From positions 1-64,000 of the forward strand of contig NZ_JAEDAK010000021.1 of assembly GCF_016093275.1 (NCBI RefSeq): a stretch of 64,000 nucleotides of DNA, written 5' to 3'. Each line of letters opens with the position of its first letter. The stretch's first letter is position 1. This stretch comes from Inhella proteolytica. Its GTDB lineage: Bacteria; Pseudomonadota; Gammaproteobacteria; Burkholderiales; Burkholderiaceae_C. Shown one piece after another: positions 1 to 64,000 of the stretch. The translations under genes were made by a program, and so were the position numbers. Below the pieces are notes generated by a model. The model did no database searches and was not told the DNA's origin. It was given only the letters and a program-made list of their open reading frames with translations.

Positions 1-894
1 GGGCACCAGGGTGGCCAGCGCGGGCAGGCCCTTGGCCACGGGCGCCACCAGCGCGGCGGGGGGGGCGCTGGCGGCCCGGGCCGCGGGGACCGTGAGCGGG
101 CCGCTGCGGCGGGCCGAGAGCGCCGGGCGGGGTCCGGACTCGCTGGGCATCTGCAGGGTGCGCAGTGCCGGCGTCACCGGCTCTGCTTCCGCTTCTGCTT
201 CGGGCTCGGCGCTGGGCGTGGGCAGTTCCACGGCGGCGGGGCGGGCCTGCAGCTCGGCGCTGGGGCTCGGCGCCGGCGCGGCGATCCGTTCGCTCAGCGG
301 TGCGGCGCGGTTGGCACGGGGCGCGGGCAAGGCCTCCTGCGGCAGCGCCAGCACGGGGGCCGGTGCCGGGGCCTCGGGGGGGCTGGGCGTGGGCGGTGCC
401 GGTGCCGCGATGGGCGCGGGTGCCGTGGGCGCAGGGGGTGGCGCGGGCAGGTCGCGGTCGCCATCGCCGCGGGTGCCGGCGCTGTCGGTGTCGGGGCGGC
501 TCGGGTCGGGCGGCAGTTCCTGCGGCTTCCAGGTGCCCAGCTGGGCCGCGCCAGGGCCGTTCGGGGTGCTGGGGTCGGGCGCGCGCAGGCGGCCGCCGTG
601 GCGGGTGGTCTTGGCGTCGCCCGGCGGGCCGGCCTGTGGGGCGGGCGGCGTCGGGGTCGTCTGGCCGGGGCCGGGCTCGCCACGGCCCAGGGTCACCACC
701 TCCAGATCTCCCCAGCCGCCTTGCCCGGTCTCGTTGGGCCCGGGCTGGGTGCCGATGCTCAGCACCAGCCACAGATGCAGCAGCGCCGACAGCACCAGGA
801 AGCGCGGCAGCTTGCCGTCATCCAGCAGGAAGGCAGAGCGATGGGGCAGGGCGGGCGACAGGGGCACGGGCGAAGCGGAGCGGCGAGGGCCCAT
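1..894 (-). CDS. Pro/Ala-rich membrane-anchored protein, TonB-like N-terminus (partial)
   Basis: An open frame runs without a stop from an ATG at 894 to the window edge, so only the first 298 residues are present and the C-terminus is missing. After a short cytoplasmic stretch there is one hydrophobic segment at about residues 33-46 (FLVLSALLHLWLVL), then a very long Pro/Ala/Glu-rich region consistent with a periplasm-spanning linker. This anchor-plus-linker layout resembles TonB or TolA-type proteins, but the diagnostic C-terminal domain is outside the window, so function is open. The opposite strand is also open across this stretch because of GC bias, but it encodes only low-complexity sequence. 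I infer the strand from the sensible N-terminal anchor. Confidence 0.6.
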   Translation of the reverse strand, partial: MGPRRSASPVPLSPALPHRSAFLLDDGKLPRFLVLSALLHLWLVLSIGTQPGPNETGQGGWGDLEVVTLGRGEPGPGQTTPTPPAPQAGPPGDAKTTRHGGRLRAPDPSTPNGPGAAQLGTWKPQELPPDPSRPDTDSAGTRGDGDRDLPAPPPAPTAPAPIAAPAPPTPSPPEAPAPAPVLALPQEALPAPRANRAAPLSERIAAPAPSPSAELQARPAAVELPTPSAEPEAEAEAEPVTPALRTLQMPSESGPRPALSARRSGPLTVPAARAASAPPAALVAPVAKGLPALATLVP

Positions 895-1076
895 TGTGCT
901 CACCCCACCGCGGCTGTGCCCGCGCAGGGGCAGGGCCCGGGCGGCCCGCAAGCCCGGCCGTGGTGTGCGGTTTGGCGCAGCCGGCGCGTGCGGCGCCGCG
1001 GCGCTGCGGCCGGGCTTGGGGATGATCCGCGCCCCACCACCTCGGCGCCCCGTCGCCCGGCGTTCCACGTCCCGCC

Positions 1077-1226
1077 ATGAAGACTTCCTATCTGCTTGCC
1101 GCCATCCTGACCCTCAGCGTCATCGCCGCCCTGATGGCCTCCCGCGCTCTGAAGACCGGCGCCCTGCTGGCGGTGGCCGCGCTGGCGCTGCTGGGCCTGC
1201 TGAACCTGCACGGGCTGCTGCGCTGA
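1077..1226 (+). CDS. Small two-helix membrane protein (49 aa)
   Basis: A 49-residue frame starts at ATG 1077 and ends at TGA 1224-1226. It has two hydrophobic helices, about residues 4-21 and 28-43, separated by a short basic turn (SRALKTG), and almost nothing outside the membrane. It lies between the divergent partial gene on its left and the convergent pntB terminator on its right, so it would be transcribed alone. I do not recognise the family. The hydrophobic pattern and clean stop support a real small gene, but no strong ribosome binding site is visible. Confidence 0.45.
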   Translation: MKTSYLLAAILTLSVIAALMASRALKTGALLAVAALALLGLLNLHGLLR

Positions 1227-1245
1227 GGCGTGCGGCCAAGCCATG

Positions 1246-1270
1246 AAAAAGGGCGCCCGGGGGCGCCCTT
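1246..1270 (-). terminator. Intrinsic terminator of the pnt operon
   Basis: On the minus strand, a stem of AAGGGCGCC pairing with GGCGCCCTT around a 4-nt loop is followed by a run of five T. It begins about 20 nt after the pntB stop codon, as expected for rho-independent termination of the leftward pnt transcript. Confidence 0.8.
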
Positions 1271-1292
1271 CACGGGGTCAAGGCAGGGGGGC

Positions 1293-2732
1293 TTACTCCA
1301 CCGCCTTCACCATGTCTTCGACGACCTTCTTCGCGTCGCCGAACACCATCATGGTCTTGTCCATGTAGAACAGCTCGTTGTCCAGGCCGGCGTAGCCGGC
1401 CGCCATCGAGCGCTTGTTGACGATGATGGTCTTGGCCTTGTAGGCCTCCAGGATCGGCATGCCGTAGATGGGCGAGCCCTTGACCATGGCGGCGGGGTTC
1501 ACGACGTCGTTGGCGCCCAGCACGATGGCCACGTCGACCTGGCCAAACTCGCCGTTGATGTCCTCCATCTCGAACACCTGGTCGTAGGGCACCTCGGCCT
1601 CGGCCAGCAGCACGTTCATGTGGCCGGGCATGCGGCCGGCCACCGGGTGGATGGCGTACTTCACCGTGATGCCCTTGTGCGTGAGCTTCTCGGCCAGCTC
1701 CTTGACCGCATGCTGCGCACGCGCCACCGCCAGGCCGTAGCCGGGCACGATGACGACGGTCTCGGCGTTGCCCAAGATGAAGGCGGCGTCGTCGGCGCTG
1801 CCGCTCTTCACATTGCGCTGCTGCTGCGCGCCCTGGGCCGTGGCGGTCTCGCCGCCGAAGCCACCCAGGATGACGCTGAAGAAGCTGCGGTTCATGGCCT
1901 TGCACATGATGTAGCTCAGGATCGCGCCCGAACTGCCCACCAGCGAGCCGGCAATGATCAGCATGCTGTTGCCCAGGCTGAAGCCGATGCCCGCTGCGGC
2001 CCAGCCGGAGTAGCTGTTCAGCATCGAGACCACCACCGGCATGTCGGCGCCGCCGATGGGGATGATGATCAGCACGCCCAGCACGAAGGCCAGCACGCAC
2101 ACCGCCATGAAGGCGTTCCAGTTCTCGCTGGCCATGAAGTAGCCGATCAGGCCCAACATGGCCAGGCCCAGCACGGCATTGAGCGCGTGCTGGCCGCTGA
2201 ACTGCACCGGCGCGCCCTGGAACAGGCGGAACTTGTACTTGCCGCTGAGCTTGCCGAAGGCGATCACCGAACCGCTGAAGGTGATGGCACCGATGGCTGC
2301 GCCCAGGCAGAGCTCCAGCCGGTTGCCCATCGGGATGGCGGCGCCCTTGGCCAGGCCGGGGATCAGCGCATAGGGCTCGGCCACCGCGGCCACGGCGATG
2401 GCCACCGCCGCCAGGCCGATCATGCTGTGCATGAAGGCCACGAGCTCGGGCATCTTGGTCATCTCGACCTTGTTCGCCATGTAGGCGCCCAGGCCGCCGC
2501 CAATCAGCAGACCCACCAGCACATAGCTCAGGCCGAACCATTCATTGGCCGCGCCGAGCTGCTTGGCCAGGGTGCCGATCAGCGCCGCCGTGGTGACCGA
2601 AGCGATGGCCATGCCGACCATGCCGAACAGATTGCCGCGGATCGAGGTGGTGGGGTGGCTCAGGCCCTTGAGCGCCTGGATGAAGCAGACCGAGGCGACG
2701 AGGTAGAGCAGGGTGACGAGGTTCATCGACAT
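1293..2732 (-). CDS. pntB: NAD(P) transhydrogenase subunit beta
   Basis: This 479-aa protein matches PntB. The first ~270 residues are a bundle of transmembrane helices (domain II, part of the proton channel). The C-terminal ~190 residues form the NADP(H)-binding domain III, with the motif VPGYGLAVARAQH near residue 325 and a conserved ending around NKRSMAAGYAGLDNELF. With PntAA and PntAB it couples hydride transfer from NADH to NADP+ to proton re-entry, supplying NADPH. It is the last gene of the operon, one base from pntAB, and is followed by a strong terminator. Length and start fit the family. Confidence 0.97.
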   Translation of the reverse strand: MSMNLVTLLYLVASVCFIQALKGLSHPTTSIRGNLFGMVGMAIASVTTAALIGTLAKQLGAANEWFGLSYVLVGLLIGGGLGAYMANKVEMTKMPELVAFMHSMIGLAAVAIAVAAVAEPYALIPGLAKGAAIPMGNRLELCLGAAIGAITFSGSVIAFGKLSGKYKFRLFQGAPVQFSGQHALNAVLGLAMLGLIGYFMASENWNAFMAVCVLAFVLGVLIIIPIGGADMPVVVSMLNSYSGWAAAGIGFSLGNSMLIIAGSLVGSSGAILSYIMCKAMNRSFFSVILGGFGGETATAQGAQQQRNVKSGSADDAAFILGNAETVVIVPGYGLAVARAQHAVKELAEKLTHKGITVKYAIHPVAGRMPGHMNVLLAEAEVPYDQVFEMEDINGEFGQVDVAIVLGANDVVNPAAMVKGSPIYGMPILEAYKAKTIIVNKRSMAAGYAGLDNELFYMDKTMMVFGDAKKVVEDMVKAVE

Positions 2733-2733
2733 C

Positions 2734-3054
2734 TCAATGACCCTCCTTCGCGGCCGCGGGCTTCTTGTCCTTCTTCTTGAACATCTCCAGCATCCGGCGC
2801 GTCACCAGAAAGCCGCCGAACACGTTCACCGCGGCCAGCGCCACGGCCAGGGTGCCCATGAACTTGCCGAGGTTCGTCTCGGTCAGCGCCGCGGCCAGCA
2901 TGGCGCCGACGATGACGATGGCCGAGATCGCGTTCGTCACCGCCATCAGCGGCGTGTGCAGCGCGGGCGTGACGTTCCAGACCACGTGGTAGCCCACGTA
3001 GATGGCGAGCACGAAGATGATCAGGTTGATCAGGGTGGGGGATACGGCGTCCAT
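2734..3054 (-). CDS. pntAB: NAD(P) transhydrogenase subunit alpha part 2 (membrane part)
   Basis: The 106-aa product holds three to four transmembrane helices and a Lys-rich, Ala-rich cytoplasmic tail. It corresponds to the membrane C-terminus of the single-chain E. coli PntA, here encoded separately as in Rhodospirillum-type three-subunit enzymes. It sits between pntAA and pntB with gaps of 11 and 1 nt, so the three are almost certainly co-transcribed. The motif NVTPALHTPLMAVTNAISAI is typical of this subunit. Confidence 0.95.
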   Translation of the reverse strand: MDAVSPTLINLIIFVLAIYVGYHVVWNVTPALHTPLMAVTNAISAIVIVGAMLAAALTETNLGKFMGTLAVALAAVNVFGGFLVTRRMLEMFKKKDKKPAAAKEGH

Positions 3055-3065
3055 GGCCTCTCTCC

Positions 3066-4196
<1,131 letters not shown>

Positions 4197-4363
4197 GCGC
4201 TTCTCCTCGCAAGGGGCGCCGCAGCTTACACGCGCCGTTTGACGAGTCTTCGTGGGGATTCCAGCCTGCTGTCGCGTCGGCGTGCCAGGGGCCCGCCCTC
4301 TGGCGCGGCTGGGTGCGGAGCGCTAGGCTGGCGCGGCGGCTCGCCGCCGCAGGGGAGACCAAA

Positions 4364-5905
4364 ATGAACCTGAACCGCATGCGCGTGGGCCAGCGTCTGG
4401 GCCTGGGCTTTGGTTTGATGGCGCTGCTGCTGGCGCTCAGCCTCGGGGTGGCGATCCAGCGCCTGAACCGCATGGAGGCCGCCAAGGTCGAGGTGCTGGA
4501 GCTGGAGCGCCGGGCCGCCCTGGCCGAGGCCTGGATGAAGAACACCGAGCTGAACGCCAACCGCGCGCTGGCGATCGCCAAATCGGGCTACCACGAGGCG
4601 GTGGTCAAGCACTTCGATCCGCTGGTCAAGGCCACCACGGCCACCATCAGCGAGATCCAGAAGCGCATCGAAGCCGCGGTGAGCAGCGAGCGCGGCAAGG
4701 CCCTGATGGGCGAGATCGCCGAGCGCCGCAAGGACTACATCGCCAAGCGCAACCAGATCTTCGACCAGCTCAAGGGCGGCGACCTGGAGGGTGGGCAGCA
4801 GAAGGTCGACACCGACATGCTGCCCGCCGTGCAGGCCTATGTGAAGGCGCTGGAGAACTTCGTCGGCTTCCAGCGCGAGCTGGCCCAGGCGGCCACCGCA
4901 CGCGCCGCCGCCGACAAGGCCTTTGCCCAGACCGTGCTGGTGCTGATGCTGGTGGTCTGCCTGGCCGTGGCTTTCGGTGCGGGCTGGCTCATCACCCGCT
5001 CCGTCACCGGCCCGCTGCAGGCTGCGCGACGCCGCACCGAGGCGATCGCCAACGGCGATCTCACCGTGGACGTGGTGGCCGAAGGCGCCGACGAACTGGC
5101 CGAGATGCTGCGCAGCCTGGAACAGATGCAGCAGCGCCTGCGCAGCCTGGTGGGCGAGATCCGCTCCGGCACCGAGGGCATCAACACCGCCTCGCACGAG
5201 ATCGCCAGCGGCAGCCAGGACCTTTCCCAGCGCACCGAGCAGGCCGCCAGCAATCTGCAGCAGACCGCCAGCTCGCTCGAACAGATCACCACCACCGCCC
5301 GCCACGCGGCCGATTCCGCCGCCCAGGCCAACCAGCTGGCCGGCAGCGCCGCCCAGGTGGCGCGCCGCGGCGGCGCGGTGGTGCACCAGGTGGTCGAGAC
5401 CATGGGCGCCATCAACGACAGCTCACGCCGCATTGCCGACATCATCGGCACCATCGACGGCATCGCCTTCCAGACCAACATCCTGGCGCTGAACGCCGCC
5501 GTGGAGGCCGCGCGCGCCGGCGAGCAGGGCCGCGGCTTCGCGGTGGTCGCCGGCGAAGTCCGCCTGCTGGCCCAGCGCAGCGCCGAGGCCGCCAAGGAGA
5601 TCAAGACCCTGATCGGCAACAGCGTCGAGCGCGTGGAGGCCGGCAGCAAGCTCGTCGGCGAGGCCGGCGCCACCATGCAGGAGATCGTCGACAGCGTGCA
5701 GCGCGTCACCGACATCATTGGCGAAATCAGCGCCGCCACGCAGGAGCAAAGCTCGGGCATCGGCCATGTGAACGAGGCGGTGACGCAGCTCGATCAGGTG
5801 ACGCAGCAGAATGCCGCGCTGGTCGAGCAGTCGGCCGCTGCGGCCGAAAGCCTCAGCGAGCAGGCCACTCGGGTCGCCGCCTCCGTCGCCGTCTTCAGAA
5901 CTTGA
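4364..5905 (+). CDS. Methyl-accepting chemotaxis protein
   Basis: The 513-aa protein has TM1 at about residues 10-32, a four-helix-bundle-type periplasmic domain, TM2 at about 187-210, a HAMP region, and a long signalling coiled coil. The highly conserved hairpin tip ([20 protein letters not shown]) is near residues 365-385. The start chosen ([10 protein letters not shown]) follows a GGGGAG ribosome binding site and places TM1 at the N-terminus. An in-frame start 51 nt upstream would only add a low-complexity leader. No CheR-binding pentapeptide is seen at the C-terminus (ends VAVFRT). The ligand is unknown, and no other che genes are in the window. Confidence 0.95.
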
Positions 5906-5906
5906 T

Positions 5907-6383
5907 ATGTCCGCACGCTGGAAGCCCAATGTCACTGTCGCCGCCTACATCGAACACGAGGGCAAGCTGCTCTGGGTGCGCGAGCTGACCTCGCGCGACG
6001 GCATCCGCATCAACAACGCCGCCGGCCATCTGGAAGCCGATGAAGACCCGCTGCAGGCGGTCTGCCGCGAGGTGCTCGAAGAGACCGGTCGGCCCTTCCG
6101 GCCCGAAGCCATCCTGGGCTTCTACCTGAGCGACACCCGCTTCACCGACGGCGAACCGGTGCGCTTCCTGCGCATCGCCTTCGTCGGCACCGTGGGCGCG
6201 GTGGAACGCGAGCAGCTCGATGAGCCCATCATCGAAACCCTGCTGCTCAGCGCCGCCGAGATCCGCGCGCGCCCGCACGAGCTGCGCTCGCCGCTGATGC
6301 TGCGCGGGCTCGATGACTACGAAGCGGGGCGGCGCTTTCCGCTCGATCTGATCCGCGTGCAACCCGAACCCGGCCGCCCATGA
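5907..6383 (+). CDS. nudJ: NudJ-like Nudix hydrolase
   Basis: The 158-aa protein starts MSARWKPNVTVAAYIEHEG and contains a complete Nudix box, G-x5-E-x7-REVLEETG, with the first part GHLEADE shared with NudJ (YmfB) proteins. NudJ enzymes hydrolyse nucleoside di/triphosphates and thiamine pyrophosphate intermediates; the substrate here is not proven. The start lies one base after the chemoreceptor stop and overlaps the next gene by ATGA, so it is translationally linked to the DGPF protein. The longer upstream in-frame start lies inside the chemoreceptor gene and is rejected. Confidence 0.85.
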   Translation: MSARWKPNVTVAAYIEHEGKLLWVRELTSRDGIRINNAAGHLEADEDPLQAVCREVLEETGRPFRPEAILGFYLSDTRFTDGEPVRFLRIAFVGTVGAVEREQLDEPIIETLLLSAAEIRARPHELRSPLMLRGLDDYEAGRRFPLDLIRVQPEPGRP

Positions 6384-6727
6384 GCTACGCCCTCGTCATC
6401 CTCGAAGCACATGGCCAGCGCGCCGAACGCGGCCTGGAGGGCGGCCAGGCCGCCTATGCGGCCATGCTGGCCTTTGCCGAACAACTGAAGGCGCGCGGCC
6501 AGCTCGTCATGACCCAGGCGCTCAGCACCGAGCAGACGCGGGTGCGCCGCAGCGCTGGCGGTGTGGAGGTGCTGGACGGCCCCTTCATCGAGGCCAAGGA
6601 ACTGGTGGGCGGCATCTTCCTGCTGCAGAACGTCAGCCGCGAGCAGGCGCTGCAGATCGCCGCCGAATGCCCGGCCGCCGCTTGGGCCACCGTGGAAGTG
6701 CGCGCCCTCGGCCCCTGTTTCACCTGA
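6380..6727 (+). CDS. YciI/DGPF family protein
   Basis: This 115-aa protein has the DGPF signature at residues 66-69 within VEVLDGPFIEAKELVGG, which defines the YCII/DGPF family (dimeric alpha-beta, ferredoxin-like fold). Such proteins are the characteristic partners of ECF42 sigma factors, and a second copy at 12712 sits directly in front of one. It overlaps the Nudix gene by ATGA. Its own biochemical role is unknown. The predicted ECF42 promoter lies just after it, so this gene itself may be read from the upstream transcript. Confidence 0.85.
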   Translation: MSYALVILEAHGQRAERGLEGGQAAYAAMLAFAEQLKARGQLVMTQALSTEQTRVRRSAGGVEVLDGPFIEAKELVGGIFLLQNVSREQALQIAAECPAAAWATVEVRALGPCFT

Positions 6728-6730
6728 GTG

Positions 6731-6757
6731 TGTCGAAACCGGCGGGCCTGCTTCGTC
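6731..6757 (+). promoter_or_regulatory. Predicted ECF42 sigma factor promoter, copy 1
   Basis: TGTCGA (6731-6736) and CGTC (6754-6757) are separated by 17 nt and followed by GTA. The same motif pair with identical spacing recurs at 12652 and 14808, upstream of the ECF42 locus. TGTCGA in the -35 region and CG(A/T)C in the -10 region are the elements I recall for ECF42 targets. It would drive the DUF1801 and reductase-fold genes. Confidence 0.7.
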
Positions 6758-6779
6758 GTACCCGAACCGGAGCCCCGCC

Positions 6780-7199
6780 ATGCACCCCGACATCGCCCAG
6801 TACCACGCCCAGCTTCCCGAAGGCCAGCGCGCCCTCTGCGAAGGCCTGGCCCAGGCCATCGATGCGCAGCTGCACGGCGCCGAGAGCAAGGTCTGGCATG
6901 CCCATCCGGTCTGGTTCCTGGCCGGCAACCCCATCGTCGGCTACAGCCTGCAGAAGCCCGGCATCCGCCTGATGTTCTGGAGCGGCGCCGGTTTCGACGA
7001 GCCGGCGCTGAACGTTCTGGGCGCCAAGTTCAAGGATGCCTCGGTGTTCTTCAACACCTGGGGCGAGGTGGACCCCGAGGCCTTGCGGCGCTGGCTGGAC
7101 AAGGCCGCGCGCATCCAGTGGGACTACCAGAACCTGGTGCGCCGCAAGGGCCGGCTGGAACGCCTGCCCACCCCTGCTGAAACCGGACTTTCGCCATGA
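6780..7199 (+). CDS. DUF1801 domain protein
   Basis: The 139-aa product resembles DUF1801 (YdhG-like) proteins, seen in the segments KVWHAHPVWFLAGNPIVGYS and ALNVLGAKFKDASVFF. The fold is frataxin-like in known members, but the function is undefined. The start ATG 6780 was chosen because it follows GGAGCCCC and gives the usual N-terminus; upstream in-frame sequence is out-of-frame reading of the DGPF gene. It is 23 nt downstream of the predicted ECF42 promoter and overlaps the next gene by ATGA. This makes it a likely member of a local ECF42 regulon, a group in which small YciI, DUF1801 and VOC proteins recur. Confidence 0.8.
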   Translation: MHPDIAQYHAQLPEGQRALCEGLAQAIDAQLHGAESKVWHAHPVWFLAGNPIVGYSLQKPGIRLMFWSGAGFDEPALNVLGAKFKDASVFFNTWGEVDPEALRRWLDKAARIQWDYQNLVRRKGRLERLPTPAETGLSP

Positions 7200-7843
7200 C
7201 ACAGATCCGCGTCGACTGCTATTCCATTTCCGCCGATGGCTTCGGTGCGGGCCCGGCGCAAAGCCTGGAGCACCCGCTCGGCCGCGGGGGCACGCAGCTG
7301 CATGAATGGGTGTTCCCCACGCGCGCCTTTCGCACCCGGGTGCTGGGACTGGCAGGCGGCGAAACCGGCGTGGACGACGGCTTCGCCGCGCGTGGCTTCG
7401 AGAACCTGGGTGCCTGGATCCTCGGCCGCAATATGTTCGGCCCGCTGCGCGGACCCTGGCCGGATGAAAGCTGGCGCGGCTGGTGGGGCGACAGCCCGCC
7501 CTATGGCGTGCCGGTGTTCGTGCTGACCCACCACGCGCGGCCCAGCCTGGAGATGCAGGGCGGCACCGTCTTCCACTTCGTCACCGCTGGCTTCGAGGCC
7601 GCGCTGCAGCAGGCCCGTGCCGCCGCCGCGGGGCGCGACGTGCGCATCGGCGGCGGTGCGGCCACCTTGCGCCAGGCCCTGCAGGCGGGTTCGATCGACC
7701 GCCTGCACATCGCCCAGTCCCCCGTGCTGGTGGGGCAGGGCGAGCCGCTGTGGGCCGGGCTGGACCTGCCGGCGCTGGGCTATCGAATGACCGAGGTGGT
7801 GCCCGGCGAGCGCGCCACGCATCTGCGCATCGAACGCGGCTGA
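7196..7843 (+). CDS. Dihydrofolate reductase-family (RibD C-terminal-like) protein
   Basis: The 215-aa protein has the RibD C-terminal/dihydrofolate reductase-like pattern. It begins TQIRVDCYSISADGFGAGP, has GAWILGRNMFGP near residue 75, VPVFVLTHHARP near residue 102, and the nucleotide-binding motif VRIGGGAATLRQAL near residue 143. Family members are NADPH-dependent reductases of unknown substrate and are common next to DGPF/ECF42 genes. It overlaps DUF1801 by ATGA, so it is co-translated from the predicted ECF42 promoter. Confidence 0.82.
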   Translation: MTQIRVDCYSISADGFGAGPAQSLEHPLGRGGTQLHEWVFPTRAFRTRVLGLAGGETGVDDGFAARGFENLGAWILGRNMFGPLRGPWPDESWRGWWGDSPPYGVPVFVLTHHARPSLEMQGGTVFHFVTAGFEAALQQARAAAAGRDVRIGGGAATLRQALQAGSIDRLHIAQSPVLVGQGEPLWAGLDLPALGYRMTEVVPGERATHLRIERG

Positions 7844-7859
7844 ATCTGGCTGAAAGCGC

Positions 7860-7890
7860 TTGACCCTCACGCAGCGTGAGGCTCCATGAT
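7860..7890 (+). promoter_or_regulatory. MerR-type promoter with 19-bp spacer and palindromic operator
   Basis: A TTGACC -35 (7860-7865) and a CATGAT -10 (7885-7890) are separated by 19 bp, the overlong spacer typical of MerR-activated promoters. The spacer holds the perfect palindrome CCTCACGCAGCGTGAGG (7865-7881). The next gene is a MerR regulator, so this is its probable autoregulated promoter, also serving the exporter behind it. The placement rules out a MerR start at 7876. Confidence 0.85.
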
Positions 7891-7914
7891 CCGGGCTCGC
7901 TCACCGCCCCGCTC

Positions 7915-8643
7915 ATGGACTACACCGTCGGCGAACTCGCCAAGAAGGCCGGACTGACCGTCCGCACCCTGCACCACTATGAACAGCTCGGCCTGCTCGT
8001 GCCCTCGGGGCGCAGCGAGGCCGGCTACCGCCTCTACAGCGCGGCCGACGTGCGCCGCCTGCACCGCGTGCTGGCCTACCGACAGTCCGGCCTGGCGCTG
8101 AAGGACATCGCCGCCCTGCTGCAGACCGACAGCCCGCCGCTGCGCGAGCTGCTGGAGCGCCAGATCGCGCAGGTGGAGGGCGAGATCGAGCGCCGCCAGC
8201 GCCTGCTGCGCGCGCTGCGCCATGTGGCCAAGCAGGCGCATGAAGGCGAGGAGGGCCTGAGCGAGCACCTGCTCAGCGCCATGAGCCTGATGCGCCTGAT
8301 GGAGCAGCACTTCAGCCCGGCGGAGCTGACCGTGCTGGCGCGCCGCCGGGCCCAGTTGGGCGAGCAGAAGATCGAGGCGCTGGAGGCCGAATGGCCGGCG
8401 CTGATCCGCCGCGCGCAGGCGCTGCTGGACGGCGGCACGCCGCCCAGCGACCCCGAGGTGGCCGGCATCGCCAGGCGCTGGCGCGAACTGGCCCAGCTCT
8501 TCATCGGCGACCAGCCGCAATTCCGAGCCAAGGTCCAGGCCATGTACGCCCAGGACGGCGACCTGCAGCGCAAGACCGGCGTGACCCCGCAGCTGATTGC
8601 CTACCTCCGGCAGTCCCTTCCCCAAGAGAAACCGACGCCATGA
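7915..8643 (+). CDS. MerR-family regulator with TipAS-like effector domain
   Basis: The 242-aa protein has an N-terminal MerR winged helix (residues 1-70: MDYTVGELAKKAGLTVRTLH, then YEQLGLL). A coiled-coil dimerisation helix follows, then a C-terminal region resembling the TipAS drug-sensing domain (ARRWRELAQLFIGDQPQF, then AMYAQDG). I chose ATG 7915 because an earlier in-frame ATG at 7876 lies inside the promoter palindrome. TipAL-like regulators bind hydrophobic compounds and activate exporters. The ATGA overlap with the MFS gene supports a drug-responsive regulator-pump pair. Confidence 0.88.
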   Translation: MDYTVGELAKKAGLTVRTLHHYEQLGLLVPSGRSEAGYRLYSAADVRRLHRVLAYRQSGLALKDIAALLQTDSPPLRELLERQIAQVEGEIERRQRLLRALRHVAKQAHEGEEGLSEHLLSAMSLMRLMEQHFSPAELTVLARRRAQLGEQKIEALEAEWPALIRRAQALLDGGTPPSDPEVAGIARRWRELAQLFIGDQPQFRAKVQAMYAQDGDLQRKTGVTPQLIAYLRQSLPQEKPTP

Positions 8644-9932
8644 ACCCCGAAGTCCTGTTATCCGGCCCCGCGCCGGAGGCCCCGCCACGTCTGCTTGCGA
8701 ACCGCAACTTCCGCTGGCTGCTCGGCGGCGGCCTGCTCTCCATGCTGGGCGACCAGTTCACGCTGATCGCCTTGCCCTGGCTGGTGCTGCGGCTGACCGG
8801 CGACCCCGTCACCCTGGGCCTGGTGCTGGCCGTGATGGGCCTGCCGCGCGCCGCCTTCATCCTGGTGGGCGGCGCGCTGGTGGACCGCCATTCGCCGCAG
8901 CACGTGCTGCTGCTCACCAAGCTGCTCAATGCCCTGTGGGTGGGCCTGCTGGCGGTGCTGGTGCTCAGCGGGGCGCTGCAGCTGGGGGTGGTCTACGCGC
9001 TGGCGCTGGCCATCGGCCTCACCACCGCCTTCAGCTACCCCGCAGGCAGCTCCATCCTGCCGCTGAGCCTGCCGGCGCCGCTGCTGCGCGCCGCCAATTG
9101 CAGCTTCATGGCGCTGCGCCAGTTCAGTGTGCTCATCGGCCCGCTGCTGGCCGGCGGGCTGATTGCGCTGCTGGCCGAGCCCGGCGCCCGCGGCCTGCAG
9201 GACGCGCGCGGCCTGGGCCTGGCCTTCGGCTTCGATGCACTGAGCTTTCTGGTCTCCAGCTGGACCCTGAAGCAGGTGCGCCTGCTGCAACGCCCCGCGC
9301 CGGCCCACGCCCCGGTGGGGGCGGCCATTGCCGAGGCCCTGCGCCACTGCTGGCAGGACGTCGAGCTGCGCACCCTCTGCCTCTACTTCGCCGCCATCGG
9401 CTTCTTCGTCGGCGGGCCCATCCAGGTGGCGCTGCCGGTGCTGGCGCAGCAGCAGCTACCGGGCGGCGCCGCGGCCCTGGGCCTGCTGCTGGCCGGGCAT
9501 GGCGGCGGCGTGCTGGTGGGCATGGCGCTCTCGGGCCTGCGGCGCCGGTTCGGCCTCGGCAATCTGGGGGCCACCGTGCTGCTGATTGACGCCATCGCTG
9601 GCTGTGTGTTCCTGCCCTTCGGCCATATCCACGCGGCCTGGCAGGGCGTATTGCTGCTGGCGCCGCTGGGGGCCATGGCCGGCTTCGTGCAGGTGGCCGT
9701 CTACACCTGGATGCAGCAGCGCGTGCCGCCGGCCATGCTGGGCCGCGCCATGGGCCTGTTCATGTTCCTGTTCATGGGCGTCGCGCCGCTGGCCGCCGCC
9801 GCCGCGGGGGCCGGCCTGGCGCTGTGGGGGCCGCAGGTGCTGTTCACCTTCAGCGGCCTGGCCCTGCTCGGGCTGGTGGCACTGGGGCTGCTGTTCACGC
9901 CGCTGCGGCGGCTGCGGGACGCGCCGGCCTGA
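8640..9932 (+). CDS. MFS transporter, DHA3/MefA-like efflux pump
   Basis: The 430-aa polytopic protein has about 10-12 transmembrane helices. Its start region FRWLLGGGLLSMLGDQFTLI matches the helix-1 motif of the DHA3 (macrolide-efflux-like) branch, and RHSPQ after helix 2 fits the A-like loop. The start is the ATG overlapping the MerR stop (ATGA). Upstream in-frame sequence is a shadow of merR and is rejected. The pump probably exports the compound sensed by the MerR/TipAS protein; the substrate is unknown. Confidence 0.88.
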   Translation: MNPEVLLSGPAPEAPPRLLANRNFRWLLGGGLLSMLGDQFTLIALPWLVLRLTGDPVTLGLVLAVMGLPRAAFILVGGALVDRHSPQHVLLLTKLLNALWVGLLAVLVLSGALQLGVVYALALAIGLTTAFSYPAGSSILPLSLPAPLLRAANCSFMALRQFSVLIGPLLAGGLIALLAEPGARGLQDARGLGLAFGFDALSFLVSSWTLKQVRLLQRPAPAHAPVGAAIAEALRHCWQDVELRTLCLYFAAIGFFVGGPIQVALPVLAQQQLPGGAAALGLLLAGHGGGVLVGMALSGLRRRFGLGNLGATVLLIDAIAGCVFLPFGHIHAAWQGVLLLAPLGAMAGFVQVAVYTWMQQRVPPAMLGRAMGLFMFLFMGVAPLAAAAAGAGLALWGPQVLFTFSGLALLGLVALGLLFTPLRRLRDAPA

Positions 9933-9947
9933 GCCGGGGCGGCGCGC

Positions 9948-10238
9948 TCATTGCCGTTCCCCTCCGCGCGGTGATCCGAAGCGCGCCGCCGAGCGCTCCC
10001 GCGCCTTGGCGGCCTCTTCCTCGCGGTTCTTCGGCGTGGCCGTGGTGTGCAGGGCCGCAATCAACTCCCGCGTGCTTGCCGCCACCTGCTCCACCGCGCG
10101 CTCGAACGCAGCCTCATTGGCCTTGCTGGGCACGTTGAAGCCGCTGAGCTTGCGCACGAACTGCAGCGCCGCGTCGCGGATCTCCAGCTCGGTGGCCGGG
10201 GGCTCGAAGTTGAAGAGGGTGCGGATGTTGCGGCACAT
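9948..10238 (-). CDS. DUF2277 protein
   Basis: The 96-aa protein starts MCRNIRTLFNFEPPATELEI, the near-invariant start of DUF2277, followed by ALQFVRKLSGF and PSKANEAAFERAV. The C-terminal third is charged and variable. The start was set at this MCRNI because the longer in-frame extension is low-complexity and unconserved. The gene is convergent with the MFS gene, with 15 nt between them. The family has no known function. Confidence 0.88.
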   Translation of the reverse strand: MCRNIRTLFNFEPPATELEIRDAALQFVRKLSGFNVPSKANEAAFERAVEQVAASTRELIAALHTTATPKNREEEAAKARERSAARFGSPRGGERQ

Positions 10239-10434
10239 GGGGGCGGTCTTGCGAAGGGGTTTGGGCATTCTGCGCAGAACGGCGGCGTCGCCGCGGAGCG
10301 AGAACTGGACAGCGTAGGACTTTCCAGAGCGGCAGTTCGAAGCGCCTTCTGACTCTGAGCCTGCGGTACAACACGTCAGCGGCGGTTCGGCCAATTGGGC
10401 TGCAACGTCAAATCCAGAACTACGGGAGAGAACG

Positions 10435-10932
10435 ATGGGAATGGTGGGTTGTTTTGCTGCCCTGCCAGCCGCGCAATTGGCGCAGCTGCAATCTGGTGAG
10501 CGATCGATTGAAGACTTCCTGTATCCAGATGACGGCGATGGGGAACCCGAGCACAGCATCGATGTGGATAAGGCATGGCACGGCCTGCACTACCTACTGA
10601 CCGGCACCGCCTGGGGGGGCGACGCGCCTCTGTGTTTGGCCGTGCTGGGAGGCGAGGAGTTCGGTCCTGATGTGGGCTATGGCCCAGCTCGCGCGCTCAC
10701 GGCTACGCAGGTGGCCAGCGTGGCTGCCGCACTGGCCGGATTGCCGGCCGACAAGCTGGCGAGTCGCTACCAGCCTGCCGATATGGCAAAGCTGGAGATT
10801 TATCCCGACGTCATCTGGGTGCGCGACGGAGCCGAGGCGTTGGACTACCTGCTGGAGAACTACCAGCAGTTGGTTGAGTTCTATCGTGACGCGGCGGCGC
10901 GGGGGGATGCGGTCATTCAATGGCTGAGCTGA
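10435..10932 (+). CDS. DUF1877 (YfbM-like) protein
   Basis: The 165-aa protein begins MGMVGCFAALPAAQLAQL, has the pattern SIDVDKAWHGLHYLLTGTAW, and later GPARALTATQVASVAAAL, which are hallmarks of DUF1877/YfbM. Its function is unknown. A GGGAGA site precedes the start. Base composition here and in the next gene is visibly less GC-rich than in neighbours, consistent with acquisition by transfer. The 196-nt gap to DUF2277 holds the divergent promoters and nothing else I recognise. Confidence 0.85.
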   Translation: MGMVGCFAALPAAQLAQLQSGERSIEDFLYPDDGDGEPEHSIDVDKAWHGLHYLLTGTAWGGDAPLCLAVLGGEEFGPDVGYGPARALTATQVASVAAALAGLPADKLASRYQPADMAKLEIYPDVIWVRDGAEALDYLLENYQQLVEFYRDAAARGDAVIQWLS

Positions 10933-10999
10933 ACGCGTGCTGTTCGACACTGTCCTCAGAGCACTGCAGCAGTCAACAAAGATTTGCCGGTGATTGAAC

Positions 11000-12541
11000 A
11001 TGCAGCAGCCCATTCAAGAGGCTTCTTCACCTGATTCAAAGGTGTGGGCCGGCGACTTGTTTCAACGTCAGGACTTCGCAGATTTCCTGACGGGATACCT
11101 TGTGGCGAAGTCATGCCCGCCTGATGAAAAAGGGCATCGGCCGTTCTCTTTGGCCCTGAATGCAGGCTGGGGCAGGGGAAAGACCTTCTTTGTGAGTCGG
11201 TGGGCTGAACACCTATCGATCCAGTCTCCCCGCCACCCGGTGATGCACTTCAATGCTTGGGCCTCCGACGTAGCTGCCGACCCACTTGTTGCCTTCATGG
11301 CGGCCTTCAAGGTCGCGCTCGACCGGGAAGTCGACAAACTTGAATCGACGGCAGAAGCCAAGTTCGCGATTCAGGCGGGTGTGGAGAAGGTTGTTTCTGG
11401 TGTTCGACGAGCCTACCTGCCGGCCGCAAAAGTGGCCTTGAAGGGGGTTGTGAAGAAGCTAAGCGGCGTCGCACTTGATGAAGTCAGCGAGGCCTTGACC
11501 ACAGGCGATGTGAACGTCGACGCTGGGCGGATTGAAGAGCTAAAGGCCGAAGGGCGCGATGCGGCCGAGAAGGGATTGGACGAGTTTTTCAAGAAGGCCT
11601 TGGCCGAGCAAAGTGATTTGCCACAGGTCATTTCAAGCCTCCGCATCGCGATTGAATCGACCCTTGCCCGCCTCGCTCAGGAAGGCAATCTGAAGCTCCC
11701 GATGTTCGTGTTTGTCGACGAGCTGGATCGCTGTCGGCCACCTTTCGCCATCGCACTGCTTGAAGGCATCAAGCATCTATTTGGGGTCAGAGGTGTTTGC
11801 TACGTCATTTCGACAAACCTCGATCAACTTGCGAAGGCAACCGGGGCGGTTTACGGATCGGGGTTCGACGGCGGCGGATACCTGAAGCGGTTCTTTGACG
11901 TGCAGTGCGAGTTGCCAACGCCGTCATCCTTGAGGTTCGCGCAGTTCCTGTTTTCCACCAGCCCAGTGATTGCTGCCGCAAGTGCAAACCTCGGCCATGG
12001 GCTGCCTGAAGGCGGGTTCACAGATTGCGACTGGGGTTCAGCTGAGCACTCGGCCCTTTGCTGGGTGGCCGATGAGTTCGGGCTCGATCTGCGTTCTCAA
12101 GAGCAAGTTTTTGGAGCTATTGAGGCGAGTGTCAGCACGCTCCGCGATGGCCGCATCCATTTGATTTGGTTGGCCACGTTGTGTGCGATTCGGCACAAGC
12201 ACCCAGCGGTATTCGACGACATCACACGTCCGAACGGGTCGAACCTTACAAATGCGTGGGGTGTGATGGGTATTGCTGGCAGGCCACATTCCTACATGTC
12301 GTACGACTCACAAGCTGGGCGCCACGTACAGCGCACTGTGACCTTGCTAGAAGTGGCAGAGAGGTACTACAGGAATGCATTTAAGTGCGAGAAGCTAGAG
12401 AAGCGCACCCCTGCGCATGGGCTGGACTATCCGAATCACTGGCTTCAGCATCTTTCGTCGCTTGGTAGTCACTCCGAATTGTTCCGCTACTTCGCTGCCG
12501 TAAGTAGCGCAGGCTACCTGTCCAGGAGCGGAGCAGGCTAG
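11000..12541 (+). CDS. KAP-family P-loop NTPase
   Basis: The 513-aa protein carries a Walker A motif GWGRGKT at about residues 56-62, the conserved HFNAWASD segment at about 83-90, and a Walker B MFVFVDELDRCRP at about 235-247. This is the KAP NTPase arrangement. KAP proteins are patchily distributed, often plasmid- or phage-related, and some take part in anti-phage defence. No transmembrane helix is obvious between the motifs, unlike many KAP members. ATG 11000 is preferred over a TTG six bases upstream because GGTGA is correctly spaced. Lower GC than surrounding genes suggests transfer. No partner gene or integrase is visible. Confidence 0.85.
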   Translation: MQQPIQEASSPDSKVWAGDLFQRQDFADFLTGYLVAKSCPPDEKGHRPFSLALNAGWGRGKTFFVSRWAEHLSIQSPRHPVMHFNAWASDVAADPLVAFMAAFKVALDREVDKLESTAEAKFAIQAGVEKVVSGVRRAYLPAAKVALKGVVKKLSGVALDEVSEALTTGDVNVDAGRIEELKAEGRDAAEKGLDEFFKKALAEQSDLPQVISSLRIAIESTLARLAQEGNLKLPMFVFVDELDRCRPPFAIALLEGIKHLFGVRGVCYVISTNLDQLAKATGAVYGSGFDGGGYLKRFFDVQCELPTPSSLRFAQFLFSTSPVIAAASANLGHGLPEGGFTDCDWGSAEHSALCWVADEFGLDLRSQEQVFGAIEASVSTLRDGRIHLIWLATLCAIRHKHPAVFDDITRPNGSNLTNAWGVMGIAGRPHSYMSYDSQAGRHVQRTVTLLEVAERYYRNAFKCEKLEKRTPAHGLDYPNHWLQHLSSLGSHSELFRYFAAVSSAGYLSRSGAG

Positions 12542-12589
12542 CAGTTGGGTATTCGAGGTCTGGCCAATGCAGACAGCTTCTAGCGCGGG

Positions 12590-12615
12590 AGTGCCCCCAG
12601 TACGGGCTACTTTTT
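12590..12615 (+). terminator. Probable terminator after the KAP gene
   Basis: The arms AGTGCCC and GGGCTACT pair with a single-base bulge around a short loop and run directly into a T-tract. The site is about 50 nt after the KAP stop and upstream of the ECF42 promoter, so it would insulate that locus. Confidence 0.5.
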
Positions 12616-12651
12616 CTCAAGGGCCTCGCCGCGGTGTGTGCTGGTCTGACT

Positions 12652-12678
12652 TGTCGAAACGCGCCCGCCCCATCCGTC
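12652..12678 (+). promoter_or_regulatory. Predicted ECF42 sigma factor promoter, copy 2 (autoregulatory)
   Basis: TGTCGA (12652-12657) and CGTC (12675-12678) are 17 nt apart and followed by GTA, matching copies 1 and 3. The site lies 33 nt upstream of the DGPF gene that overlaps the ECF42 sigma gene. It would therefore give positive autoregulation of the sigma factor, its DGPF partner and the VOC gene. Confidence 0.75.
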
Positions 12679-12711
12679 GTACCCCACACACCCTCACGAC
12701 AGGAGCCCCCC

Positions 12712-13143
12712 ATGCCCCGCTACATGATCCAAGTCCGCGCCACCCCCAGCAGCGAGGCCGGCGAGTTTCCCGATGACCCGACGCTGGTCACGCGCATGCT
12801 GGCCTTCCATGACGAGATGGCCAAGGCCGGGGTGCTGCTGGATGGTGCCGGCCTGCAGCCCTCCAGCCAGGGTTTCCGGGTGCGCTACACGGCGCAGGGC
12901 GAACCCGCGGTGATCGATGGCCCCTTTGCCGAGGCCAAGGAGCTGATCGCGGGCTACACGCTCATCGAAGTGCGCTCGCGCGAGGAGGCGCTGGCCTGGG
13001 CGCGGCGCTTCCCCTCGCCCTTTCCGGGCCAGGAATGCGCGATCGAGGTGCGGCCGCTGTTCTGCGAGACGCTGGACTGCCCGCCCGAGGAGGCCGAGCG
13101 CCAGCTGCGTGAGCAACTGGCCCAGATCCGCCAGGGCGGATGA
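12712..13143 (+). CDS. YciI/DGPF family protein, ECF42 partner
   Basis: The 143-aa protein MPRYMIQVRATPSSEAGEF has the DGPF signature at residues 69-72 (AVIDGPFAEAKELIAGY), then a helix SREEALAWARRFP and an acidic C-terminal tail. It overlaps the sigma gene by ATGA, the standard arrangement of ECF42 loci. The start follows an AGGAG site. Longer in-frame starts would lie inside the promoter. DGPF proteins have been proposed to act in the same stress pathway as ECF42, but no enzymatic activity is established. Confidence 0.92.
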   Translation: MPRYMIQVRATPSSEAGEFPDDPTLVTRMLAFHDEMAKAGVLLDGAGLQPSSQGFRVRYTAQGEPAVIDGPFAEAKELIAGYTLIEVRSREEALAWARRFPSPFPGQECAIEVRPLFCETLDCPPEEAERQLREQLAQIRQGG

Positions 13144-14411
13144 GTGCTGCAGAGACGGTCCAGGCGGTCTGGCGGCTCGAAGCCGCCAAGATCGTCGGCG
13201 CGCTGACGCGCCTGACGCACGACCTGGCCCTGGCCGAGGACTGCGCGCAGGACGCCTTGCTGGCGGCGCTGGAGCATTGGCCGCGTGACGGCCTGCCACG
13301 CAACCCGGCCGCCTGGCTGATGACCACCGCCAAGCACCGCGCGCTCGACCGCCTGCGCCATGGCCAGATGGCCGCGCGTGAGCAGGGCGCGCTCGGGCAG
13401 GACCTGGATGCGAGGCGCGACATGATGGCCCCCGACACGCTCGAAATCATGCTGGCCGACGAGGCCGATCCGCTCGGTGATGACGTGCTCAAGCTGCTCT
13501 TCATCGCCTGCCACCCGGGCCTGGCGCGCGAGGCGCAATGGGCGTTGACGCTGCGCCTGGTCTGCGGCCTCACCACGGCAGAGATCGGCCGCGCGCTGCG
13601 TGCCAAGGAGGCCACGGTGGCGCAGCGCATCAGCCGCGCCAAGGCGCAGCTGGAGAAGCTCGATGCCCGCTTCGAGCTGCCGGATGCGGCCGAGCGCCAG
13701 GCCCGCCTGGCCCAGGTGCTGACCGTGCTCTACCTGATGTTCAACGAGGGCTACACGGCCACCGCCGGGCCGGACTGGATGCGCCCCGAGCTGTGCCTGG
13801 AAGCGCTGCGCCTGACGCGCATGCTGGCCGCACTCTGCCCGGGCGAGGCCGAGGCCTGCGGGCTGCAGGCGCTGATGGAGATCCAGGCCTCGCGCCTGCC
13901 GGCGCGCCTGGACGCGGCCGGCAAGCCCGTGCTGCTGCTGGACCAGGATCGCCGCCGCTGGGACCCGCTGCTGATCCGCCGCGGCCTGGCCGCACTGGCG
14001 CGCGCCCAGGGCCTGACGGCGCCGGGTTCGTTCACGCTGCAGGCCGCCATTGCCGCCTGCCATGCACGCGCCGCGCGGGCGGTGGACACGGACTGGGCCG
14101 CCATCGTGGCCGGCTACGACGAGCTGTTGGCCCTGCAGCCCGGCAACCCGGTGGTGGCGCTGAACCGCGCCGTGGCCGTGGGCATGGCCTTCGGGCCCGG
14201 CGCGGCGCTGCCCCTGGTGGAAGACTTGAGCGCCCAGGCCGCGCTGCAGGGCTACCCCTGGCTGCCCAGCGTGCACGCCGACCTGCTGATCAAGCTGGAG
14301 CGCCCGGCCGAGGCGGCCGCCGCGCTGCGGCAGGCGATTGCCTGGACCGACAACGAGGCCGAGCGCCAGCTGCTGGCCGAACGCCTGCAATCCCTGGAAG
14401 GGCGGCCCTGA
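13140..14411 (+). CDS. ECF42-group RNA polymerase sigma factor
   Basis: The 423-aa protein has sigma region 2 at about residues 15-75 (LAEDCAQDALLAALEHW, then KHRALDRLRH) and region 4 at about 118-172 (GLTTAEIGRALRAKEATV, then AQRISRAKAQL). A C-terminal extension of about 240 residues follows, helical and TPR-like, with LQPGNPVVALNRAVAVGMA near the end. This length and extension identify the ECF42 group, which lacks a classical anti-sigma factor and is thought to be controlled by the extension. It is coupled to the DGPF gene upstream and abuts a VOC gene downstream. Three matching promoter motifs in the window suggest its direct targets. Confidence 0.93.
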   Translation: MSAAETVQAVWRLEAAKIVGALTRLTHDLALAEDCAQDALLAALEHWPRDGLPRNPAAWLMTTAKHRALDRLRHGQMAAREQGALGQDLDARRDMMAPDTLEIMLADEADPLGDDVLKLLFIACHPGLAREAQWALTLRLVCGLTTAEIGRALRAKEATVAQRISRAKAQLEKLDARFELPDAAERQARLAQVLTVLYLMFNEGYTATAGPDWMRPELCLEALRLTRMLAALCPGEAEACGLQALMEIQASRLPARLDAAGKPVLLLDQDRRRWDPLLIRRGLAALARAQGLTAPGSFTLQAAIAACHARAARAVDTDWAAIVAGYDELLALQPGNPVVALNRAVAVGMAFGPGAALPLVEDLSAQAALQGYPWLPSVHADLLIKLERPAEAAAALRQAIAWTDNEAERQLLAERLQSLEGRP

Positions 14412-14801
14412 ATGCAACTCGACCACCTGACCGTGCCCGCCGCCGATGCGCGCACCGCCGCCACCCGCCTGGCCGAGCTGCTGGGCCTGCCCCATGGGCC
14501 AGCGGCGGTCGGGCCCTTCCATGCCGTCTATGTCAGCGACAGCCTGACGCTGGACTTCGACACCTGGCCCGAGCCCGTGCCGGCGCTGCATTACGCGCTG
14601 CGCGTCTCCGAGGCGGAGTTCGATGCCCTGGTGGCGCGCCTGCGTGCCGCCGGCGTGGGCTTGCGCAGCCGCCCGCATGGCCCCGAGGATGGGCAGGTCG
14701 GCGAACACGGCGGCGGCCGGCTGGTGTACTGGAACGATCCGGCTCCGCATGTCTGGGAGCTGCTAACCGTTTCTTACGCACGGGCGCCCGCGTCCGATTG
14801 A
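14412..14801 (+). CDS. VOC-fold (glyoxalase-like) protein
   Basis: The 129-aa protein starts MQLDHLTVPAADARTAATRL, followed by DFDTWPEPVPALHYALRV and VYWNDPAPHVWELLTV. This is the paired beta-alpha-beta-beta-beta pattern of the vicinal oxygen chelate superfamily, with candidate metal ligands His4, His67 and a C-terminal Glu. It begins immediately after the sigma stop with no gap, so it belongs to the same transcript. The substrate is unknown. Confidence 0.85.
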   Translation: MQLDHLTVPAADARTAATRLAELLGLPHGPAAVGPFHAVYVSDSLTLDFDTWPEPVPALHYALRVSEAEFDALVARLRAAGVGLRSRPHGPEDGQVGEHGGGRLVYWNDPAPHVWELLTVSYARAPASD

Positions 14802-14807
14802 TGCGGC

Positions 14808-14834
14808 TGTCGAAACCGGGCAGGCTCGAACGTC
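14808..14834 (+). promoter_or_regulatory. Predicted ECF42 sigma factor promoter, copy 3
   Basis: TGTCGA (14808-14813) and CGTC (14831-14834) are 17 nt apart and followed by GT. The site sits in the 64-nt gap between the VOC gene of the sigma operon and the next VOC gene, so it would start a second transcript for the four genes ending at 16877. Confidence 0.75.
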
Positions 14835-14865
14835 GTCCCACACCACCACCCCTCAGGAGAGAGCC

Positions 14866-15318
14866 ATGTCCCGCGTCAGCACCTATCTGAACTACCCCGG
14901 CACCACCGAGGCCGCCTTCGCGCTCTACAAGCAGGTGTTCGGCACCGACTACGAGGTGCCCCCGGTGCGCTTCGGCAGCATGCCGGCCCAGCCGGGCCAG
15001 CCCGAGATGTCGGCCGCCGACCAGCAGAAGATCCTGCATGTGGCGCTGCCCATCCTGGGTGGCCACGTCATCATGGGCACCGATGTCATCGAAGGCCCGG
15101 GCTGCGGCAAGTACGAGCCGGGCAACCACATCACCCTGAACCTGGAACCCGACAGCCGCGCCGAGGCCGACCGCCTGTATGCCGCGCTGAGCGAAGGCGG
15201 CAGCGCCGACGCCCCGATGGCCGACATGTTCTGGGGCGCCTACTGGGGCGTGCTGGTGGACCGCTTCGGCCTGCGCTGGATGATCAACGTCGATCACGCC
15301 AAGGATCCGGCGAAGTAA
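14866..15318 (+). CDS. VOC-family protein, PhnB-like
   Basis: The 150-aa protein begins MSRVSTYLNYPGTTEAAFAL and contains LGGHVIMGTDVIEG and ADMFWGAYWGVLVDRFGLRW, the pattern of PhnB/YjdN-type VOC proteins (3-demethylubiquinone methyltransferase-like fold). It follows a GGAGAGAG ribosome binding site, 32 nt after predicted ECF42 promoter copy 3. Members of this family recur in ECF42 and ECF41 neighbourhoods. The catalytic role is unknown. Confidence 0.88.
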   Translation: MSRVSTYLNYPGTTEAAFALYKQVFGTDYEVPPVRFGSMPAQPGQPEMSAADQQKILHVALPILGGHVIMGTDVIEGPGCGKYEPGNHITLNLEPDSRAEADRLYAALSEGGSADAPMADMFWGAYWGVLVDRFGLRWMINVDHAKDPAK

Positions 15319-15337
15319 TCCGCATCAGGAGACCGTC

Positions 15338-15769
15338 ATGGCCATCAAGCTGGACTATGTGATCGAGATCCGCGCGCCGCGCGCGCGGGTGTGGACGCAG
15401 ATGCTGGGTGACGCCGGCTACCGCGACTGGACCGCCGCCTTCTGCGAGGGCTCGTACTACGAGGGCCGCTGGGAGACCGGTGCCGACATGCGCTTTCTCG
15501 GCCCCTCGGGCGACGGCATGCGCGCGCGCATCGAGGTCGCGCGGGAGCCCGAGTACGTCAGCATCGAGCACCTGGGCGAACTGGTGGGCGGCGCGCCCAA
15601 GGAATGTGCCGACTGGCAGGGCGTGTTCGAGCGCTACTGGCTCAAGGACCAGGGCGGCGCCACGCGCATCGAGGTCGAGCTGAACCAGGTGCCGGAGGCC
15701 TACGTCGAGATGATGAACACGATGTGGCCGGCCGCGCTGCAGCGGCTCAAGAAGGCGTGTGAGACATGA
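15338..15769 (+). CDS. SRPBCC (START/Bet v1-like) protein
   Basis: The 143-aa protein MAIKLDYVIEIRAPRARVWT fits the SRPBCC helix-grip fold: an N-terminal strand, then a helix with the PRARVW motif, several beta strands, and a long C-terminal helix (MMNTMWPAALQRLKKACE). Such proteins bind hydrophobic ligands. It overlaps the GST gene by ATGA and is preceded by an AGGAG site, so it is part of the predicted third ECF42 transcript. Confidence 0.85.
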   Translation: MAIKLDYVIEIRAPRARVWTQMLGDAGYRDWTAAFCEGSYYEGRWETGADMRFLGPSGDGMRARIEVAREPEYVSIEHLGELVGGAPKECADWQGVFERYWLKDQGGATRIEVELNQVPEAYVEMMNTMWPAALQRLKKACET

Positions 15770-16425
15770 CGATGGAACTGTTCGCCCACCCCTTCTCGTC
15801 CTACTGCCAGAAGGTGCTGATCGCGCTGCGCGAGAAAGGCCTGGACTTCGAGCTGCGCCTGCTCGAACCCGACCAGACCGTCACCCAGGCCGAGTTCGCG
15901 CGCCTGTGGCCGCTGCAGCGCATGCCGCTGCTGCGCGCGGGCGAGACGGTGCTGATGGAGTCCACCCTCATCATCGAATGGCTGGACCTGCAGCATCCGG
16001 ATGCGCCGCGCCTGCTGCCGGCCGACCCGCAGGCCGCACTGCAGGTGCGTCTGTTCGATCGCCTGTTCGACCAGTACGTGATGACGCCGATGCAGAAGCT
16101 GGTGTTCGACTGCATCCGCCCGGCCGAGAAGCGCGACCCCCACGGCGTGGCCGAGGCCCATGCGCTGCTGGAAAAGGCCTATGCCTGGCTGGACGGCCAA
16201 CTGCCCGCGGCCGGCTGGGCGGTGGGCCAGTGCTTCAGCCTGGCCGACTGCGCCGCCGCGCCTTCACTGTTCTACGCCGACTGGGTGCACGAGATCCCGC
16301 CCGAGCTGCACCGCCTGCGCGCCTACCGCCAGCGCCTGCTGGCCCACCCTTCGGTCGCCCGCGCGGTGGACGAAGGCCGCCCCTACCGCAGCTGGTTTCC
16401 ACCGGGTGCCCCTGACCGAGACTGA
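15766..16425 (+). CDS. Glutathione S-transferase family protein
   Basis: The 219-aa protein has an N-terminal thioredoxin-fold domain (residues 1-80: LFAHPFSSYCQKVLIALREK, MPLLRAGETV, and the glutathione-binding MESTLIIEWLD). The helical C-terminal domain contains WAVGQCFSLADCAAAPSLF, the N-capping motif of GSTs. It probably conjugates or reduces an electrophile with glutathione. It is co-translated with the SRPBCC gene and lies 2 nt from the next SRPBCC gene, which supports a detoxification role for the ECF42 cluster. Confidence 0.92.
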   Translation: MTMELFAHPFSSYCQKVLIALREKGLDFELRLLEPDQTVTQAEFARLWPLQRMPLLRAGETVLMESTLIIEWLDLQHPDAPRLLPADPQAALQVRLFDRLFDQYVMTPMQKLVFDCIRPAEKRDPHGVAEAHALLEKAYAWLDGQLPAAGWAVGQCFSLADCAAAPSLFYADWVHEIPPELHRLRAYRQRLLAHPSVARAVDEGRPYRSWFPPGAPDRD

Positions 16426-16427
16426 CC

Positions 16428-16877
16428 ATGCCCAACACCCTGCAGATGCAACGCGTGCTGCGCGCCCCGCCCGAGCGCGTCTACAAGGCCTTCATCACGC
16501 CAAAAGCGATGGAGAAATTCCTGCCGCCCTATGGCTTCACGGCCGAGGTGCACGAACTCGACGCCCGCGTGGGCGGTCGCCACCGCGCCAGCTTCACGAA
16601 CTTCGGCACCGGCAGCAGCCACTCCTTCGGCGGCGAGTTCCTGGAGCTGGTGCCGGGCGAGCGTCTGCGCTATACGGACCGCTTCGACGACCCGAACCTG
16701 CCCGGCGAGATGCAGGTGACGCTGGAGTTCCGCAAGGTGCTCTGCGGCACCGAGCTGCGTGTGACCCAGGCCGGCATCCCCGACAGCATCCCGCTCGAGT
16801 TCTGCCACCTGGGCTGGCAGGAGACGCTGGACCAGCTGGCCCGGCTGGTGGAGCCGGAAATCCCGGACGGCGCCTGA
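16428..16877 (+). CDS. SRPBCC/AHSA1-like protein
   Basis: The 149-aa protein MPNTLQMQRVLRAPPERVYK carries the AHSA1-like motif RAPPERVYKAFITPKAMEKF and ends with ELRVTQAGIPDSIPLEFCHL then GWQETLDQLARLVEPEI. This is the typical activator-of-Hsp90-like domain seen in many stress operons. It is the last gene of the predicted ECF42-driven series, 63 nt before the TPR genes. Confidence 0.88.
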   Translation: MPNTLQMQRVLRAPPERVYKAFITPKAMEKFLPPYGFTAEVHELDARVGGRHRASFTNFGTGSSHSFGGEFLELVPGERLRYTDRFDDPNLPGEMQVTLEFRKVLCGTELRVTQAGIPDSIPLEFCHLGWQETLDQLARLVEPEIPDGA

Positions 16878-16940
16878 GCGCGCCTTGCCGCCGCAGCGCG
16901 CGTGCCAAGCGCGCCGCCGCGGCGCAGAATCGATCGGGCC

Positions 16941-18350
16941 ATGGTGTCCGACCCCGCGCTTCCCACGGCTCCGGCCGAACTGCCTGCCTGGCTGGCCGCG
17001 CAGCGCAGCGCCTACCGCCAGGCGCCGGAGCGGGCCGCCGAGCTGCTGACGCAGGCGTTGGCCCTGGCCCAGGGCGCGCTGGCCGGCCCTGCGCTGGCGG
17101 TTTGGGCCGGCACCCTGGCTCTGGAACTGCGCAGCCCGCTGCGCGCTGAAGCCCTGCTGGGGGCGGCCCTGGCGCAACCCGGGCTGGCAGATCAGGAACG
17201 GGCTTCGCTCGAATCCCTGGCCGCGCGCGCCGACATCCAGGCGCAGCGCCTGGATGCCGCACGCGAGCGCCTGCAGCGCGCCCTGCTGGCCGCTGAGCCG
17301 GGCAGCCTGGCCCAGGGCCTGGCGCTGGGTGGCAGTGCCCAGCTGGCCTACCGCGAAGGCGCGGCGGCGGCGGCCGTGGTGCAGGCGCGCCAGGCCCTGG
17401 CCCTGCTGGCCGGCCTGGAATGGGAAGGGCCCTGGGTGCAGCTGCATGCCTTGCTGGCCCTGGCGCAGCGCGAGCTGGGCGATGCCGAGGGCCGGCAGGC
17501 CAGCCTGCAGCGTGGCTGCGCACTGGCCCTGGCGCAGCAGCGCTGGGGCGAGGCGGCGCTGCTCACCACCGGTCTCTTCGATCTGGCGCTCGAACAAGGC
17601 CAGCCGCAGCAGGCCGAGCAGGCCCTGCAGCAGGCCAGCGCCTACGCGGCCCGCGAGCCCGGCGGCGCCGAGGCCCCGGGGCATGCGATGGTGGTGTTCA
17701 GCCGCGCGCGCTGGCTGGCGGCCCAAGGCGATTACGCCGCCGCCTGCGCGGGCCTGCGCGAGGCCCTGAGCCAGCAGCGCCACCGGCTCGCCGCCCATGA
17801 TCTGGCGGACCGGCTCAACCAGCTGGCCGATTGGCTGGTGCTGGCGGAACAGCCGACCGAGGCCCTGGCGGCGGCACGCGAGGCCCAGCAGCTCCAGCTC
17901 CTGCACGACGCACGCGCCGGGCGCCGCCATCTGGACCTGCTGCGCCAGCAATCGGACATCGAGCGCGCCGAGCAGGAGCGCGCCGCCAGCGAAACCCGCG
18001 TGCTGGCCCTGGAGCGCCACCACGCCGAGCTGGCCGCCACCCTGGCGCGCCAGCGCGCGCTGCACGACGAGCTGGTGGAGGCGCGCAAGCTGGCCGGCCT
18101 GGGGCAGCTGCTGATCAGCCTGGCGGGCCGGCTGGAGGCCCCCCTGCAGCGCGCCCGCCAGCAGCTTGAAGCCGGGCAGGCCAGCGACGAGGCGCTGCTG
18201 GAATCGGTGCGCCTGGGCGCGGGCGTCAGCCGCCGTGCGCTGCAGCAGGGCCTGCAGCAGACCCTGGCCGGTTGCCAGCACGCGCAGCGCGAGCTTGAGC
18301 AGGCGCTGGCCGAGGTGTCCAACTACCAGAGCCTGCGCGATGAGGTCTGA
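16941..18350 (+). CDS. TPR protein with degenerate kinase phosphoacceptor region
   Basis: The 469-aa protein is mostly TPR-like helical repeats (Ala/Leu/Gln-rich, about residues 10-330) followed by a coiled coil. It ends in a segment (LGQLLISLAGRLEAPLQRAR) that aligns with the phosphoacceptor region of the next gene (LGPLLAGVAHELNTPLGTAL). The His is replaced by Gly (residue 396) and no ATPase domain follows. It therefore looks like a duplicated kinase that lost catalysis, perhaps a dimer partner or sensor. The start is the ATG after the 63-nt gap. It overlaps the kinase gene by 11 nt (ATGAGGTCTGA). Confidence 0.8.
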   Translation: MVSDPALPTAPAELPAWLAAQRSAYRQAPERAAELLTQALALAQGALAGPALAVWAGTLALELRSPLRAEALLGAALAQPGLADQERASLESLAARADIQAQRLDAARERLQRALLAAEPGSLAQGLALGGSAQLAYREGAAAAAVVQARQALALLAGLEWEGPWVQLHALLALAQRELGDAEGRQASLQRGCALALAQQRWGEAALLTTGLFDLALEQGQPQQAEQALQQASAYAAREPGGAEAPGHAMVVFSRARWLAAQGDYAAACAGLREALSQQRHRLAAHDLADRLNQLADWLVLAEQPTEALAAAREAQQLQLLHDARAGRRHLDLLRQQSDIERAEQERAASETRVLALERHHAELAATLARQRALHDELVEARKLAGLGQLLISLAGRLEAPLQRARQQLEAGQASDEALLESVRLGAGVSRRALQQGLQQTLAGCQHAQRELEQALAEVSNYQSLRDEV

Positions 18351-20241
18351 CGCAGCGGGCGCGTCACCCGGCTCGGCGGGCTGGCTGGACGCGCAGCGGG
18401 AGCGCTACCACCAGGCCCCCGAGCACGCGGGCGTGCTGTGGCACGAGCTGCTGCCCACCTTCCTGGCCCTGCCCGAGGACCCGCCGGCGGAATGGCCGGT
18501 GGTGGACTTCGCCCTGCTGCTCTGCCAGCTGGGCTACGAGCGCCGCCAGCTGCCCCTGCTTGAACCCGTGCTGGTGCGCGCCCTGGCCTGGTGCGAGGCC
18601 GGGCGCGAGGCCGAGCTGCTGCCGCGCCTGCTCTGCGTGGCGGCCCGGCTGCAGGTGGTGGCGCAGGAATTCGAGCGCGCGGCCGAGCTGCTGCAGCGTG
18701 CCGGCAGCCTGCTGGCCGCGCAGAGCGTGCCCGACCCGCTGAGCCAGGGCCTGCTGCTCGGCGCCCTGGGCCAGCTGACCCTGCTGCAGGGCGAACCCGA
18801 GCGCGCACTGGGCTATGCCCGCCAGGCCCTGCCCCTGTACCGCGCCATGGGCTACCGCGGGCCCTGGGTGCAGGTGTATGCGGCCCAGGCCATCGCGCTG
18901 CGCAGCCTGGGTCGGCAGGCCGAGCGGCGTGCGGTGCTGCTCGAAGGCATCACGGAATCCTGCGCGCAGCGGCGTTGGAGCGAGGCCGCCAATCTGGCCA
19001 CGGGCCTGATCGACATGGCGCTCGAGCAGGGCGATCTGCCGGCCGCCTGGGCCGCGCTGGAGCAGGGCGAGGCGTTGGCGGCCCAGGCCGACCGGGACCC
19101 GGCCACGCCCTGCCACCGCATCCTGCGCTTCAGCCGGGCGCGCTGCCTGGCGCAGGCCGGCCAGGCCGAGGCCGCCTGTGCGCTGGTCGAGCCGGTGCTG
19201 GACGACGCGCTGCGCTTCGGCGGCCCGACCGAGCTGCTGCGCCGCCTGGACGATCTGGCCGATTGGCAGGCGCAAGCGGGCCGCGCCGCCGCCGCCCTGG
19301 CCCACAGCCGGCGCGCGCACGCGATGCGCCTGCACATGGCGCGCGAGGCGCAGGAGCGCAGCGGCTTGGCCCTGCGCCAGCAAGTGGAGCTGGAGCACAC
19401 CGAGCGCGAGCGCCACTGGCACCGCCAGCGCGCCGACGAGGCCGCGCGCCAGAGCACCGCCCTGCAGGAAGCGCTGGACCAGCTGCAGGCGTTGCAGGAG
19501 GAGCTGGCCCGCTACAGCCGTGCTGCCAGCCTGGGCCCGCTGCTGGCCGGCGTGGCCCATGAGCTCAACACGCCGCTGGGCACGGCGCTCACCGCCCTTT
19601 CGCACGCCGGCATGCTGGCGCAGGAGCTGATGGCCTGGATCGAGGCCGAGCGCCTGCAGCGGCCGCGCCTGCTGGCGCGCCTGGGCGAGCTGGCCGAGGC
19701 CCAGGCCCTGGCCCGGCGCGGCCTGGAGCGCGCGTTGGCCCTGACGGCCAGCTACCGGCCGGCCCGCCACGACGGCGCCGCCGGCGCGCCCCTGGCCGCG
19801 CTGGTGGAGCGGGCCTGGGCGCGCGCGCTTTCACCCACCAGCTGCCTGCGCCTGCAGCTGCAGGACGGCGTGGGCGCGCCGCTGTGGCCCGGCCAGGCGC
19901 TGGAGGAGGTGCTGGTGCAGCTGTTCCAGAACGTCGAGCGCCATGCCTATGCGCCCGGTGAGCCCGGCCTGGTGCGCGTGCAGGCCGCGGCCCAGCCCAC
20001 CGCCCATGCCTTGCTGGCGGTCGAGGACCTGGGCTGCGGCATCGCCCCCGATCTGTTGCCCCATGTGTTCGAGCCCTACGTCAGCACCCAGTTCGGGCGC
20101 GGCCGCAGCGGTCTGGGCCTCTTCATCGCCGAGGCCGCCGTGCGCCAGCAGCTGGGTGGGCGCTTGCGCGTGCACAGCCGGCCGGGGCAGGGCACGCGCT
20201 TCGAGATCGAGTGCCCGCTCGGCCCGGCGTTCGACGGCTGA
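18340..20241 (+). CDS. Sensor histidine kinase with N-terminal TPR domain
   Basis: The 633-aa protein has TPR-like repeats at about residues 20-340, a coiled coil, then a phosphoacceptor box AGVAHELNTPLGTAL with His407. The ATPase domain has an N box LFQNVERHAY, a G1 box DLGCGIAPDLLPHVFEPY and a G2 box GRSGLGLFIAEA. There is no transmembrane segment, so sensing is cytosolic, probably through the TPR domain. No response regulator is adjacent. The preceding gene is a degenerate paralogue of its first two-thirds. The start overlapping the upstream stop was chosen because earlier in-frame codons are a shadow of that gene. Confidence 0.9.
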   Translation: MRSDAAGASPGSAGWLDAQRERYHQAPEHAGVLWHELLPTFLALPEDPPAEWPVVDFALLLCQLGYERRQLPLLEPVLVRALAWCEAGREAELLPRLLCVAARLQVVAQEFERAAELLQRAGSLLAAQSVPDPLSQGLLLGALGQLTLLQGEPERALGYARQALPLYRAMGYRGPWVQVYAAQAIALRSLGRQAERRAVLLEGITESCAQRRWSEAANLATGLIDMALEQGDLPAAWAALEQGEALAAQADRDPATPCHRILRFSRARCLAQAGQAEAACALVEPVLDDALRFGGPTELLRRLDDLADWQAQAGRAAAALAHSRRAHAMRLHMAREAQERSGLALRQQVELEHTERERHWHRQRADEAARQSTALQEALDQLQALQEELARYSRAASLGPLLAGVAHELNTPLGTALTALSHAGMLAQELMAWIEAERLQRPRLLARLGELAEAQALARRGLERALALTASYRPARHDGAAGAPLAALVERAWARALSPTSCLRLQLQDGVGAPLWPGQALEEVLVQLFQNVERHAYAPGEPGLVRVQAAAQPTAHALLAVEDLGCGIAPDLLPHVFEPYVSTQFGRGRSGLGLFIAEAAVRQQLGGRLRVHSRPGQGTRFEIECPLGPAFDG

Positions 20242-21579
20242 TCAGGCGCTCGCCAAGGCCTTGTGCAGCGCCGCCTGGTTCAGCCAGGCGCGCAGGCGCA
20301 GGCGGATGCCTTCCTGCTCGGCCGCCAGCGCCGCGTTGCGGGCCTGCAGCCAGTCGGCACGGGCAATCGCGCCCACCTCGAAGCGCAGCTGGGCCAGCTG
20401 GGCGGTGCGGCGCGCTTCCTGCAGGCGTGCGGCATTGGCTTGTTCCTGCGCCTGCAGCTCGCGCTCCTCGGCGGCCAGGCCTTCCACCTCCACCAGGGCC
20501 TGGTGCAGACTGTCGCGCAGGGCCAGGGCGCTGCTCTCCACCTCGGTCAGTGCGCCCTGGCGCTGCAGCTCCAGGCGGCGCCAGTCCACCAGCGGCACCA
20601 CCAGGTTCGCGGCCAGGCTGCCCAGCGGGTTGCGCAGCCAGTCGCCGGCGTCGCGGCCGCCGGTGCCCAGGCCCAGGGTGAAGCTCAGGCGCGGGTAGCG
20701 CGCGGCTTCGCTGCTGCGCTGGCGGGCCAGTGCGGCGTCCACGGCCAGGCGGGCGCGCTGCACGTCCGGGCGGCGGGCCAGGGCCTGTTCGGGGGCTGGC
20801 GGCAGCCAGTGCGGGGGCGCGGCGTCGGGCAGGCGGGCGGTGGCGGGCAGGGCGGGCTCGGTCTGGTCGAGCAGCAGGCCCAGGGCCAGGCGGTGCTGGC
20901 TGCGTTCGCGCTCCAGCTGAGCCAGGCGCGAGCGCAGGCCCTGCAGGGTGGCGGCGTTCTTGTCCACCTCGATGGGCAGCAGCTTGCCTTCGCGCACGCG
21001 CTGGCGCGTCAGCTCCACCACCTGCTCGGCGCCCTGCAGCTGCTCTGCAATCAGGGGCTCTTCGAGTGCCAGCGCGGCCAGGCTCCAGTAGCGCTCGGCC
21101 ACCTGGGCGCGGATCAGCAGCTTGGCGGCGGCGATGTCGGTGCGCGCGGCTTCCGCATCGGCCAGCTGGGCCAGCTCGGCCTGGGCCAGGCGTTGCCAGA
21201 GGTCCAGCTCGTAGCCCAGGCCGGCACTCAGGCCGTGGCTGCGCGTGGTGGGGCCTTGCTCGACGAGGCGCGAGCGCGAGGCGTCCAGGCTCAGGCTGGG
21301 CGTGGGCTGGCGGTCCAGGCCTGCTACTTGCGTCTGCAGCTCGGCGCGGCGCCAGCGCAGCACGGCCTGGGCGATGTCGCGGTTGGCGGCCAGGGCCTGC
21401 TGCTGCAGCTGGGCCAGCGCGGGGTCGATCAGGCCGGCCCAGTCCGCCGGCGCGGCCTGGCCCTCGAACTGCTGCCATGCCGCCGGCATCGCGGTGCTGG
21501 CCTGCGGGGCGGCGGGCGGGGTGATGCTGCAGGCGCTGAGAGCCAGCGCCGCAGCCACTGCGATCAAGTGCTTGTTCAT
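20242..21579 (-). CDS. Outer-membrane efflux lipoprotein (TolC/NodT-type)
   Basis: The 445-aa protein starts MNKHLIAVAAALALSACSIT, a lipoprotein signal with Cys17. It contains the two-fold repeated helical pattern of outer-membrane factors (GRPDVQRARLAVDAALARQR-like and SFTLGLGTGG segments). It forms the outer-membrane channel for the adjacent MacA/MacB-type pump, 4 nt from macB in the same leftward operon. Upstream in-frame codons overlap macB and were not used. The gene ends base-to-base with the convergent kinase gene, leaving no room for a terminator. Confidence 0.93.
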   Translation of the reverse strand: MNKHLIAVAAALALSACSITPPAAPQASTAMPAAWQQFEGQAAPADWAGLIDPALAQLQQQALAANRDIAQAVLRWRRAELQTQVAGLDRQPTPSLSLDASRSRLVEQGPTTRSHGLSAGLGYELDLWQRLAQAELAQLADAEAARTDIAAAKLLIRAQVAERYWSLAALALEEPLIAEQLQGAEQVVELTRQRVREGKLLPIEVDKNAATLQGLRSRLAQLERERSQHRLALGLLLDQTEPALPATARLPDAAPPHWLPPAPEQALARRPDVQRARLAVDAALARQRSSEAARYPRLSFTLGLGTGGRDAGDWLRNPLGSLAANLVVPLVDWRRLELQRQGALTEVESSALALRDSLHQALVEVEGLAAEERELQAQEQANAARLQEARRTAQLAQLRFEVGAIARADWLQARNAALAAEQEGIRLRLRAWLNQAALHKALASA

Positions 21580-21583
21580 GTTC

Positions 21584-23674
21584 TTACTCCCGGGCCAGGG
21601 CGTCGACGGGGGACAGGGCGGCGGCGCGGCGCGCCGGCAAGGTGCCAAAGATCAGGCCGACCAGGCTGGAGACCGCGAAGGCCACGCCCAGCGCCGCCCA
21701 GCTCACCTCCACCTTCAGGTCGCTCTGCGCGGCGTTGATGCCCTGCGCGCCCAGCCAGCTCAAGAGCACGCCCACCAGGCCGCCCAGGCAGCACAGCAGC
21801 ACGGCCTCGACGAGGAACTGCAGGCGCACGTCGCGCTGGCGTGCACCCACCGCCATGCGGATGCCGATCTCGCGGGTGCGCTCGCTCACCGACACCAGCA
21901 TGATGTTCATCACGCCCACGCCGCCCACCAGCAGGGAGATGGCGCCCACGCCGGCAAACAGCAGCGCCATCGCGCCGGTGACCTGCTGGAACTTCTGGAA
22001 CTCTTCTTCCGCGCTCCAGGTGCCGAAGTCCTGCGCGCCGTGCAGGGCCCGCATGCGGTACTCGATATGGCGCAGCACCTCGGCCGGCGGCACCGTGAAG
22101 TCGAGCAACACATTGAACTGGTCGGCATCGGTGCGCAGGTCCAGCTTGCGGGCGAAGGCGGTGTGCGGCACGAACACCTGGCCCAGCCAGGAGCCGAAGT
22201 TCACCAGGCCGCCGGTGTCGGGCTTGACGACGCCGATGATGGTGACGGGCAGGGCCACGCCCACCGCGGGCGGCGCCATCGGCCCGCCCTGGGCCACGCT
22301 GGCCATCGGGTCGCCGCCCATGCCGGCCATGGGGTTGATGAGCAGGGTGCGGCCCACCGGGTTCTCGCCCGGCTTGAAGAGGTTGTTGCGCGCCTTCTCG
22401 TCGATCAGCGCCACCTGGGCGGCGCTGTTGAAGTCGTGCGGCTGGAAGACGCGGCCGGCGTCGAGCTTGAGCTTGCGCATCGCCAGGGTGTCGGCCTCGG
22501 CGCCGAGCACGGTGACCATGCTGTCGCGCGCGCCGTGGCGGGCCGTCATCTGCGCCTCGCGCTCGGTGGTGACGGCCTTGACGCCGGCCAGCGCGCGGAT
22601 GGAGGCCATGTCCGACGCCGTGAAGGCCTTGGCCTGCTGGCCCGGCGGCAGATTGGGGTTGCCGCGCCAGACCATGATGCGGCCGGACATGAAGCCGCTG
22701 ACGTCCTTCTCGATGCTGCCGCGCGCGGCGGTGGTGAGCGCCAGGATGGACACCACGGCGGCGATGCCGATGCTGATGCCCAGCATGGAGAGCGCGGTGC
22801 GCAGGCGGTTGCCCTTGAGCGACTGCACGCCCGAGGCAAAGGCCTCGCGCCACTGCGCCTGCAGGCGCCGCCACCAGCTGGCCGGCGGCAGCGGCTGGCT
22901 GTCCTCGGTCTGCGGCGGCTGGTGCGTGGCGGGGGTGCCGTTGTCGCGGATGACCTTGCCGTCCTTCAGCTCGATGACGCGGCGCGCATGCGCGGCGACC
23001 TGGTGGTCGTGCGTGACGAGGATGATGGTGTGGCCGCGCTCGTTGAGCTCGCGCAGCAGCTTCAGCATCTCGGCGCCGGAGGCGGAGTCGAGCGCGCCGG
23101 TGGGCTCGTCGGCCAGGATGATCTGGCCGCCGTTCATCAGCGAGCGGGCGATGGAGACGCGCTGCTGCTGGCCACCGCTGAGCTCGTTGGGCTTGTGGTG
23201 CAGGCGCTCGCCCAGGCCCAGGCGCTCCAGCAGGGCCTGCGCGCGGCTGCTGCGCTCGGCCTGGCTGGCGCCGGCATACACGGCGGGCAGCGCGGCGTTG
23301 GCGCGCGCATCCAGGTGCGGCAGCAAGTGGTAGCGCTGGAAGATGAAGCCGAAGCGCTCGCGCCGCAGCGCGGCCAGCTCATCCGGGCCGAAGTGGCTGG
23401 CGTCCTGGCCGTCGATGAGGAACTGGCCCTCGGTCGGGTTGTCCAGGCAGCCCAGCACGTTCATCAGCGTGCTCTTGCCCGAACCGGACTGGCCGATCAC
23501 GGCGACGAACTCGCCGGCTTCGATGGCCAGGCTCACGCCGTCGAGCGCGCGCACCTCGATGTCGCCCAGCTTGTAGTGGCGGCCGATGGCGCGCAGCTCG
23601 ATCAGCGGCGGGGCCGTGCGGCGGCTGTGCTCCGGCGCGTGCGCGGCGGAAGGCACCAGGAGATCGCGTGCCAT
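21584..23674 (-). CDS. macB: MacB-type ABC transporter (fused ATPase-permease)
   Basis: This 696-aa protein is a single-chain MacB. The N-terminal ATPase has Walker A GQSGSGKST at residues 61-69, signature LSGGQQQR at 165-172 and Walker B IILADEP at 185-191. A first transmembrane helix follows around residue 305 (LGISIGIAAVVSILALTTAA), then a large periplasmic domain. Three C-terminal helices include GAISLLVGGVGVMNIMLVSV with the ERTREIGIRMAVGA motif. Known MacB proteins power export of macrolides, peptides or lipid-linked compounds through MacA and a TolC-type channel. It has an 11-residue-longer N-terminus than usual, with no effect on the domains. Confidence 0.95.
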   Translation of the reverse strand: MARDLLVPSAAHAPEHSRRTAPPLIELRAIGRHYKLGDIEVRALDGVSLAIEAGEFVAVIGQSGSGKSTLMNVLGCLDNPTEGQFLIDGQDASHFGPDELAALRRERFGFIFQRYHLLPHLDARANAALPAVYAGASQAERSSRAQALLERLGLGERLHHKPNELSGGQQQRVSIARSLMNGGQIILADEPTGALDSASGAEMLKLLRELNERGHTIILVTHDHQVAAHARRVIELKDGKVIRDNGTPATHQPPQTEDSQPLPPASWWRRLQAQWREAFASGVQSLKGNRLRTALSMLGISIGIAAVVSILALTTAARGSIEKDVSGFMSGRIMVWRGNPNLPPGQQAKAFTASDMASIRALAGVKAVTTEREAQMTARHGARDSMVTVLGAEADTLAMRKLKLDAGRVFQPHDFNSAAQVALIDEKARNNLFKPGENPVGRTLLINPMAGMGGDPMASVAQGGPMAPPAVGVALPVTIIGVVKPDTGGLVNFGSWLGQVFVPHTAFARKLDLRTDADQFNVLLDFTVPPAEVLRHIEYRMRALHGAQDFGTWSAEEEFQKFQQVTGAMALLFAGVGAISLLVGGVGVMNIMLVSVSERTREIGIRMAVGARQRDVRLQFLVEAVLLCCLGGLVGVLLSWLGAQGINAAQSDLKVEVSWAALGVAFAVSSLVGLIFGTLPARRAAALSPVDALARE

Positions 23675-23675
23675 A

Positions 23676-24884
23676 TCAGCTCTTGGCAGCGGCCGAGGCG
23701 GCGGCGGAAGCGGCCGATTCCGGCGGCGGCGGGGCCAGCAGCACCTTCTCGCCCAGCTTCAGGCCGTCAAGCACCTGCACGCGGCCGCCATCCTGCAGGC
23801 CGGTGCGGATCTTGCGCTCCTTGTGCGGGGGGGCTTTCTTGGCGTCCTTGCCCTCCTTCGCCGGGGCTTCCAGCACCTGCACGGCAAAGCGGCCCTCGTC
23901 GTCACGCGCGCCGAGAGCCACCACGGGAATGGCCAGCACCTGCTTGGCGCTGCCGGTCTCGATGTTGACCTGCACCGTCATGTCCGACAGCAGCTTGCGC
24001 TCCTTGTTCGGCACTTCGAACAGCACGTTGTAGAAGACGGCGTTGCCGGCGCGCTCGGGCACCGGCTGGATGACGCGCACCGTGCCTTCGAAGCGCTGGG
24101 CCTCGCCGGAGAGGGTGACGAAGCGCGCTTTCTGGCCCACCTTGACGCTGCCGATGTCGGCCTCCGGCACGCGGGTGCGCACGGTGATCTCGTCCATGTT
24201 CGCCAGCGTCACCATCACCGGGGTGATCTGGATGGCGATGACGGTCTGACCTTCCTGCACCGGCAGGTTCACCACCGTGCCGTCCATCGGCGCGGTGATG
24301 GAGGTGTGGCCCAGCGAGAGGCGGCGCTTGTCCAGTTCCGCCTGCAAGCGCTTGAGGCTGGCGGTCTGGCCGCGCAGGTCGGCCTCCAGCTTGGTCAGCT
24401 CCACTTCTGCGCGCTCGGCCTCGGTGGCGGCGGTGGCCTCGCCCTTGAGCAGGCGGCGCTGGCGCTCCACCTCGGCGCGCGTGAGCTTCAGATCGGCCTG
24501 GCGCGCCTCGATCAGCGCGGCCTGCTGGGCCACGGCGGCTTCGGCCTGCGCCACCTCGCTGCGCGCCAGCTCGGGGTCCAGGCTGACGAGCAGATCGCCC
24601 TTCTTCACTTGCTGGCCGAGCTGCACATGGATCTTCTGCACCTGGCCGCTGACCTGCGCGCCCACATCCACCTTCACGCGCGGCTGCAGCACGCCGGCCG
24701 CCTGCACGGTCTGGGTGATGTCGGCCAGCGCGGCGGCGCCGCTGGGCGGCGGCTCGGGCGGTGCGGGCGGGTTGAGCGTGCGGTAGCCGGCATAGGCCCC
24801 GCCGGCCATCAGCACCAGGGCGATGCGCACCGGCCAGGTCTTGAGGGAGAGGCGCTGGCGCCAGGTCTTGGTCTGAGTGGCCAT
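23676..24884 (-). CDS. macA: MacA-like periplasmic adaptor subunit
   Basis: The 402-aa membrane-fusion protein has an N-terminal anchor helix at about residues 17-35. Its lipoyl halves are GAQVSGQVQKIHVQLGQQVK and later SITAPMDGTVVNLPVQEGQT, flanking a long coiled-coil hairpin (about residues 95-185), then beta-barrel domains. This is the MacA/HlyD-family adaptor that joins MacB to the outer-membrane factor. It is the first gene of the three-gene operon, one base from macB. The start MATQTKTWRQRL fits the family; a longer in-frame start gives an unlikely Pro/Ser-rich leader. A Pro/Ala/Glu/Ser-rich tail ends the protein. Confidence 0.93.
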   Translation of the reverse strand: MATQTKTWRQRLSLKTWPVRIALVLMAGGAYAGYRTLNPPAPPEPPPSGAAALADITQTVQAAGVLQPRVKVDVGAQVSGQVQKIHVQLGQQVKKGDLLVSLDPELARSEVAQAEAAVAQQAALIEARQADLKLTRAEVERQRRLLKGEATAATEAERAEVELTKLEADLRGQTASLKRLQAELDKRRLSLGHTSITAPMDGTVVNLPVQEGQTVIAIQITPVMVTLANMDEITVRTRVPEADIGSVKVGQKARFVTLSGEAQRFEGTVRVIQPVPERAGNAVFYNVLFEVPNKERKLLSDMTVQVNIETGSAKQVLAIPVVALGARDDEGRFAVQVLEAPAKEGKDAKKAPPHKERKIRTGLQDGGRVQVLDGLKLGEKVLLAPPPPESAASAAASAAAKS

Positions 24885-25018
24885 GGGGTGAGAGCAGAAG
24901 GGTGATGGACAGCGGGGGCGGAATGTAGTGAGGCCGCCGCCGCTCTTCGCAGGGAAACGGACAGGATGCAGCAAGGCCGGCACGGACTGCGCCCATGCTC
25001 GACCAAGCGTGGCAGGGC

Positions 25019-26809
25019 TCAGCTCAACAGATCGCCAAAGCCGGCCTTGCGGATCTCAGCCTCGATGGTGGCGCGCAGGCCACGGGCCATGGCCAAGGCG
25101 GCCTGCGCTGCGGCCTCGTTGCCCAGGCGGCGCAGTGCGACGGCGCGGCCGTAATGGGACCAGGGGTGCTTGTCGTTGTGCTCGATGGCCTTGTCAAAGG
25201 CCTTCAGCGCCTGGGCTGCGTCCTGGCGGCGTAGCTGCAGCCAGCCCAGACTGTCCCAGTAGGAGGCGCTCTTGCGGTCCTGTGCAACTGCGGCCTGGCA
25301 GTCCTTCAGGGCCAGCTCCAGCTCCTGGTTCAGGCGGGTGCGCAGCCAGCAGCGGTTGTTCAGCACCCGCAGCCGGGCCAGGTCGCTGTCGCGGCTGGCC
25401 AGCCATAGCGTCCACTGCCGCAGCGCATCGGGCAGTTGGTCGAAGTCCGCGTACAGATCGGCCATTCCCAGGCGTTCCTGGGCCTCTGCCGGGAGCGCTT
25501 GGTCGAGGGCGAGCAGATCGGCCAGTGCGGCTTCGCGCGCTCCCATCGCTCTGTGCAATTGGGCGCGCAGCAATCGCGCATCGTGCAAGCCGGGCTGCAG
25601 CGTGAGCGCCTGGTCCAGATCCAGCTGAGCAGCCTGTGCCGCGCGCTGGCGCACCAGCACGCGCGCACGTGCCAGCCGGTGCTCGGGATTCGTGGGTGCC
25701 AACTCGACGGCGCGGTTGAGAAGTTGTAGGGCGCGCTGTGCATCGCCACGGGTGCCCAGCGCCGCAGCCTGGCGGGCCAGCGCGTCGGCATCGTCGTCCG
25801 GAGCTGCGGATACATGGGCGGCACCCTCGCTGTCCTGTGCCGTCGGGCCGGTGCCGAACACCGCCCCGCCGTTCCAGGTTGCGAACAGCTTTTCCTGTTC
25901 GCGCGACACATAGATGCGGTGCGCCAGGAAGTAGTCCAGGCCGAGCAGCAGGTCGATGTCGCGCAGGCGCGTGGCGTCCACCTGGAGTCGCAGGTGTGAA
26001 ATCTTCTGTCCGCCGATCTCAAAGCTCTCGACTGGCGCCCGCCAGCTGCTGACCAGGCCAGCGCCTGCTCCGCCCGTGCGCTCCTGCTCCACCATGTCAC
26101 TGCGGGCAATTCCAGCGCGGTTGGCTGCGCGTAGGCTCAGCGCGGTGGTCGGTGCTCCGGTGTCCATCAGCACCGTAACGCGGCTGCCATTCACGCGTGC
26201 GCGGGTACGCAAGGGTTTGTCGCTGCGCCCCCATTCAAGATCGGCCTCGATCACCGGCACGTCCTGGGCCCAGTACACCGGGTGCAACTTGCGGCAGTCG
26301 CCCTGCAGGAAGTGCAGCCGCATCAGGCCCTTGCCGAGGTCGTACTCGACATCGGTGGCGCCCAGAAAGTTCCGCCCCAAGATGCCCATGATGCCGGCGC
26401 CCAGTTCGTTGCCGCCGACGATGAACTCCATGTTCTTCAAGGCCAAGCCGTGGAAGTCCACTTCCTTCACGCGGGTGAGCTGGGCCTCGATCTCGCCGGT
26501 GTAGCCCTGCAAGCGAAGCCCTGCCGGCAGCGGGCCCAGCGGCAGCTTCAGCTGAGCCGCCGTGGCGGGCAGCAGCATGCTGAAGAAGGCACCGGTGTCC
26601 AGCAGCATCGGCAGCTCGCGGCCCTCGATGCTCAGGGTCACGATGGGGCGGTGGTGCACCAACTTGACCGGGATGTCGAGCGCTTGGCGCTGGCATTGCG
26701 CCGAGCTCAGAGCCGGCAGTGCCAGCAAGGCACAGGCCAGCATATGGAGGACGAGGCGCCTGGCATGGGGCAGGCAGGAGCGAGCATCGGCTCCGCGGTT
26801 GGACAGCAT
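25019..26809 (-). CDS. Exported double retropepsin-like protein with TPR repeats
   Basis: The 596-aa protein has an export signal (LVLHMLACALLALPALSSAQ). Two retropepsin-like aspartyl protease domains follow, each with a catalytic triplet: LLDTGA with Asp71 and LMDTGA with Asp216. Each also has a downstream ILGRNFLG or LLGLDYFL segment, the partner hydrophobic-Gly motif. From about residue 350 it is TPR repeats (LDSLGWLQLRRQDAAQALKA). ATG 26809 follows AGGGAG at proper spacing, so the upstream GTG 26833 is rejected. Tandem domains could form a pseudo-dimer as in pepsins. The substrate is unknown. Not obviously in an operon. Confidence 0.85.
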   Translation of the reverse strand: MLSNRGADARSCLPHARRLVLHMLACALLALPALSSAQCQRQALDIPVKLVHHRPIVTLSIEGRELPMLLDTGAFFSMLLPATAAQLKLPLGPLPAGLRLQGYTGEIEAQLTRVKEVDFHGLALKNMEFIVGGNELGAGIMGILGRNFLGATDVEYDLGKGLMRLHFLQGDCRKLHPVYWAQDVPVIEADLEWGRSDKPLRTRARVNGSRVTVLMDTGAPTTALSLRAANRAGIARSDMVEQERTGGAGAGLVSSWRAPVESFEIGGQKISHLRLQVDATRLRDIDLLLGLDYFLAHRIYVSREQEKLFATWNGGAVFGTGPTAQDSEGAAHVSAAPDDDADALARQAAALGTRGDAQRALQLLNRAVELAPTNPEHRLARARVLVRQRAAQAAQLDLDQALTLQPGLHDARLLRAQLHRAMGAREAALADLLALDQALPAEAQERLGMADLYADFDQLPDALRQWTLWLASRDSDLARLRVLNNRCWLRTRLNQELELALKDCQAAVAQDRKSASYWDSLGWLQLRRQDAAQALKAFDKAIEHNDKHPWSHYGRAVALRRLGNEAAAQAALAMARGLRATIEAEIRKAGFGDLLS

Positions 26810-26857
26810 GAAACTCCCTATGTTCTTGTTCACCCCGGGGCGAGCGGGGGCGCCACT

Positions 26858-27745
26858 TTAGGCGCCACCCGCTTGCGCCGGACTCAGCAACTCCACCAGC
26901 CTTTGCCCCGCCCGCCCCAGCGGCTTGTCGAGCCGCTGCACCAGCCAGGGCGTGAAGCGGTAGCGCGAGCCGCCCTCATACGCCAGCTCGGCCAGCTCAC
27001 CACGCGCCAACTGCTCGTCGACCAGGTAGCGCGGCATCCAGCCAAAGCCCATGCCCATCAGCAGCGCCTGGCGCTTGGCCACGAAGCCGGAGAGAAAGAA
27101 CACGCGTTCGCCGCCGAACATCTGGCGGTCCTCTCCGCCGGCGCCGGAATCGCGGACGGTCAGCTCGACATGGGCGTGCAAATCAGCCAGTCGGGCCGGG
27201 CGCCCCAGCTGCAGCAGCGGGTGCTGCGGCGCCACGCAGAGCAGGCATTCGAGCTCGGGCAAGGCCAGCGCGCGACATTGGGCGTGGGGGCGGTAGTCCT
27301 TGGCGATCATCAGATCGGCCCCTTCCTGCTCGAAGCAGCGCTGCACGCCGCCCAGGAACTCGATCTTCAGCTGTACGCGTGTCGGCACGCCTTCATCGGC
27401 CAGGGTCTTCAGTGCTTGCAGGCTGTCCGCCAGCGGCAGGATGCCGTCCACCACCAGCAGCAGGCGTGCCTCCCAGCCACTGGCCAGCTGCTGCGCCAGC
27501 GCGTCAAGCTGATGCGCCTGTTGCAGCAGGCGGCGGCCCTCCGCCAGCACGGCCTCGCCCTCGGGCGTCAGGCGCAGGCGGTAGCCACTGCGGTCGATCA
27601 GGCTCAGCCCCAACTGCTCCTCCAGGCGCTTGACCTGGTAGCTGACCGCCGAGCTGACCTTGTGCAGGGCCTGCGCCGCGCCGGCCACGCTGCCGGTGCG
27701 CACCAGGGCGTCCAGCGCCGCCAAACCCTCCAGATCCCAGCGCAT
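26858..27745 (-). CDS. LysR-family transcriptional regulator
   Basis: The 295-aa protein has an N-terminal winged helix-turn-helix (residues 1-60: LAALDALVRTGSVAGAAQAL, then VKRLEEQLGL) and a C-terminal substrate-binding domain (LLLVVDGILPL, ECLLCVAPQHPLL, LLMGMGFGWMPRYLV). It is divergent from hppD across 264 nt, the usual arrangement of a LysR regulator with its target, so it probably controls tyrosine degradation. Its ATG is only six bases from a 164-bp inverted-repeat element, and no good ribosome binding site is visible in the remaining leader. Confidence 0.9.
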   Translation of the reverse strand: MRWDLEGLAALDALVRTGSVAGAAQALHKVSSAVSYQVKRLEEQLGLSLIDRSGYRLRLTPEGEAVLAEGRRLLQQAHQLDALAQQLASGWEARLLLVVDGILPLADSLQALKTLADEGVPTRVQLKIEFLGGVQRCFEQEGADLMIAKDYRPHAQCRALALPELECLLCVAPQHPLLQLGRPARLADLHAHVELTVRDSGAGGEDRQMFGGERVFFLSGFVAKRQALLMGMGFGWMPRYLVDEQLARGELAELAYEGGSRYRFTPWLVQRLDKPLGRAGQRLVELLSPAQAGGA

Positions 27746-27751
27746 GTTCTA

Positions 27752-27915
27752 GGAACTTGTCCGCAAACAAGCGGGGTCGGCGCGGCGGGCGCTTTGGGCG
27801 CCGGCCTGCGTTGCAAATCCTCGCAATGCCTCCGGGCATTGCTGCGGTGTTGCGCCTTGTCCTGCATCCCAAATCGTCACGCCAGCCTCCACCCGCCCGT
27901 CTGCGGACAAGTTCC
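27752..27915. repeat. 164-bp element with 14-bp perfect terminal inverted repeats
   Basis: GGAACTTGTCCGCA (27752-27765) and its exact reverse complement (27902-27915) bound a GC-rich, non-coding 164-bp segment with internal dyads such as CAATGCC-N-GGGCATTG. No target duplication is seen. It looks like a miniature inverted-repeat or REP-type element inserted between lysR and hppD. Flanking bases read TTCTA on the left and AAATCCTAGAA on the right. Confidence 0.6.
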
Positions 27916-28009
27916 AAATCCTAGAAATTGATCTGCAAAGAAATTCGCTTTTTTAGAATTTAAGGCCTTAGAAGAATCAGGGTCATTCGCTTCTTCCCTG
28001 GGTCTTGCG
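27916..28009 (+). promoter_or_regulatory. AT-rich hppD promoter region with LysR-type dyads
   Basis: This stretch is strikingly AT-rich for the window. It contains AAATTC-N9-GAATTT (27941-27961) and the palindrome TAAGGCCTTA (27961-27970), both plausible operator elements for the divergent LysR protein. The hppD start follows 40 nt later. Exact promoter boxes are not certain. Confidence 0.45.
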
Positions 28010-29047
28010 ATGAGCACCTTCAACCCCTGCGGCCTGCGCGGCATCGAGTTCACCGAGTTCTGCGGTCCGGATCTGGACCACCTCGAATCCCTGTTCTGGG
28101 CCTTCGGCTTTTCCAAGCTGCGTCGCCACCCGGAAAAGGCGATCCACTACTTCCGCCAGAACGACATCCACTTCCTGCTCAATGGCGAGCGCGGCGGCCA
28201 CTCGGCCGAGTTCGCCAAGCGCCACGGCCCGTCCATCAGCGCCATGGGCTGGCGCTGTGACGACGCCCAAGCCGCGCTGCAGGCGGCGGTGGCGCGCGGC
28301 GCCGTCGCCGTGCCTGCCGAGATGAAGGACCACCCCTGGCCGGCCGTCTGGGGCATCGGCGAGAGCCTGATCTATTTCGTCGAGACGCCGCGCGCCGGCC
28401 AGCCCTCGGTCTACGAGCGCGAGTTCGTGGCCCTCGAACGCCCGCTGATCCAGGCCGACAAGGGTTTCAAGGTGGTGGACCACCTGACCAACAACGTGCC
28501 CCCGGGCGAGCAGCAGAAGTGGGCCGAGTTCTACAAGGGCATCTTCGGCTTCACCGAGGTGCGCTACTTCGACATCCAGGGCGTCAAGACCGGCCTGACC
28601 AGCTACGCGCTGCGCTCGCCGGACGGCAGCTTCTGCATCCCCATCAACCAGCCCAAGGACGACAAGGACCAGATCGCCGAGTACCTGCGCGAATACAAGG
28701 GCCCGGGCGTGCAGCACCTGGCCTTCCTGACGGACGACATCCTGGCCTCGCTGGATGCTTTGGAGGGCAGCCCGATCGAAACGCTCGACATCGACCCCGA
28801 CTACTACCGCGAGGTGTTCGAGCGCGTGCCCGGCGTGCGCGAGGACCCCGCCCGCATCCAGCGGCACCAAGTGCTGGTGGACGGCGACGAGGGCGGCTAC
28901 CTGCTGCAGATCTTCACCAAGAACCTGATCGGGCCGATCTTCATCGAGATCATTCAGCGCGCCGACCACCTGGGCTTTGGCGAGGGCAACTTCGGCGCGC
29001 TGTTCCGATCCTTGGAGAAGGATCAAGAGAAGCGGGGGGTGCTGTGA
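28010..29047 (+). CDS. hppD: 4-hydroxyphenylpyruvate dioxygenase
   Basis: The 345-aa protein has the two-domain VOC fold of HPPD, with Fe(II) ligands His158 (VVDHLTNN), His236 (GVQHLAFL) and Glu313 (FIEIIQR). The C-terminal motif GFGEGNFGALFRSLE closes over the active site. It converts 4-hydroxyphenylpyruvate to homogentisate in tyrosine catabolism. It is divergent from a LysR regulator and overlaps the following VOC gene by one base (TGATG). Length is usual for betaproteobacterial enzymes. Confidence 0.97.
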   Translation: MSTFNPCGLRGIEFTEFCGPDLDHLESLFWAFGFSKLRRHPEKAIHYFRQNDIHFLLNGERGGHSAEFAKRHGPSISAMGWRCDDAQAALQAAVARGAVAVPAEMKDHPWPAVWGIGESLIYFVETPRAGQPSVYEREFVALERPLIQADKGFKVVDHLTNNVPPGEQQKWAEFYKGIFGFTEVRYFDIQGVKTGLTSYALRSPDGSFCIPINQPKDDKDQIAEYLREYKGPGVQHLAFLTDDILASLDALEGSPIETLDIDPDYYREVFERVPGVREDPARIQRHQVLVDGDEGGYLLQIFTKNLIGPIFIEIIQRADHLGFGEGNFGALFRSLEKDQEKRGVL

Positions 29048-29580
29048 TGTTGCAAGGCATTCACCACGCCGCCTACCGCTGCAAGGACGCGCAGGAAACC
29101 GCCACCTTCTACAAGCAGGCGCTGGGCATGGATCTGCTGCTGGCGATCTCCGAAGACCGCGTGCCCAGCACCAAGGCGCCCGACCCCTACATGCACATCT
29201 TCCTGGATGCCGGCCGCGGCAATGTGCTGGCCTTCTTTGAGATCCCCAACAGCCCGCCGATGGGCCGCGACGAGAACACGCCGGCCTGGGTGCAGCACAT
29301 CGCCTTCCAGGTCGAGGACCTCGACACCCTGGCCCAGGCCAAGGCCAAGCTGGAGGCCCTGGGCCTGGACGTGGTGGGCCCGACCAACCATGCGATCTTC
29401 CAGTCCATCTACTTCCGCGACCCCAATGGCCACCGCATCGAGCTGGCGGCCAACACCGTCAAGCCCGGGGACCTGGAGCGCCTGCGCGAGGTGGCGCCAG
29501 CCATGATGGAGGAGTGGGGGCGAACCAAGCGCACGGTGAAGCAGGCGGCCTGGCTGCATGAGGCGGAGTTTGCCGGCTGA
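29047..29580 (+). CDS. VOC-family protein linked to hppD
   Basis: The 177-aa protein starts MLQGIHHAAYRCKDAQETAT. It has a first half with His6 and a second half (WVQHIAFQVEDLDTLAQAK, YFRDPNGHRIELAAN) carrying the usual His and Glu metal ligands of glyoxalase-type VOC enzymes. It overlaps hppD by one base, so it is co-translated and probably acts in aromatic amino acid catabolism, but its substrate is not evident. The start is placed at the overlap; earlier in-frame codons are a shadow of hppD. Confidence 0.88.
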   Translation: MLQGIHHAAYRCKDAQETATFYKQALGMDLLLAISEDRVPSTKAPDPYMHIFLDAGRGNVLAFFEIPNSPPMGRDENTPAWVQHIAFQVEDLDTLAQAKAKLEALGLDVVGPTNHAIFQSIYFRDPNGHRIELAANTVKPGDLERLREVAPAMMEEWGRTKRTVKQAAWLHEAEFAG

Positions 29581-29584
29581 GGCT

Positions 29585-30232
29585 TCAGGCGATCAGTCGG
29601 CGCAAGCCTTCGCGCAGTTCGCCGAAGCTCGGCGACTTGTTGCGCTCGACATCCATCCGCGGTCCGATTGCGGCTGCCCAATCATGTTTGAGTTGGCCTG
29701 GAAGCGGCCAGCCAGCCTTCTTGACTGCAGCAGCACCGCCTGGGTAGACGGCATCTGCCAATAACTCCCAGGTGCCGCAGACACTGTCCTGCCGGTACCC
29801 GGCAAGTACCTTCTTCTTGGCCCGAGGGTAGGCCGCGAGCAAGGCGGCCTGATCGCCGAAGTACCAGGCTTCAACTTCTTCGACCGCCAGGCGGATCAAG
29901 ACCGTCGGTGGGGCCGGGCTGCAAGCGCCCGATAGTGCTTCCAACTCGGCCCGAAACTCGAGCGCGGGGCGTTGGTCGCTGTCGAGCACGACGAGCACTG
30001 CGTCAATGCCTGGCGTCTTGCCATACGCGCGCAATAGCGCAGGGAGCTTGTCCAGTAGGCAGGACTTGCTGGGATCGGGCTTGGCCTGGAGGTTGCTGGG
30101 AAGCCGGCCAATGCCGCGATGGTCATGCACTCGCCAACTGTGCTCCAGGCCTTGTTCACCGATGAGCTTGGGCAGCAGGATCTCAATAAGCCGTGCCCCG
30201 GAACTGTCCTCAACCAACACCTCAAGATGCAT
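29585..30232 (-). CDS. DUF4276-type, TOPRIM-like protein
   Basis: The 215-aa protein has an early acidic residue (LVEDSSGARLIEILLPKLI, Glu8), an Asp-x-Asp after a hydrophobic strand (VLVVLDSDQRP, Asp84/Asp86), and AVEEVEAWYFGD at 116-127. Together these match DUF4276 and a TOPRIM-type metal site. It is the second gene of a pair with an AAA ATPase, 3 nt away. AAA15/TOPRIM-type pairs are known in phage defence (Gabija and PARIS families share the logic), so a nuclease effector role is plausible but inferred. Convergent with the VOC gene, 4 nt apart. Confidence 0.75.
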   Translation of the reverse strand: MHLEVLVEDSSGARLIEILLPKLIGEQGLEHSWRVHDHRGIGRLPSNLQAKPDPSKSCLLDKLPALLRAYGKTPGIDAVLVVLDSDQRPALEFRAELEALSGACSPAPPTVLIRLAVEEVEAWYFGDQAALLAAYPRAKKKVLAGYRQDSVCGTWELLADAVYPGGAAAVKKAGWPLPGQLKHDWAAAIGPRMDVERNKSPSFGELREGLRRLIA

Positions 30233-30235
30233 GGC

Positions 30236-31468
30236 TCAGTTGGTTTCGAGGTAGTTGCTGTACCAGAGGCTACCGAGTGGCAGTCCTTCATCGACCAGGT
30301 TTTGCACCAGGGCCAAATCGGAGGCTCGGCGAATGGTCGAGAAGCCGTCCTTGCCCTTGCCTAGGATCCAAACTTCCTTGGGCGACAGCGCGTCGACAAA
30401 GTAGGGCTGGTGAGTTGTGACGAAAATTTGGGGAGTGTGGACCTGGCCAGTGGCATGCCCACGCAACTCACGCGCTAGAGAGTCGAGCAGGCCGTGGTAA
30501 AGCCCGTTCTCGGGTTCTTCGATGCAGATGAAGGGCGGCGGCTCCGGGTCTTCCATCAGCAGCAGATAGGCAAACATCTTCAGAGTGCCGTCCGACATCT
30601 GCCCTGCGTAGAAAGGGTCGGCGAAGGCGCCGTCATTGAACTGCAGCAGGACACGTTTGTCCGGGCTCTCGATGTGTCGAATGCTGTGCACGCCCGGGAT
30701 CTTTTCGGCAATCCGCTTCAAGATTGCATCGAAGCGTGCGCGGTGCTCGCGCTCCATGTACTGCACCACATTGCCTATGTTGTCGCCATGGCTGTTGAGG
30801 TGGCGCTGCGCGCCAGCCGAAGGGATCACCCGCGCCATGTCGGGGTTGAAGTACGAGAGGTACCAGCCCTTAAGAAAGTCACGGAAGCGCCGGATGCGAG
30901 GGTGCTCTTTCAGTGTCCCCAGTGTGGCAATGCCCAGACGGCGCAGATCGGTGAGGTCAACATCCTCCTGGGCGCGGTCTTCCTCACCCGTCGCGCCTTC
31001 CACCGCTTCCTCGCCGGCCCATACAGTGCCGCGGCCGTGATCGAGTCGAAGGAATGGGAAGGGGCGCCCATGCTTCTGGTTCTTGCGTCGCTGCTTCAGA
31101 ACTTCGGACTGCACATACGGGCGTCCGCTGCTGTCGACATTGATCGCCAATTCGTAGGTGATCGGCCGCTCGCCCTTGGCCTCGCGGTAGTAGATCTCGA
31201 ACTGGATCGGCTCGTCCGTGCCGAGCGAGCGCATGCGGTCAAAGCCGCCGCGCTGCTTCATGTCGCAGGCTGCCTCCACATCATGCGTCAGACAGTCGGA
31301 GACGAAGCCGAAGGCGTCGAACAGCGTGCTCTTGCCGGCGCCGTTCTTGCCAATCACCACGGTGAACGGGGTCAGGGGCTCGCTGTTCTGCTGGGTCGAG
31401 AGCTTGCCCAGCGTGACGTCGCGCAGAGCGCGGTAATTGCGAACGCGAAAACCTTCGATCAGAGCCAT
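30236..31468 (-). CDS. AAA-family (OLD/RecF-like) ATPase, partner of DUF4276
   Basis: The 410-aa protein has Walker A GKNGAGKST at residues 40-48, an ABC-like signature QMSDGTLKMFA near 290-300, Walker B FICIEEPENGLYH at 313-325 and a switch TTHQP at 351-355. This is the SMC/RecF/OLD-type architecture of AAA15/AAA21 ATPases. It starts 31 nt downstream of ychF on the same strand and is tightly coupled to the TOPRIM-like gene. It is probably the sensor/motor subunit of a two-gene defence module. Codon use is somewhat less GC-biased than in neighbours. Confidence 0.85.
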   Translation of the reverse strand: MALIEGFRVRNYRALRDVTLGKLSTQQNSEPLTPFTVVIGKNGAGKSTLFDAFGFVSDCLTHDVEAACDMKQRGGFDRMRSLGTDEPIQFEIYYREAKGERPITYELAINVDSSGRPYVQSEVLKQRRKNQKHGRPFPFLRLDHGRGTVWAGEEAVEGATGEEDRAQEDVDLTDLRRLGIATLGTLKEHPRIRRFRDFLKGWYLSYFNPDMARVIPSAGAQRHLNSHGDNIGNVVQYMEREHRARFDAILKRIAEKIPGVHSIRHIESPDKRVLLQFNDGAFADPFYAGQMSDGTLKMFAYLLLMEDPEPPPFICIEEPENGLYHGLLDSLARELRGHATGQVHTPQIFVTTHQPYFVDALSPKEVWILGKGKDGFSTIRRASDLALVQNLVDEGLPLGSLWYSNYLETN

Positions 31469-31499
31469 GGTGTCCTGTCGGGAAGGAGGGGCTGCCGGA

Positions 31500-32591
31500 T
31501 TAGACGTTGAACAGGAAGTTCATCACGTCGCCGTCCTTGACCACGTACTCCTTGCCTTCGGCGCGCATCTTGCCGGCGTCCTTGGCGCCTTGCTCACCCT
31601 TGTAGGTGATGAAGTCTTCGAAGGCGATGGTCTGGGCGCGGATGAAGCCGCGTTCGAAATCGGTGTGGATCACGCCGGCCGCCTGCGGGGCGGTGTCGCC
31701 CTTGTGGATGGTCCAGGCGCGCACTTCCTTCACGCCGGCGGTGAAGTAGGTCTGCAGGCCCAGCAGGCTGAAGGCCGCGCGGATCAGGCGATTCAGGCCC
31801 GGCTCGGTCTGGCCCATCTCGGACAGGAACATCGCCTTGTCCTCGTCGCTCATCTCCGAAAGCTCGCTCTCGGTCTTGGCGCAGATCGCCACCACCGGGC
31901 CCTTCTGCGCCGCGGCGTATTCCTTCAGGCGCTCCAGGAAGGGGTTGTTCTCGAAGCCGTCCTCGGCCACGTTGCCGACGAACATGGCCGGCTTGGCGGT
32001 GATCAGGCAAAGCGGCTTCAGGATCGCCAGCTCTTCCTTGCTGAAGTCGATGGAGCGCACCGGCTTGGCCTGGTCCAGCGCGGCCTGGCACTTTTCCAGC
32101 ACCTTCACGAGTGCGATCGCTTCCTTGTCGCCGGCGCGCGCCACCTTGTTGTAGCGGTGCAGGCTCTTTTCCACGGTGCCGAGGTCGGCCAGGCAGAGCT
32201 CGGTCTGGATGACCTCGATGTCGGAGATCGGGTCGACCTTGCCGTTCACGTGGATGACGTTCTCGTCCTCGAAGCAGCGCACCACGTTGACGATGGCGTC
32301 GGTCTCGCGGATGTGGCTGAGGAACTGGTTGCCCAGGCCTTCACCCTTGCTGGCACCGGCCACCAGGCCGGCGATGTCGACGAACTCGACGATGGCCGGC
32401 ACCACGCGTTCGGGCTTGACGATCTCGGACAGCGCATCCAGGCGCGGGTCCGGCAGCTCGACGATGCCGACGTTGGGCTCGATGGTGCAGAAGGGGTAGT
32501 TCTCGGCAGCGATGCCGGCCTTGGTCAGGGCGTTGAAGAGGGTCGATTTGCCGACGTTCGGCAAACCCACGATGCCGCACTTGAGGCTCAT
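31500..32591 (-). CDS. ychF: Redox-regulated ATPase YchF (OLA1 homologue)
   Basis: The 363-aa protein, the same length as E. coli YchF, starts [20 protein letters not shown] with the P-loop GLPNVGKST. It has the switch region [13 protein letters not shown], the [20 protein letters not shown] motif and a C-terminal TGS domain ending [12 protein letters not shown]. YchF is an Obg-family nucleotidase associated with ribosomes and stress. The start at this MSLKCG was chosen because the upstream 24 codons are not conserved. The usual pth partner is not adjacent here; an AAA/TOPRIM pair follows instead. Confidence 0.97.
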
Positions 32592-32735
32592 CGGACAGTC
32601 CTTGAATAGCTGGGGCGCCCGGGCGTCGCTCGGCAGGGACCGGCGATCGGGAAATCTGGGCAAAGGGGCGGGATTTTAGGCGGGCGTGACCCTGTGCGCA
32701 GCCGGGCTTGGGGCGGCTTCCTAGAATCCCCGGCT

Positions 32736-33857
32736 ATGCACAGGGCTCCAGTCGATGTATTGATCCGCGGCGATGGCTGCGTCGGGCGGGCGTTGGCGCT
32801 GGCCTTGTCGCGCCAGGGCCTGCGCGTGGCCTTGCGCGGCCGCCCCCCAGCGGCGGGCGGCCCGGACCTGCGCGCCTACGCGCTGAATCCGGCCTCGCGC
32901 CGCTTGCTGCAGGAGCTCAGGGTCTGGGACAGCCTGCCCGCCGAGGCCCGCACCCCCGTGCACGACATGAAGGTGCATGGCGACGCGCAAGGCGCACACA
33001 TCGAGTTCTCGGCCTGGCAGGCCCAGGTGGAGGAACTGGCCTGGATCGTCGACGCCGGCGAGCTGGAAGCCCAGTTGGACGCCGCCCTGCGCTACGCCCC
33101 GCATGTGGAGCGTGTGCAGGAGGACGTGCCGCACGCCCTGCTGGCCCTGTGCGAGGGCCGCGAGGCCGACAGCCGCGCCGCCCTGGGCGTGGAGGTGGAG
33201 TTGCACCGCTACGGCCACCACGCGCTGGCCGCCCGCCTGGTGGCCAGCCAGCCGCACCAGGGCATTGCCTGGCAGTGGTTCCGCCAGGGCGAGCACGGCC
33301 CCGAGATCTTGGCCCTGCTGCCGCTGGACCGCCCCGAACCCGGCTGCAGCTATGCCTTGGTGTGGTCGCAGCCGGCCGCGGCCGCGCAGCAATGGGCCGT
33401 GGCCGAGCCTGCGGAATTCGAAGCCGAGCTGAACCGCCTGTGCGCCGCCTCGTCCGGCAGCCTGAAGCTGGCTAGCGAGCGCAAGACCTGGCCGCTGCAA
33501 TGGCTGCGCGCCCGGGAGGTCTGCGGCCCCGGCTTCGTGCTGCTGGGCGATTGTGCGCACCAGGTGCACCCGCTGTCCGGCCAGGGCCTGAACCTGGGCC
33601 TGGGCGACGTGGCCGCCCTGGCCCAGGTGCTGCGCCAGCGCGAGGCCTGGCGACCGCTGGGCGACGAGCGCCTGCTGCGCCGCTATGCGCGCGAGCGCGC
33701 CCTGCCCACCCTGCTGATGGGCGGCGGCGCCGATGCGCTCTGGACCGGTTTTGCCCATCCCTCGCCCCTGCTGCGCAGCCTGCGCAACCAGGGTCTGAGC
33801 CTTGTCAATCAACTGCCCCCCTTGAAGCGCTGGCTGGCCCAGCGCGCGATGGGCTGA
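32736..33857 (+). CDS. FAD-dependent monooxygenase, UbiH/Coq6-like
   Basis: The 373-aa protein has an N-terminal dinucleotide-binding motif GDGCVG, an ARG-to-tail region, and the second FAD motif GDCAHQVHPLSGQGLNLGLG near residue 270, typical of ubiquinone-biosynthesis hydroxylases. It may hydroxylate a ubiquinone precursor. The N-terminus (VDVLIRGDGCVGRALALALS) departs slightly from the classical GxGxxG-then-A pattern. The ATG at 32736 lies just after a TAGAAT box. It precedes dsbC on the same strand with 25 nt between. Confidence 0.88.
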   Translation: MHRAPVDVLIRGDGCVGRALALALSRQGLRVALRGRPPAAGGPDLRAYALNPASRRLLQELRVWDSLPAEARTPVHDMKVHGDAQGAHIEFSAWQAQVEELAWIVDAGELEAQLDAALRYAPHVERVQEDVPHALLALCEGREADSRAALGVEVELHRYGHHALAARLVASQPHQGIAWQWFRQGEHGPEILALLPLDRPEPGCSYALVWSQPAAAAQQWAVAEPAEFEAELNRLCAASSGSLKLASERKTWPLQWLRAREVCGPGFVLLGDCAHQVHPLSGQGLNLGLGDVAALAQVLRQREAWRPLGDERLLRRYARERALPTLLMGGGADALWTGFAHPSPLLRSLRNQGLSLVNQLPPLKRWLAQRAMG

Positions 33858-33882
33858 CCCCCCGGCCGAGGTGCCCTTGTCC

Positions 33883-34608
33883 ATGAAGACCCTTCCCATC
33901 CTGACCCTGGCCCTGGCCGCCATGCTGGGCTGTTCCGCCGAAGCCAACGAGGCCACCATCCGCAAGGCCCTGGCGCAGCGCCTGCCCGCCAACTTCCCGC
34001 CCGTGGACGAGGTGCGCAAATCGCCGGTCGCTGGCCTGTTCGAGGTGCGCTTCGGCACCGAGATCAAGTACACCGATGCCAAGGGCGAGTTTCTGTTCGA
34101 TGGCGACTTGATCGACCTGAAGACCCGCAAGAGCCTGACCCAGGAGCGTGTGGACAAGCTCACCGCGGTGGATTTCGACAGCCTGCCGTTCAAGGACGCC
34201 ATCGTCTGGAAGCGCGGCAATGGCAAGCAGCGTGTGGCCGTGTTCGCCGACCCGAACTGCGGTTACTGCAAGCGCTTCGAGCGCACACTGCAGGAACTCA
34301 AGGACGTGACGGTCTACACCTTCGTGATCCCCATCCTGGGCAGCGACTCGCGTGACAAGAGCCGTGACATCTGGTGCGCCAAGGACAGCAGCGATGCCTG
34401 GCTGAGCTGGATGCTGAAGAACCGCCTGCCCGAGAAGGTCGCCGGCAGCTGCGACGAGGCCCCGCTGGAGCGCAACCTGGCCTTTGCCCGCAAGTACGCG
34501 ATCCACGGTACCCCGGCGGTGCTGTTCGAGGACGGCACCCGGGCGCCGGGGGCCATCCCGCTGGAGGCGCTGATGGAGCGCCTGGCCAAAGCCGAGAAGC
34601 GCTCTTGA
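33883..34608 (+). CDS. dsbC: Thiol:disulfide interchange protein DsbC
   Basis: The 241-aa protein has an export signal (MKTLPILTLALAAMLGCSAE), an N-terminal cystatin-like dimerisation domain to about residue 80, and a thioredoxin fold. Its active site is NCGYCKRFE and its cis-proline loop HGTPAV. The second cysteine pair (WCAKDSSDAWL, then SCDEA) matches the structural disulfide of DsbC. It isomerises wrong disulfides in the periplasm. ATG 33883 is preferred over GTG 33871. The stop overlaps the TTG start of the next gene. Confidence 0.94.
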   Translation: MKTLPILTLALAAMLGCSAEANEATIRKALAQRLPANFPPVDEVRKSPVAGLFEVRFGTEIKYTDAKGEFLFDGDLIDLKTRKSLTQERVDKLTAVDFDSLPFKDAIVWKRGNGKQRVAVFADPNCGYCKRFERTLQELKDVTVYTFVIPILGSDSRDKSRDIWCAKDSSDAWLSWMLKNRLPEKVAGSCDEAPLERNLAFARKYAIHGTPAVLFEDGTRAPGAIPLEALMERLAKAEKRS

Positions 34609-35069
34609 ACACCACCCCGCTACCCCCGCCGCCCGCCGTGGCGGTGCGCCTGGCCTACGCCGGGCTGCTTCCCTTTGTGCTGGGTGCTGCCCTGGCCTGG
34701 CTGCTGCCGCCGCCCGATGGCGCCAGCCCCGGCCTGGACGAGCACACCTACGCGTTGCTGGGCCTGTCGGCTTACGCCGCCGTGGTGCTGGCCTTCCTGG
34801 GTGCGGTGCACTGGGGCCGGGCCCTGCAGGCGGGTGAGCGCGCCACCTTTCCCTATGTCTGGGCGGTGGCGCCAGCCCTGCTGGGCACCATGGGTGCGCT
34901 GATGCCGGCCTATGCCGGCCTGGTGCTGCAGGGCGTGGCGCTGATCGCCTGCTACGCGGTGGACCGGCAGCAGTACGCCCATTGGGGCGCCCAGAGCTGG
35001 CTGACCCTGCGATTCCGCTGCACCGTGCTGGCCAGCCTGTGCTGCTTCCTGGCAGCCGCCGCCACTTAA
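34605..35069 (+). CDS. DUF3429 membrane protein
   Basis: The 154-aa protein has four to five transmembrane helices and the DUF3429 pattern ALLGLSAYAAVVLAFLGAVH followed by WGRAL, later YPYVWAVAPAL-like and RFRCTVLAS. The probable start is TTG 34605, overlapping the dsbC stop (TTGA); an in-frame GTG 34638 is the alternative. The family is of unknown function. Its position between dsbC and a DUF3108 gene suggests co-transcription. Confidence 0.8.
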   Translation: MNTTPLPPPPAVAVRLAYAGLLPFVLGAALAWLLPPPDGASPGLDEHTYALLGLSAYAAVVLAFLGAVHWGRALQAGERATFPYVWAVAPALLGTMGALMPAYAGLVLQGVALIACYAVDRQQYAHWGAQSWLTLRFRCTVLASLCCFLAAAAT

Positions 35070-36109
35070 ATCGCGCGACTGCCTTTGCGCTGCTCTTGGC
35101 CCTGGTGGTCGGCGCGCATTGGCAGCTGGCGCAGTATTGGCCGGGTGCGCTGAACCTGGGCGTGGCGCCGCCAGCGCGCATGGCGGTTGAGCTGCGCCAG
35201 CCCATGGCGCTGAAGGCCCCCCCCACGCCGCCCAAGTCCTTGGCGGAAGCTCCACGTGCGCGGCGCCAGCTTGCGGCCGCACCGGTGCCAGCTGCGGCCG
35301 CGTCGGCCGTTGAGCCGCCCAAGCCCCTGCCAGAGCTGCCCGCGCTGGCCGAGCTCAGCCCGCCGCCCGCGCTGCCCGATCCGTCCGAAGGCGAGCCCGG
35401 GCCGGAATGGCCGCTCTCGACCCGGCTGCGCTACAGCCTGGTCGGCCACTACCGCGGCGCGGTGCATGGCGATGCCGAGGTCGAGTGGTTGCGCCAGGGG
35501 CGGCGCTACCAGGTGCGGCTGACGGTGGCGGTCGGCCCCAGCCTGGCGCCCTTCATCACGCGGCGCATGCTCAGTGAGGGCGAGCTCACGCCGCAGGGCA
35601 TCAGCCCGCGCCGCTACGACGAAGAGACCCGGGTGCTGGTGGCCAGCCCACGCCGCCTGCAGGTGCTGATCGACCCCCTGCGCATCCAGTTCCCGAACGG
35701 CCGCATGGAGCCCACGCCGCCCGGCGTGCAGGATTCCGCCAGCCAGTTCGTGCAGCTGACCTGGCTGCTGCTCACCGGCCGCGAACCGGCCCGTGCCGGC
35801 CATGCGATTGCCCTGCCGCTGGCGCTGCCGCGCCGGCTCTACGCCTGGCGCTACGACATCGTCGGCCTGGAGACCCTGGATACCCCCCTCGGGCCCTTGC
35901 CCGCCTGGCAGCTGCGCCCGGTGGTGACCGACAGCCGCGGCACCCTGCAGGCCACCGTCTGGCTCTCCCCGCAGCTGCAATACCTGCCGGTGCGCATCCG
36001 CATCGTGCAGGACGACGAAACCTGGGTCGATCTGCTGCTGGCCGAGCCGCCGCTGCAGGAAGCCGCGCCCGAAAATGCCCACCCCACCGAACGAGGCAAC
36101 GCCCCATGA
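35039..36109 (+). CDS. DUF3108 protein, membrane-anchored
   Basis: The protein has an N-terminal hydrophobic segment (ATAFALLLALVVGAHWQLAQ), a Pro/Ala-rich linker to about residue 115, then a beta-rich DUF3108 domain (LRYSLVGHYRGAVHGDAEVE, ITRRMLSEGELTPQGISPRR). The start is uncertain: GTG 35039 gives 356 aa and overlaps DUF3429 by 31 nt, while an ATG at 34982 would overlap far more. It is probably an exported structural or envelope protein. It overlaps the following hydratase gene by ATGA. Confidence 0.78.
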   Translation: MLLPGSRRHLNRATAFALLLALVVGAHWQLAQYWPGALNLGVAPPARMAVELRQPMALKAPPTPPKSLAEAPRARRQLAAAPVPAAAASAVEPPKPLPELPALAELSPPPALPDPSEGEPGPEWPLSTRLRYSLVGHYRGAVHGDAEVEWLRQGRRYQVRLTVAVGPSLAPFITRRMLSEGELTPQGISPRRYDEETRVLVASPRRLQVLIDPLRIQFPNGRMEPTPPGVQDSASQFVQLTWLLLTGREPARAGHAIALPLALPRRLYAWRYDIVGLETLDTPLGPLPAWQLRPVVTDSRGTLQATVWLSPQLQYLPVRIRIVQDDETWVDLLLAEPPLQEAAPENAHPTERGNAP

Positions 36110-36897
36110 ACTACGAAAACATCTTGGTTGAAACCCGTGGCGACGGCGCGCGCAAGACCGGCGTCATCCGCCTGAACCGCCCCAAGGCCCTGAACGCCCT
36201 GAGCGACCCGCTGATGGACGAACTGGGTCACGCGCTCAAGGCCTTCGATGCCGACCCCGGCATCGGCTGCATCGTGCTCACCGGCAGCGAGAAGGCCTTC
36301 GCTGCCGGCGCCGACATCCCCACCCTGCTGCAGCACGACTTCCTCTCGGCCTTCAACAGCCAGCTGATCAGCAAGAACTGGGAGCACATCCTCGATGTGC
36401 GCAAGCCCGTGATCGGCGCCGTGCACGGCTTCTGCCTGGGCGGCGGCTGCGAGCTGGCCATGATGTGCGACATCCTCTACGCCGCCGACAACGCCAAGTT
36501 CGGCCAGCCGGAGATCAAGCTGGGCGTGATCCCCGGCGGCGGCGGCACCCAGCGCCTGCCGCGCTGGGTCGGCAAGTCCAAGGCCATGGACATGCTGCTG
36601 ACCGGCCGCTTCATGGACGCGGCGGAAGCCGAGCGCGCCGGCCTGGTGGCCCGCGTGATTCCCGCCGAGCAACTGCTCGAAGAAGCCTTCAAGGCCGCCG
36701 AGACCATCAACGGCTACTCGGCCCCGGTGGTGGCGTTGATGAAGCAGCTCACCAACCAGGCCTTCGAGGTGCCGCTGACCGAAGGCGTGAAGATTGAGCG
36801 CGGCATGTTCCACGCCGTGTTCGGCACGCATGACCAGCGCGAGGGCATGAATGCCTTCCTGGAGAAGCGGCCGGCGAATTGGAAGCACGGCAACTGA
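36106..36897 (+). CDS. Enoyl-CoA hydratase
   Basis: The 263-aa crotonase-family protein has the oxyanion-hole segments SEKAFAAGADIPTLL and HGFCLGGGCELAMMCDILYA. The catalytic-Glu regions are GCELAM and FGQPEIKLGVIPGGGGTQRL. It hydrates trans-2-enoyl-CoA in beta-oxidation or branched-chain degradation. It is the last gene in its operon, overlapping DUF3108 by ATGA, an unexpected functional pairing. A 398-nt repeat-rich gap follows. Confidence 0.93.
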   Translation: MNYENILVETRGDGARKTGVIRLNRPKALNALSDPLMDELGHALKAFDADPGIGCIVLTGSEKAFAAGADIPTLLQHDFLSAFNSQLISKNWEHILDVRKPVIGAVHGFCLGGGCELAMMCDILYAADNAKFGQPEIKLGVIPGGGGTQRLPRWVGKSKAMDMLLTGRFMDAAEAERAGLVARVIPAEQLLEEAFKAAETINGYSAPVVALMKQLTNQAFEVPLTEGVKIERGMFHAVFGTHDQREGMNAFLEKRPANWKHGN

Positions 36898-36982
36898 GGA
36901 CTTCCGTGTTGATGGATGGGTGCGCCACGCCGGGGCGCTGAGTTCATTGCGAGACCCCGCCGAGTCTCGCCCCGGCAGGCGA

Positions 36983-37024
36983 GTTCCTTTTGGCTTGACC
37001 CAAAAGGAACCAAAAGGTCAAGCC
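36983..37024. repeat. Mutually exclusive nested hairpins
   Basis: GTTCCTTTTGG (36983-36993) pairs with CCAAAAGGAAC (37000-37010). GGCTTGACC (36992-37000) pairs with GGTCAAGCC (37016-37024). The two pairings overlap, so only one can form at a time, an arrangement typical of mobile REP-like sequences. Confidence 0.6.
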
Positions 37025-37034
37025 GAGGAGCACA

Positions 37035-37144
37035 GAAGAGCGGGCCCGCGCGCGTGAGCGCGCTTCGTGTTCTGACTTGGCCCAACTGTCTGAGCGGAGC
37101 GAACGCAGTGAGCGCAGTGAGTTTTGGGCCTGGGCCCGCTCTTC
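37035..37144. repeat. 110-bp segment with 13-bp terminal inverted repeats
   Basis: GAAGAGCGGGCCC (37035-37047) and GGGCCCGCTCTTC (37132-37144) are perfect inverted repeats around a non-coding segment with internal GAGCGCAGTGAG-like repeats. It may be a miniature mobile element or a structured repeat. No target duplication is seen. Confidence 0.55.
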
Positions 37145-37205
37145 GAGTACCACAGGGCACCCCAGCCGGAGGCTGGGGCGCAGGCATCGGGGTCGCCTTT
37201 CTTGG

Positions 37206-37237
37206 CCTACCTTCTTTGGCGAAGCAAAGAAGGTAGG
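37206..37237. terminator. Strong symmetric hairpin, possible bidirectional terminator
   Basis: CCTACCTTCTTTG and CAAAGAAGGTAGG form a perfect 13-bp stem with a 6-nt loop between two convergent genes. There is no T-tract, so it may stop transcription in both directions only with help, or be a repeat unit. Confidence 0.45.
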
Positions 37238-37295
37238 TCGGGTGCAGGGGTGAAGCCCCTGCGGGCTCTGGGCAAGCGTTCAGCCCCAAGAAGGA

Positions 37296-38030
37296 TCAAA
37301 GCTGTTTGAACCGATGGGCATAGGCCGCGCTGACCTCCAGGGTCTCCGGCCGGTGCTTGAGCGCGATGCTGAGCTTGCCGCTCAGCGAGCGGCTCACTGA
37401 GCGGATGGCGCCCACGTTGACGATGGTGCTGCGGTGCACCTGCCAGAAGCGTTCGCCGTCCAGGCGCGCCACCAGCTCTTTGAGCGGTAGCGAGATCAGG
37501 GCCTCGCTGTCGGCCGTCACCACCGCGACGTATTTGTTGTCGGCGCGAAAGTACTGCACGTCGTCCACGGTGATCAGCTGCAGTTCGCGGCCGCGCTGCA
37601 CGGTCAGCCAGCGCAGCGGTTCGCTGTCCGTGGCGGCGGGGGCGCCCAGGCCGCTGAGGTCGGCCGGCGGCTGGTGCAGGCGCTCCTTCACGCGTGCCAG
37701 GGTGCGCGCCATCTTCACCACGTCCAGGGGCTTGAGCAGGTAGCCCACGGCGCCTTCGTCGAAGGCCTGCAGCGCGTACTGCTCATAGGCGGTGATGAAG
37801 ACCACATGGGCGCGATTGCCGATCAGGCGCGCCACCTCCAGGCCGGAGAGCCCCGGCATCTGCACATCCAGCAGGCAGACCTCGGGCTGCAGGGTTTCGA
37901 GCGCCTGCAGCGCGGCGTGGCCGTCGTGCACCACGGCGCAGACCTCGGCCTGCGGCCAGAGCTTGAGCAGCTCCTCGCGGATCTCGGCGGCGAGCCGGGG
38001 TTCGTCTTCGGCGATCAGGATGCGGGCCAT
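37296..38030 (-). CDS. LytTR-family response regulator
   Basis: The 244-aa protein has a receiver domain (MARILIAEDEPRLAAEIREE, phospho-acceptor Asp55 in CLLDVQMPG, VVFITAYEQYALQAF, LLKPL). A C-terminal LytTR DNA-binding domain follows (VQYFRADNKYVAVVT, FWQVHRSTIVNVGAIRSV). It belongs to the AlgR/LytR group. It overlaps the degenerate kinase gene by 16 nt and ends the leftward four-gene unit. It is expected to be phosphorylated by the intact LytS-like kinase two genes upstream. Confidence 0.94.
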   Translation of the reverse strand: MARILIAEDEPRLAAEIREELLKLWPQAEVCAVVHDGHAALQALETLQPEVCLLDVQMPGLSGLEVARLIGNRAHVVFITAYEQYALQAFDEGAVGYLLKPLDVVKMARTLARVKERLHQPPADLSGLGAPAATDSEPLRWLTVQRGRELQLITVDDVQYFRADNKYVAVVTADSEALISLPLKELVARLDGERFWQVHRSTIVNVGAIRSVSRSLSGKLSIALKHRPETLEVSAAYAHRFKQL

Positions 38031-39073
38031 GGCGGCAGGTCCAGGGTCAGGCGGGGCAGGGGGGTGGTGTCGAGCTGCAGCCGGGCGGCCGGGCCGTGCA
38101 CGGCGCGCAGGCGGTCGGCCAACGCCGGCAGTTCCAGGGCCTGGGCGGCCTGCAGGGTGGAAGCTTCGTCGGGCCCGAGCGCGTCCACCTGGATGCGCGT
38201 GCCGCCATCGCTGCGGCCGCGCAGGTCCAGGCTCCAGATCGTGCCGGCGCCCTGCAGCAGGCCGCGCACCAGGGGCAGCAGCACGAAGGGGGTCAGGGGA
38301 CGCTCGGACAGCCCTTCATCCAGATGCACATGCAGGCGCTCGGTGTGCTGGGCGTCCTGGCTGATCAGCCGGGCATAGGCCTGCACGGCCTGCAGCTCGC
38401 GCGCCAGCGTGGAGACGCGCGCTTCGGCATGTGGCTGCAGCGCGCGCAGCAGGGCGATCAGGGCATCCAGCCGGGCCTGGGCGCGCAGGGGCTCGTGGTC
38501 CAGCTCGGTGCTGACGCGCTGCAGGCGCTCGAACAGCAGGTCGGGGTCCACGCGCGCCTGCAGGGCCAGCAGCCGGGCCGCGGCCAGCTCGCGCAGGCGC
38601 TCGGCATGGGCCAGCTCGGCGGCCTGCAGCTGGGCCTGCACGCGGCGGCGCTGGCGCAGCCGCGCGTACACGGCCACGCCCAAGCCCAGCCAGACGGAAC
38701 TGGTGGCGGCCAGGCCGATGTCGGCCCGCCAGCTCCACCAGGAGACGACGCCCAGAAAGGGCGTCAGTGCCTTGCCCACCACCCACACGCCCAGCAGCAC
38801 CGTGCCGAGCACGGCGGCGCCATAGGCCAGTGGGGCGGACAAGCGCCGGGCGTCCACCGCACGGTCGGCCAAATGAAGCGCGGCCAGCAGCGGGAAGCCG
38901 AACTGCAGCACGTTGTAGACCAAGGCGCTGGGCACGTTGACCTCAATCATGCTGTTCGCAAACGGTGTGCCGTTGGAGAACAGATTGGCCGCGCCGATGA
39001 AGAGCGCCCAGCGCCAGTGCCGCAGCGCGTGCTGGATAGCCTGCCCGATGAGCTGCTGCGGGCTCGGGCTCAT
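38015..39073 (-). CDS. Degenerate LytS-type kinase paralogue
   Basis: The 352-aa membrane protein has four to five helices in the first 140 residues, then a coiled coil and a His_kinase-like region. The canonical PHFLFN motif reads PDLLFE (ARVDPDLLFERLQRV), so the phospho-His is Asp178. The N box and glycine-rich G1 box of the ATPase domain are not recognisable. It is sandwiched between the intact kinase and the response regulator with overlapping ends, so expression is maintained. A role as a regulatory heterodimer partner is inferred. Confidence 0.82.
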   Translation of the reverse strand: MSPSPQQLIGQAIQHALRHWRWALFIGAANLFSNGTPFANSMIEVNVPSALVYNVLQFGFPLLAALHLADRAVDARRLSAPLAYGAAVLGTVLLGVWVVGKALTPFLGVVSWWSWRADIGLAATSSVWLGLGVAVYARLRQRRRVQAQLQAAELAHAERLRELAAARLLALQARVDPDLLFERLQRVSTELDHEPLRAQARLDALIALLRALQPHAEARVSTLARELQAVQAYARLISQDAQHTERLHVHLDEGLSERPLTPFVLLPLVRGLLQGAGTIWSLDLRGRSDGGTRIQVDALGPDEASTLQAAQALELPALADRLRAVHGPAARLQLDTTPLPRLTLDLPPWPAS

Positions 39074-40110
39074 AGCGGCAGGCTGAGCCGGGCGATCAGG
39101 CCGCGCGGCTGGTTCATCAGCAGGCTCAGGCTGGCGGCCTCGCCGTACATCGCCTTCAGCCGGGCGCGCAGGGTGGCCAGGCCGGTTCCATGGCCGCTGG
39201 CGGCGCTCATGCCGCGGCCGGTGTCGGCCAGTTCCAGCAGCACCTGCTCCCCTTCGCGCCAGGCGCGCACGCTGATCTCGCCGCCGCCCACCTGGGGCGC
39301 GATGCCGTGCTTGATGGCGTTCTCCGCCAGGCTCAGCAGGCTGGTGGAGGGCAGCGGGGTGGCGTGCAGGGCCGCTGGCACGTCGAAGTGCAGGCGCAGG
39401 CGTTCGGGGCCCATGCGCAGCTGGTGCAGGGCCAGGTAGGCACGCACCAGGCCGAGCTCGCGGCCCAAGGTCGATTCGCTGTCGCGCAGGCTGGGCAGGG
39501 CCTCGCCCAGGTAGTGCAGCAGATCGGCCAGCATGGCGCGCGCACCCTGGGGGTCGGTTTGCGCCAGCCGGCGCAGGTGCGCCAGGGTGTTGAAGAGAAA
39601 GTGCGGCTCCACCTGGGCCTGCAAGAGCTGCAGCCGGGCGGTGGCCAGGTCGCGCTCCTGCTGCTGTGCCTGCTGGTTCAGCGCCCGCGCCCGCGCCCCC
39701 TCGGCACGCGCACGCTGGGTGGCCTCATGGGCGGTGACGAGGCAGGCGGCCAGGGTCAGCATCACCTGGATGAGGTAGGGGCCGGGCCCGGGTGCGAGCT
39801 TGGGGTCCACATGGTGCGCCAGCCAGGCCAGCCCCATGCCGACCGCAGCGGCCGCCAGCACCAGCAGCGCCAGGCCGAAGCCGCGGCCCCGGCCCGGCGG
39901 CAGCCAGGGGTGCAGCAGGGCGGTGCAGGCCATCATGCTCAGCAGCATCAAGAAGTTGCCGAGGCCGCCGCCGCTGACCAGGTGCAGGCACTCGCTGGGC
40001 TCGGGGGCATCGACCGCGCAGTGCACGAAGCCGGGCACGGCCATCGCCAGGGCCAGGCCGGCGGCCAGGCCCAGGGCGATGCGGAGTTCGTGCCGGCGGG
40101 TGGGGTTCAT
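39070..40110 (-). CDS. LytS/YehU-type sensor histidine kinase
   Basis: The 346-aa protein has four transmembrane helices in residues 10-130, a coiled coil, and the His_kinase motif QAQVEPHFLFNTLAHLRRL with phospho-His170. The ATPase has N box LLSLAENAIKHGI and G1 box ADTGRGM, then GTGLATLRARLKAMYG. It overlaps the secreted-protein gene upstream and the degenerate kinase downstream by ATGA at each end. It is the likely phosphodonor of the LytTR regulator. The stimulus is unknown. Confidence 0.93.
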   Translation of the reverse strand: MNPTRRHELRIALGLAAGLALAMAVPGFVHCAVDAPEPSECLHLVSGGGLGNFLMLLSMMACTALLHPWLPPGRGRGFGLALLVLAAAAVGMGLAWLAHHVDPKLAPGPGPYLIQVMLTLAACLVTAHEATQRARAEGARARALNQQAQQQERDLATARLQLLQAQVEPHFLFNTLAHLRRLAQTDPQGARAMLADLLHYLGEALPSLRDSESTLGRELGLVRAYLALHQLRMGPERLRLHFDVPAALHATPLPSTSLLSLAENAIKHGIAPQVGGGEISVRAWREGEQVLLELADTGRGMSAASGHGTGLATLRARLKAMYGEAASLSLLMNQPRGLIARLSLPL

Positions 40111-40484
40111 CGGGGAGTGGAGGCGGCGGCGAGGCGCGTGTGCGGCGCTTCAGCGCGCGGTTCCTGGAAGCGGATGGTAAGAAGCTGGCGCTGCGGCGTG
40201 GCGCTGCGGCAGTCCTGACCCTGCAGCGCGGTGCGCACGCGGCTCAGGTAACGGCGCGGGCCGCTCACGGCCTCGACCTGCTGCACGCCCTGGCCATCCA
40301 GATGCAGAAGCACCTTGACCTCGGCCTCGGTGCCCAGTTCTTGTTTGGCCGTGGCCAGGAGCTCGGGAATCTGCTCGGCCAGTGCCGGGCATTGGGCCAG
40401 CAGGTCCTGGCGCGGGGCGGGCTCGGCGTGGGCGGCCAGGCTCAGCAGGGTGGCGATCAGCAGGGCGGGGGTGCGGAAGGTCAT
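40107..40484 (-). CDS. Small exported protein of unknown function
   Basis: The 125-aa protein has a signal peptide (MTFRTPALLIATLLSLAAHA) and a ~105-residue mature part with two cysteines (QCPALAEQIPEL; QDCRSATPQ). There is a segment EVKVLLHLDGQGVQQVEAVS that recalls the C-terminal beta strand pattern of TonB-like domains. The family is not recognised. It overlaps the LytS-type kinase gene by ATGA, so it is the first gene of that operon and could be a ligand-binding accessory. Confidence 0.65.
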   Translation of the reverse strand: MTFRTPALLIATLLSLAAHAEPAPRQDLLAQCPALAEQIPELLATAKQELGTEAEVKVLLHLDGQGVQQVEAVSGPRRYLSRVRTALQGQDCRSATPQRQLLTIRFQEPRAEAPHTRLAAASTPR

Positions 40485-40623
40485 GATGCGCTCCGAAGGG
40501 GTTGTCGATGGAGCGGATGGTTCCGCGTTCGCCCGGCGGCTTCAGTAGAAACCCGATGAAACCGGCGCGGCGGCGACGAACTGGGTCGCCGGCCCGACGA
40601 AGCCGCCGGATAGAGTGCCAACC

Positions 40624-41475
40624 ATGTTTGCTTACCGACACGCCTTTCATGCCGGCAACCACGCCGACGTGCTGAAACACCTGGTGCTGGTGCAGCTGCT
40701 GCAGCATCTGAACCAGAAAGAGAAGGGCTACCGGGTCATCGACACCCATGCCGGCGCCGGCGCCTACTCGCTGCGCAGCGAGCAGGCCAACAAGAAGCTG
40801 GAATGGCTGGACGGCATCGGCCGCCTGTGGGAGCGCAAGGACCTGCCCAAGGGCGTGGCCGCCTATCTGGACGAGGTGGAGCGCTTCAACGGCCCCGGGG
40901 TGCTGAAGAACGTGCCGGGCTCGCCGACGCTGATCCGCCAGCTGCTGCGCCCACAAGACGAGCTGCACGCCTTCGAGGTCCACCCCACGGACCTGCGCGC
41001 GCTCGAAAAGCTGATGGCCGAGGTCAAGGGCGTGAAGGTGCACCTGGCCGATGGCTTCACCTCGCTCAAGGCCCTGCTGCCGCCGCCGACGCGGCGCGGG
41101 CTGGTGTTGATCGACCCGCCCTACGAGATCAAGACCGATTACGCGCGCACCCTGGCGGCGGTGCGCGAGGCGCTGACGCGCTTCCCGGAGGCCGTGGTGG
41201 CGGTCTGGATTCCGCAGTTGCAGACCGTTGAGGCCCAGCAGCTGCCGCAGCGCCTGCGTAATGCCGTCAAGGGCGTGGCCAAGAAGGGCTGGCTGGATGC
41301 TCAGCTGAGCGTGGCGGCGCCACAGGACGGCGGCTTCGGTCTGCTGGGCAGCCATATGTTCGTGGCCAACCCGCCGCACACCCTGGGGGCGCTGCTGGCC
41401 CAGGAACTGCCGTGGCTGGCCGAGGTGCTGGGCCAGTACGAAGGCGCCAAGGGCGTGTTGCAGGCCGGCGCCTGA
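40624..41475 (+). CDS. rlmJ: 23S rRNA (adenine(2030)-N6)-methyltransferase RlmJ
   Basis: The 283-aa protein begins MFAYRHAFHAGNHADVLKHL, the diagnostic RlmJ N-terminus. It has the SAM-binding region VIDTHAGAGAYSL and the N6-adenine methyltransferase motif LVLIDPPYEIKTDY. The ATG at 40624 was preferred over GTG 40615 because it gives the conserved start. It methylates A2030 of 23S rRNA. Monocistronic, with a 20-nt convergent gap to the next gene. Confidence 0.96.
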   Translation: MFAYRHAFHAGNHADVLKHLVLVQLLQHLNQKEKGYRVIDTHAGAGAYSLRSEQANKKLEWLDGIGRLWERKDLPKGVAAYLDEVERFNGPGVLKNVPGSPTLIRQLLRPQDELHAFEVHPTDLRALEKLMAEVKGVKVHLADGFTSLKALLPPPTRRGLVLIDPPYEIKTDYARTLAAVREALTRFPEAVVAVWIPQLQTVEAQQLPQRLRNAVKGVAKKGWLDAQLSVAAPQDGGFGLLGSHMFVANPPHTLGALLAQELPWLAEVLGQYEGAKGVLQAGA

Positions 41476-41495
41476 GGGCCGGCGGCCGGCCCGCG

Positions 41496-42221
41496 CTACA
41501 GATGGGCGCGGATGATGGAGGCGAGCCGGCCGTTGGCCTGCAGCCGGGCCAGCGCGCTGCGCAGACGTTCGATCAGTTCGCGCGGCAGCTGCGGCCGGGC
41601 ATAGAGCGCATAGGCGCCACCGCCGGCATCAAAGGGCGGGGCGAACTGCACCCCTTCCAGCCGGGCCTGCTTGAGCGCCTGGGCGAGCAGGAAATCGGTC
41701 GACACCACCGCGTCCACCCGTTGCAGGGCCAGCATGCGCAGGCCTTGGAAGGGTTCGGTGATGGGGACGAACTGCACCTCGGGGTTGTCGTTGATCGCGG
41801 CGTTGTAGAACGCGCCCCGCGCCATGCCTAGGCGCTTGCCGCGCAGCGCGGCGAGTGACTGAATCGGGCTGCTCTGCAGGCTGATGACCAGGTAGCGCAC
41901 CGGATGCAGCGGGTGCACCAGCGTGCCCTGGCGGTCCAGATCCGGACCGGTCAGGGCCACCACCGCGTCGACGGCTTCGTCCAGCAGCGCGCGCTTGACG
42001 CGCGCGTAGGGCGCCGAGCTCAAGCGCAGGCGCAGGCCTTCGAGCTGCGCCATCTCCTGCAGCATGTCCGGGTGCATGCCTAGGACCTGCTGGCCCTCCC
42101 GGTAAGAGTAGGGCCGCACGTCATTGACCATGACGCGCAATTCTTCCGCCTGCGCCAGGGCGCGCAGGGGCAGGGCGGGCGCAGCCAGCAGCAGGTCACG
42201 ACGGGAGAGGCGCAGGGGCAT
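41496..42221 (-). CDS. Periplasmic solute-binding (SBP_bac_3-type) protein
   Basis: The 241-aa protein has a Tat-like signal (MPLRLSRRDLLLAAPALPLR) and a family-3 binding-protein fold (LRVMVNDVRPYSY, GMHPDMLQEMAQLEG, RVDAVVSTDFLLAQ). No ABC permease genes are adjacent, so it may be an orphan sensor-type protein like those tied to diguanylate cyclases or respiration. The ATG at 42221 is preferred to the GTG two codons upstream. Confidence 0.8.
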   Translation of the reverse strand: MPLRLSRRDLLLAAPALPLRALAQAEELRVMVNDVRPYSYREGQQVLGMHPDMLQEMAQLEGLRLRLSSAPYARVKRALLDEAVDAVVALTGPDLDRQGTLVHPLHPVRYLVISLQSSPIQSLAALRGKRLGMARGAFYNAAINDNPEVQFVPITEPFQGLRMLALQRVDAVVSTDFLLAQALKQARLEGVQFAPPFDAGGGAYALYARPQLPRELIERLRSALARLQANGRLASIIRAHL

Positions 42222-42289
42222 CCCCACAGTGTCGCAAGCCTGCCCCCTCCTTCCTTTTCAGGAGCCGGGCGCGGGCCGCGCTGCCGCGC

Positions 42290-42790
42290 TCAGGGCTGGG
42301 GTTCCGAGGCGCTGCGGGCCGCTTCGGGCGGCACCGGCGGCAGGGCGCGTGTCACCCGCGCGCTGCGGCCCTGGCTGACCACCATCACCTTGTCGCCCGC
42401 GGCGAAACGCTCCTCGCCCTGGGACTGCACGATCGCGACGCGCTCGCCATTACGCAGCTGGATGATGAGTTCCAGCGCCTCCTCGCGGCCGGATTCGCGC
42501 TCGATCGCGTGGCCGATCACCCCGCCCAGGATGGCCCCCAGGGTCGAGAAGATCACCGATTCGCGGCGGCCACCCACCGTGCCACCGGCGACGCCGCCGG
42601 CCACCGCGCCGGCGGTGGCGCCCAGGCCGCTCTGGTGGCCGTCCAGGCGCACGGTGCGCACGGCCACCACGGTGCCGTCCTGCACCTGGGCCATGCGCAT
42701 CACCTCATGGCGGGGGCGCAGATCGGGGTTGGTGCTGGCGCAGGCACTGAGCAGCAGGGCGGCCAGCAGGGGCAGGGCAATGGGTTTCAT
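42290..42790 (-). CDS. Glycine-zipper outer-membrane lipoprotein
   Basis: The 166-aa protein has a lipoprotein signal ending LLLSAC with Cys17. It contains a double glycine-zipper region (GATAGAVAGGVAGGTVGG, then GAILGGVIGHAIERESG) and a C-terminal beta segment (ALELIIQLRNGERVAIVQ). This is the SlyB/Pcp (17-kDa surface antigen-like) group, involved in outer-membrane stability. It is divergent from the OmpA-like lipoprotein gene across 110 nt that hold promoters for both. Confidence 0.9.
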   Translation of the reverse strand: MKPIALPLLAALLLSACASTNPDLRPRHEVMRMAQVQDGTVVAVRTVRLDGHQSGLGATAGAVAGGVAGGTVGGRRESVIFSTLGAILGGVIGHAIERESGREEALELIIQLRNGERVAIVQSQGEERFAAGDKVMVVSQGRSARVTRALPPVPPEAARSASEPQP

Positions 42791-42848
42791 TCGGGTCTCC
42801 GCTTCGCGGCCGGTGGAACGCGAACAAGGGGTGGGCCGTTGACGCAAG

Positions 42849-42877
42849 TTGTTGACGACTTCGCCATGGCCTATAAA
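42849..42877 (+). promoter_or_regulatory. Probable sigma70 promoter for the lipoprotein-caspase operon
   Basis: TTGTTG (42849-42854) and TATAAA (42872-42877) are separated by 17 bp, with a GAAAGGGG ribosome binding site before the ATG at 42901. Confidence 0.5.
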
Positions 42878-42900
42878 CAGCACCACGAAAGGGGTGGCCA

Positions 42901-44355
42901 ATGAGAGCGTACTGGTTGTGTGGCACGGTGGCAGGTCTGGGTCTGGTGGCATGTGCCAACCAGCCGCAATCGGGTGGCACGGCCGCCCCGCCGGCTGCGC
43001 CGCCGGCCGTGGTGGTGCAGGCCCCGCCGCCGCCGCCCCCACCCGCGCCCCCGCCGCCGCCGCCCACGCTGCCGCATGGCGAGGCGGTGCTGACGGCGGC
43101 CAACGCGCTCTTTTCCAAGGTTGACCTGGACGGCGTGGCCCCCGCGGCCAACAAGCGCTACACGGTGGTGGTGGACCCGCTGATCGATGGCGTCTCGCGC
43201 ATGCAGACACGCGCCACGCAGCAGATCGAGCAGCGCATCGGTCAGCTGGTCAAGGCCAGCTACCCGCAGTTCGACATCAAACCGCTCAGCAAGGCCGTGC
43301 TCGATCAGCAGCCGCTGGTGGTGATCGGTACCTTCACGCCCATCAACCAGCAGGGCAAGACCGAGGGCTTGCGCGACCAGTATCGTTTCTGCCTTGCGAT
43401 GGTGGATCTGAAGTCCGGCAAGCTCGTCAGCAAGACGGTGGCGCGCTCGCGCATGGAGCTGGTGGACGCCGCGCCGCTGCGCTTCTTTGCCGATGCGCCG
43501 GCCTGGACCCAGGACGCCCCGGCCGAGGGCTATGTGAAGACCTGCCAGGCCTCGAAGGCGGGCGACCCGATCCAATCCGCCTACTTGGCTGGCCTGGTGG
43601 CCACCAGCAGCGTGGAAGAGGGCATCCGTCACTACAACAACGCGCGCTGGAAGGAGGCCGAGGCGGCCTTCGCGCGCGCCCAGGCCACCGCCGCCGGCAA
43701 GCAGCTGCGCGTGCTCAGCGGCCTCTACCTGAGCCAATGGCGCCAGGGCAAGCGCGACGCCAGCGTCAAGAGCCTGGGCCAGCTGCTGGACTACGGCATC
43801 GAGCAGGGCAAGCTGGCCATGATGTTTGCCTTCGCGCGCGGCTCCACCGTGCTGCCGGCCGACGCCAAGCCCGGCAATCTGCGCCCCGACCTGGCCGAAG
43901 AACTGGCCAAGCAGGCGCCGCCGCTGCCCAACCAGCCCGGCCAGACGCGCGGCTTCAAGGCCGTGCCGGCCGAAGAACAGAAGGCCGATGCCCAGCGCGC
44001 CGAGAGCGCACCGCCCACGCGCGGCTTCAAGGCCGTGCCGGCGGATCCGGTTGTCACGCCGCCGCAGCAGCTGTGGGTCGAAGTGCTGGCGCGCCGGTTG
44101 GCGGCCGACAAGCGCTGTGCCGAGGTGCAGGGGCATGTCAGCCGCAACGGGCCGGAAGAGGTGAACGAGCGCATCTCCGCGCTGCGCGCCGAGCATGTGC
44201 GGCGCCGCCTCGTGAGCTTGCAACCCGAGTTGGACCAGCGCCTGATCGCCATCGGCCTGGGTTCGCGCGACAACCTGGTGGGCACCGGCAAGGACGACGC
44301 CAGCGACCAGCTCGACCGCCGCGTCGACTTCAAGCTCCTCCCCTGTAGCGGCTGA
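42901..44355 (+). CDS. OmpA-like lipoprotein
   Basis: The 484-aa protein has a lipoprotein signal ending GLVAC with Cys18, a Pro-rich tether (about residues 30-60), a conserved ~200-residue middle domain, and a TPR-like helical stretch (IRHYNNARWKEAEAAFARAQ). Two copies of TRGFKAVPA follow at about residues 350 and 376, then a C-terminal OmpA-like peptidoglycan-binding domain (NERISALRAEHVRRRLVSL, LDRRVDFKLLPC). It is anchored to the outer membrane and probably to the wall. Only 2 nt separate it from the WD40-caspase gene, so the pair is likely one functional unit. Confidence 0.88.
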   Translation: MRAYWLCGTVAGLGLVACANQPQSGGTAAPPAAPPAVVVQAPPPPPPPAPPPPPPTLPHGEAVLTAANALFSKVDLDGVAPAANKRYTVVVDPLIDGVSRMQTRATQQIEQRIGQLVKASYPQFDIKPLSKAVLDQQPLVVIGTFTPINQQGKTEGLRDQYRFCLAMVDLKSGKLVSKTVARSRMELVDAAPLRFFADAPAWTQDAPAEGYVKTCQASKAGDPIQSAYLAGLVATSSVEEGIRHYNNARWKEAEAAFARAQATAAGKQLRVLSGLYLSQWRQGKRDASVKSLGQLLDYGIEQGKLAMMFAFARGSTVLPADAKPGNLRPDLAEELAKQAPPLPNQPGQTRGFKAVPAEEQKADAQRAESAPPTRGFKAVPADPVVTPPQQLWVEVLARRLAADKRCAEVQGHVSRNGPEEVNERISALRAEHVRRRLVSLQPELDQRLIAIGLGSRDNLVGTGKDDASDQLDRRVDFKLLPCSG

Positions 44356-44357
44356 GC

Positions 44358-47123
44358 ATGCGCACCCTGCTGCTGCTGTTGCTGGCGCTGCTGGGCGCAG
44401 CAGCGGCAGCGCAGGAACAGCCGCTCTTGCGCGTGGCCGGGGCCGGCCACCACGCGGCCATCCGCGGGCTGGCGCATGACGCGCGCGGCGGGCTGTGGCT
44501 GACGGTGTCAGAGGACAAGACCGCGCGGCTCTGGCGCGGCCGCCAGCTGCAGGCGGTGCTGCGGCCGCCCATCGGCGCCGGGCAGGAAGGCAAGCTCTTT
44601 GCCGGCGCGCTCAGCCCGGACGGCCGCCTGGCCGCAGTGGCCGGCTGGAGTGCCGGCAACGACATCTATCTGTTCCGCAGCGCCGATGGCCAGCTGCTGG
44701 CGCGCATCCAGGGCCAGCCCAATGTGGTCAACCAGCTGGCCTTCAGCCCGGATGGCCGCCTGCTCGCTGTTGCGCTCTGGGGCCCGCATGGCGTGCAGCT
44801 CTGGCGCGGCGAAGCGGACTGGCAGCGCCCGCAGTTCGCCGGCGCCGACAACGACTACGCCGACAGCAGCTACGGCCTGGCCTTCAGCCCCGATGGGCGC
44901 TGGCTGGCCAGCAGCGCGCACGATGGCCGCGTGCGCCTCTATGCGCTGGGCGCGGACGGCCTGCGCCACCAGGCCGAGCAGAAGCTGGGCGGGCCCTTGC
45001 ATGGCCTGCAGTTCGCGCCCGACGGCCAGCGCCTCGCCGTGGGCCATGCCGAGCTGCCGCAGGTGCAGATCCTGCGCACCGAGGGGCTGCAGCCCGAGCG
45101 CCTGCTGCGGGGCACCGGCAGTGGTGGCCTGAGCCAGGTGGTCTGGAGCCCGGACGGCGCCGAGCTGCGCGCCGCCGGCAGCTGGCGCCACGGGGCCGGC
45201 CGCCATGGCCTGATGCGCTGGAATCGGCAGGGCCAGGCGCAGGGCGGGCCGCAGCTGGCCAGCGACTCGATCACAGAGCTCAGCCAGTTGCCCGACGGCC
45301 GCCTGGCCTTCGCCGCCGCCGACGCCAGCTGGGGCTGGCTGGGGCCGGACGGCCAGCTGCAGACCCAGGGCAGCGCGCGCACCGACTACCGCGCCCTCGC
45401 CGGCGCCAGCCTGCGCGTCTCGGCCGACGCGCGCCAGCTGCACTGGAGCGGCTGGGGCGCGCAGGCCTTCGAATTTCCGGCCTTTGCCTGGCGGCCCCCC
45501 GCGGGCGAGCTGCGCGCGGCCGTGCAGGGGCGCCCCGGGGCCCAGTTGCGCGACTGGCGCGACAGCGCCAAGCCCAGCCTGAACGGCAAGCCGCTGGCGC
45601 TGGAGCCCGGTGAAATGGCGCTGAGCGCCGCCGTGGACCCGCAGCGCCCCCGCCTGGCCCTGGGCACGGGCTGGAAGCTGCGCTGGTTCGACCTGCAGGG
45701 CCGCGAGCTCTGGCAGCAGGACCTCAGCGCGCCCTGCTTCGCGCTGGCCTTGAGCGCCGATGGCCGCTTCATCGTTGCCGGCCTGGGGGACGGCACGCTG
45801 CGCTGGTTCCGTGCCCGTGACGGCGAACCCCAGCTGGCCTTCTACAACGAGGGCCGCGCCTGGGTGGCCTGGACGCCCGACGGCCGCTACAGCGCGGGCG
45901 AGGGGGGCGAGGCCCTGGTGGGCTGGCACCTCAACCGCGGAGCGGACCAGGCGGCCGAGTTCCTGCCCCTGGCGCGCTTTGCCGAGCGCCACGACGACCC
46001 GCAGGCCGTGTTCGCCGCCCTGGGTGGCGAGGCCAGCGCGCGCCCCGTGACGGACCTGCGCGAGGGCCTGCGCCTGCCACCCAGCGTGCAACTGCTGGGC
46101 CCCGAGCCCGACAGCCGCCTGCGCGAACCCGGCCTGGCGCTGAAGCTGCAGGCGCAGGACCGCGGCGGCGGCGTGGACGAGCTGCGCCTGTACCTGAACG
46201 ACAAGCTGGTGGAACGCCTGCCGGCGCGCGGCCTGCGCCGCGTAGGCAGCGCGCTGGAAGCGCAGTGGCAAGTGCGCCTGCAGCCGGGCGAGAACCGCCT
46301 GCGCGCGCTGGCGCTGGGTTTGGACCGTACCGAGTCCCAGGCTGCCGAGCTGCGCCTGGTCTACGACGCCCCACCGCCGCGCCCCAGCCTGCATGTGCTG
46401 ACGGTGGGTGTGAACCGCTACCGCAATGCCGCGCTGAACCTCAGCTTTTCCGTGCCCGATGCGCGCGGCGTGGCCGGCCTGCTGCGCCAGACCGGTGCCA
46501 AGCTGTTCGAGCGCGTGCAGGTGGAGGAGCTGCACGACGAGCAGGCCACCAAGGCCGGCGTGCTGGCGCGCCTGCAGGCCCTGCGCCAGACGCGCGAAGA
46601 CGATGTGGTGCTGGTCTACCTGGCCGGCCATGGCGACACGCTGAAGGACGACTGGTACTTCGTGCCGCACGAGCTCACCGCGCCCGAGCAGCCCGAGCGC
46701 CTGGCCGAGGGCGGGCTTTCGTCGCGCGAGCTGGCCGAGGCGCTGCGCCAGATGCCGGCGCGCAAGGTGGTGGTGCTGATCGACGCCTGCAAATCCGGCG
46801 CCGCCGCCGTCGGCTTCCGCGGCCTCGAGGAGCGCCGCGTGCTGGCCCAGCTCTCGCGCGCCAGCGGCACCCACCTGATTGCCGCCACCACCAAGGAGCA
46901 GCTGGCCAGCGAGCTGGGCCAGCTGGGCCACGGCGTGTTCACCTACGCCCTGCTGGAAGGCCTGCGCGGCAAGGCTGCGGCCGGCGGGCCGGAGGTGACG
47001 GCGCGCAAGCTGATGGTCTATGTGGAGCAGGCCCTGCCCGAGCTCTCCAAGCGCTACCGCGCCGAGGAGCAGTTCCCGGTGGTGAACAGCACCGGCATGG
47101 ACTTCCCCATCAGCTTGAAGTAA
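44358..47123 (+). CDS. Exported WD40-caspase (orthocaspase-like) protein
   Basis: The 921-aa protein has a signal peptide (MRTLLLLLLALLGAAAAAQ) and about residues 25-530 of WD40-type repeats (FAGALSPDGRLAAVAGW, LAFSPDGRWLASSAHDGRVR). A beta-sandwich-like linker follows, then a peptidase C14 domain at about 675-915. The catalytic dyad is complete: His758 (VYLAGHGDT) and Cys811 (VLIDACKSG). Orthocaspases cleave after basic residues and often act in regulated death or defence, but most are cytosolic. Export here implies a periplasmic target. It is coupled to the upstream OmpA-like lipoprotein gene. Confidence 0.93.
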   Translation: MRTLLLLLLALLGAAAAAQEQPLLRVAGAGHHAAIRGLAHDARGGLWLTVSEDKTARLWRGRQLQAVLRPPIGAGQEGKLFAGALSPDGRLAAVAGWSAGNDIYLFRSADGQLLARIQGQPNVVNQLAFSPDGRLLAVALWGPHGVQLWRGEADWQRPQFAGADNDYADSSYGLAFSPDGRWLASSAHDGRVRLYALGADGLRHQAEQKLGGPLHGLQFAPDGQRLAVGHAELPQVQILRTEGLQPERLLRGTGSGGLSQVVWSPDGAELRAAGSWRHGAGRHGLMRWNRQGQAQGGPQLASDSITELSQLPDGRLAFAAADASWGWLGPDGQLQTQGSARTDYRALAGASLRVSADARQLHWSGWGAQAFEFPAFAWRPPAGELRAAVQGRPGAQLRDWRDSAKPSLNGKPLALEPGEMALSAAVDPQRPRLALGTGWKLRWFDLQGRELWQQDLSAPCFALALSADGRFIVAGLGDGTLRWFRARDGEPQLAFYNEGRAWVAWTPDGRYSAGEGGEALVGWHLNRGADQAAEFLPLARFAERHDDPQAVFAALGGEASARPVTDLREGLRLPPSVQLLGPEPDSRLREPGLALKLQAQDRGGGVDELRLYLNDKLVERLPARGLRRVGSALEAQWQVRLQPGENRLRALALGLDRTESQAAELRLVYDAPPPRPSLHVLTVGVNRYRNAALNLSFSVPDARGVAGLLRQTGAKLFERVQVEELHDEQATKAGVLARLQALRQTREDDVVLVYLAGHGDTLKDDWYFVPHELTAPEQPERLAEGGLSSRELAEALRQMPARKVVVLIDACKSGAAAVGFRGLEERRVLAQLSRASGTHLIAATTKEQLASELGQLGHGVFTYALLEGLRGKAAAGGPEVTARKLMVYVEQALPELSKRYRAEEQFPVVNSTGMDFPISLK

Positions 47124-47204
47124 TTGAAACAAGGCTGCCGGCAGCGGATACCCGCCTGAAACCACGCCTCGCCACAGTGCGCTCCATACCCCAGGAGCGT
47201 CACC

Positions 47205-47978
47205 ATGAGTCTTCCCCTCGTCGTTGCCTTGCACAGCAGTGCCGCCAGTGGCCGCCAATGGCAGGCCTATCGTGAGGCCAGCGCCGGCCGCCTGAACTGG
47301 ATCACGCCCGACCTGATCGGCTACGGGCGTGATGAGACCTGGAGCAGCAGCGTGGGTGTCACGCTCGACCAGGAGGTCGACCGCCTGGCCCCGCACCTGC
47401 TGCTGCCAGGCCAGAGCTTCCATCTGGTGGGGCATTCCTACGGCGGCGCGGTGGCCTTGCAGTTCGCGCTGCGCCACCCGCGTGCGGTGCGCTCGCTCAC
47501 GCTCTACGAACCGGTGCGCTTTGCTGCACTGCGCCAGGCCGGCCTGCAATCCGAATGGCGCGAGATCCGCAGCCTGGCCGCCCGGGTGCGCCAGCGCAGC
47601 CTGGCGGGTGACTGGCAGGGCGCGGCACGTGCCTTCCTGGGTTTCTGGAGCGGCCGCCCCGAGGGCGAACTGGATGCCCGCACCGTGATGTCCGTCGGCG
47701 CCCGCTGCCCCAAGGTCTGCGCGGACTTCGACGCCCTCTTCAACGACACCGTGCCACTGCGCCTGCTGGGCGCGCTGCAGATGCCGGTGCGCCTGCTGGT
47801 GGGCAGTGAGTCGCCCGCCCCGGCGCGGGCGGTGGCCCAGGTGCTGGAGCTGGCCATGCCGCAGGCCGATCTGCAGGAATTGCAGGGCCTGGACCATCTG
47901 GCGCCGCTGCGCGCTTCCGCTGGGCTACAAAGCCTGCTCACCGCTTTTGCCCAGCAAGAGCATCTGCTGGCCGCCTGA
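47205..47978 (+). CDS. Alpha/beta hydrolase
   Basis: The 257-aa protein has the nucleophile elbow GHSYGGAVAL, an oxyanion region VVALHSSAASGRQW, and a His in the terminal segment LQGLDHLAPLRASAG. This gives a complete triad with an acidic residue probably in LLVGSESP. The substrate is unknown. It follows the caspase gene by 81 nt and is preceded by CAGGAG, so it may have its own promoter. Confidence 0.9.
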   Translation: MSLPLVVALHSSAASGRQWQAYREASAGRLNWITPDLIGYGRDETWSSSVGVTLDQEVDRLAPHLLLPGQSFHLVGHSYGGAVALQFALRHPRAVRSLTLYEPVRFAALRQAGLQSEWREIRSLAARVRQRSLAGDWQGAARAFLGFWSGRPEGELDARTVMSVGARCPKVCADFDALFNDTVPLRLLGALQMPVRLLVGSESPAPARAVAQVLELAMPQADLQELQGLDHLAPLRASAGLQSLLTAFAQQEHLLAA

Positions 47979-48005
47979 CGGCCCCAAACGCTGGAGACGA
48001 AACCC

Positions 48006-48254
48006 ATGCGCGCACTTGTGCTGACCCTGCTGATGAGCTTTTCCGCCATGAGCCACGCCAATGAATCCATCGAGGCCGTGCTGGCCGCCATGCAGGGCGA
48101 GAAGAAGGGCGTGACCCTCTACGTCCAGGGCCAGCAGATCGGCGGCGCCGTCGTCAAGCTGGAGCCGGGCAAGACGGTCGAGCTGCGCGGCCCGGGCGGC
48201 CAGCGCGTCGTCGTGCGCCTGGACCGCGTGGACGCGGTGGCGCTCTACCCATAA
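48006..48254 (+). CDS. Small exported protein of unknown function
   Basis: The 82-aa protein has a signal peptide (MRALVLTLLMSFSAMSHA) and a ~64-residue mature domain predicted to be all beta (GVTLYVQGQQIGGAVVKLEP, VELRGPGGQRVVVRLDRVDA). The family is not recognised. It is 27 nt after the hydrolase gene and precedes the ~90-bp repeat copy A. Confidence 0.7.
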   Translation: MRALVLTLLMSFSAMSHANESIEAVLAAMQGEKKGVTLYVQGQQIGGAVVKLEPGKTVELRGPGGQRVVVRLDRVDAVALYP

Positions 48255-48281
48255 ATCGGCGCGGTCAGTAGCCTCAAATCA

Positions 48282-48370
48282 GATCAAGTGCCACCGCGGA
48301 ACCGGCTTTGCCGGGCCGCAGGTGGCGCCCCCTGGGGGGAGGCGGCCCATTGGGCCGCTTCGGGGGGGCT
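48282..48370. repeat. About 90-bp interspersed repeat, copy A
   Basis: This GC-rich block begins GATCAAGTGCCACCG and contains CGGAACCGGCTTTGCCGG and GGCGCCCCCTGGGGGGAGGC, with several internal dyads. The same block, in reverse orientation with a few differences, lies at 56869-56954. It fills the gap between convergent genes and could act as a structured terminator in both directions. Confidence 0.75.
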
Positions 48371-48927
48371 CAACCATGCAGCCGGCTGCTGGCCGGCACG
48401 CTCGCGAGCAGGAACTCCATCTGGTCCGTCAGGATGCGCCGGCCGCGCAGGATCATGTCCTCGTGCAGGCTCGGCACATAAGGCAGGTAGAGCAGGCTCA
48501 TGCCGGCTTCCTCGCACAGGCGGTTGCCCTTGCGGTGGTTGCAGCTGCGGCAGGCGGTGATGCAGTTCATCCAATGGTCGCGCCCACCCCGGCTGGTGGG
48601 CTGGATGTGCTCGCGCGTCAGCTCGCTCTCGGGAAAGTGGGCGCCGCAGTAGGCGCACAGGAAGCGGTCGCGGGCGAACAGCTTCGGGTTGGAGAGCGCC
48701 GGTTCGTGCCGCCAGGCTCGGCTAGGGATGGCGCCGCGCGCGGCCAGGATGGGCGGCACCTCGATGCGCGACTGCCGCCCGGTGACCCGGTTCCAGCCGC
48801 CGCGCAGCACCGCACAGGGCTCGCCCAGGGTCCAGGCGATGGCATCGCAGGCCACCATCACGGCGGCTTCCCGCACACTGATCCAGGCCTGCGGGCGGCC
48901 GGAAATATCGAGCTGCAGAACGTCCAA
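48370..48927 (-). CDS. HNH endonuclease domain protein
   Basis: The 185-aa protein has the HNH/treble-clef signature: CAYC (Cys91/Cys94), REHIQPTSRGG with His107, then NCITACRSCNHRKGN. This is the family of small HNH proteins starting VLQLDISGRPQAW. The start is set at TTG 48925-48927 behind an excellent AAGGAGGTGG site; longer in-frame starts are out of character. The family is widespread in proteobacterial chromosomes and its biological substrate is unknown. Confidence 0.88.
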   Translation of the reverse strand: MDVLQLDISGRPQAWISVREAAVMVACDAIAWTLGEPCAVLRGGWNRVTGRQSRIEVPPILAARGAIPSRAWRHEPALSNPKLFARDRFLCAYCGAHFPESELTREHIQPTSRGGRDHWMNCITACRSCNHRKGNRLCEEAGMSLLYLPYVPSLHEDMILRGRRILTDQMEFLLASVPASSRLHG

Positions 48928-49103
48928 GGCTGCACCACCTCCTTGGACAGCCAGCCTACTCCTGTCAGATGACAGAAAGAAATCCGGCCCGACCCGTGGA
49001 GAAATGCCTGGGACACCGGGAGAACCTGGGGTGGATTTAGAGCGCGGCCTCCAGCTTCCGTGACTTGCTGGGCTTGCGGGCGGGGTGCAATGCGCCAAAA
49101 ATA

Positions 49104-49115
49104 GAACGATCGTTC
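49104..49115. promoter_or_regulatory. TetR operator palindrome
   Basis: GAACGATCGTTC is a perfect 12-bp palindrome in an AT-rich pocket 41 nt upstream of the TetR-family gene, overlapping its likely promoter. Its form matches the operator style of TetR fatty-acid regulators. No second copy was found in front of the acyl-CoA dehydrogenase, so control of the cluster would run through this site. Confidence 0.65.
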
Positions 49116-49155
49116 GTTTTATTTCAGGCCCAAGACAAGCCCCCGAGACCCACCC

Positions 49156-49866
49156 ATGAGCCAGCGCCCCAACCCCAGCAACCCCGCCGCCCCCCGCGGT
49201 GGGCGTGCGCCTGCGGTTCGGGTGCCGCTGCCCAAGGGCCAGCAGACCCGCGCCGCCATCCTTGAGGCCGCGCTGGCCCAGGCCTCGCACATGGGGCTCG
49301 AAGGCCTGTCCATCGGCGCGCTGGCGGACCAGACCGGCATGAGCAAGTCCGGCGTGTTCGCCCACTTCGGCTCGCGTGAAGAGCTGCAGATCGCCGTGGT
49401 GGCCGAATACCACCGCCGTTTCGAGGAAGAGGTGTTCTTCCCGGCCATCCGCGAGCCGCGCGGCCTGCAGCGCCTGCGCGCGCTCTACCAGCGCTGGGTG
49501 CGCCAGGTGGCGGTGGAGCTGGAGAGCGGCTGCATCTACATCAGCGGCGCGGTCGAGTTCGACGACCGCCCCGGCCCGGTGCGCGACGCCCTGGTGACCA
49601 TGGTCAAGGCCTGGCACGCGGCGCTGCACAAGGCCATCGTGCTGGCACGCGACGAGGGCCATCTAAGCCCTGACTGCGACGTCGACCAAATCCTGTTCGA
49701 GCTGCATGGGCTGATCCTGTCCCTGCATCACGACGCCCGTTTCCTGCGCAGCGAAGGCGCGCTGGAACGGGCGGCGCGCGGCTTTGACCGCGTCATCCAC
49801 GCCTGCATCACCCCGGCCGGAGTGGCCACTGAACCCGTGGCGCCGCGCCGCCGCAAGACCCGATAA
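49156..49866 (+). CDS. TetR-family regulator of the beta-oxidation cluster
   Basis: The 236-aa protein has a basic, Pro-rich leader, an N-terminal helix-turn-helix at about residues 30-76 (TRAAILEAALAQASHMGLEG, MSKSGVFAHFGSREELQ) and an all-helical ligand-binding C-terminal domain. It lies 19 nt upstream of acyl-CoA dehydrogenase on the same strand, and a palindromic operator sits in front of it. It is therefore probably an autoregulated repressor released by acyl-CoA, controlling the downstream beta-oxidation genes. A basic tail (APRRRKTR) ends the protein. Confidence 0.9.
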   Translation: MSQRPNPSNPAAPRGGRAPAVRVPLPKGQQTRAAILEAALAQASHMGLEGLSIGALADQTGMSKSGVFAHFGSREELQIAVVAEYHRRFEEEVFFPAIREPRGLQRLRALYQRWVRQVAVELESGCIYISGAVEFDDRPGPVRDALVTMVKAWHAALHKAIVLARDEGHLSPDCDVDQILFELHGLILSLHHDARFLRSEGALERAARGFDRVIHACITPAGVATEPVAPRRRKTR

Positions 49867-49885
49867 CCCCCGAAGGAGACCCGCC

Positions 49886-51676
49886 ATGCCCAGCTATACC
49901 CCACCTCTGCGCGACATGCAGTTTGTGTTGCACGAAGTGCTGAACGTGGTGGACGAGCTCAAGATGCTGCCGCCCTATGCGGACATCGACGCCGACACCA
50001 TCAACGCCGTGCTGGAAGAAGGCGGCAAGTTCTGCGCCGAAGTCATCGCCCCGATCAATCTGAGCGGCGACAAGGAAGGCTGCCAGCTCGACAAGACCAC
50101 CCACGAAGTCACCACGCCCAAGGGCTTCAAGGAGGCCTACCAGACCTACATCGACGGCGGCTGGGCCGCGCTGGCCTGCGACCCCGCCTATGGCGGCCAG
50201 GGCCTGCCCCTGCTGGTGAATCAGTGCTTCTACGAGATGCTGAACAGCGCCAACCAGGCCTGGACCATGTACCCCGGCCTGAGCCACGGCGCCTACGAGT
50301 GCCTGCACGCCCATGGCACCGACGAGCAGAAGAAGCTCTACCTGCCCAAGCTCACCAACGGCCAGTGGACCGGCACCATGTGCCTGACCGAGCCGCATTG
50401 CGGCACCGATCTGGGCCTGCTGCGCACCAAGGCCGAACCGCAGGCCGATGGCACCTACAAGATCACCGGCCAGAAGATCTTCATCAGCGCCGGCGAACAC
50501 CAGCTGGCCGAGAACATCGTGCACCTGGTGCTGGCGCGCCTGCCGGATGCCCCGGCCGGCAGCAAGGGCATCTCGCTCTTCATCGTGCCCAAGTTCAATG
50601 TGAACGCCGACGGCTCCCTGGGTGAGCGCAACGGCATCTTCTGCTCGGGCCTGGAGCACAAGATGGGCATCCACGCCAACTCCACCTGCCAGATGACGCT
50701 GGACGGCGCCATCGGCACGATGGTGGGCCAGCCCAACAAGGGCCTGGCGGCGATGTTCGTGATGATGAACACCGCCCGCCTGGGTGTGGGCAACCAGAGC
50801 CTGGGCCTGACCGAAGTGGCCTACCAGAACGCCGTGGCCTACGCCAAGGATCGTCTGCAGATGCGCTCGCTCAGCGGCCCCAAGGCGCCGGACAAGCCGG
50901 CCGATCCGATCATCGTGCACCCCGATGTGCGCAAGATGCTGCTGACCGCCCGCGCTTACGCCGAAGGCGCGCGCGCCCTGCAGGCCTACACCGTGCTGCA
51001 GGCCGACAAGTCGATCAGCAGCGACGACGAGGACGAGCGCAAGGAAGCCGAGGCCGAGCTGGCCCTGCTGACGCCCATCATCAAGGCCTTCATCACCGAC
51101 AACGGCTGGATCGCCACCAGCCACTGCATGCAGGTGTACGGCGGCCACGGCTTCATCCACGAGTGGGGCATGGAGCAGTTCGTGCGCGATGCGCGCATCA
51201 ACATGATCTATGAGGGCACCAACACCATCCAGTCGCTCGACCTGCTGGGCCGCAAGGTGCTGGGCAACAACGGCGCCACCCTGAAGAAGTTCGGCAAGAA
51301 GATCGCCGCCTTCATCGAGGAAGAGGGCACCAACGAGGCGATGCAGGAGTTCATCAACCCGCTGGCCGACCTGGGCGACAAGGTCAACAAGCTGACGCAG
51401 GAGCTCGGCATGAAGGCCTTCGGCAACCCCGACGAGGTGGGCGCCGCGGCGGTGGACTACCTGCGTGTCGTGGGCCACATGACATTCGCTTACTTCTTCG
51501 CCCGCATGGCCAAGGTGGCGCTCGAAAAAGAGGGTTCCGGTGACCCCTTCTACCGTGCAAAACTCGCCACGGCCCGCTTCTATTTCGCCAAGCTGCTGCC
51601 GGAGACCGCGAGCCTGATCCGCACCGCTCGCGCCGGCCTGAAGCCGCTGATGGAAATGGACGAGGCCCTGTTCTAA
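49886..51676 (+). CDS. Acyl-CoA dehydrogenase (FadE-type)
   Basis: The 596-aa protein starts MPSYTPPLRDMQFVLHEVLN after GGAG. It has the flavin-binding acyl-CoA dehydrogenase core (TMCLTEPHCGTDLGLLRTKA, KITGQKIFISAGEHQL, CMQVYGGHGFIHEWGMEQF), the catalytic base Glu443 in MIYEGTNTIQ, and the extra C-terminal domain of this long-chain subclass. It oxidises acyl-CoA to trans-2-enoyl-CoA, passing electrons to ETF. It is the first catabolic gene of the TetR-controlled series. Confidence 0.96.
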   Translation: MPSYTPPLRDMQFVLHEVLNVVDELKMLPPYADIDADTINAVLEEGGKFCAEVIAPINLSGDKEGCQLDKTTHEVTTPKGFKEAYQTYIDGGWAALACDPAYGGQGLPLLVNQCFYEMLNSANQAWTMYPGLSHGAYECLHAHGTDEQKKLYLPKLTNGQWTGTMCLTEPHCGTDLGLLRTKAEPQADGTYKITGQKIFISAGEHQLAENIVHLVLARLPDAPAGSKGISLFIVPKFNVNADGSLGERNGIFCSGLEHKMGIHANSTCQMTLDGAIGTMVGQPNKGLAAMFVMMNTARLGVGNQSLGLTEVAYQNAVAYAKDRLQMRSLSGPKAPDKPADPIIVHPDVRKMLLTARAYAEGARALQAYTVLQADKSISSDDEDERKEAEAELALLTPIIKAFITDNGWIATSHCMQVYGGHGFIHEWGMEQFVRDARINMIYEGTNTIQSLDLLGRKVLGNNGATLKKFGKKIAAFIEEEGTNEAMQEFINPLADLGDKVNKLTQELGMKAFGNPDEVGAAAVDYLRVVGHMTFAYFFARMAKVALEKEGSGDPFYRAKLATARFYFAKLLPETASLIRTARAGLKPLMEMDEALF

Positions 51677-51719
51677 ACCTCAATGCCCCGGCGCCGCCGG
51701 GGCCCCCTCAGGAGAAGCC

Positions 51720-52148
51720 ATGAAGTCCTTGATCGCCGCTGCAGTTCTCGGTCTGTTTGCTCTGGGCGCGCATGCGCAGATGAGCCCGGTGGGTGTGTGG
51801 AAGACGATCGACGACGAGACCAAGCAGCCCAAGGCGCTGGTGCGCATCACCGAGGCCAACGGCGTGGTGAGCGGCCGGATCGACAAGCTGCTGGCCGCCG
51901 ATGCCAAGCCCGATGCCAAGTGTGACAAGTGCGAGGACGACCGCAAGGACAAGCCCATCGTCGGCCTGGAAATCATCCGCGACGTCAAGAAGGACGACGA
52001 CGTCTGGGCCCACGGCACCATCCTTGATTCCGCCAAGGGCAAGGTCTACAAGACCCGCCTCAAGCCCGTGGATGGCGGCAAGCGCATGGAAGTGCGCGGC
52101 TACATCGGCTTCTTCTACCGTACCCAAGTCTGGGAGCGGGTTGAGTAA
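51720..52148 (+). CDS. DUF2147 exported protein
   Basis: The 142-aa protein has a signal peptide (MKSLIAAAVLGLFALGAHAQ) and a DUF2147 domain (VGVWKTIDDETKQPKALVRI, CDKCEDDRKDKPIVGLEII, VRGYIGFFYRTQVWERVE). Two cysteines (CDKC) may bind metal or form a disulfide. The family is unknown in function but is regularly found inside fatty-acid clusters of Burkholderiales, as here between the dehydrogenase and the bifunctional protein. Confidence 0.9.
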   Translation: MKSLIAAAVLGLFALGAHAQMSPVGVWKTIDDETKQPKALVRITEANGVVSGRIDKLLAADAKPDAKCDKCEDDRKDKPIVGLEIIRDVKKDDDVWAHGTILDSAKGKVYKTRLKPVDGGKRMEVRGYIGFFYRTQVWERVE

Positions 52149-52213
52149 ACCCCTCCTTCAAGGCCCGGCGTCCACAGCCGCCGGGTCCTTCAACCTCCGC
52201 TAGGAGCATTCCC

Positions 52214-54610
52214 GTGAGTCGATTCCAAGTTCGCAAAGTGGCCGTGCTAGGCGCCGGCGTGATGGGGGCGCAGATTGCCGCCCATCTGGTCAACGTCAAG
52301 GTGCCGGTGGTGCTGTTCGACCTGCCCGCCAAAGAGGGCCCGAAGAACGGCATCGTCACCAAGGCCGTCGAAGGCCTGAAGAAGCTCAAGCCCGCGCCCC
52401 TGGGCGACGCCGCTGAGGCCGCGCTGATCCAGCAGGCGAACTACGAAGAGCACCTGGAACTGCTCAAGGGCTGCGACCTCATCATCGAGGCCATTGCCGA
52501 GCGCATGGACTGGAAGCTCGATCTGTACACCAAGATCGCTCCGTACATCGCCCCGCACGCCATCGTGGCCAGCAACACCTCGGGCCTGAGCATCACCAAG
52601 CTCAGCGAGGTGCTGCCGGAAGAAATCAAGCCGCGCTTCTGCGGCATCCATTTCTTCAACCCGCCGCGCTACATGTACCTGGTGGAGCTGATCAACACGC
52701 CCACCACCCGCCCCGAGATCCTCGACCAGCTCGAGGCCTTTGTGACCACCAGCGTCGGCAAGGGCGTGGTGCGTGCGCATGACACGCCCAACTTCGTGGC
52801 CAACCGCGTCGGCATCGCCGGCATGATGGCCACCATGATCGAGGCCGAGAAGTTCGGCCTGACCGTGGACGTGGTCGACGACCTGACCGGCAAGAAGCTC
52901 GGTCGCGCCAGCTCCGGCACCTTCCGCACTGCCGACGTGGTGGGTCTGGACACCATGGCCCACGTCGTCAAGACCATGCAGGACAACCTGAAGGACGACC
53001 CCTTCTACTCGACCTACGCCACGCCGAAAGTCCTGGCCGGTCTGATCGAGAAGGGCGCGCTGGGCCAGAAGGCTGGCGGCGGCTTCTACAAGAAGGTCGG
53101 CAAGGACATCCTGCGCCTCGATTTCGCCACCGGCGAGTACGTGGCCGGCGGCAAGAAGGCCGACGAGATCGTCGCCCGCATGCTCAAGAAGGCCCCGGCC
53201 GACCGCATCAAGCTGCTGCGTGAATCCACCAACCCGCAGGCCCAGTTCCTCTGGTCCATCCTGCGCGACAGCTTCCACTACTGCGCCGTGCATCTGGCCA
53301 CCGTGGCCGACACCGCACGCGAGATCGACTTTGCGATGCGCTGGGGCTTCGGCTCCAGCCAAGGCCCGTTCGAGCTGTGGCAAGCCGCCGGCTGGACGCA
53401 GGTGGCGCAGTGGATCGCCGCCGACATCGCCGACGGCAAGACCCTCAGCAGCGCCCCGCTGCCCGCCTGGGTGACCGAAGGCCCGGTGGCCGCCGCCGGT
53501 GGCGTGCACACCGCCGAAGGCTCCTGGAGCGCCGCCGAGGGCAAGTTCAAGCCGCGCGCCGCGCTGCCGGTCTATGCCCGCCAGCCCTTCCCCGAGACCC
53601 TGGTCGGCGAAGCCGCCAAGGACGCGCTGAAGAGTGGCACCGAGCTGTTCAAGAACGAAGAGATCCGTGTCTGGACGCTGGACGGCGAAGTGGTCATCGC
53701 CTCCATCACCGCCAAGCTGCACCTGATCAGCCCGGCCGTGACCGAGGGCCTGATCAAGGCCGTGGAGATCGCCGAGGAAAGCTACAAGGGCCTGGTGATC
53801 TGGAGCCCGGACGACGTGTTCAGCGCCGGCGCCAACCTGGAAAGCCTGATGCCGGTGTTCATGAAGCTCGGCTCCAAGGGCATCGCGCCCGAAGAGAAGA
53901 AGCTGCAGGACGCGATGCTGCGCATCCGCTACGCCAATGTGCCGGTGGTGGCCGCCATGCGTGGCCTGGCGCTGGGCGGCGGCTGCGAGCTGGCCGTGCA
54001 CTGCGCACGCCGGGTGGCGCACGTCGAGAGCTATGTCGGCCTGGTGGAAGTGGGCGTGGGCCTGGTGCCGGGTGCCGGCGGCCTGACCTACATCGCCCGC
54101 CGCGCGGCCGAGATGGCCGCGGCCGGCAACTCCGGCGCCGATGTCTTCGCCTTCCTGAAGGACGGCTTCCTGAGCGCCGCCACGGCCAAGGTGGCCACCA
54201 GCGCGCATGAGGCCAAGAAGATCGGCTACCTGCTCGACAGCGATGTCATCGTGCCGAACAAGGACGAGCTGCTGCACGTCGCCACCGCCCAGGTCAAGGG
54301 CATGGCCGAGAGCGGCTACCGCCCGCCGCACAAGGCCGTCTTCCCGGTGGCCGGCCGCAGCGGCATCGCCTCCATCAAGGGCCAGGTGGCCAATATGCGC
54401 GACGGCGGCTTCGTCAGCGCCCACGACTACCACCTGGCCAGCCTGATCGCCGACGTGGTGTGCGGCGGCGAAGTGGAAGCCGGCTCGCTGGTGACCGAGG
54501 AATACCTGATGGCGCTGGAGCGCAAGCACTTCTGCGCGCTGCTGGACAACCCCAAGACCCAAGAGCGGATCATGGGGATGCTGCAGACCGGCAAGCCCGT
54601 GCGCAACTGA
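52214..54610 (+). CDS. Bifunctional 3-hydroxyacyl-CoA dehydrogenase/enoyl-CoA hydratase (FadN-type)
   Basis: The 798-aa protein has the dehydrogenase first: NAD-binding GAGVMGAQIAAHL at residues 12-24, the catalytic-His segment FCGIHFFNPPRYMYLVELI, and a second helical half. The crotonase domain follows (VFSAGANLESL, GLALGGGCELAVHCARR near residue 590). This order is opposite to E. coli FadB and matches FadN-type proteins. It carries the middle two steps of beta-oxidation. The start is GTG 52214 behind TAGGAG. Confidence 0.94.
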   Translation: MSRFQVRKVAVLGAGVMGAQIAAHLVNVKVPVVLFDLPAKEGPKNGIVTKAVEGLKKLKPAPLGDAAEAALIQQANYEEHLELLKGCDLIIEAIAERMDWKLDLYTKIAPYIAPHAIVASNTSGLSITKLSEVLPEEIKPRFCGIHFFNPPRYMYLVELINTPTTRPEILDQLEAFVTTSVGKGVVRAHDTPNFVANRVGIAGMMATMIEAEKFGLTVDVVDDLTGKKLGRASSGTFRTADVVGLDTMAHVVKTMQDNLKDDPFYSTYATPKVLAGLIEKGALGQKAGGGFYKKVGKDILRLDFATGEYVAGGKKADEIVARMLKKAPADRIKLLRESTNPQAQFLWSILRDSFHYCAVHLATVADTAREIDFAMRWGFGSSQGPFELWQAAGWTQVAQWIAADIADGKTLSSAPLPAWVTEGPVAAAGGVHTAEGSWSAAEGKFKPRAALPVYARQPFPETLVGEAAKDALKSGTELFKNEEIRVWTLDGEVVIASITAKLHLISPAVTEGLIKAVEIAEESYKGLVIWSPDDVFSAGANLESLMPVFMKLGSKGIAPEEKKLQDAMLRIRYANVPVVAAMRGLALGGGCELAVHCARRVAHVESYVGLVEVGVGLVPGAGGLTYIARRAAEMAAAGNSGADVFAFLKDGFLSAATAKVATSAHEAKKIGYLLDSDVIVPNKDELLHVATAQVKGMAESGYRPPHKAVFPVAGRSGIASIKGQVANMRDGGFVSAHDYHLASLIADVVCGGEVEAGSLVTEEYLMALERKHFCALLDNPKTQERIMGMLQTGKPVRN

Positions 54611-54619
54611 GGACGCCCG

Positions 54620-55117
54620 GTGACTTCCCCCAACCGCCTGCAACGCGCGCTGGCCAAGCTGGACGGCCTGCCCGGCCCGCTGCGCCGCGCCGGCCGCAAC
54701 CTGGTGCTGCGCCGTGCCGTGCCCCTCACCGGCACGGCCGGCCTGGACTTCCAGGCGCTGACGGTCGAGCAGGCGGTGGTCCATATCGCCAACTGCCGCA
54801 AGGTGCAGAACCACATCGGCGGCGTGCATGCCGCCGCCATGGCGCTGGTGGCGGAGTCCGCCACCGGCATGGTGGTGGGCATGAACGTGCGTGACGACTG
54901 CCTGCCGCTGTGCAAGACCATGAAGGTCAAGTTCAAGCGCCGCGCGCAGGGTGCGCTCACGGCCACGGCCTCGCTGGAGCCCGAGCAGCGCCAGCTGATG
55001 CACGAGACGGACAAGGGCGAAGTGATCGTGGCGGTCCAGGTGACCGACGAAGCCGGCGAACAGCCGATCGAGTGTGAATTTGTCTGGGCCTGGGTGCCCA
55101 AGAAACCTCAGGCCTAA
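54620..55117 (+). CDS. DUF4442 hotdog-fold protein (thioesterase-like)
   Basis: The 165-aa protein shows the hotdog pattern of DUF4442 (PLTGTAGLDFQALTVEQAVV, IGGVHAAAMALVAESATGMV, MKVKFKRRAQGALTATA). It probably acts on acyl-CoA, possibly as a thioesterase releasing CoA when intermediates build up. The catalytic residue is not obvious. The start is GTG 54620, 9 nt after the previous stop, with GAGGA as ribosome binding site. It lies between the bifunctional protein and thiolase. Confidence 0.82.
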   Translation: MTSPNRLQRALAKLDGLPGPLRRAGRNLVLRRAVPLTGTAGLDFQALTVEQAVVHIANCRKVQNHIGGVHAAAMALVAESATGMVVGMNVRDDCLPLCKTMKVKFKRRAQGALTATASLEPEQRQLMHETDKGEVIVAVQVTDEAGEQPIECEFVWAWVPKKPQA

Positions 55118-55136
55118 ACACCGTAAGGAGCTCATC

Positions 55137-56351
55137 ATGAGCAAGCAAGTCCAAGACGCCTACATCGTTGCCGCCACCCGTCTGCCCATCGGCAAGAGCG
55201 GCCGTGGCTACTTCAAGAACACCCGCCCGGACGAGATGCTCGTCAAGGTGATGCAGGCCGCGCTGGCCCAGGCCCCGGGCCTGGACCCGAAGGCCATTGA
55301 GGACGCCATCGTCGGCTGCTCCTTCCCCGAGGGCGAGCAGGGCATGAACATCGCCCGTGTGGCCTCGGTGCTGGCCGGCTGGGGCAATGGCGTCGGCGGC
55401 GTCACCATCAACCGCTACTGCGCCTCCGGCATCACGGCGGTGCAGATGGCGGCCGACCGCATCCGCGTCGGTGAAGCCGATGTGATGTTCGCCGGCGGCG
55501 TCGAGTCGATGTCCATGATCCCGATGGGCGGCAACAAGCCCAGCTTGAGCCCTCTGATCTTCGAGAAGGACGAGAACATCGGCATCGCCTACGGCATGGG
55601 CCTGACCGCCGAGAAGGTGGCCGCACAGTGGAAGATCAGCCGCGAGGACCAGGACGCCTTCTCGCTCGAATCGCACCGCCGTGCCGTGGCGGCCATGCAG
55701 GCCGGCCACTTCGAAGCCGAGATCACGCCCTTTGACATCGTCGAGCGCACGCCCAATCTGGCCGATGGCAGCGTCAACATCAAGACCCGCACCGTCAAGC
55801 TGGACGAAGGCGCCCGCCCCGACACCAGCCTCGAAGGCCTGGCCAAGCTCAAGCCCGTGTTCGCCGCCAAGGGCTCGGTGACGGCCGGCAACAGCTCGCA
55901 GACCAGCGATGGCTCGGGTGGCTTGCTGATCGTCAGCGAAGCCGCGCTGAAGCGCTTCGGCCTGACGCCGCTGGCCCGTTTCGTCAGCTTCGCCGTGCGC
56001 GGCGTGCCGCCCGAGATCATGGGCATCGGCCCGATCGAGGCCATCCCCGCCGCGCTCAAGATGGCCGGCCTGAAGGCCAGCGACATGGGCTGGGTGGAAC
56101 TGAACGAGGCCTTCGCCGCACAGAGCCTGGCGGTGCTGAACGACCTCGACAGCAAGGGCTTCGAGCTGGACCGCAGCAAGGTGAACCCGAACGGCGGCGC
56201 GATTGCACTCGGCCACCCGCTCGGCGCCACCGGCGCCATCCGCGCGGCCTCGGTCATCCACAACCTGCGCCGCACCAAGCAGAAGTACGGCATGGTGACG
56301 ATGTGCGTGGGTGCCGGCCAAGGTGCTGCCGGCATCTTCGAGGCGCTCTAA
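55137..56351 (+). CDS. Acetyl-CoA C-acyltransferase (3-ketoacyl-CoA thiolase)
   Basis: The 404-aa thiolase has the nucleophile Cys95 in RYCASGITAV, the NPNGGAIALGHPLGATGA motif with the catalytic His, and the second Cys in MCVGAGQGAAG. It cleaves 3-ketoacyl-CoA to acetyl-CoA and the shortened acyl-CoA, completing the cycle begun by the upstream genes. ATG 55137 follows TAAGGAG and gives the conserved start MSKQVQDAYIVAATR. FadA-type by context. Confidence 0.96.
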   Translation: MSKQVQDAYIVAATRLPIGKSGRGYFKNTRPDEMLVKVMQAALAQAPGLDPKAIEDAIVGCSFPEGEQGMNIARVASVLAGWGNGVGGVTINRYCASGITAVQMAADRIRVGEADVMFAGGVESMSMIPMGGNKPSLSPLIFEKDENIGIAYGMGLTAEKVAAQWKISREDQDAFSLESHRRAVAAMQAGHFEAEITPFDIVERTPNLADGSVNIKTRTVKLDEGARPDTSLEGLAKLKPVFAAKGSVTAGNSSQTSDGSGGLLIVSEAALKRFGLTPLARFVSFAVRGVPPEIMGIGPIEAIPAALKMAGLKASDMGWVELNEAFAAQSLAVLNDLDSKGFELDRSKVNPNGGAIALGHPLGATGAIRAASVIHNLRRTKQKYGMVTMCVGAGQGAAGIFEAL

Positions 56352-56361
56352 GGCCTAGGCC

Positions 56362-56868
56362 ATGCAGCGCCGCCACTTTGTTCTGACAGGTGCCGGCGCT
56401 GCAAGCTTGGCCGGCTGCGCCGGTCAGCTCGAAACCTTCACCAGCCTGAAGATCGCCAAGGAACGGGTGCTCGACCTGGGCTTTGGTGAACCCAAACTGA
56501 GGCACGACAGCTGGTCCCTCAGCCAGTTGCTGCAGCACCTGGCCCAGAGCGTCGAGTACTCGATGCAGGGCTACCCCGAGATGAAGGGCGCGGTGTTCCG
56601 CGCCCTCATCGGCAACACCGCCTTCGCGGTCTTCAATGCACGGGGCGCGATGAGCCACAACCTGGCCGAGCCCATCCCGGGGGCGCCGGAGTTGAAGCCG
56701 CAGATCCTTCTCAAGGACAGCATCGCCCGCCTGCTGGCGGCGCTGAATGCCTTCGAGGCCTGGGGCGGCCCGCTCAAACCCCACTTCGCCTATGGCGAGC
56801 TGGACAAGGCGCAGTACACCCGCGCCCACCTGATGCATCTTGCGAACCATTGGTCGCAGATCGAATGA
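56362..56868 (+). CDS. DUF1569 (DinB-like) protein with Tat/lipoprotein signal
   Basis: The 168-aa protein starts with a twin-arginine-like leader and possible lipobox (MQRRHFVLTGAGAASLAGCA). It has the DUF1569/DinB-like pattern SWSLSQLLQHLAQSVEYSMQ, and near the end RAHLMHLANHWSQIE, whose histidines resemble the DinB metal site. Family members are of unknown function. It is 10 nt after thiolase, so probably co-transcribed. Copy B of the ~90-bp repeat follows its stop directly. Confidence 0.8.
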   Translation: MQRRHFVLTGAGAASLAGCAGQLETFTSLKIAKERVLDLGFGEPKLRHDSWSLSQLLQHLAQSVEYSMQGYPEMKGAVFRALIGNTAFAVFNARGAMSHNLAEPIPGAPELKPQILLKDSIARLLAALNAFEAWGGPLKPHFAYGELDKAQYTRAHLMHLANHWSQIE

Positions 56869-56954
56869 CCCTCCCCCCGAAGCGCCTGCGGCGCCTCCCC
56901 CCAGGGGGCGCCACCAGTGGCCCGGCGAAGCCGGTTCCACGGTGGCACTTGATC
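56869..56954. repeat. About 90-bp interspersed repeat, copy B
   Basis: This block is copy A (48282-48370) in reverse orientation: it ends GGTGGCACTTGATC and contains GCCTCCCCCCAGGGGGCGCC and CCGGCGAAGCCGGTTCC. Internal hairpins would end the upstream thiolase transcript. The central hairpin sequence differs from copy A while keeping the pairing. Confidence 0.75.
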
Positions 56955-56976
56955 GACGTGGCGCAGTGCCGCGCGG

Positions 56977-57873
56977 GTGGCGCTTCGGAATCATGGGAAT
57001 CTTGAATTGATCGACACCCCCTTGCGCTCGGGCGACGGCACGCCGCTCGCCGCGCGGCTCTTTTTGCCCGAGGGCAACCCGCGCGCCGCCGTGCTCATCG
57101 GCGCCGCCATGGGCGTGCCGCAAAGCTATTACGCCGAGCTGGCGCGCTGGCTGGCCGGCCAGGGCCTGGCGGTGCAGACCTTCGACTTCCGCGGCATCGG
57201 CGCCTCGCGGCCCGAGGCGCACCGGCGCAGCCTGCGCGGCTACCGGGCCGGCATCCAGGATTGGGTGCAGGACATGGACGCCGCGCTGCGCCATCTGCAA
57301 TCCCAGGTGCCGGGCGCGCCGCTACTGGTCGTCGGCCATTCGCTCGGCGGTCAGCTGCCGGGTCTGCTGCCCTCGCGCGAGCGCATCCACGGCCTGGTGG
57401 GCGTGGCGGCCGGCAGCGGCTTCTGGGGCCATCAGCCCGAGCCGCAGCGCAGCCGCGCGCGCTGGTTCTGGGGCTGGGGCGTGCCCCTGGCCACGGCGCT
57501 GTACGGCTACTTTCCGGGTGCCAAGCTCAAGCTGATCGGCGACCTGCCGCTCGGGGTGATCCAGGACTGGAAGCGCTGGTGCAACCAACCCGGCTATTTG
57601 CTGGACGACCCGGGGCTGCGCGAGCATTACCAGGGCTTCACGGCGCCCTTCGTCTCGCTGCAGATCAGCGACGACGAGATGCTCAGCGAGACCAGCATCC
57701 AGACCCTGTACCAGGGCTATGCCGGCGCGCGCGAGCGTGAACTCATCACCCTCACGCCCCCGGCCGGCGGCCGCATCGGCCACCTCGGCTTCTTCCGCGC
57801 CCAGCAGGCCACGACACTGTGGCCCATCCTGCTGCAGCAGCTGCAGCGCCTATCCGGAGTGCAAACCCCATGA
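56977..57873 (+). CDS. Alpha/beta hydrolase
   Basis: The 298-aa protein has the nucleophile elbow VGHSLGGQLPGL, the oxyanion segment LFLPEGNPRAAVLIGAAMGV with a DFRGIGASR motif, and a His near the end in RIGHLGFFR. It belongs to the group of predicted alpha/beta hydrolases found in fatty-acid clusters. The start is uncertain: GTG 56977 or TTG 57007, the second with better spacing from GGGAA. It overlaps the enoyl-CoA hydratase gene by ATGA. Confidence 0.85.
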   Translation: MALRNHGNLELIDTPLRSGDGTPLAARLFLPEGNPRAAVLIGAAMGVPQSYYAELARWLAGQGLAVQTFDFRGIGASRPEAHRRSLRGYRAGIQDWVQDMDAALRHLQSQVPGAPLLVVGHSLGGQLPGLLPSRERIHGLVGVAAGSGFWGHQPEPQRSRARWFWGWGVPLATALYGYFPGAKLKLIGDLPLGVIQDWKRWCNQPGYLLDDPGLREHYQGFTAPFVSLQISDDEMLSETSIQTLYQGYAGARERELITLTPPAGGRIGHLGFFRAQQATTLWPILLQQLQRLSGVQTP

Positions 57874-58634
57874 GCATCAAGACCGCCACCCTCAACGGCG
57901 TGGCCACGATCGAAATCGCCCGCCCCGAGAAGAAGAACGCCATCACACAGGCCATGTACTCGGAGATGGCCGAGGCCCTGAGGGCGGCGAACGCCGATGG
58001 CAAGGTGCGCGCCGTGCTGATCACCGGCCAGCCCGGCATCTTCACCAGCGGCAACGACCTCGAGGACTTCATGGCCCGCCCGCCGCGCGACGCCGAGGCC
58101 CCGGTGTTCCAGTTCATGCAAGCCCTGCTGGCCTGTGAGAAGCCCGTGATCGCTGCCGTCACCGGCGCGGCCATCGGCATCGGCACCACGCTGCTGCTGC
58201 ATTGCGACCTGGTCTACGTGGCCGACGACTGCCGCCTCGCCATGCCCTTCGTGGCCTTGGGCCTGGTGCCCGAGTTCGGCTCCAGCCTCGTCGTGCCGAA
58301 GTTGCTGGGCCATGTGAAGGCGGCCGAGAAGCTGCTGCTGGGCGATCCCATGACCGGCGCCGAAGCGGTGGAGTGGGGCATCGCCAACGCCGTGCTGCCG
58401 GCCGCCGAGGTGCTGAACCACGCGCGCCGCATGGCCGAGCGCTTCAATGGCCTGGCGCCCAGCGCGGTGCGCGCCAGCAAGAAGCTGATGCGTGAACCCG
58501 GCCTGGCCGAGCTGCAGCGCGTGATCCAGACCGAGGCCGAGATCTTCGGCGCGCGCCTGCGCAGCCCCGAGGCCATGGAGGCCTTCCAGGCCTTCTTCCA
58601 GAAGCGCGCCCCAGACTTTTCTAAGTTCGAGTGA
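57870..58634 (+). CDS. Enoyl-CoA hydratase/isomerase family protein
   Basis: The 254-aa crotonase-fold protein has the oxyanion segments QPGIFTSGNDLEDFM and VTGAAIGIGTTLLLHCDLVY. In place of the usual GGGCELA it reads GIGTTLL, so the first catalytic Glu is absent and it is more like a 2,3-isomerase (ECI/PaaG-like) with the second Glu in LGLVPEFGSS. It starts at MSIKTATLNG, overlapping the hydrolase by ATGA; earlier in-frame codons are a shadow. Confidence 0.9.
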   Translation: MSIKTATLNGVATIEIARPEKKNAITQAMYSEMAEALRAANADGKVRAVLITGQPGIFTSGNDLEDFMARPPRDAEAPVFQFMQALLACEKPVIAAVTGAAIGIGTTLLLHCDLVYVADDCRLAMPFVALGLVPEFGSSLVVPKLLGHVKAAEKLLLGDPMTGAEAVEWGIANAVLPAAEVLNHARRMAERFNGLAPSAVRASKKLMREPGLAELQRVIQTEAEIFGARLRSPEAMEAFQAFFQKRAPDFSKFE

Positions 58635-59281
58635 AGCGCGCCCTGCTCGTCGGCGGCAGCGGCCTGGTGGGCCGTGCGCTGCTGGATCAGCTGCTGGCCC
58701 ATCCGGCCTACGGCACCGTGCACGCGCTGCTGCGCCGCCCGGTGCCGGGCTGGCCGCAGCATGCCCAGCTGCACACGCAGCAGGTGGATTTCCGCGCCCT
58801 GCCGGCGCTCCCGGCGGCGGACGAGGTGTTCATTGCCCTGGGCACGACGATCAAGCAGGCCGGCTCGCAGGCCGCCTTCCGCGCGGTGGATTTCGACGCC
58901 GTGCTGGCCAGCGCCCGCGCGGCCCGCGCCGCCGGCGCCACGGCCTTGTTCATGGTCTCGGCGCTGGGCGCCGATCCCAAATCCACGGTGTTCTACAACC
59001 GCGTCAAGGGCGAGGCCGAGCAGGCCGTGCAGGGCCTGGGCTTCGAGCAGGTGGTGCTGGCCCGGCCCTCGCTGCTGCTGGGTGACCGCGCAGCCCTGGG
59101 CCAGCCCGGTCGCGCCGGGGAGGGCACTGCGACGCGCTTGCTGCGCCCCTTGTCCGGGCTGATCCCCCGCAGCGTGCGCCCGATTGCGGCCGCCGCCGTG
59201 GCGCAGGCCCTGGTGGCGGCGGCGCAGCAGCGCCAGCCGGGCCTGCGCATCCTCAGCTCGGCTGAGATGCAGCCGCGCTAG
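58631..59281 (+). CDS. NAD(P)-binding protein (atypical SDR/HTATIP2-like)
   Basis: The 216-aa protein has an N-terminal Rossmann motif (VGGSGLVGRAL) and the atypical-SDR segments DEVFIALGTTIKQAGSQAAF, MVSALGADPKSTVFYNRVKG and RPSLLLGDR. The YNRVKG site is a Tyr-x3-Lys-like catalytic element. It belongs to the NmrA/HTATIP2-like group, of unclear substrate. The start is GTG 58631 overlapping the previous stop. The 3' end overlaps the convergent lipoprotein gene by 29 nt. Confidence 0.85.
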   Translation: MKRALLVGGSGLVGRALLDQLLAHPAYGTVHALLRRPVPGWPQHAQLHTQQVDFRALPALPAADEVFIALGTTIKQAGSQAAFRAVDFDAVLASARAARAAGATALFMVSALGADPKSTVFYNRVKGEAEQAVQGLGFEQVVLARPSLLLGDRAALGQPGRAGEGTATRLLRPLSGLIPRSVRPIAAAAVAQALVAAAQQRQPGLRILSSAEMQPR

Positions 59282-59756
59282 CCTCTGGCTCCAAGGCTCG
59301 CAGCGGCTTGTTGGGCGGGGCTGGGCCATCGACCCAATACGACCTGCGACCGTCCATGTGCTGCATGACCAGGCCCTGGCCATAGGGGTCCATGGTCACC
59401 ACGCGACAGATGCTGGGATCGCTCTTGTCTCCTGCGTAGTCGAAGGCCACGCCCCAGCCAGGTTCCGAATTCCGCCCCCCAGCCTGTGCCCCGATGGCTT
59501 TGCCCTTCAGGGTGTTGGCACGCAGCTGCAGTGCCTGTTCGCGCGGCAGATTCCAGTCGAGTGACTCGGGGTCCAGGCGCTCCCTCACGGCCGGCTGATC
59601 GGTGTAGCCGTTCTCACGCACGTAGCGTTCCGCCAGTGCGATGGCTTGCGCACGGGTGATGGCCTGTGGGCTGGCGGCTTGTTTCTCACCGCAGCCCACA
59701 AGACAAGCGACCAAAAGGGTGCAGAGGAACGGCTTGAGTCGCACGGAGTGGTCCAT
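59253..59756 (-). CDS. Lipoprotein of unknown function
   Basis: The 167-aa protein has a lipoprotein signal (MDHSVRLKPFLCTLLVACLV, lipobox LVGC) and a ~140-residue mature domain (TRAQAIALAERYVRENGYTD, GWGVAFDYAGDKSDPSICRV, DPYGQGLVMQHMDGRRSYWV). The start at ATG 59756 places the signal at the N-terminus. The family is not recognised. It overlaps the convergent gene by 29 nt and is 5 nt from the nucleotidyltransferase gene on the same strand. Confidence 0.7.
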   Translation of the reverse strand: MDHSVRLKPFLCTLLVACLVGCGEKQAASPQAITRAQAIALAERYVRENGYTDQPAVRERLDPESLDWNLPREQALQLRANTLKGKAIGAQAGGRNSEPGWGVAFDYAGDKSDPSICRVVTMDPYGQGLVMQHMDGRRSYWVDGPAPPNKPLRALEPEASAAASQPS

Positions 59757-59761
59757 GAAGA

Positions 59762-60352
59762 TCATTGATGTGCTGCCGCCTCGGTGCATGCAGTGCCTTC
59801 CTGGACGCTCAGCCAGGGCCAGCGCTCCCGATAGGACGCCGCCTTGGCGCGGAACAGCGTGCGGTGGTCGATCAGCGGGTTGGGGCGCAGGTGGCCGGCG
59901 TACAGCTCCTCCAGCCCATAGGGTGCCTGCAGGCGCAGGTGGCCATCCGTCTGGGGCTGCACGCCCACGCAGGTGCCCGGGATCAGGAAGCGGGCGATGC
60001 CGTCGGCGCTGCAGCCCAGGGGCTCATAGGGGTGGCCGCACCAGTCCTCGTACCAGCAGTGCACGCGTGCCTGGTTCTTGGCCTCCACCGGGACGCCCGG
60101 AAACGCGGCCTGCACGCGTTGCTGCACGGCGGCCTCGGCCGTGGCTGAAAGATCGCTGGCGTCGAAGTAGAAGAGGTCGTAGTCCTTGATGCCGGCCTCG
60201 GGGGGGCGGCCGCTCTTCAGGTTCCAGACGGTCTGGAACAGGCACCCCGCCACCAGCCAGGCATCGGGCAGCTGCAGCGCCGGCAGGCCGGCCAGCAGGG
60301 CGCGGTTGACGGGGTTGCGCTGGATCTCGCGGAGGAACCGCTCGGGGCTCAT
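59762..60352 (-). CDS. DUF925-type nucleotidyltransferase-like protein
   Basis: The 196-aa protein has the motif GIKDYDLFYFDASDLSATAE, a conserved Asp-x-Asp of the nucleotidyltransferase fold. It also has AGCLFQTVWNLKSGRPPEAG and RVHCWYEDWCG, characteristic of the DUF925 group. No function is established. ATG 60352 is preferred over GTG 60361. The gene lies 9 nt downstream of the diguanylate cyclase gene, so it may be in the same leftward transcript. Confidence 0.82.
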   Translation of the reverse strand: MSPERFLREIQRNPVNRALLAGLPALQLPDAWLVAGCLFQTVWNLKSGRPPEAGIKDYDLFYFDASDLSATAEAAVQQRVQAAFPGVPVEAKNQARVHCWYEDWCGHPYEPLGCSADGIARFLIPGTCVGVQPQTDGHLRLQAPYGLEELYAGHLRPNPLIDHRTLFRAKAASYRERWPWLSVQEGTACTEAAAHQ

Positions 60353-60361
60353 GGGCGGCAC

Positions 60362-61342
60362 TCAGGGCGTGCCGCTGTCCAGCTCGATGCGCACGAACAC
60401 CGCCTGGTCGCGGCCGCGGCGCTTGGCTTCATAGAGCGCCTGGTCGGCCAGATTGAGCAGCAGATTGGCGCTCCAGGCGTGACCACCGGGCACCGGGCCG
60501 GTGGGCTGGTCGGACCAGCCATGGCAGTCCGGGCCGAAGCTGGCCGCGCCGATGGATACCGTGAGCCGGCCGTTGACGCCATCCTCATGGGGCAGGGCGC
60601 GCGCGGCCAGGCGTTCGCGCAGGCACTGCGCCACCGCCTCGGCGCCCTCGCGGTCGGCGCCGGTCAGCAGCACTGCGAACTCCTCGCCGCCGTAGCGAGC
60701 GGCCAGGTCGCCGGGGCGGCCGGCGCATTGGCGCAGCACCTCGGCCACGGTCACCAGCGCCTGGTCGCCGGCCAGGTGGCCGTAGCGGTCGTTGAAGCGC
60801 TTGAAGTGGTCGACATCGAGCAGCAGCAGGCTGAAGCGCTGGCGCTCGCGCAGCGCACGCGCCCACTCGCGCTCGATCGCCTCCATCAGCACATGGCGGT
60901 TGGCGCAGCGGGTCAGCTGGTCCAGTGTGGCCTGTTGGCGCAGCCCGTCCAGGGCCTGTTTCAGGCGCAGCTGGGTGCGCACGCGCGCCAGCAGCACGGC
61001 CGGGCGCACCGGCTTGCCCAGGAAATCGGCCGCGCCCAGCTCCAGTGCGGCCTGCTCGGTGGCGTCGTCGCTCTGGCTGGTGATGACGATGACCTGCAGG
61101 TCGCGCGTATCGGGCCGCTCGCGCAGCTGGCGCAGCACCTCCAGGCCGTTCAGGTCGGGCATCTGCGCGTCCAGCAGCAGCAGGTCGGGTGGCTCGGTGC
61201 TGGCCAGGGCCAGGGCCTCGCGGCCGCCGGTGGCAAAGCGCAGACGCCCCAGGCCATTGAGCGCGCGGGCGATGGCCTGGATGATCAGCGGGTCGTCATC
61301 GACGATCAGCAGATTGGCGGGGCGCAGTGCGGCGTCAGGCAT
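60362..61342 (-). CDS. Response regulator with GGDEF (diguanylate cyclase) domain
   Basis: The 326-aa protein has a receiver domain (NLLIVDDDPLIIQAIARAL, phospho-acceptor Asp58 in LLLLDAQMPDLNG, Lys110 in FLGKPVRP) and a C-terminal GGDEF domain. The active site is GGEEF at residues 218-222, with an intact I-site RPGD at 209-212. It should make cyclic di-GMP on phosphorylation, with product inhibition. It lies 10 nt downstream of the hybrid kinase and is its likely phospho-partner. The start at MPDAALRPAN was chosen by alignment with the receiver domain. Confidence 0.95.
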   Translation of the reverse strand: MPDAALRPANLLIVDDDPLIIQAIARALNGLGRLRFATGGREALALASTEPPDLLLLDAQMPDLNGLEVLRQLRERPDTRDLQVIVITSQSDDATEQAALELGAADFLGKPVRPAVLLARVRTQLRLKQALDGLRQQATLDQLTRCANRHVLMEAIEREWARALRERQRFSLLLLDVDHFKRFNDRYGHLAGDQALVTVAEVLRQCAGRPGDLAARYGGEEFAVLLTGADREGAEAVAQCLRERLAARALPHEDGVNGRLTVSIGAASFGPDCHGWSDQPTGPVPGGHAWSANLLLNLADQALYEAKRRGRDQAVFVRIELDSGTP

Positions 61343-61352
61343 GGGCGCATCT

Positions 61353-64000
<2,648 letters not shown>

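What the first reader, a model, noticed from the sequence alone, without database searches (positions are those of the whole stretch)
6731..14834. Three identically spaced ECF42 promoters define a local regulon around an ECF42 sigma factor
TGTCGA-N17-CGTC occurs at 6731-6757, 12652-12678 and 14808-14834, each 23-34 nt upstream of a start codon. The second copy precedes the DGPF-ECF42 operon, predicting positive autoregulation. The third precedes VOC-SRPBCC-GST-SRPBCC, and the first, about 6 kb away, precedes DUF1801 and a reductase-fold gene. Together they cover nine genes, mostly small ligand-binding or detoxifying proteins. Motif identity and spacing are read directly; the ECF42 promoter consensus is remembered from the Streptomyces work on this group.
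Basis: partly seen in the sequence, partly recalled or inferred. Interest (0 to 1): 0.8.

Follow-up and report, generated by a model that had tools for sequence, protein, structure and literature searches.

The report
ECF42 sigma factor and its promoters
Three near-identical start signals in this bacterial genome very probably let one alternative sigma factor switch on its own gene together with small detoxification-type genes, and two more copies elsewhere, one in front of a multidrug efflux pump, appear to belong to the same circuit; the kind of switch is already known.

Summary
TGTCGA-N17-CGTC occurs exactly three times in the window, at the stated places, against 0.11 expected. The shared sequence is longer than reported: TGTCGAAAC-N14-CGTCGT. 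The gene at 13140-14411 is the only DUF6596 (ECF42-type) sigma gene found in its genome. Across 200 genomes of the family, 42 of 43 with the strict motif carry such a gene, against 47 of 157 without it (p = 5e-17, relatedness not corrected). Counting only sites not within 10 kb of the gene, 34 of 35. In 80 named loci of several phyla, 85 sites at spacing 17 lie on the sigma gene's strand and 3 on the other. Mapped ECF42 promoters of Sinorhizobium meliloti have the same layout. It is a new member of a known kind. The regulon is not only local: two more sites precede a VOC gene and an AcrAB-type efflux pump. The pump site is intact in 8 of 27 orthologues, all in genomes with the sigma gene, just downstream of a conserved palindrome resembling the AcrR operator. 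That promoter is the new part. Nothing was tested experimentally; S. meliloti RpoE10 did not raise its own operon.

The parts
6731..6759 (+). promoter 1, TGTCGAAAC-N14-CGTCGT; three bases separate it from the YCII gene that ends at 6727
6780..7199 (+). DUF1801-like protein gene
   Evidence: 26.8 bits, cut-off 27.2
7196..7843 (+). RibD_C (reductase fold) gene, overlaps the previous one by 4 nt
12652..12680 (+). promoter 2, ahead of the YCII-sigma operon
12712..13143 (+). YCII (DGPF-type) protein gene
13140..14411 (+). ECF sigma factor with C-terminal DUF6596 (ECF42-type), the only one found in this genome
14412..14801 (+). VOC-like gene directly after the sigma gene (weak glyoxalase matches)
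14808..14836 (+). promoter 3; boxes kept in the same-genus genome G149 while much of the spacer differs
14866..15318 (+). YjdN-like VOC gene
   Evidence: 51.1 bits, below the equivalog cut-off of 122
15338..15769 (+). small protein, possibly SRPBCC; no Pfam or PDB match
15766..16425 (+). glutathione S-transferase-like gene
16428..16877 (+). AHSA1 (SRPBCC fold) gene

Best explanation
The gene at 13140-14411 encodes an ECF42-type sigma factor that has a C-terminal extension; no anti-sigma gene was seen among the annotated neighbours. RNA polymerase carrying it starts transcription from TGTCGA-N17-CGTC(GT) promoters. In the window it would transcribe its own YCII-sigma-VOC operon (promoter 2, positive feedback), the adjacent VOC-x-GST-AHSA1 operon (promoter 3) and a DUF1801-RibD_C pair 6 kb away (promoter 1). 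Outside the window it would also transcribe a VOC gene and an AcrAB/Ttg-type efflux pump, from a promoter just downstream of the presumed operator of the pump's repressor. The output looks like a chemical-stress (detoxification plus efflux) response. Shown here: the motif, its statistics, its link to the sigma gene and its conservation. Inferred: actual transcription, autoregulation, the signal and the physiological role.
For: Three exact sites against 0.11 expected. One DUF6596 sigma gene in the genome. Strict motif TGTCGAAA-N15-CGTCGT: 72 sites in 43 of 200 family genomes against 10 sites of the reversed control; 42 of the 43 have the sigma gene, against 47 of the 157 without the motif (p = 5e-17). 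48 of the 72 sites are not within 10 kb of a sigma gene on the same contig; they lie in 35 genomes, 34 with the sigma gene (p = 4e-13). First gene after the 72 sites: 24 YCII, 10 AHSA1, 10 VOC2-like, 2 RND adaptor, 4 other matches to the compared proteins (4 of these 50 are the own-genome sites matching themselves), 22 without such a match. In 80 named loci, 85 sites at spacing 17 on the sigma gene's strand against 3 on the other; 62 of 80 loci have a site within 3 kb on that strand, 1 of 80 on the other. Published S. meliloti RpoE10 promoters read TGTCGG-N17-CGTC (spacing by my count) ahead of ligand-binding and glyoxalase-like genes. Own-genome VOC site. Pump site.
Against: No transcription data. 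47 of 89 sigma-positive genomes lack the strict motif, among them G021 of the window's own genus with two DUF6596 genes; variant motifs may explain this but were not counted genome-wide. 18 of 80 named loci have no site within 3 kb on the sigma strand, a few perhaps because the contig ends there. The p values ignore relatedness and genome size. S. meliloti RpoE10 over-expression did not raise its own YCII-sigma operon. Within this genome the looser TGTCGR-N16-17-CGTCGT gives 7 sites against 6 reversed-control sites, so the distant VOC site rests on context. The DUF1801 gene has a relative at E <= 1e-30 in only 1 other of 200 genomes, so promoter 1 could not be footprinted. None of the five other same-genus genomes has the pump adaptor at E <= 1e-160. 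A review states that ECF-10 of Pseudomonas putida (ECF42 group) confers sensitivity to antibiotics, the opposite of what pump activation would predict.
Confidence: 0.88

Rival explanations
1. The three sites are real promoters, but another ECF sigma factor of this genome recognises them, or shares them.
For: The genome's other ECF sigma factors were not examined. One of 43 motif-bearing genomes (G005) has no DUF6596 sigma gene.
Against: 42 of 43 motif-bearing genomes have it, 34 of 35 for sites not near it, and sites crowd round this gene on its own strand in beta-proteobacteria and Firmicutes.
Confidence: 0.07
2. Only promoters 2 and 3 are functional; promoter 1 at 6731, and the distant VOC and pump sites, are look-alikes.
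For: Promoter 1 could not be footprinted. The looser motif is at chance level in this genome.
Against: The strict motif occurs only four times in 5 Mb. The pump site is intact in 8 of 27 orthologues, in seven of them 39-60 bases after the palindrome's start. A DUF1801 gene follows a site beside the sigma gene in Paenibacillus chibensis (L219). The VOC gene's relatives follow strict sites in other genomes.
Confidence: 0.15
3. The repeats are not promoters but operators for a co-encoded regulator, or copies carried along by gene duplication.
For: Identical boxes alone do not say which protein binds.
Against: Spacing of 17, close placement before start codons, diverged spacer at promoter 3 and agreement with the published S. 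meliloti RpoE10 promoters fit a promoter.
Confidence: 0.03

Closest known systems
Sinorhizobium meliloti RpoE10 (ECF42) regulon, PMC6180224 (passages and one section seen)
   Same: YCII-related gene followed by the sigma gene; promoters TGTCGG-N17-CGTC (spacing by my count); targets with ligand-binding and glyoxalase-like domains in two operons.
   Different: Here the first box is TGTCGA, the site before the sigma operon ends 33 bases before the start codon (in S. meliloti it overlapped the mapped start), and an efflux pump and a DUF1801-RibD_C pair are added. In S. meliloti the sigma operon itself was not raised by over-expression.
Streptomyces venezuelae ECF42 factors (Sven_0747, Sven_4377, Sven_7131; Liu 2018 not held, known here only from a review passage)
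   Same: Sigma factor whose activity needs a C-terminal extension of about 200 residues. The TGTCGA/CGTC-type promoter there is recalled, not read.
   Different: Other phylum; I did not see its target list.
Pseudomonas putida ECF-10 (ECF42 group; Tettmann 2014 not held)
   Same: ECF42 factor linked to antibiotic stress; a review table cites that paper for TtgABC efflux, though in a row headed sigma-70 (RpoD).
   Different: There the factor is said to confer sensitivity, and no direct promoter at the pump is described in the passages that I saw.

Membership tests
ECF42 sigma factors | sigma regions 2 and 4 of an ECF factor | tested here: met
   Sigma70_r2 and Sigma70_r4_2 over cut-off
ECF42 sigma factors | C-terminal extension of about 200 residues | tested here: met
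   423 aa with DUF6596 at 189-289, 121 bits; that DUF6596 marks ECF42 is recalled, and a survey finds DUF6596 in five sigma families of its own scheme
ECF42 sigma factors | TPR-rich extension | tested here: inconclusive
   no TPR family match in Pfam at E 0.001
ECF42 sigma factors | co-encoded YCII/DGPF gene upstream | tested here: met
   12712-13143 overlaps the sigma gene by 4 nt
ECF42 sigma factors | target promoter TGTCG[A/G]-N17-CGTC | tested here: met
   sequence match only:
ECF42 sigma factors | assignment by the published ECF group models | not testable with these tools
   the ECF classification models are not among the libraries
ECF42 sigma factors | sigma-dependent transcription of targets | not testable with these tools
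   needs experiment

The most novel reading that the evidence does not exclude
In this and four other genera the ECF42 factor drives a second, repressor-independent promoter of an AcrAB/Ttg-type multidrug efflux pump. The site sits a few tens of bases downstream of the presumed AcrR-type operator, so that a chemical-stress sigma factor bypasses the local repressor. The site is off consensus in a congener that lacks the sigma gene.
Probability: 0.6. Interest if true: 0.55.

Novelty: new member of a known kind. Interest (0 to 1): 0.42.

Why it matters
What ECF42 factors respond to and protect against is, as far as I could read, still unsettled. A concrete list of five sites, with gene families that recur across genera and an efflux pump among them, gives a directly testable role (defence against toxic organic compounds) and a simple promoter rule for finding the regulon in other genomes.

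Tried and rejected
The intermediate TGTCGR-N16-17-CGTCGT is also near chance (7 against 6), so only sites with supporting context were kept: the three in the window, the pump site and the VOC site. The other two (C6 = L008 and C23 = L025, spacing 16) were dropped after the listing, which shows open frames over the first and an ORF start 76 bases after the second.

A first scan of pump upstream regions used a faulty orientation rule and missed the known site; it was discarded and redone with tblastn. In one search the 30 best adaptors of the 200-genome set gave 5 perfect sites, 2 one-mismatch sites (G028 and G017, both without the sigma gene; the place of the G017 one relative to the palindrome was not checked) and 1 one-mismatch site on the opposite strand. 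In the 27 orthologues the association of an intact site with the sigma gene (8 of 23 with it, 0 of 4 without) is too small to count alone (no test was run), and one of the four (G357, L272) has only 165 bases of the scanned stretch. G350 has the sigma gene but an off-consensus site. The G288 site lies further from the palindrome (82 bases from its start, against 39-60) and may be chance. Two of the eight (G154, G127) differ from CGTCGT at one base after CGTC.

The first gene behind each of the 72 sites was picked by my own start-codon score and not checked by eye. Of the 22 unmatched ones, 21 were given to Pfam and L150 was not; 2 of the 21 had no match. The simple sigma-70 and terminator scan of window 5500-18500 found no promoter and 3 terminators (shuffle mean 5.4), so operon ends are not defined; it was not run on the pump region, and a sigma-70 promoter there is only presumed. 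Clade labels of the 80 loci were assigned by me from record titles. Literature: ECF42 with RND, no paper. That I found no printed ECF42-pump promoter rests on these searches of open-licence papers only. Papers: PMC6180224 passages and one section; PMC8999054, PMC8103513, PMC9322497, PMC11119718, PMC11256431 and PMC10880074 passages only; Liu 2018 and Tettmann 2014 not held. An earlier count said 25 exact palindromes; the recount is 24.
Full report
OBSERVATION. Each is followed by a start codon 23-34 bases on. The genome (4.98 Mb, 44 contigs) has one DUF6596 sigma gene, the one in the window.

GENES. Promoter 2 precedes YCII (12712), the sigma gene (13140) and a VOC-like gene (14412), with an overlap of 4 and no gap. 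Promoter 3 lies between that VOC-like gene and a YjdN-like VOC gene (14866), followed by an unassigned small protein (15338), a GST (15766) and AHSA1 (16428). Promoter 1 lies between a YCII gene (6380-6727) and DUF1801-RibD_C (6780, 7196). The unassigned gene had no Pfam match and no PDB match.

IS IT CHANCE? The loose motif is not informative genome-wide (43 against 89 reversed-control sites). The strict motif TGTCGAAA-N15-CGTCGT is: in 200 genomes of the family it occurs 72 times in 43 genomes, against 10 reversed-control sites. A DUF6596 gene is present in 89 of the 200. Of 43 motif-bearing genomes 42 have it, and of 157 without the motif 47 have it (p = 5e-17). This is not only because sites sit beside the gene: 48 of the 72 sites are not within 10 kb of it on the same contig (some may be nearer across contig ends), and they lie in 35 genomes, 34 of which have it (p = 4e-13). 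Neither p value corrects for relatedness or genome size.

WHAT FOLLOWS THE SITES. The first gene behind the 72 sites (four of them from the window's own genome, matching themselves) matches YCII in 24, AHSA1 in 10, the 14866 VOC gene or a distant relative in 10, the RND adaptor in 2, and RibD_C, the 15338 gene, the 14412 gene and DUF1801 in one each. Of the 22 others, 21 were scanned: glyoxalase or related VOC 5, YceI 4, BNR/sortilin-like 3, MFS 2, one each of GST, GyrI-like, DUF899, peptidase S51 and FAD-dependent aromatic hydroxylase, and 2 without a match.

ACROSS PHYLA. In 80 named loci (the best 80 of 585 confirmed, themselves a capped list), TGTCGA-CGTC at spacing 17 occurs 85 times on the sigma gene's strand and 3 times on the other. 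The other spacings from 12 to 23 give 0-13 on that strand, except 23 at spacing 20, probably CGTCGTC read twice. A site lies within 3 kb on the sigma gene's strand in 62 of 80 loci (29 of 33 betaproteobacterial, 28 of 34 Firmicutes, 3 of 6 actinobacterial, 2 of 7 others), and on the other strand in 1 of 80. The boxes at promoter 3 are kept in the same-genus genome G149 and, less exactly, in Inhella, while much of the spacer differs.

AGREEMENT WITH EXPERIMENT ELSEWHERE. Published promoters of the S. meliloti ECF42 factor RpoE10 read TGTCGG-N17-CGTC (spacing by my count), ahead of genes with hydrophobic-ligand-binding and glyoxalase-like domains. Over-expression raised those genes but not the YCII gene of the YCII-sigma operon.

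BEYOND THE WINDOW. Two further sites of this genome have good context. One (C41:51608-51636) is 67 bases before a VOC gene whose relatives follow strict sites in other genomes at up to 54% identity. The other (C22:335251-335279, minus strand) is about 60 bases before an HlyD-type adaptor followed by an AcrB-type transporter, divergent from a TetR repressor with the MAATS C-terminal domain. Among 27 close orthologues of that adaptor (12 genera, drawn from 399 genomes), 8 have both boxes intact at spacing 16-17 within 400 bases upstream, in genera g1, g8, g28, g111 and g127, all in genomes with the sigma gene. None of the four genomes without the sigma gene has it intact. One of those four (G028), of the same genus as two intact ones, carries an off-consensus version at the same place. 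The opposite strand gave no site with up to 3 of 14 mismatches in the same 27. A palindrome ACATACAT-N6-ATGTATGT, which I recall as like the AcrR operator, is present exactly in 24 of 27; in seven of the eight the site begins 39-60 bases after its start, in the eighth (G288) 82. I infer a second promoter that could bypass the repressor. Against it, 15 of 23 sigma-bearing orthologues lack an intact site, and the five other genomes of the window's own genus have no such adaptor at that threshold.

MECHANISM. Most likely a one-component-like switch: the sigma factor's C-terminal extension gates its activity, an unknown chemical signal releases it, and it amplifies itself and turns on small ligand-binding, conjugating and exporting proteins. 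The extension's role in ECF42 factors is from a review passage; the signal and physiology are inference. Against the efflux reading, the same review says that P. [quoted passage not shown]

ORGANISM. Not named. A same-family genome (G154) has a contig of 923393 bases, the length of a Pelomonas sp. BJYL3 contig, and the nearest named sigma relative returned is in Inhella crocodyli (69%), so the window probably belongs to the Burkholderiales.

VERDICT. It is a new member of a known kind; the extra interest lies in the conserved efflux-pump promoter.

Noticed in passing
own genome C22:335251-335279 (-), loci L024 and L159: Strict ECF42-type site before an AcrA/AcrB-type efflux operon, just downstream of a palindrome like the AcrR operator; intact in 8 of 27 orthologues.
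   Followed up: yes
own genome C41:51608-51636 (+), locus L282: TGTCGAAT-N15-CGTCGT 67 bases before a VOC gene.
   Followed up: partly
5901-6727: NUDIX gene overlapping a second YCII gene that ends three bases before promoter 1; no strict site in front of this pair.
   Followed up: no
7876-9932: MerR regulator with a TipAS drug-recognition domain followed by an MFS transporter, directly after the DUF1801-RibD_C pair.
   Followed up: no
10435-12541: DUF1877 gene and a KAP P-loop NTPase gene between promoters 1 and 2.
   Followed up: no
L204, L205, L209, L220 and others (Firmicutes loci): In Firmicutes ECF42 loci the site 1.4-2.4 kb upstream often precedes a gene that looks like an alpha/beta hydrolase; one of them, L204, was confirmed by Pfam on its first 160 residues.
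   Followed up: partly
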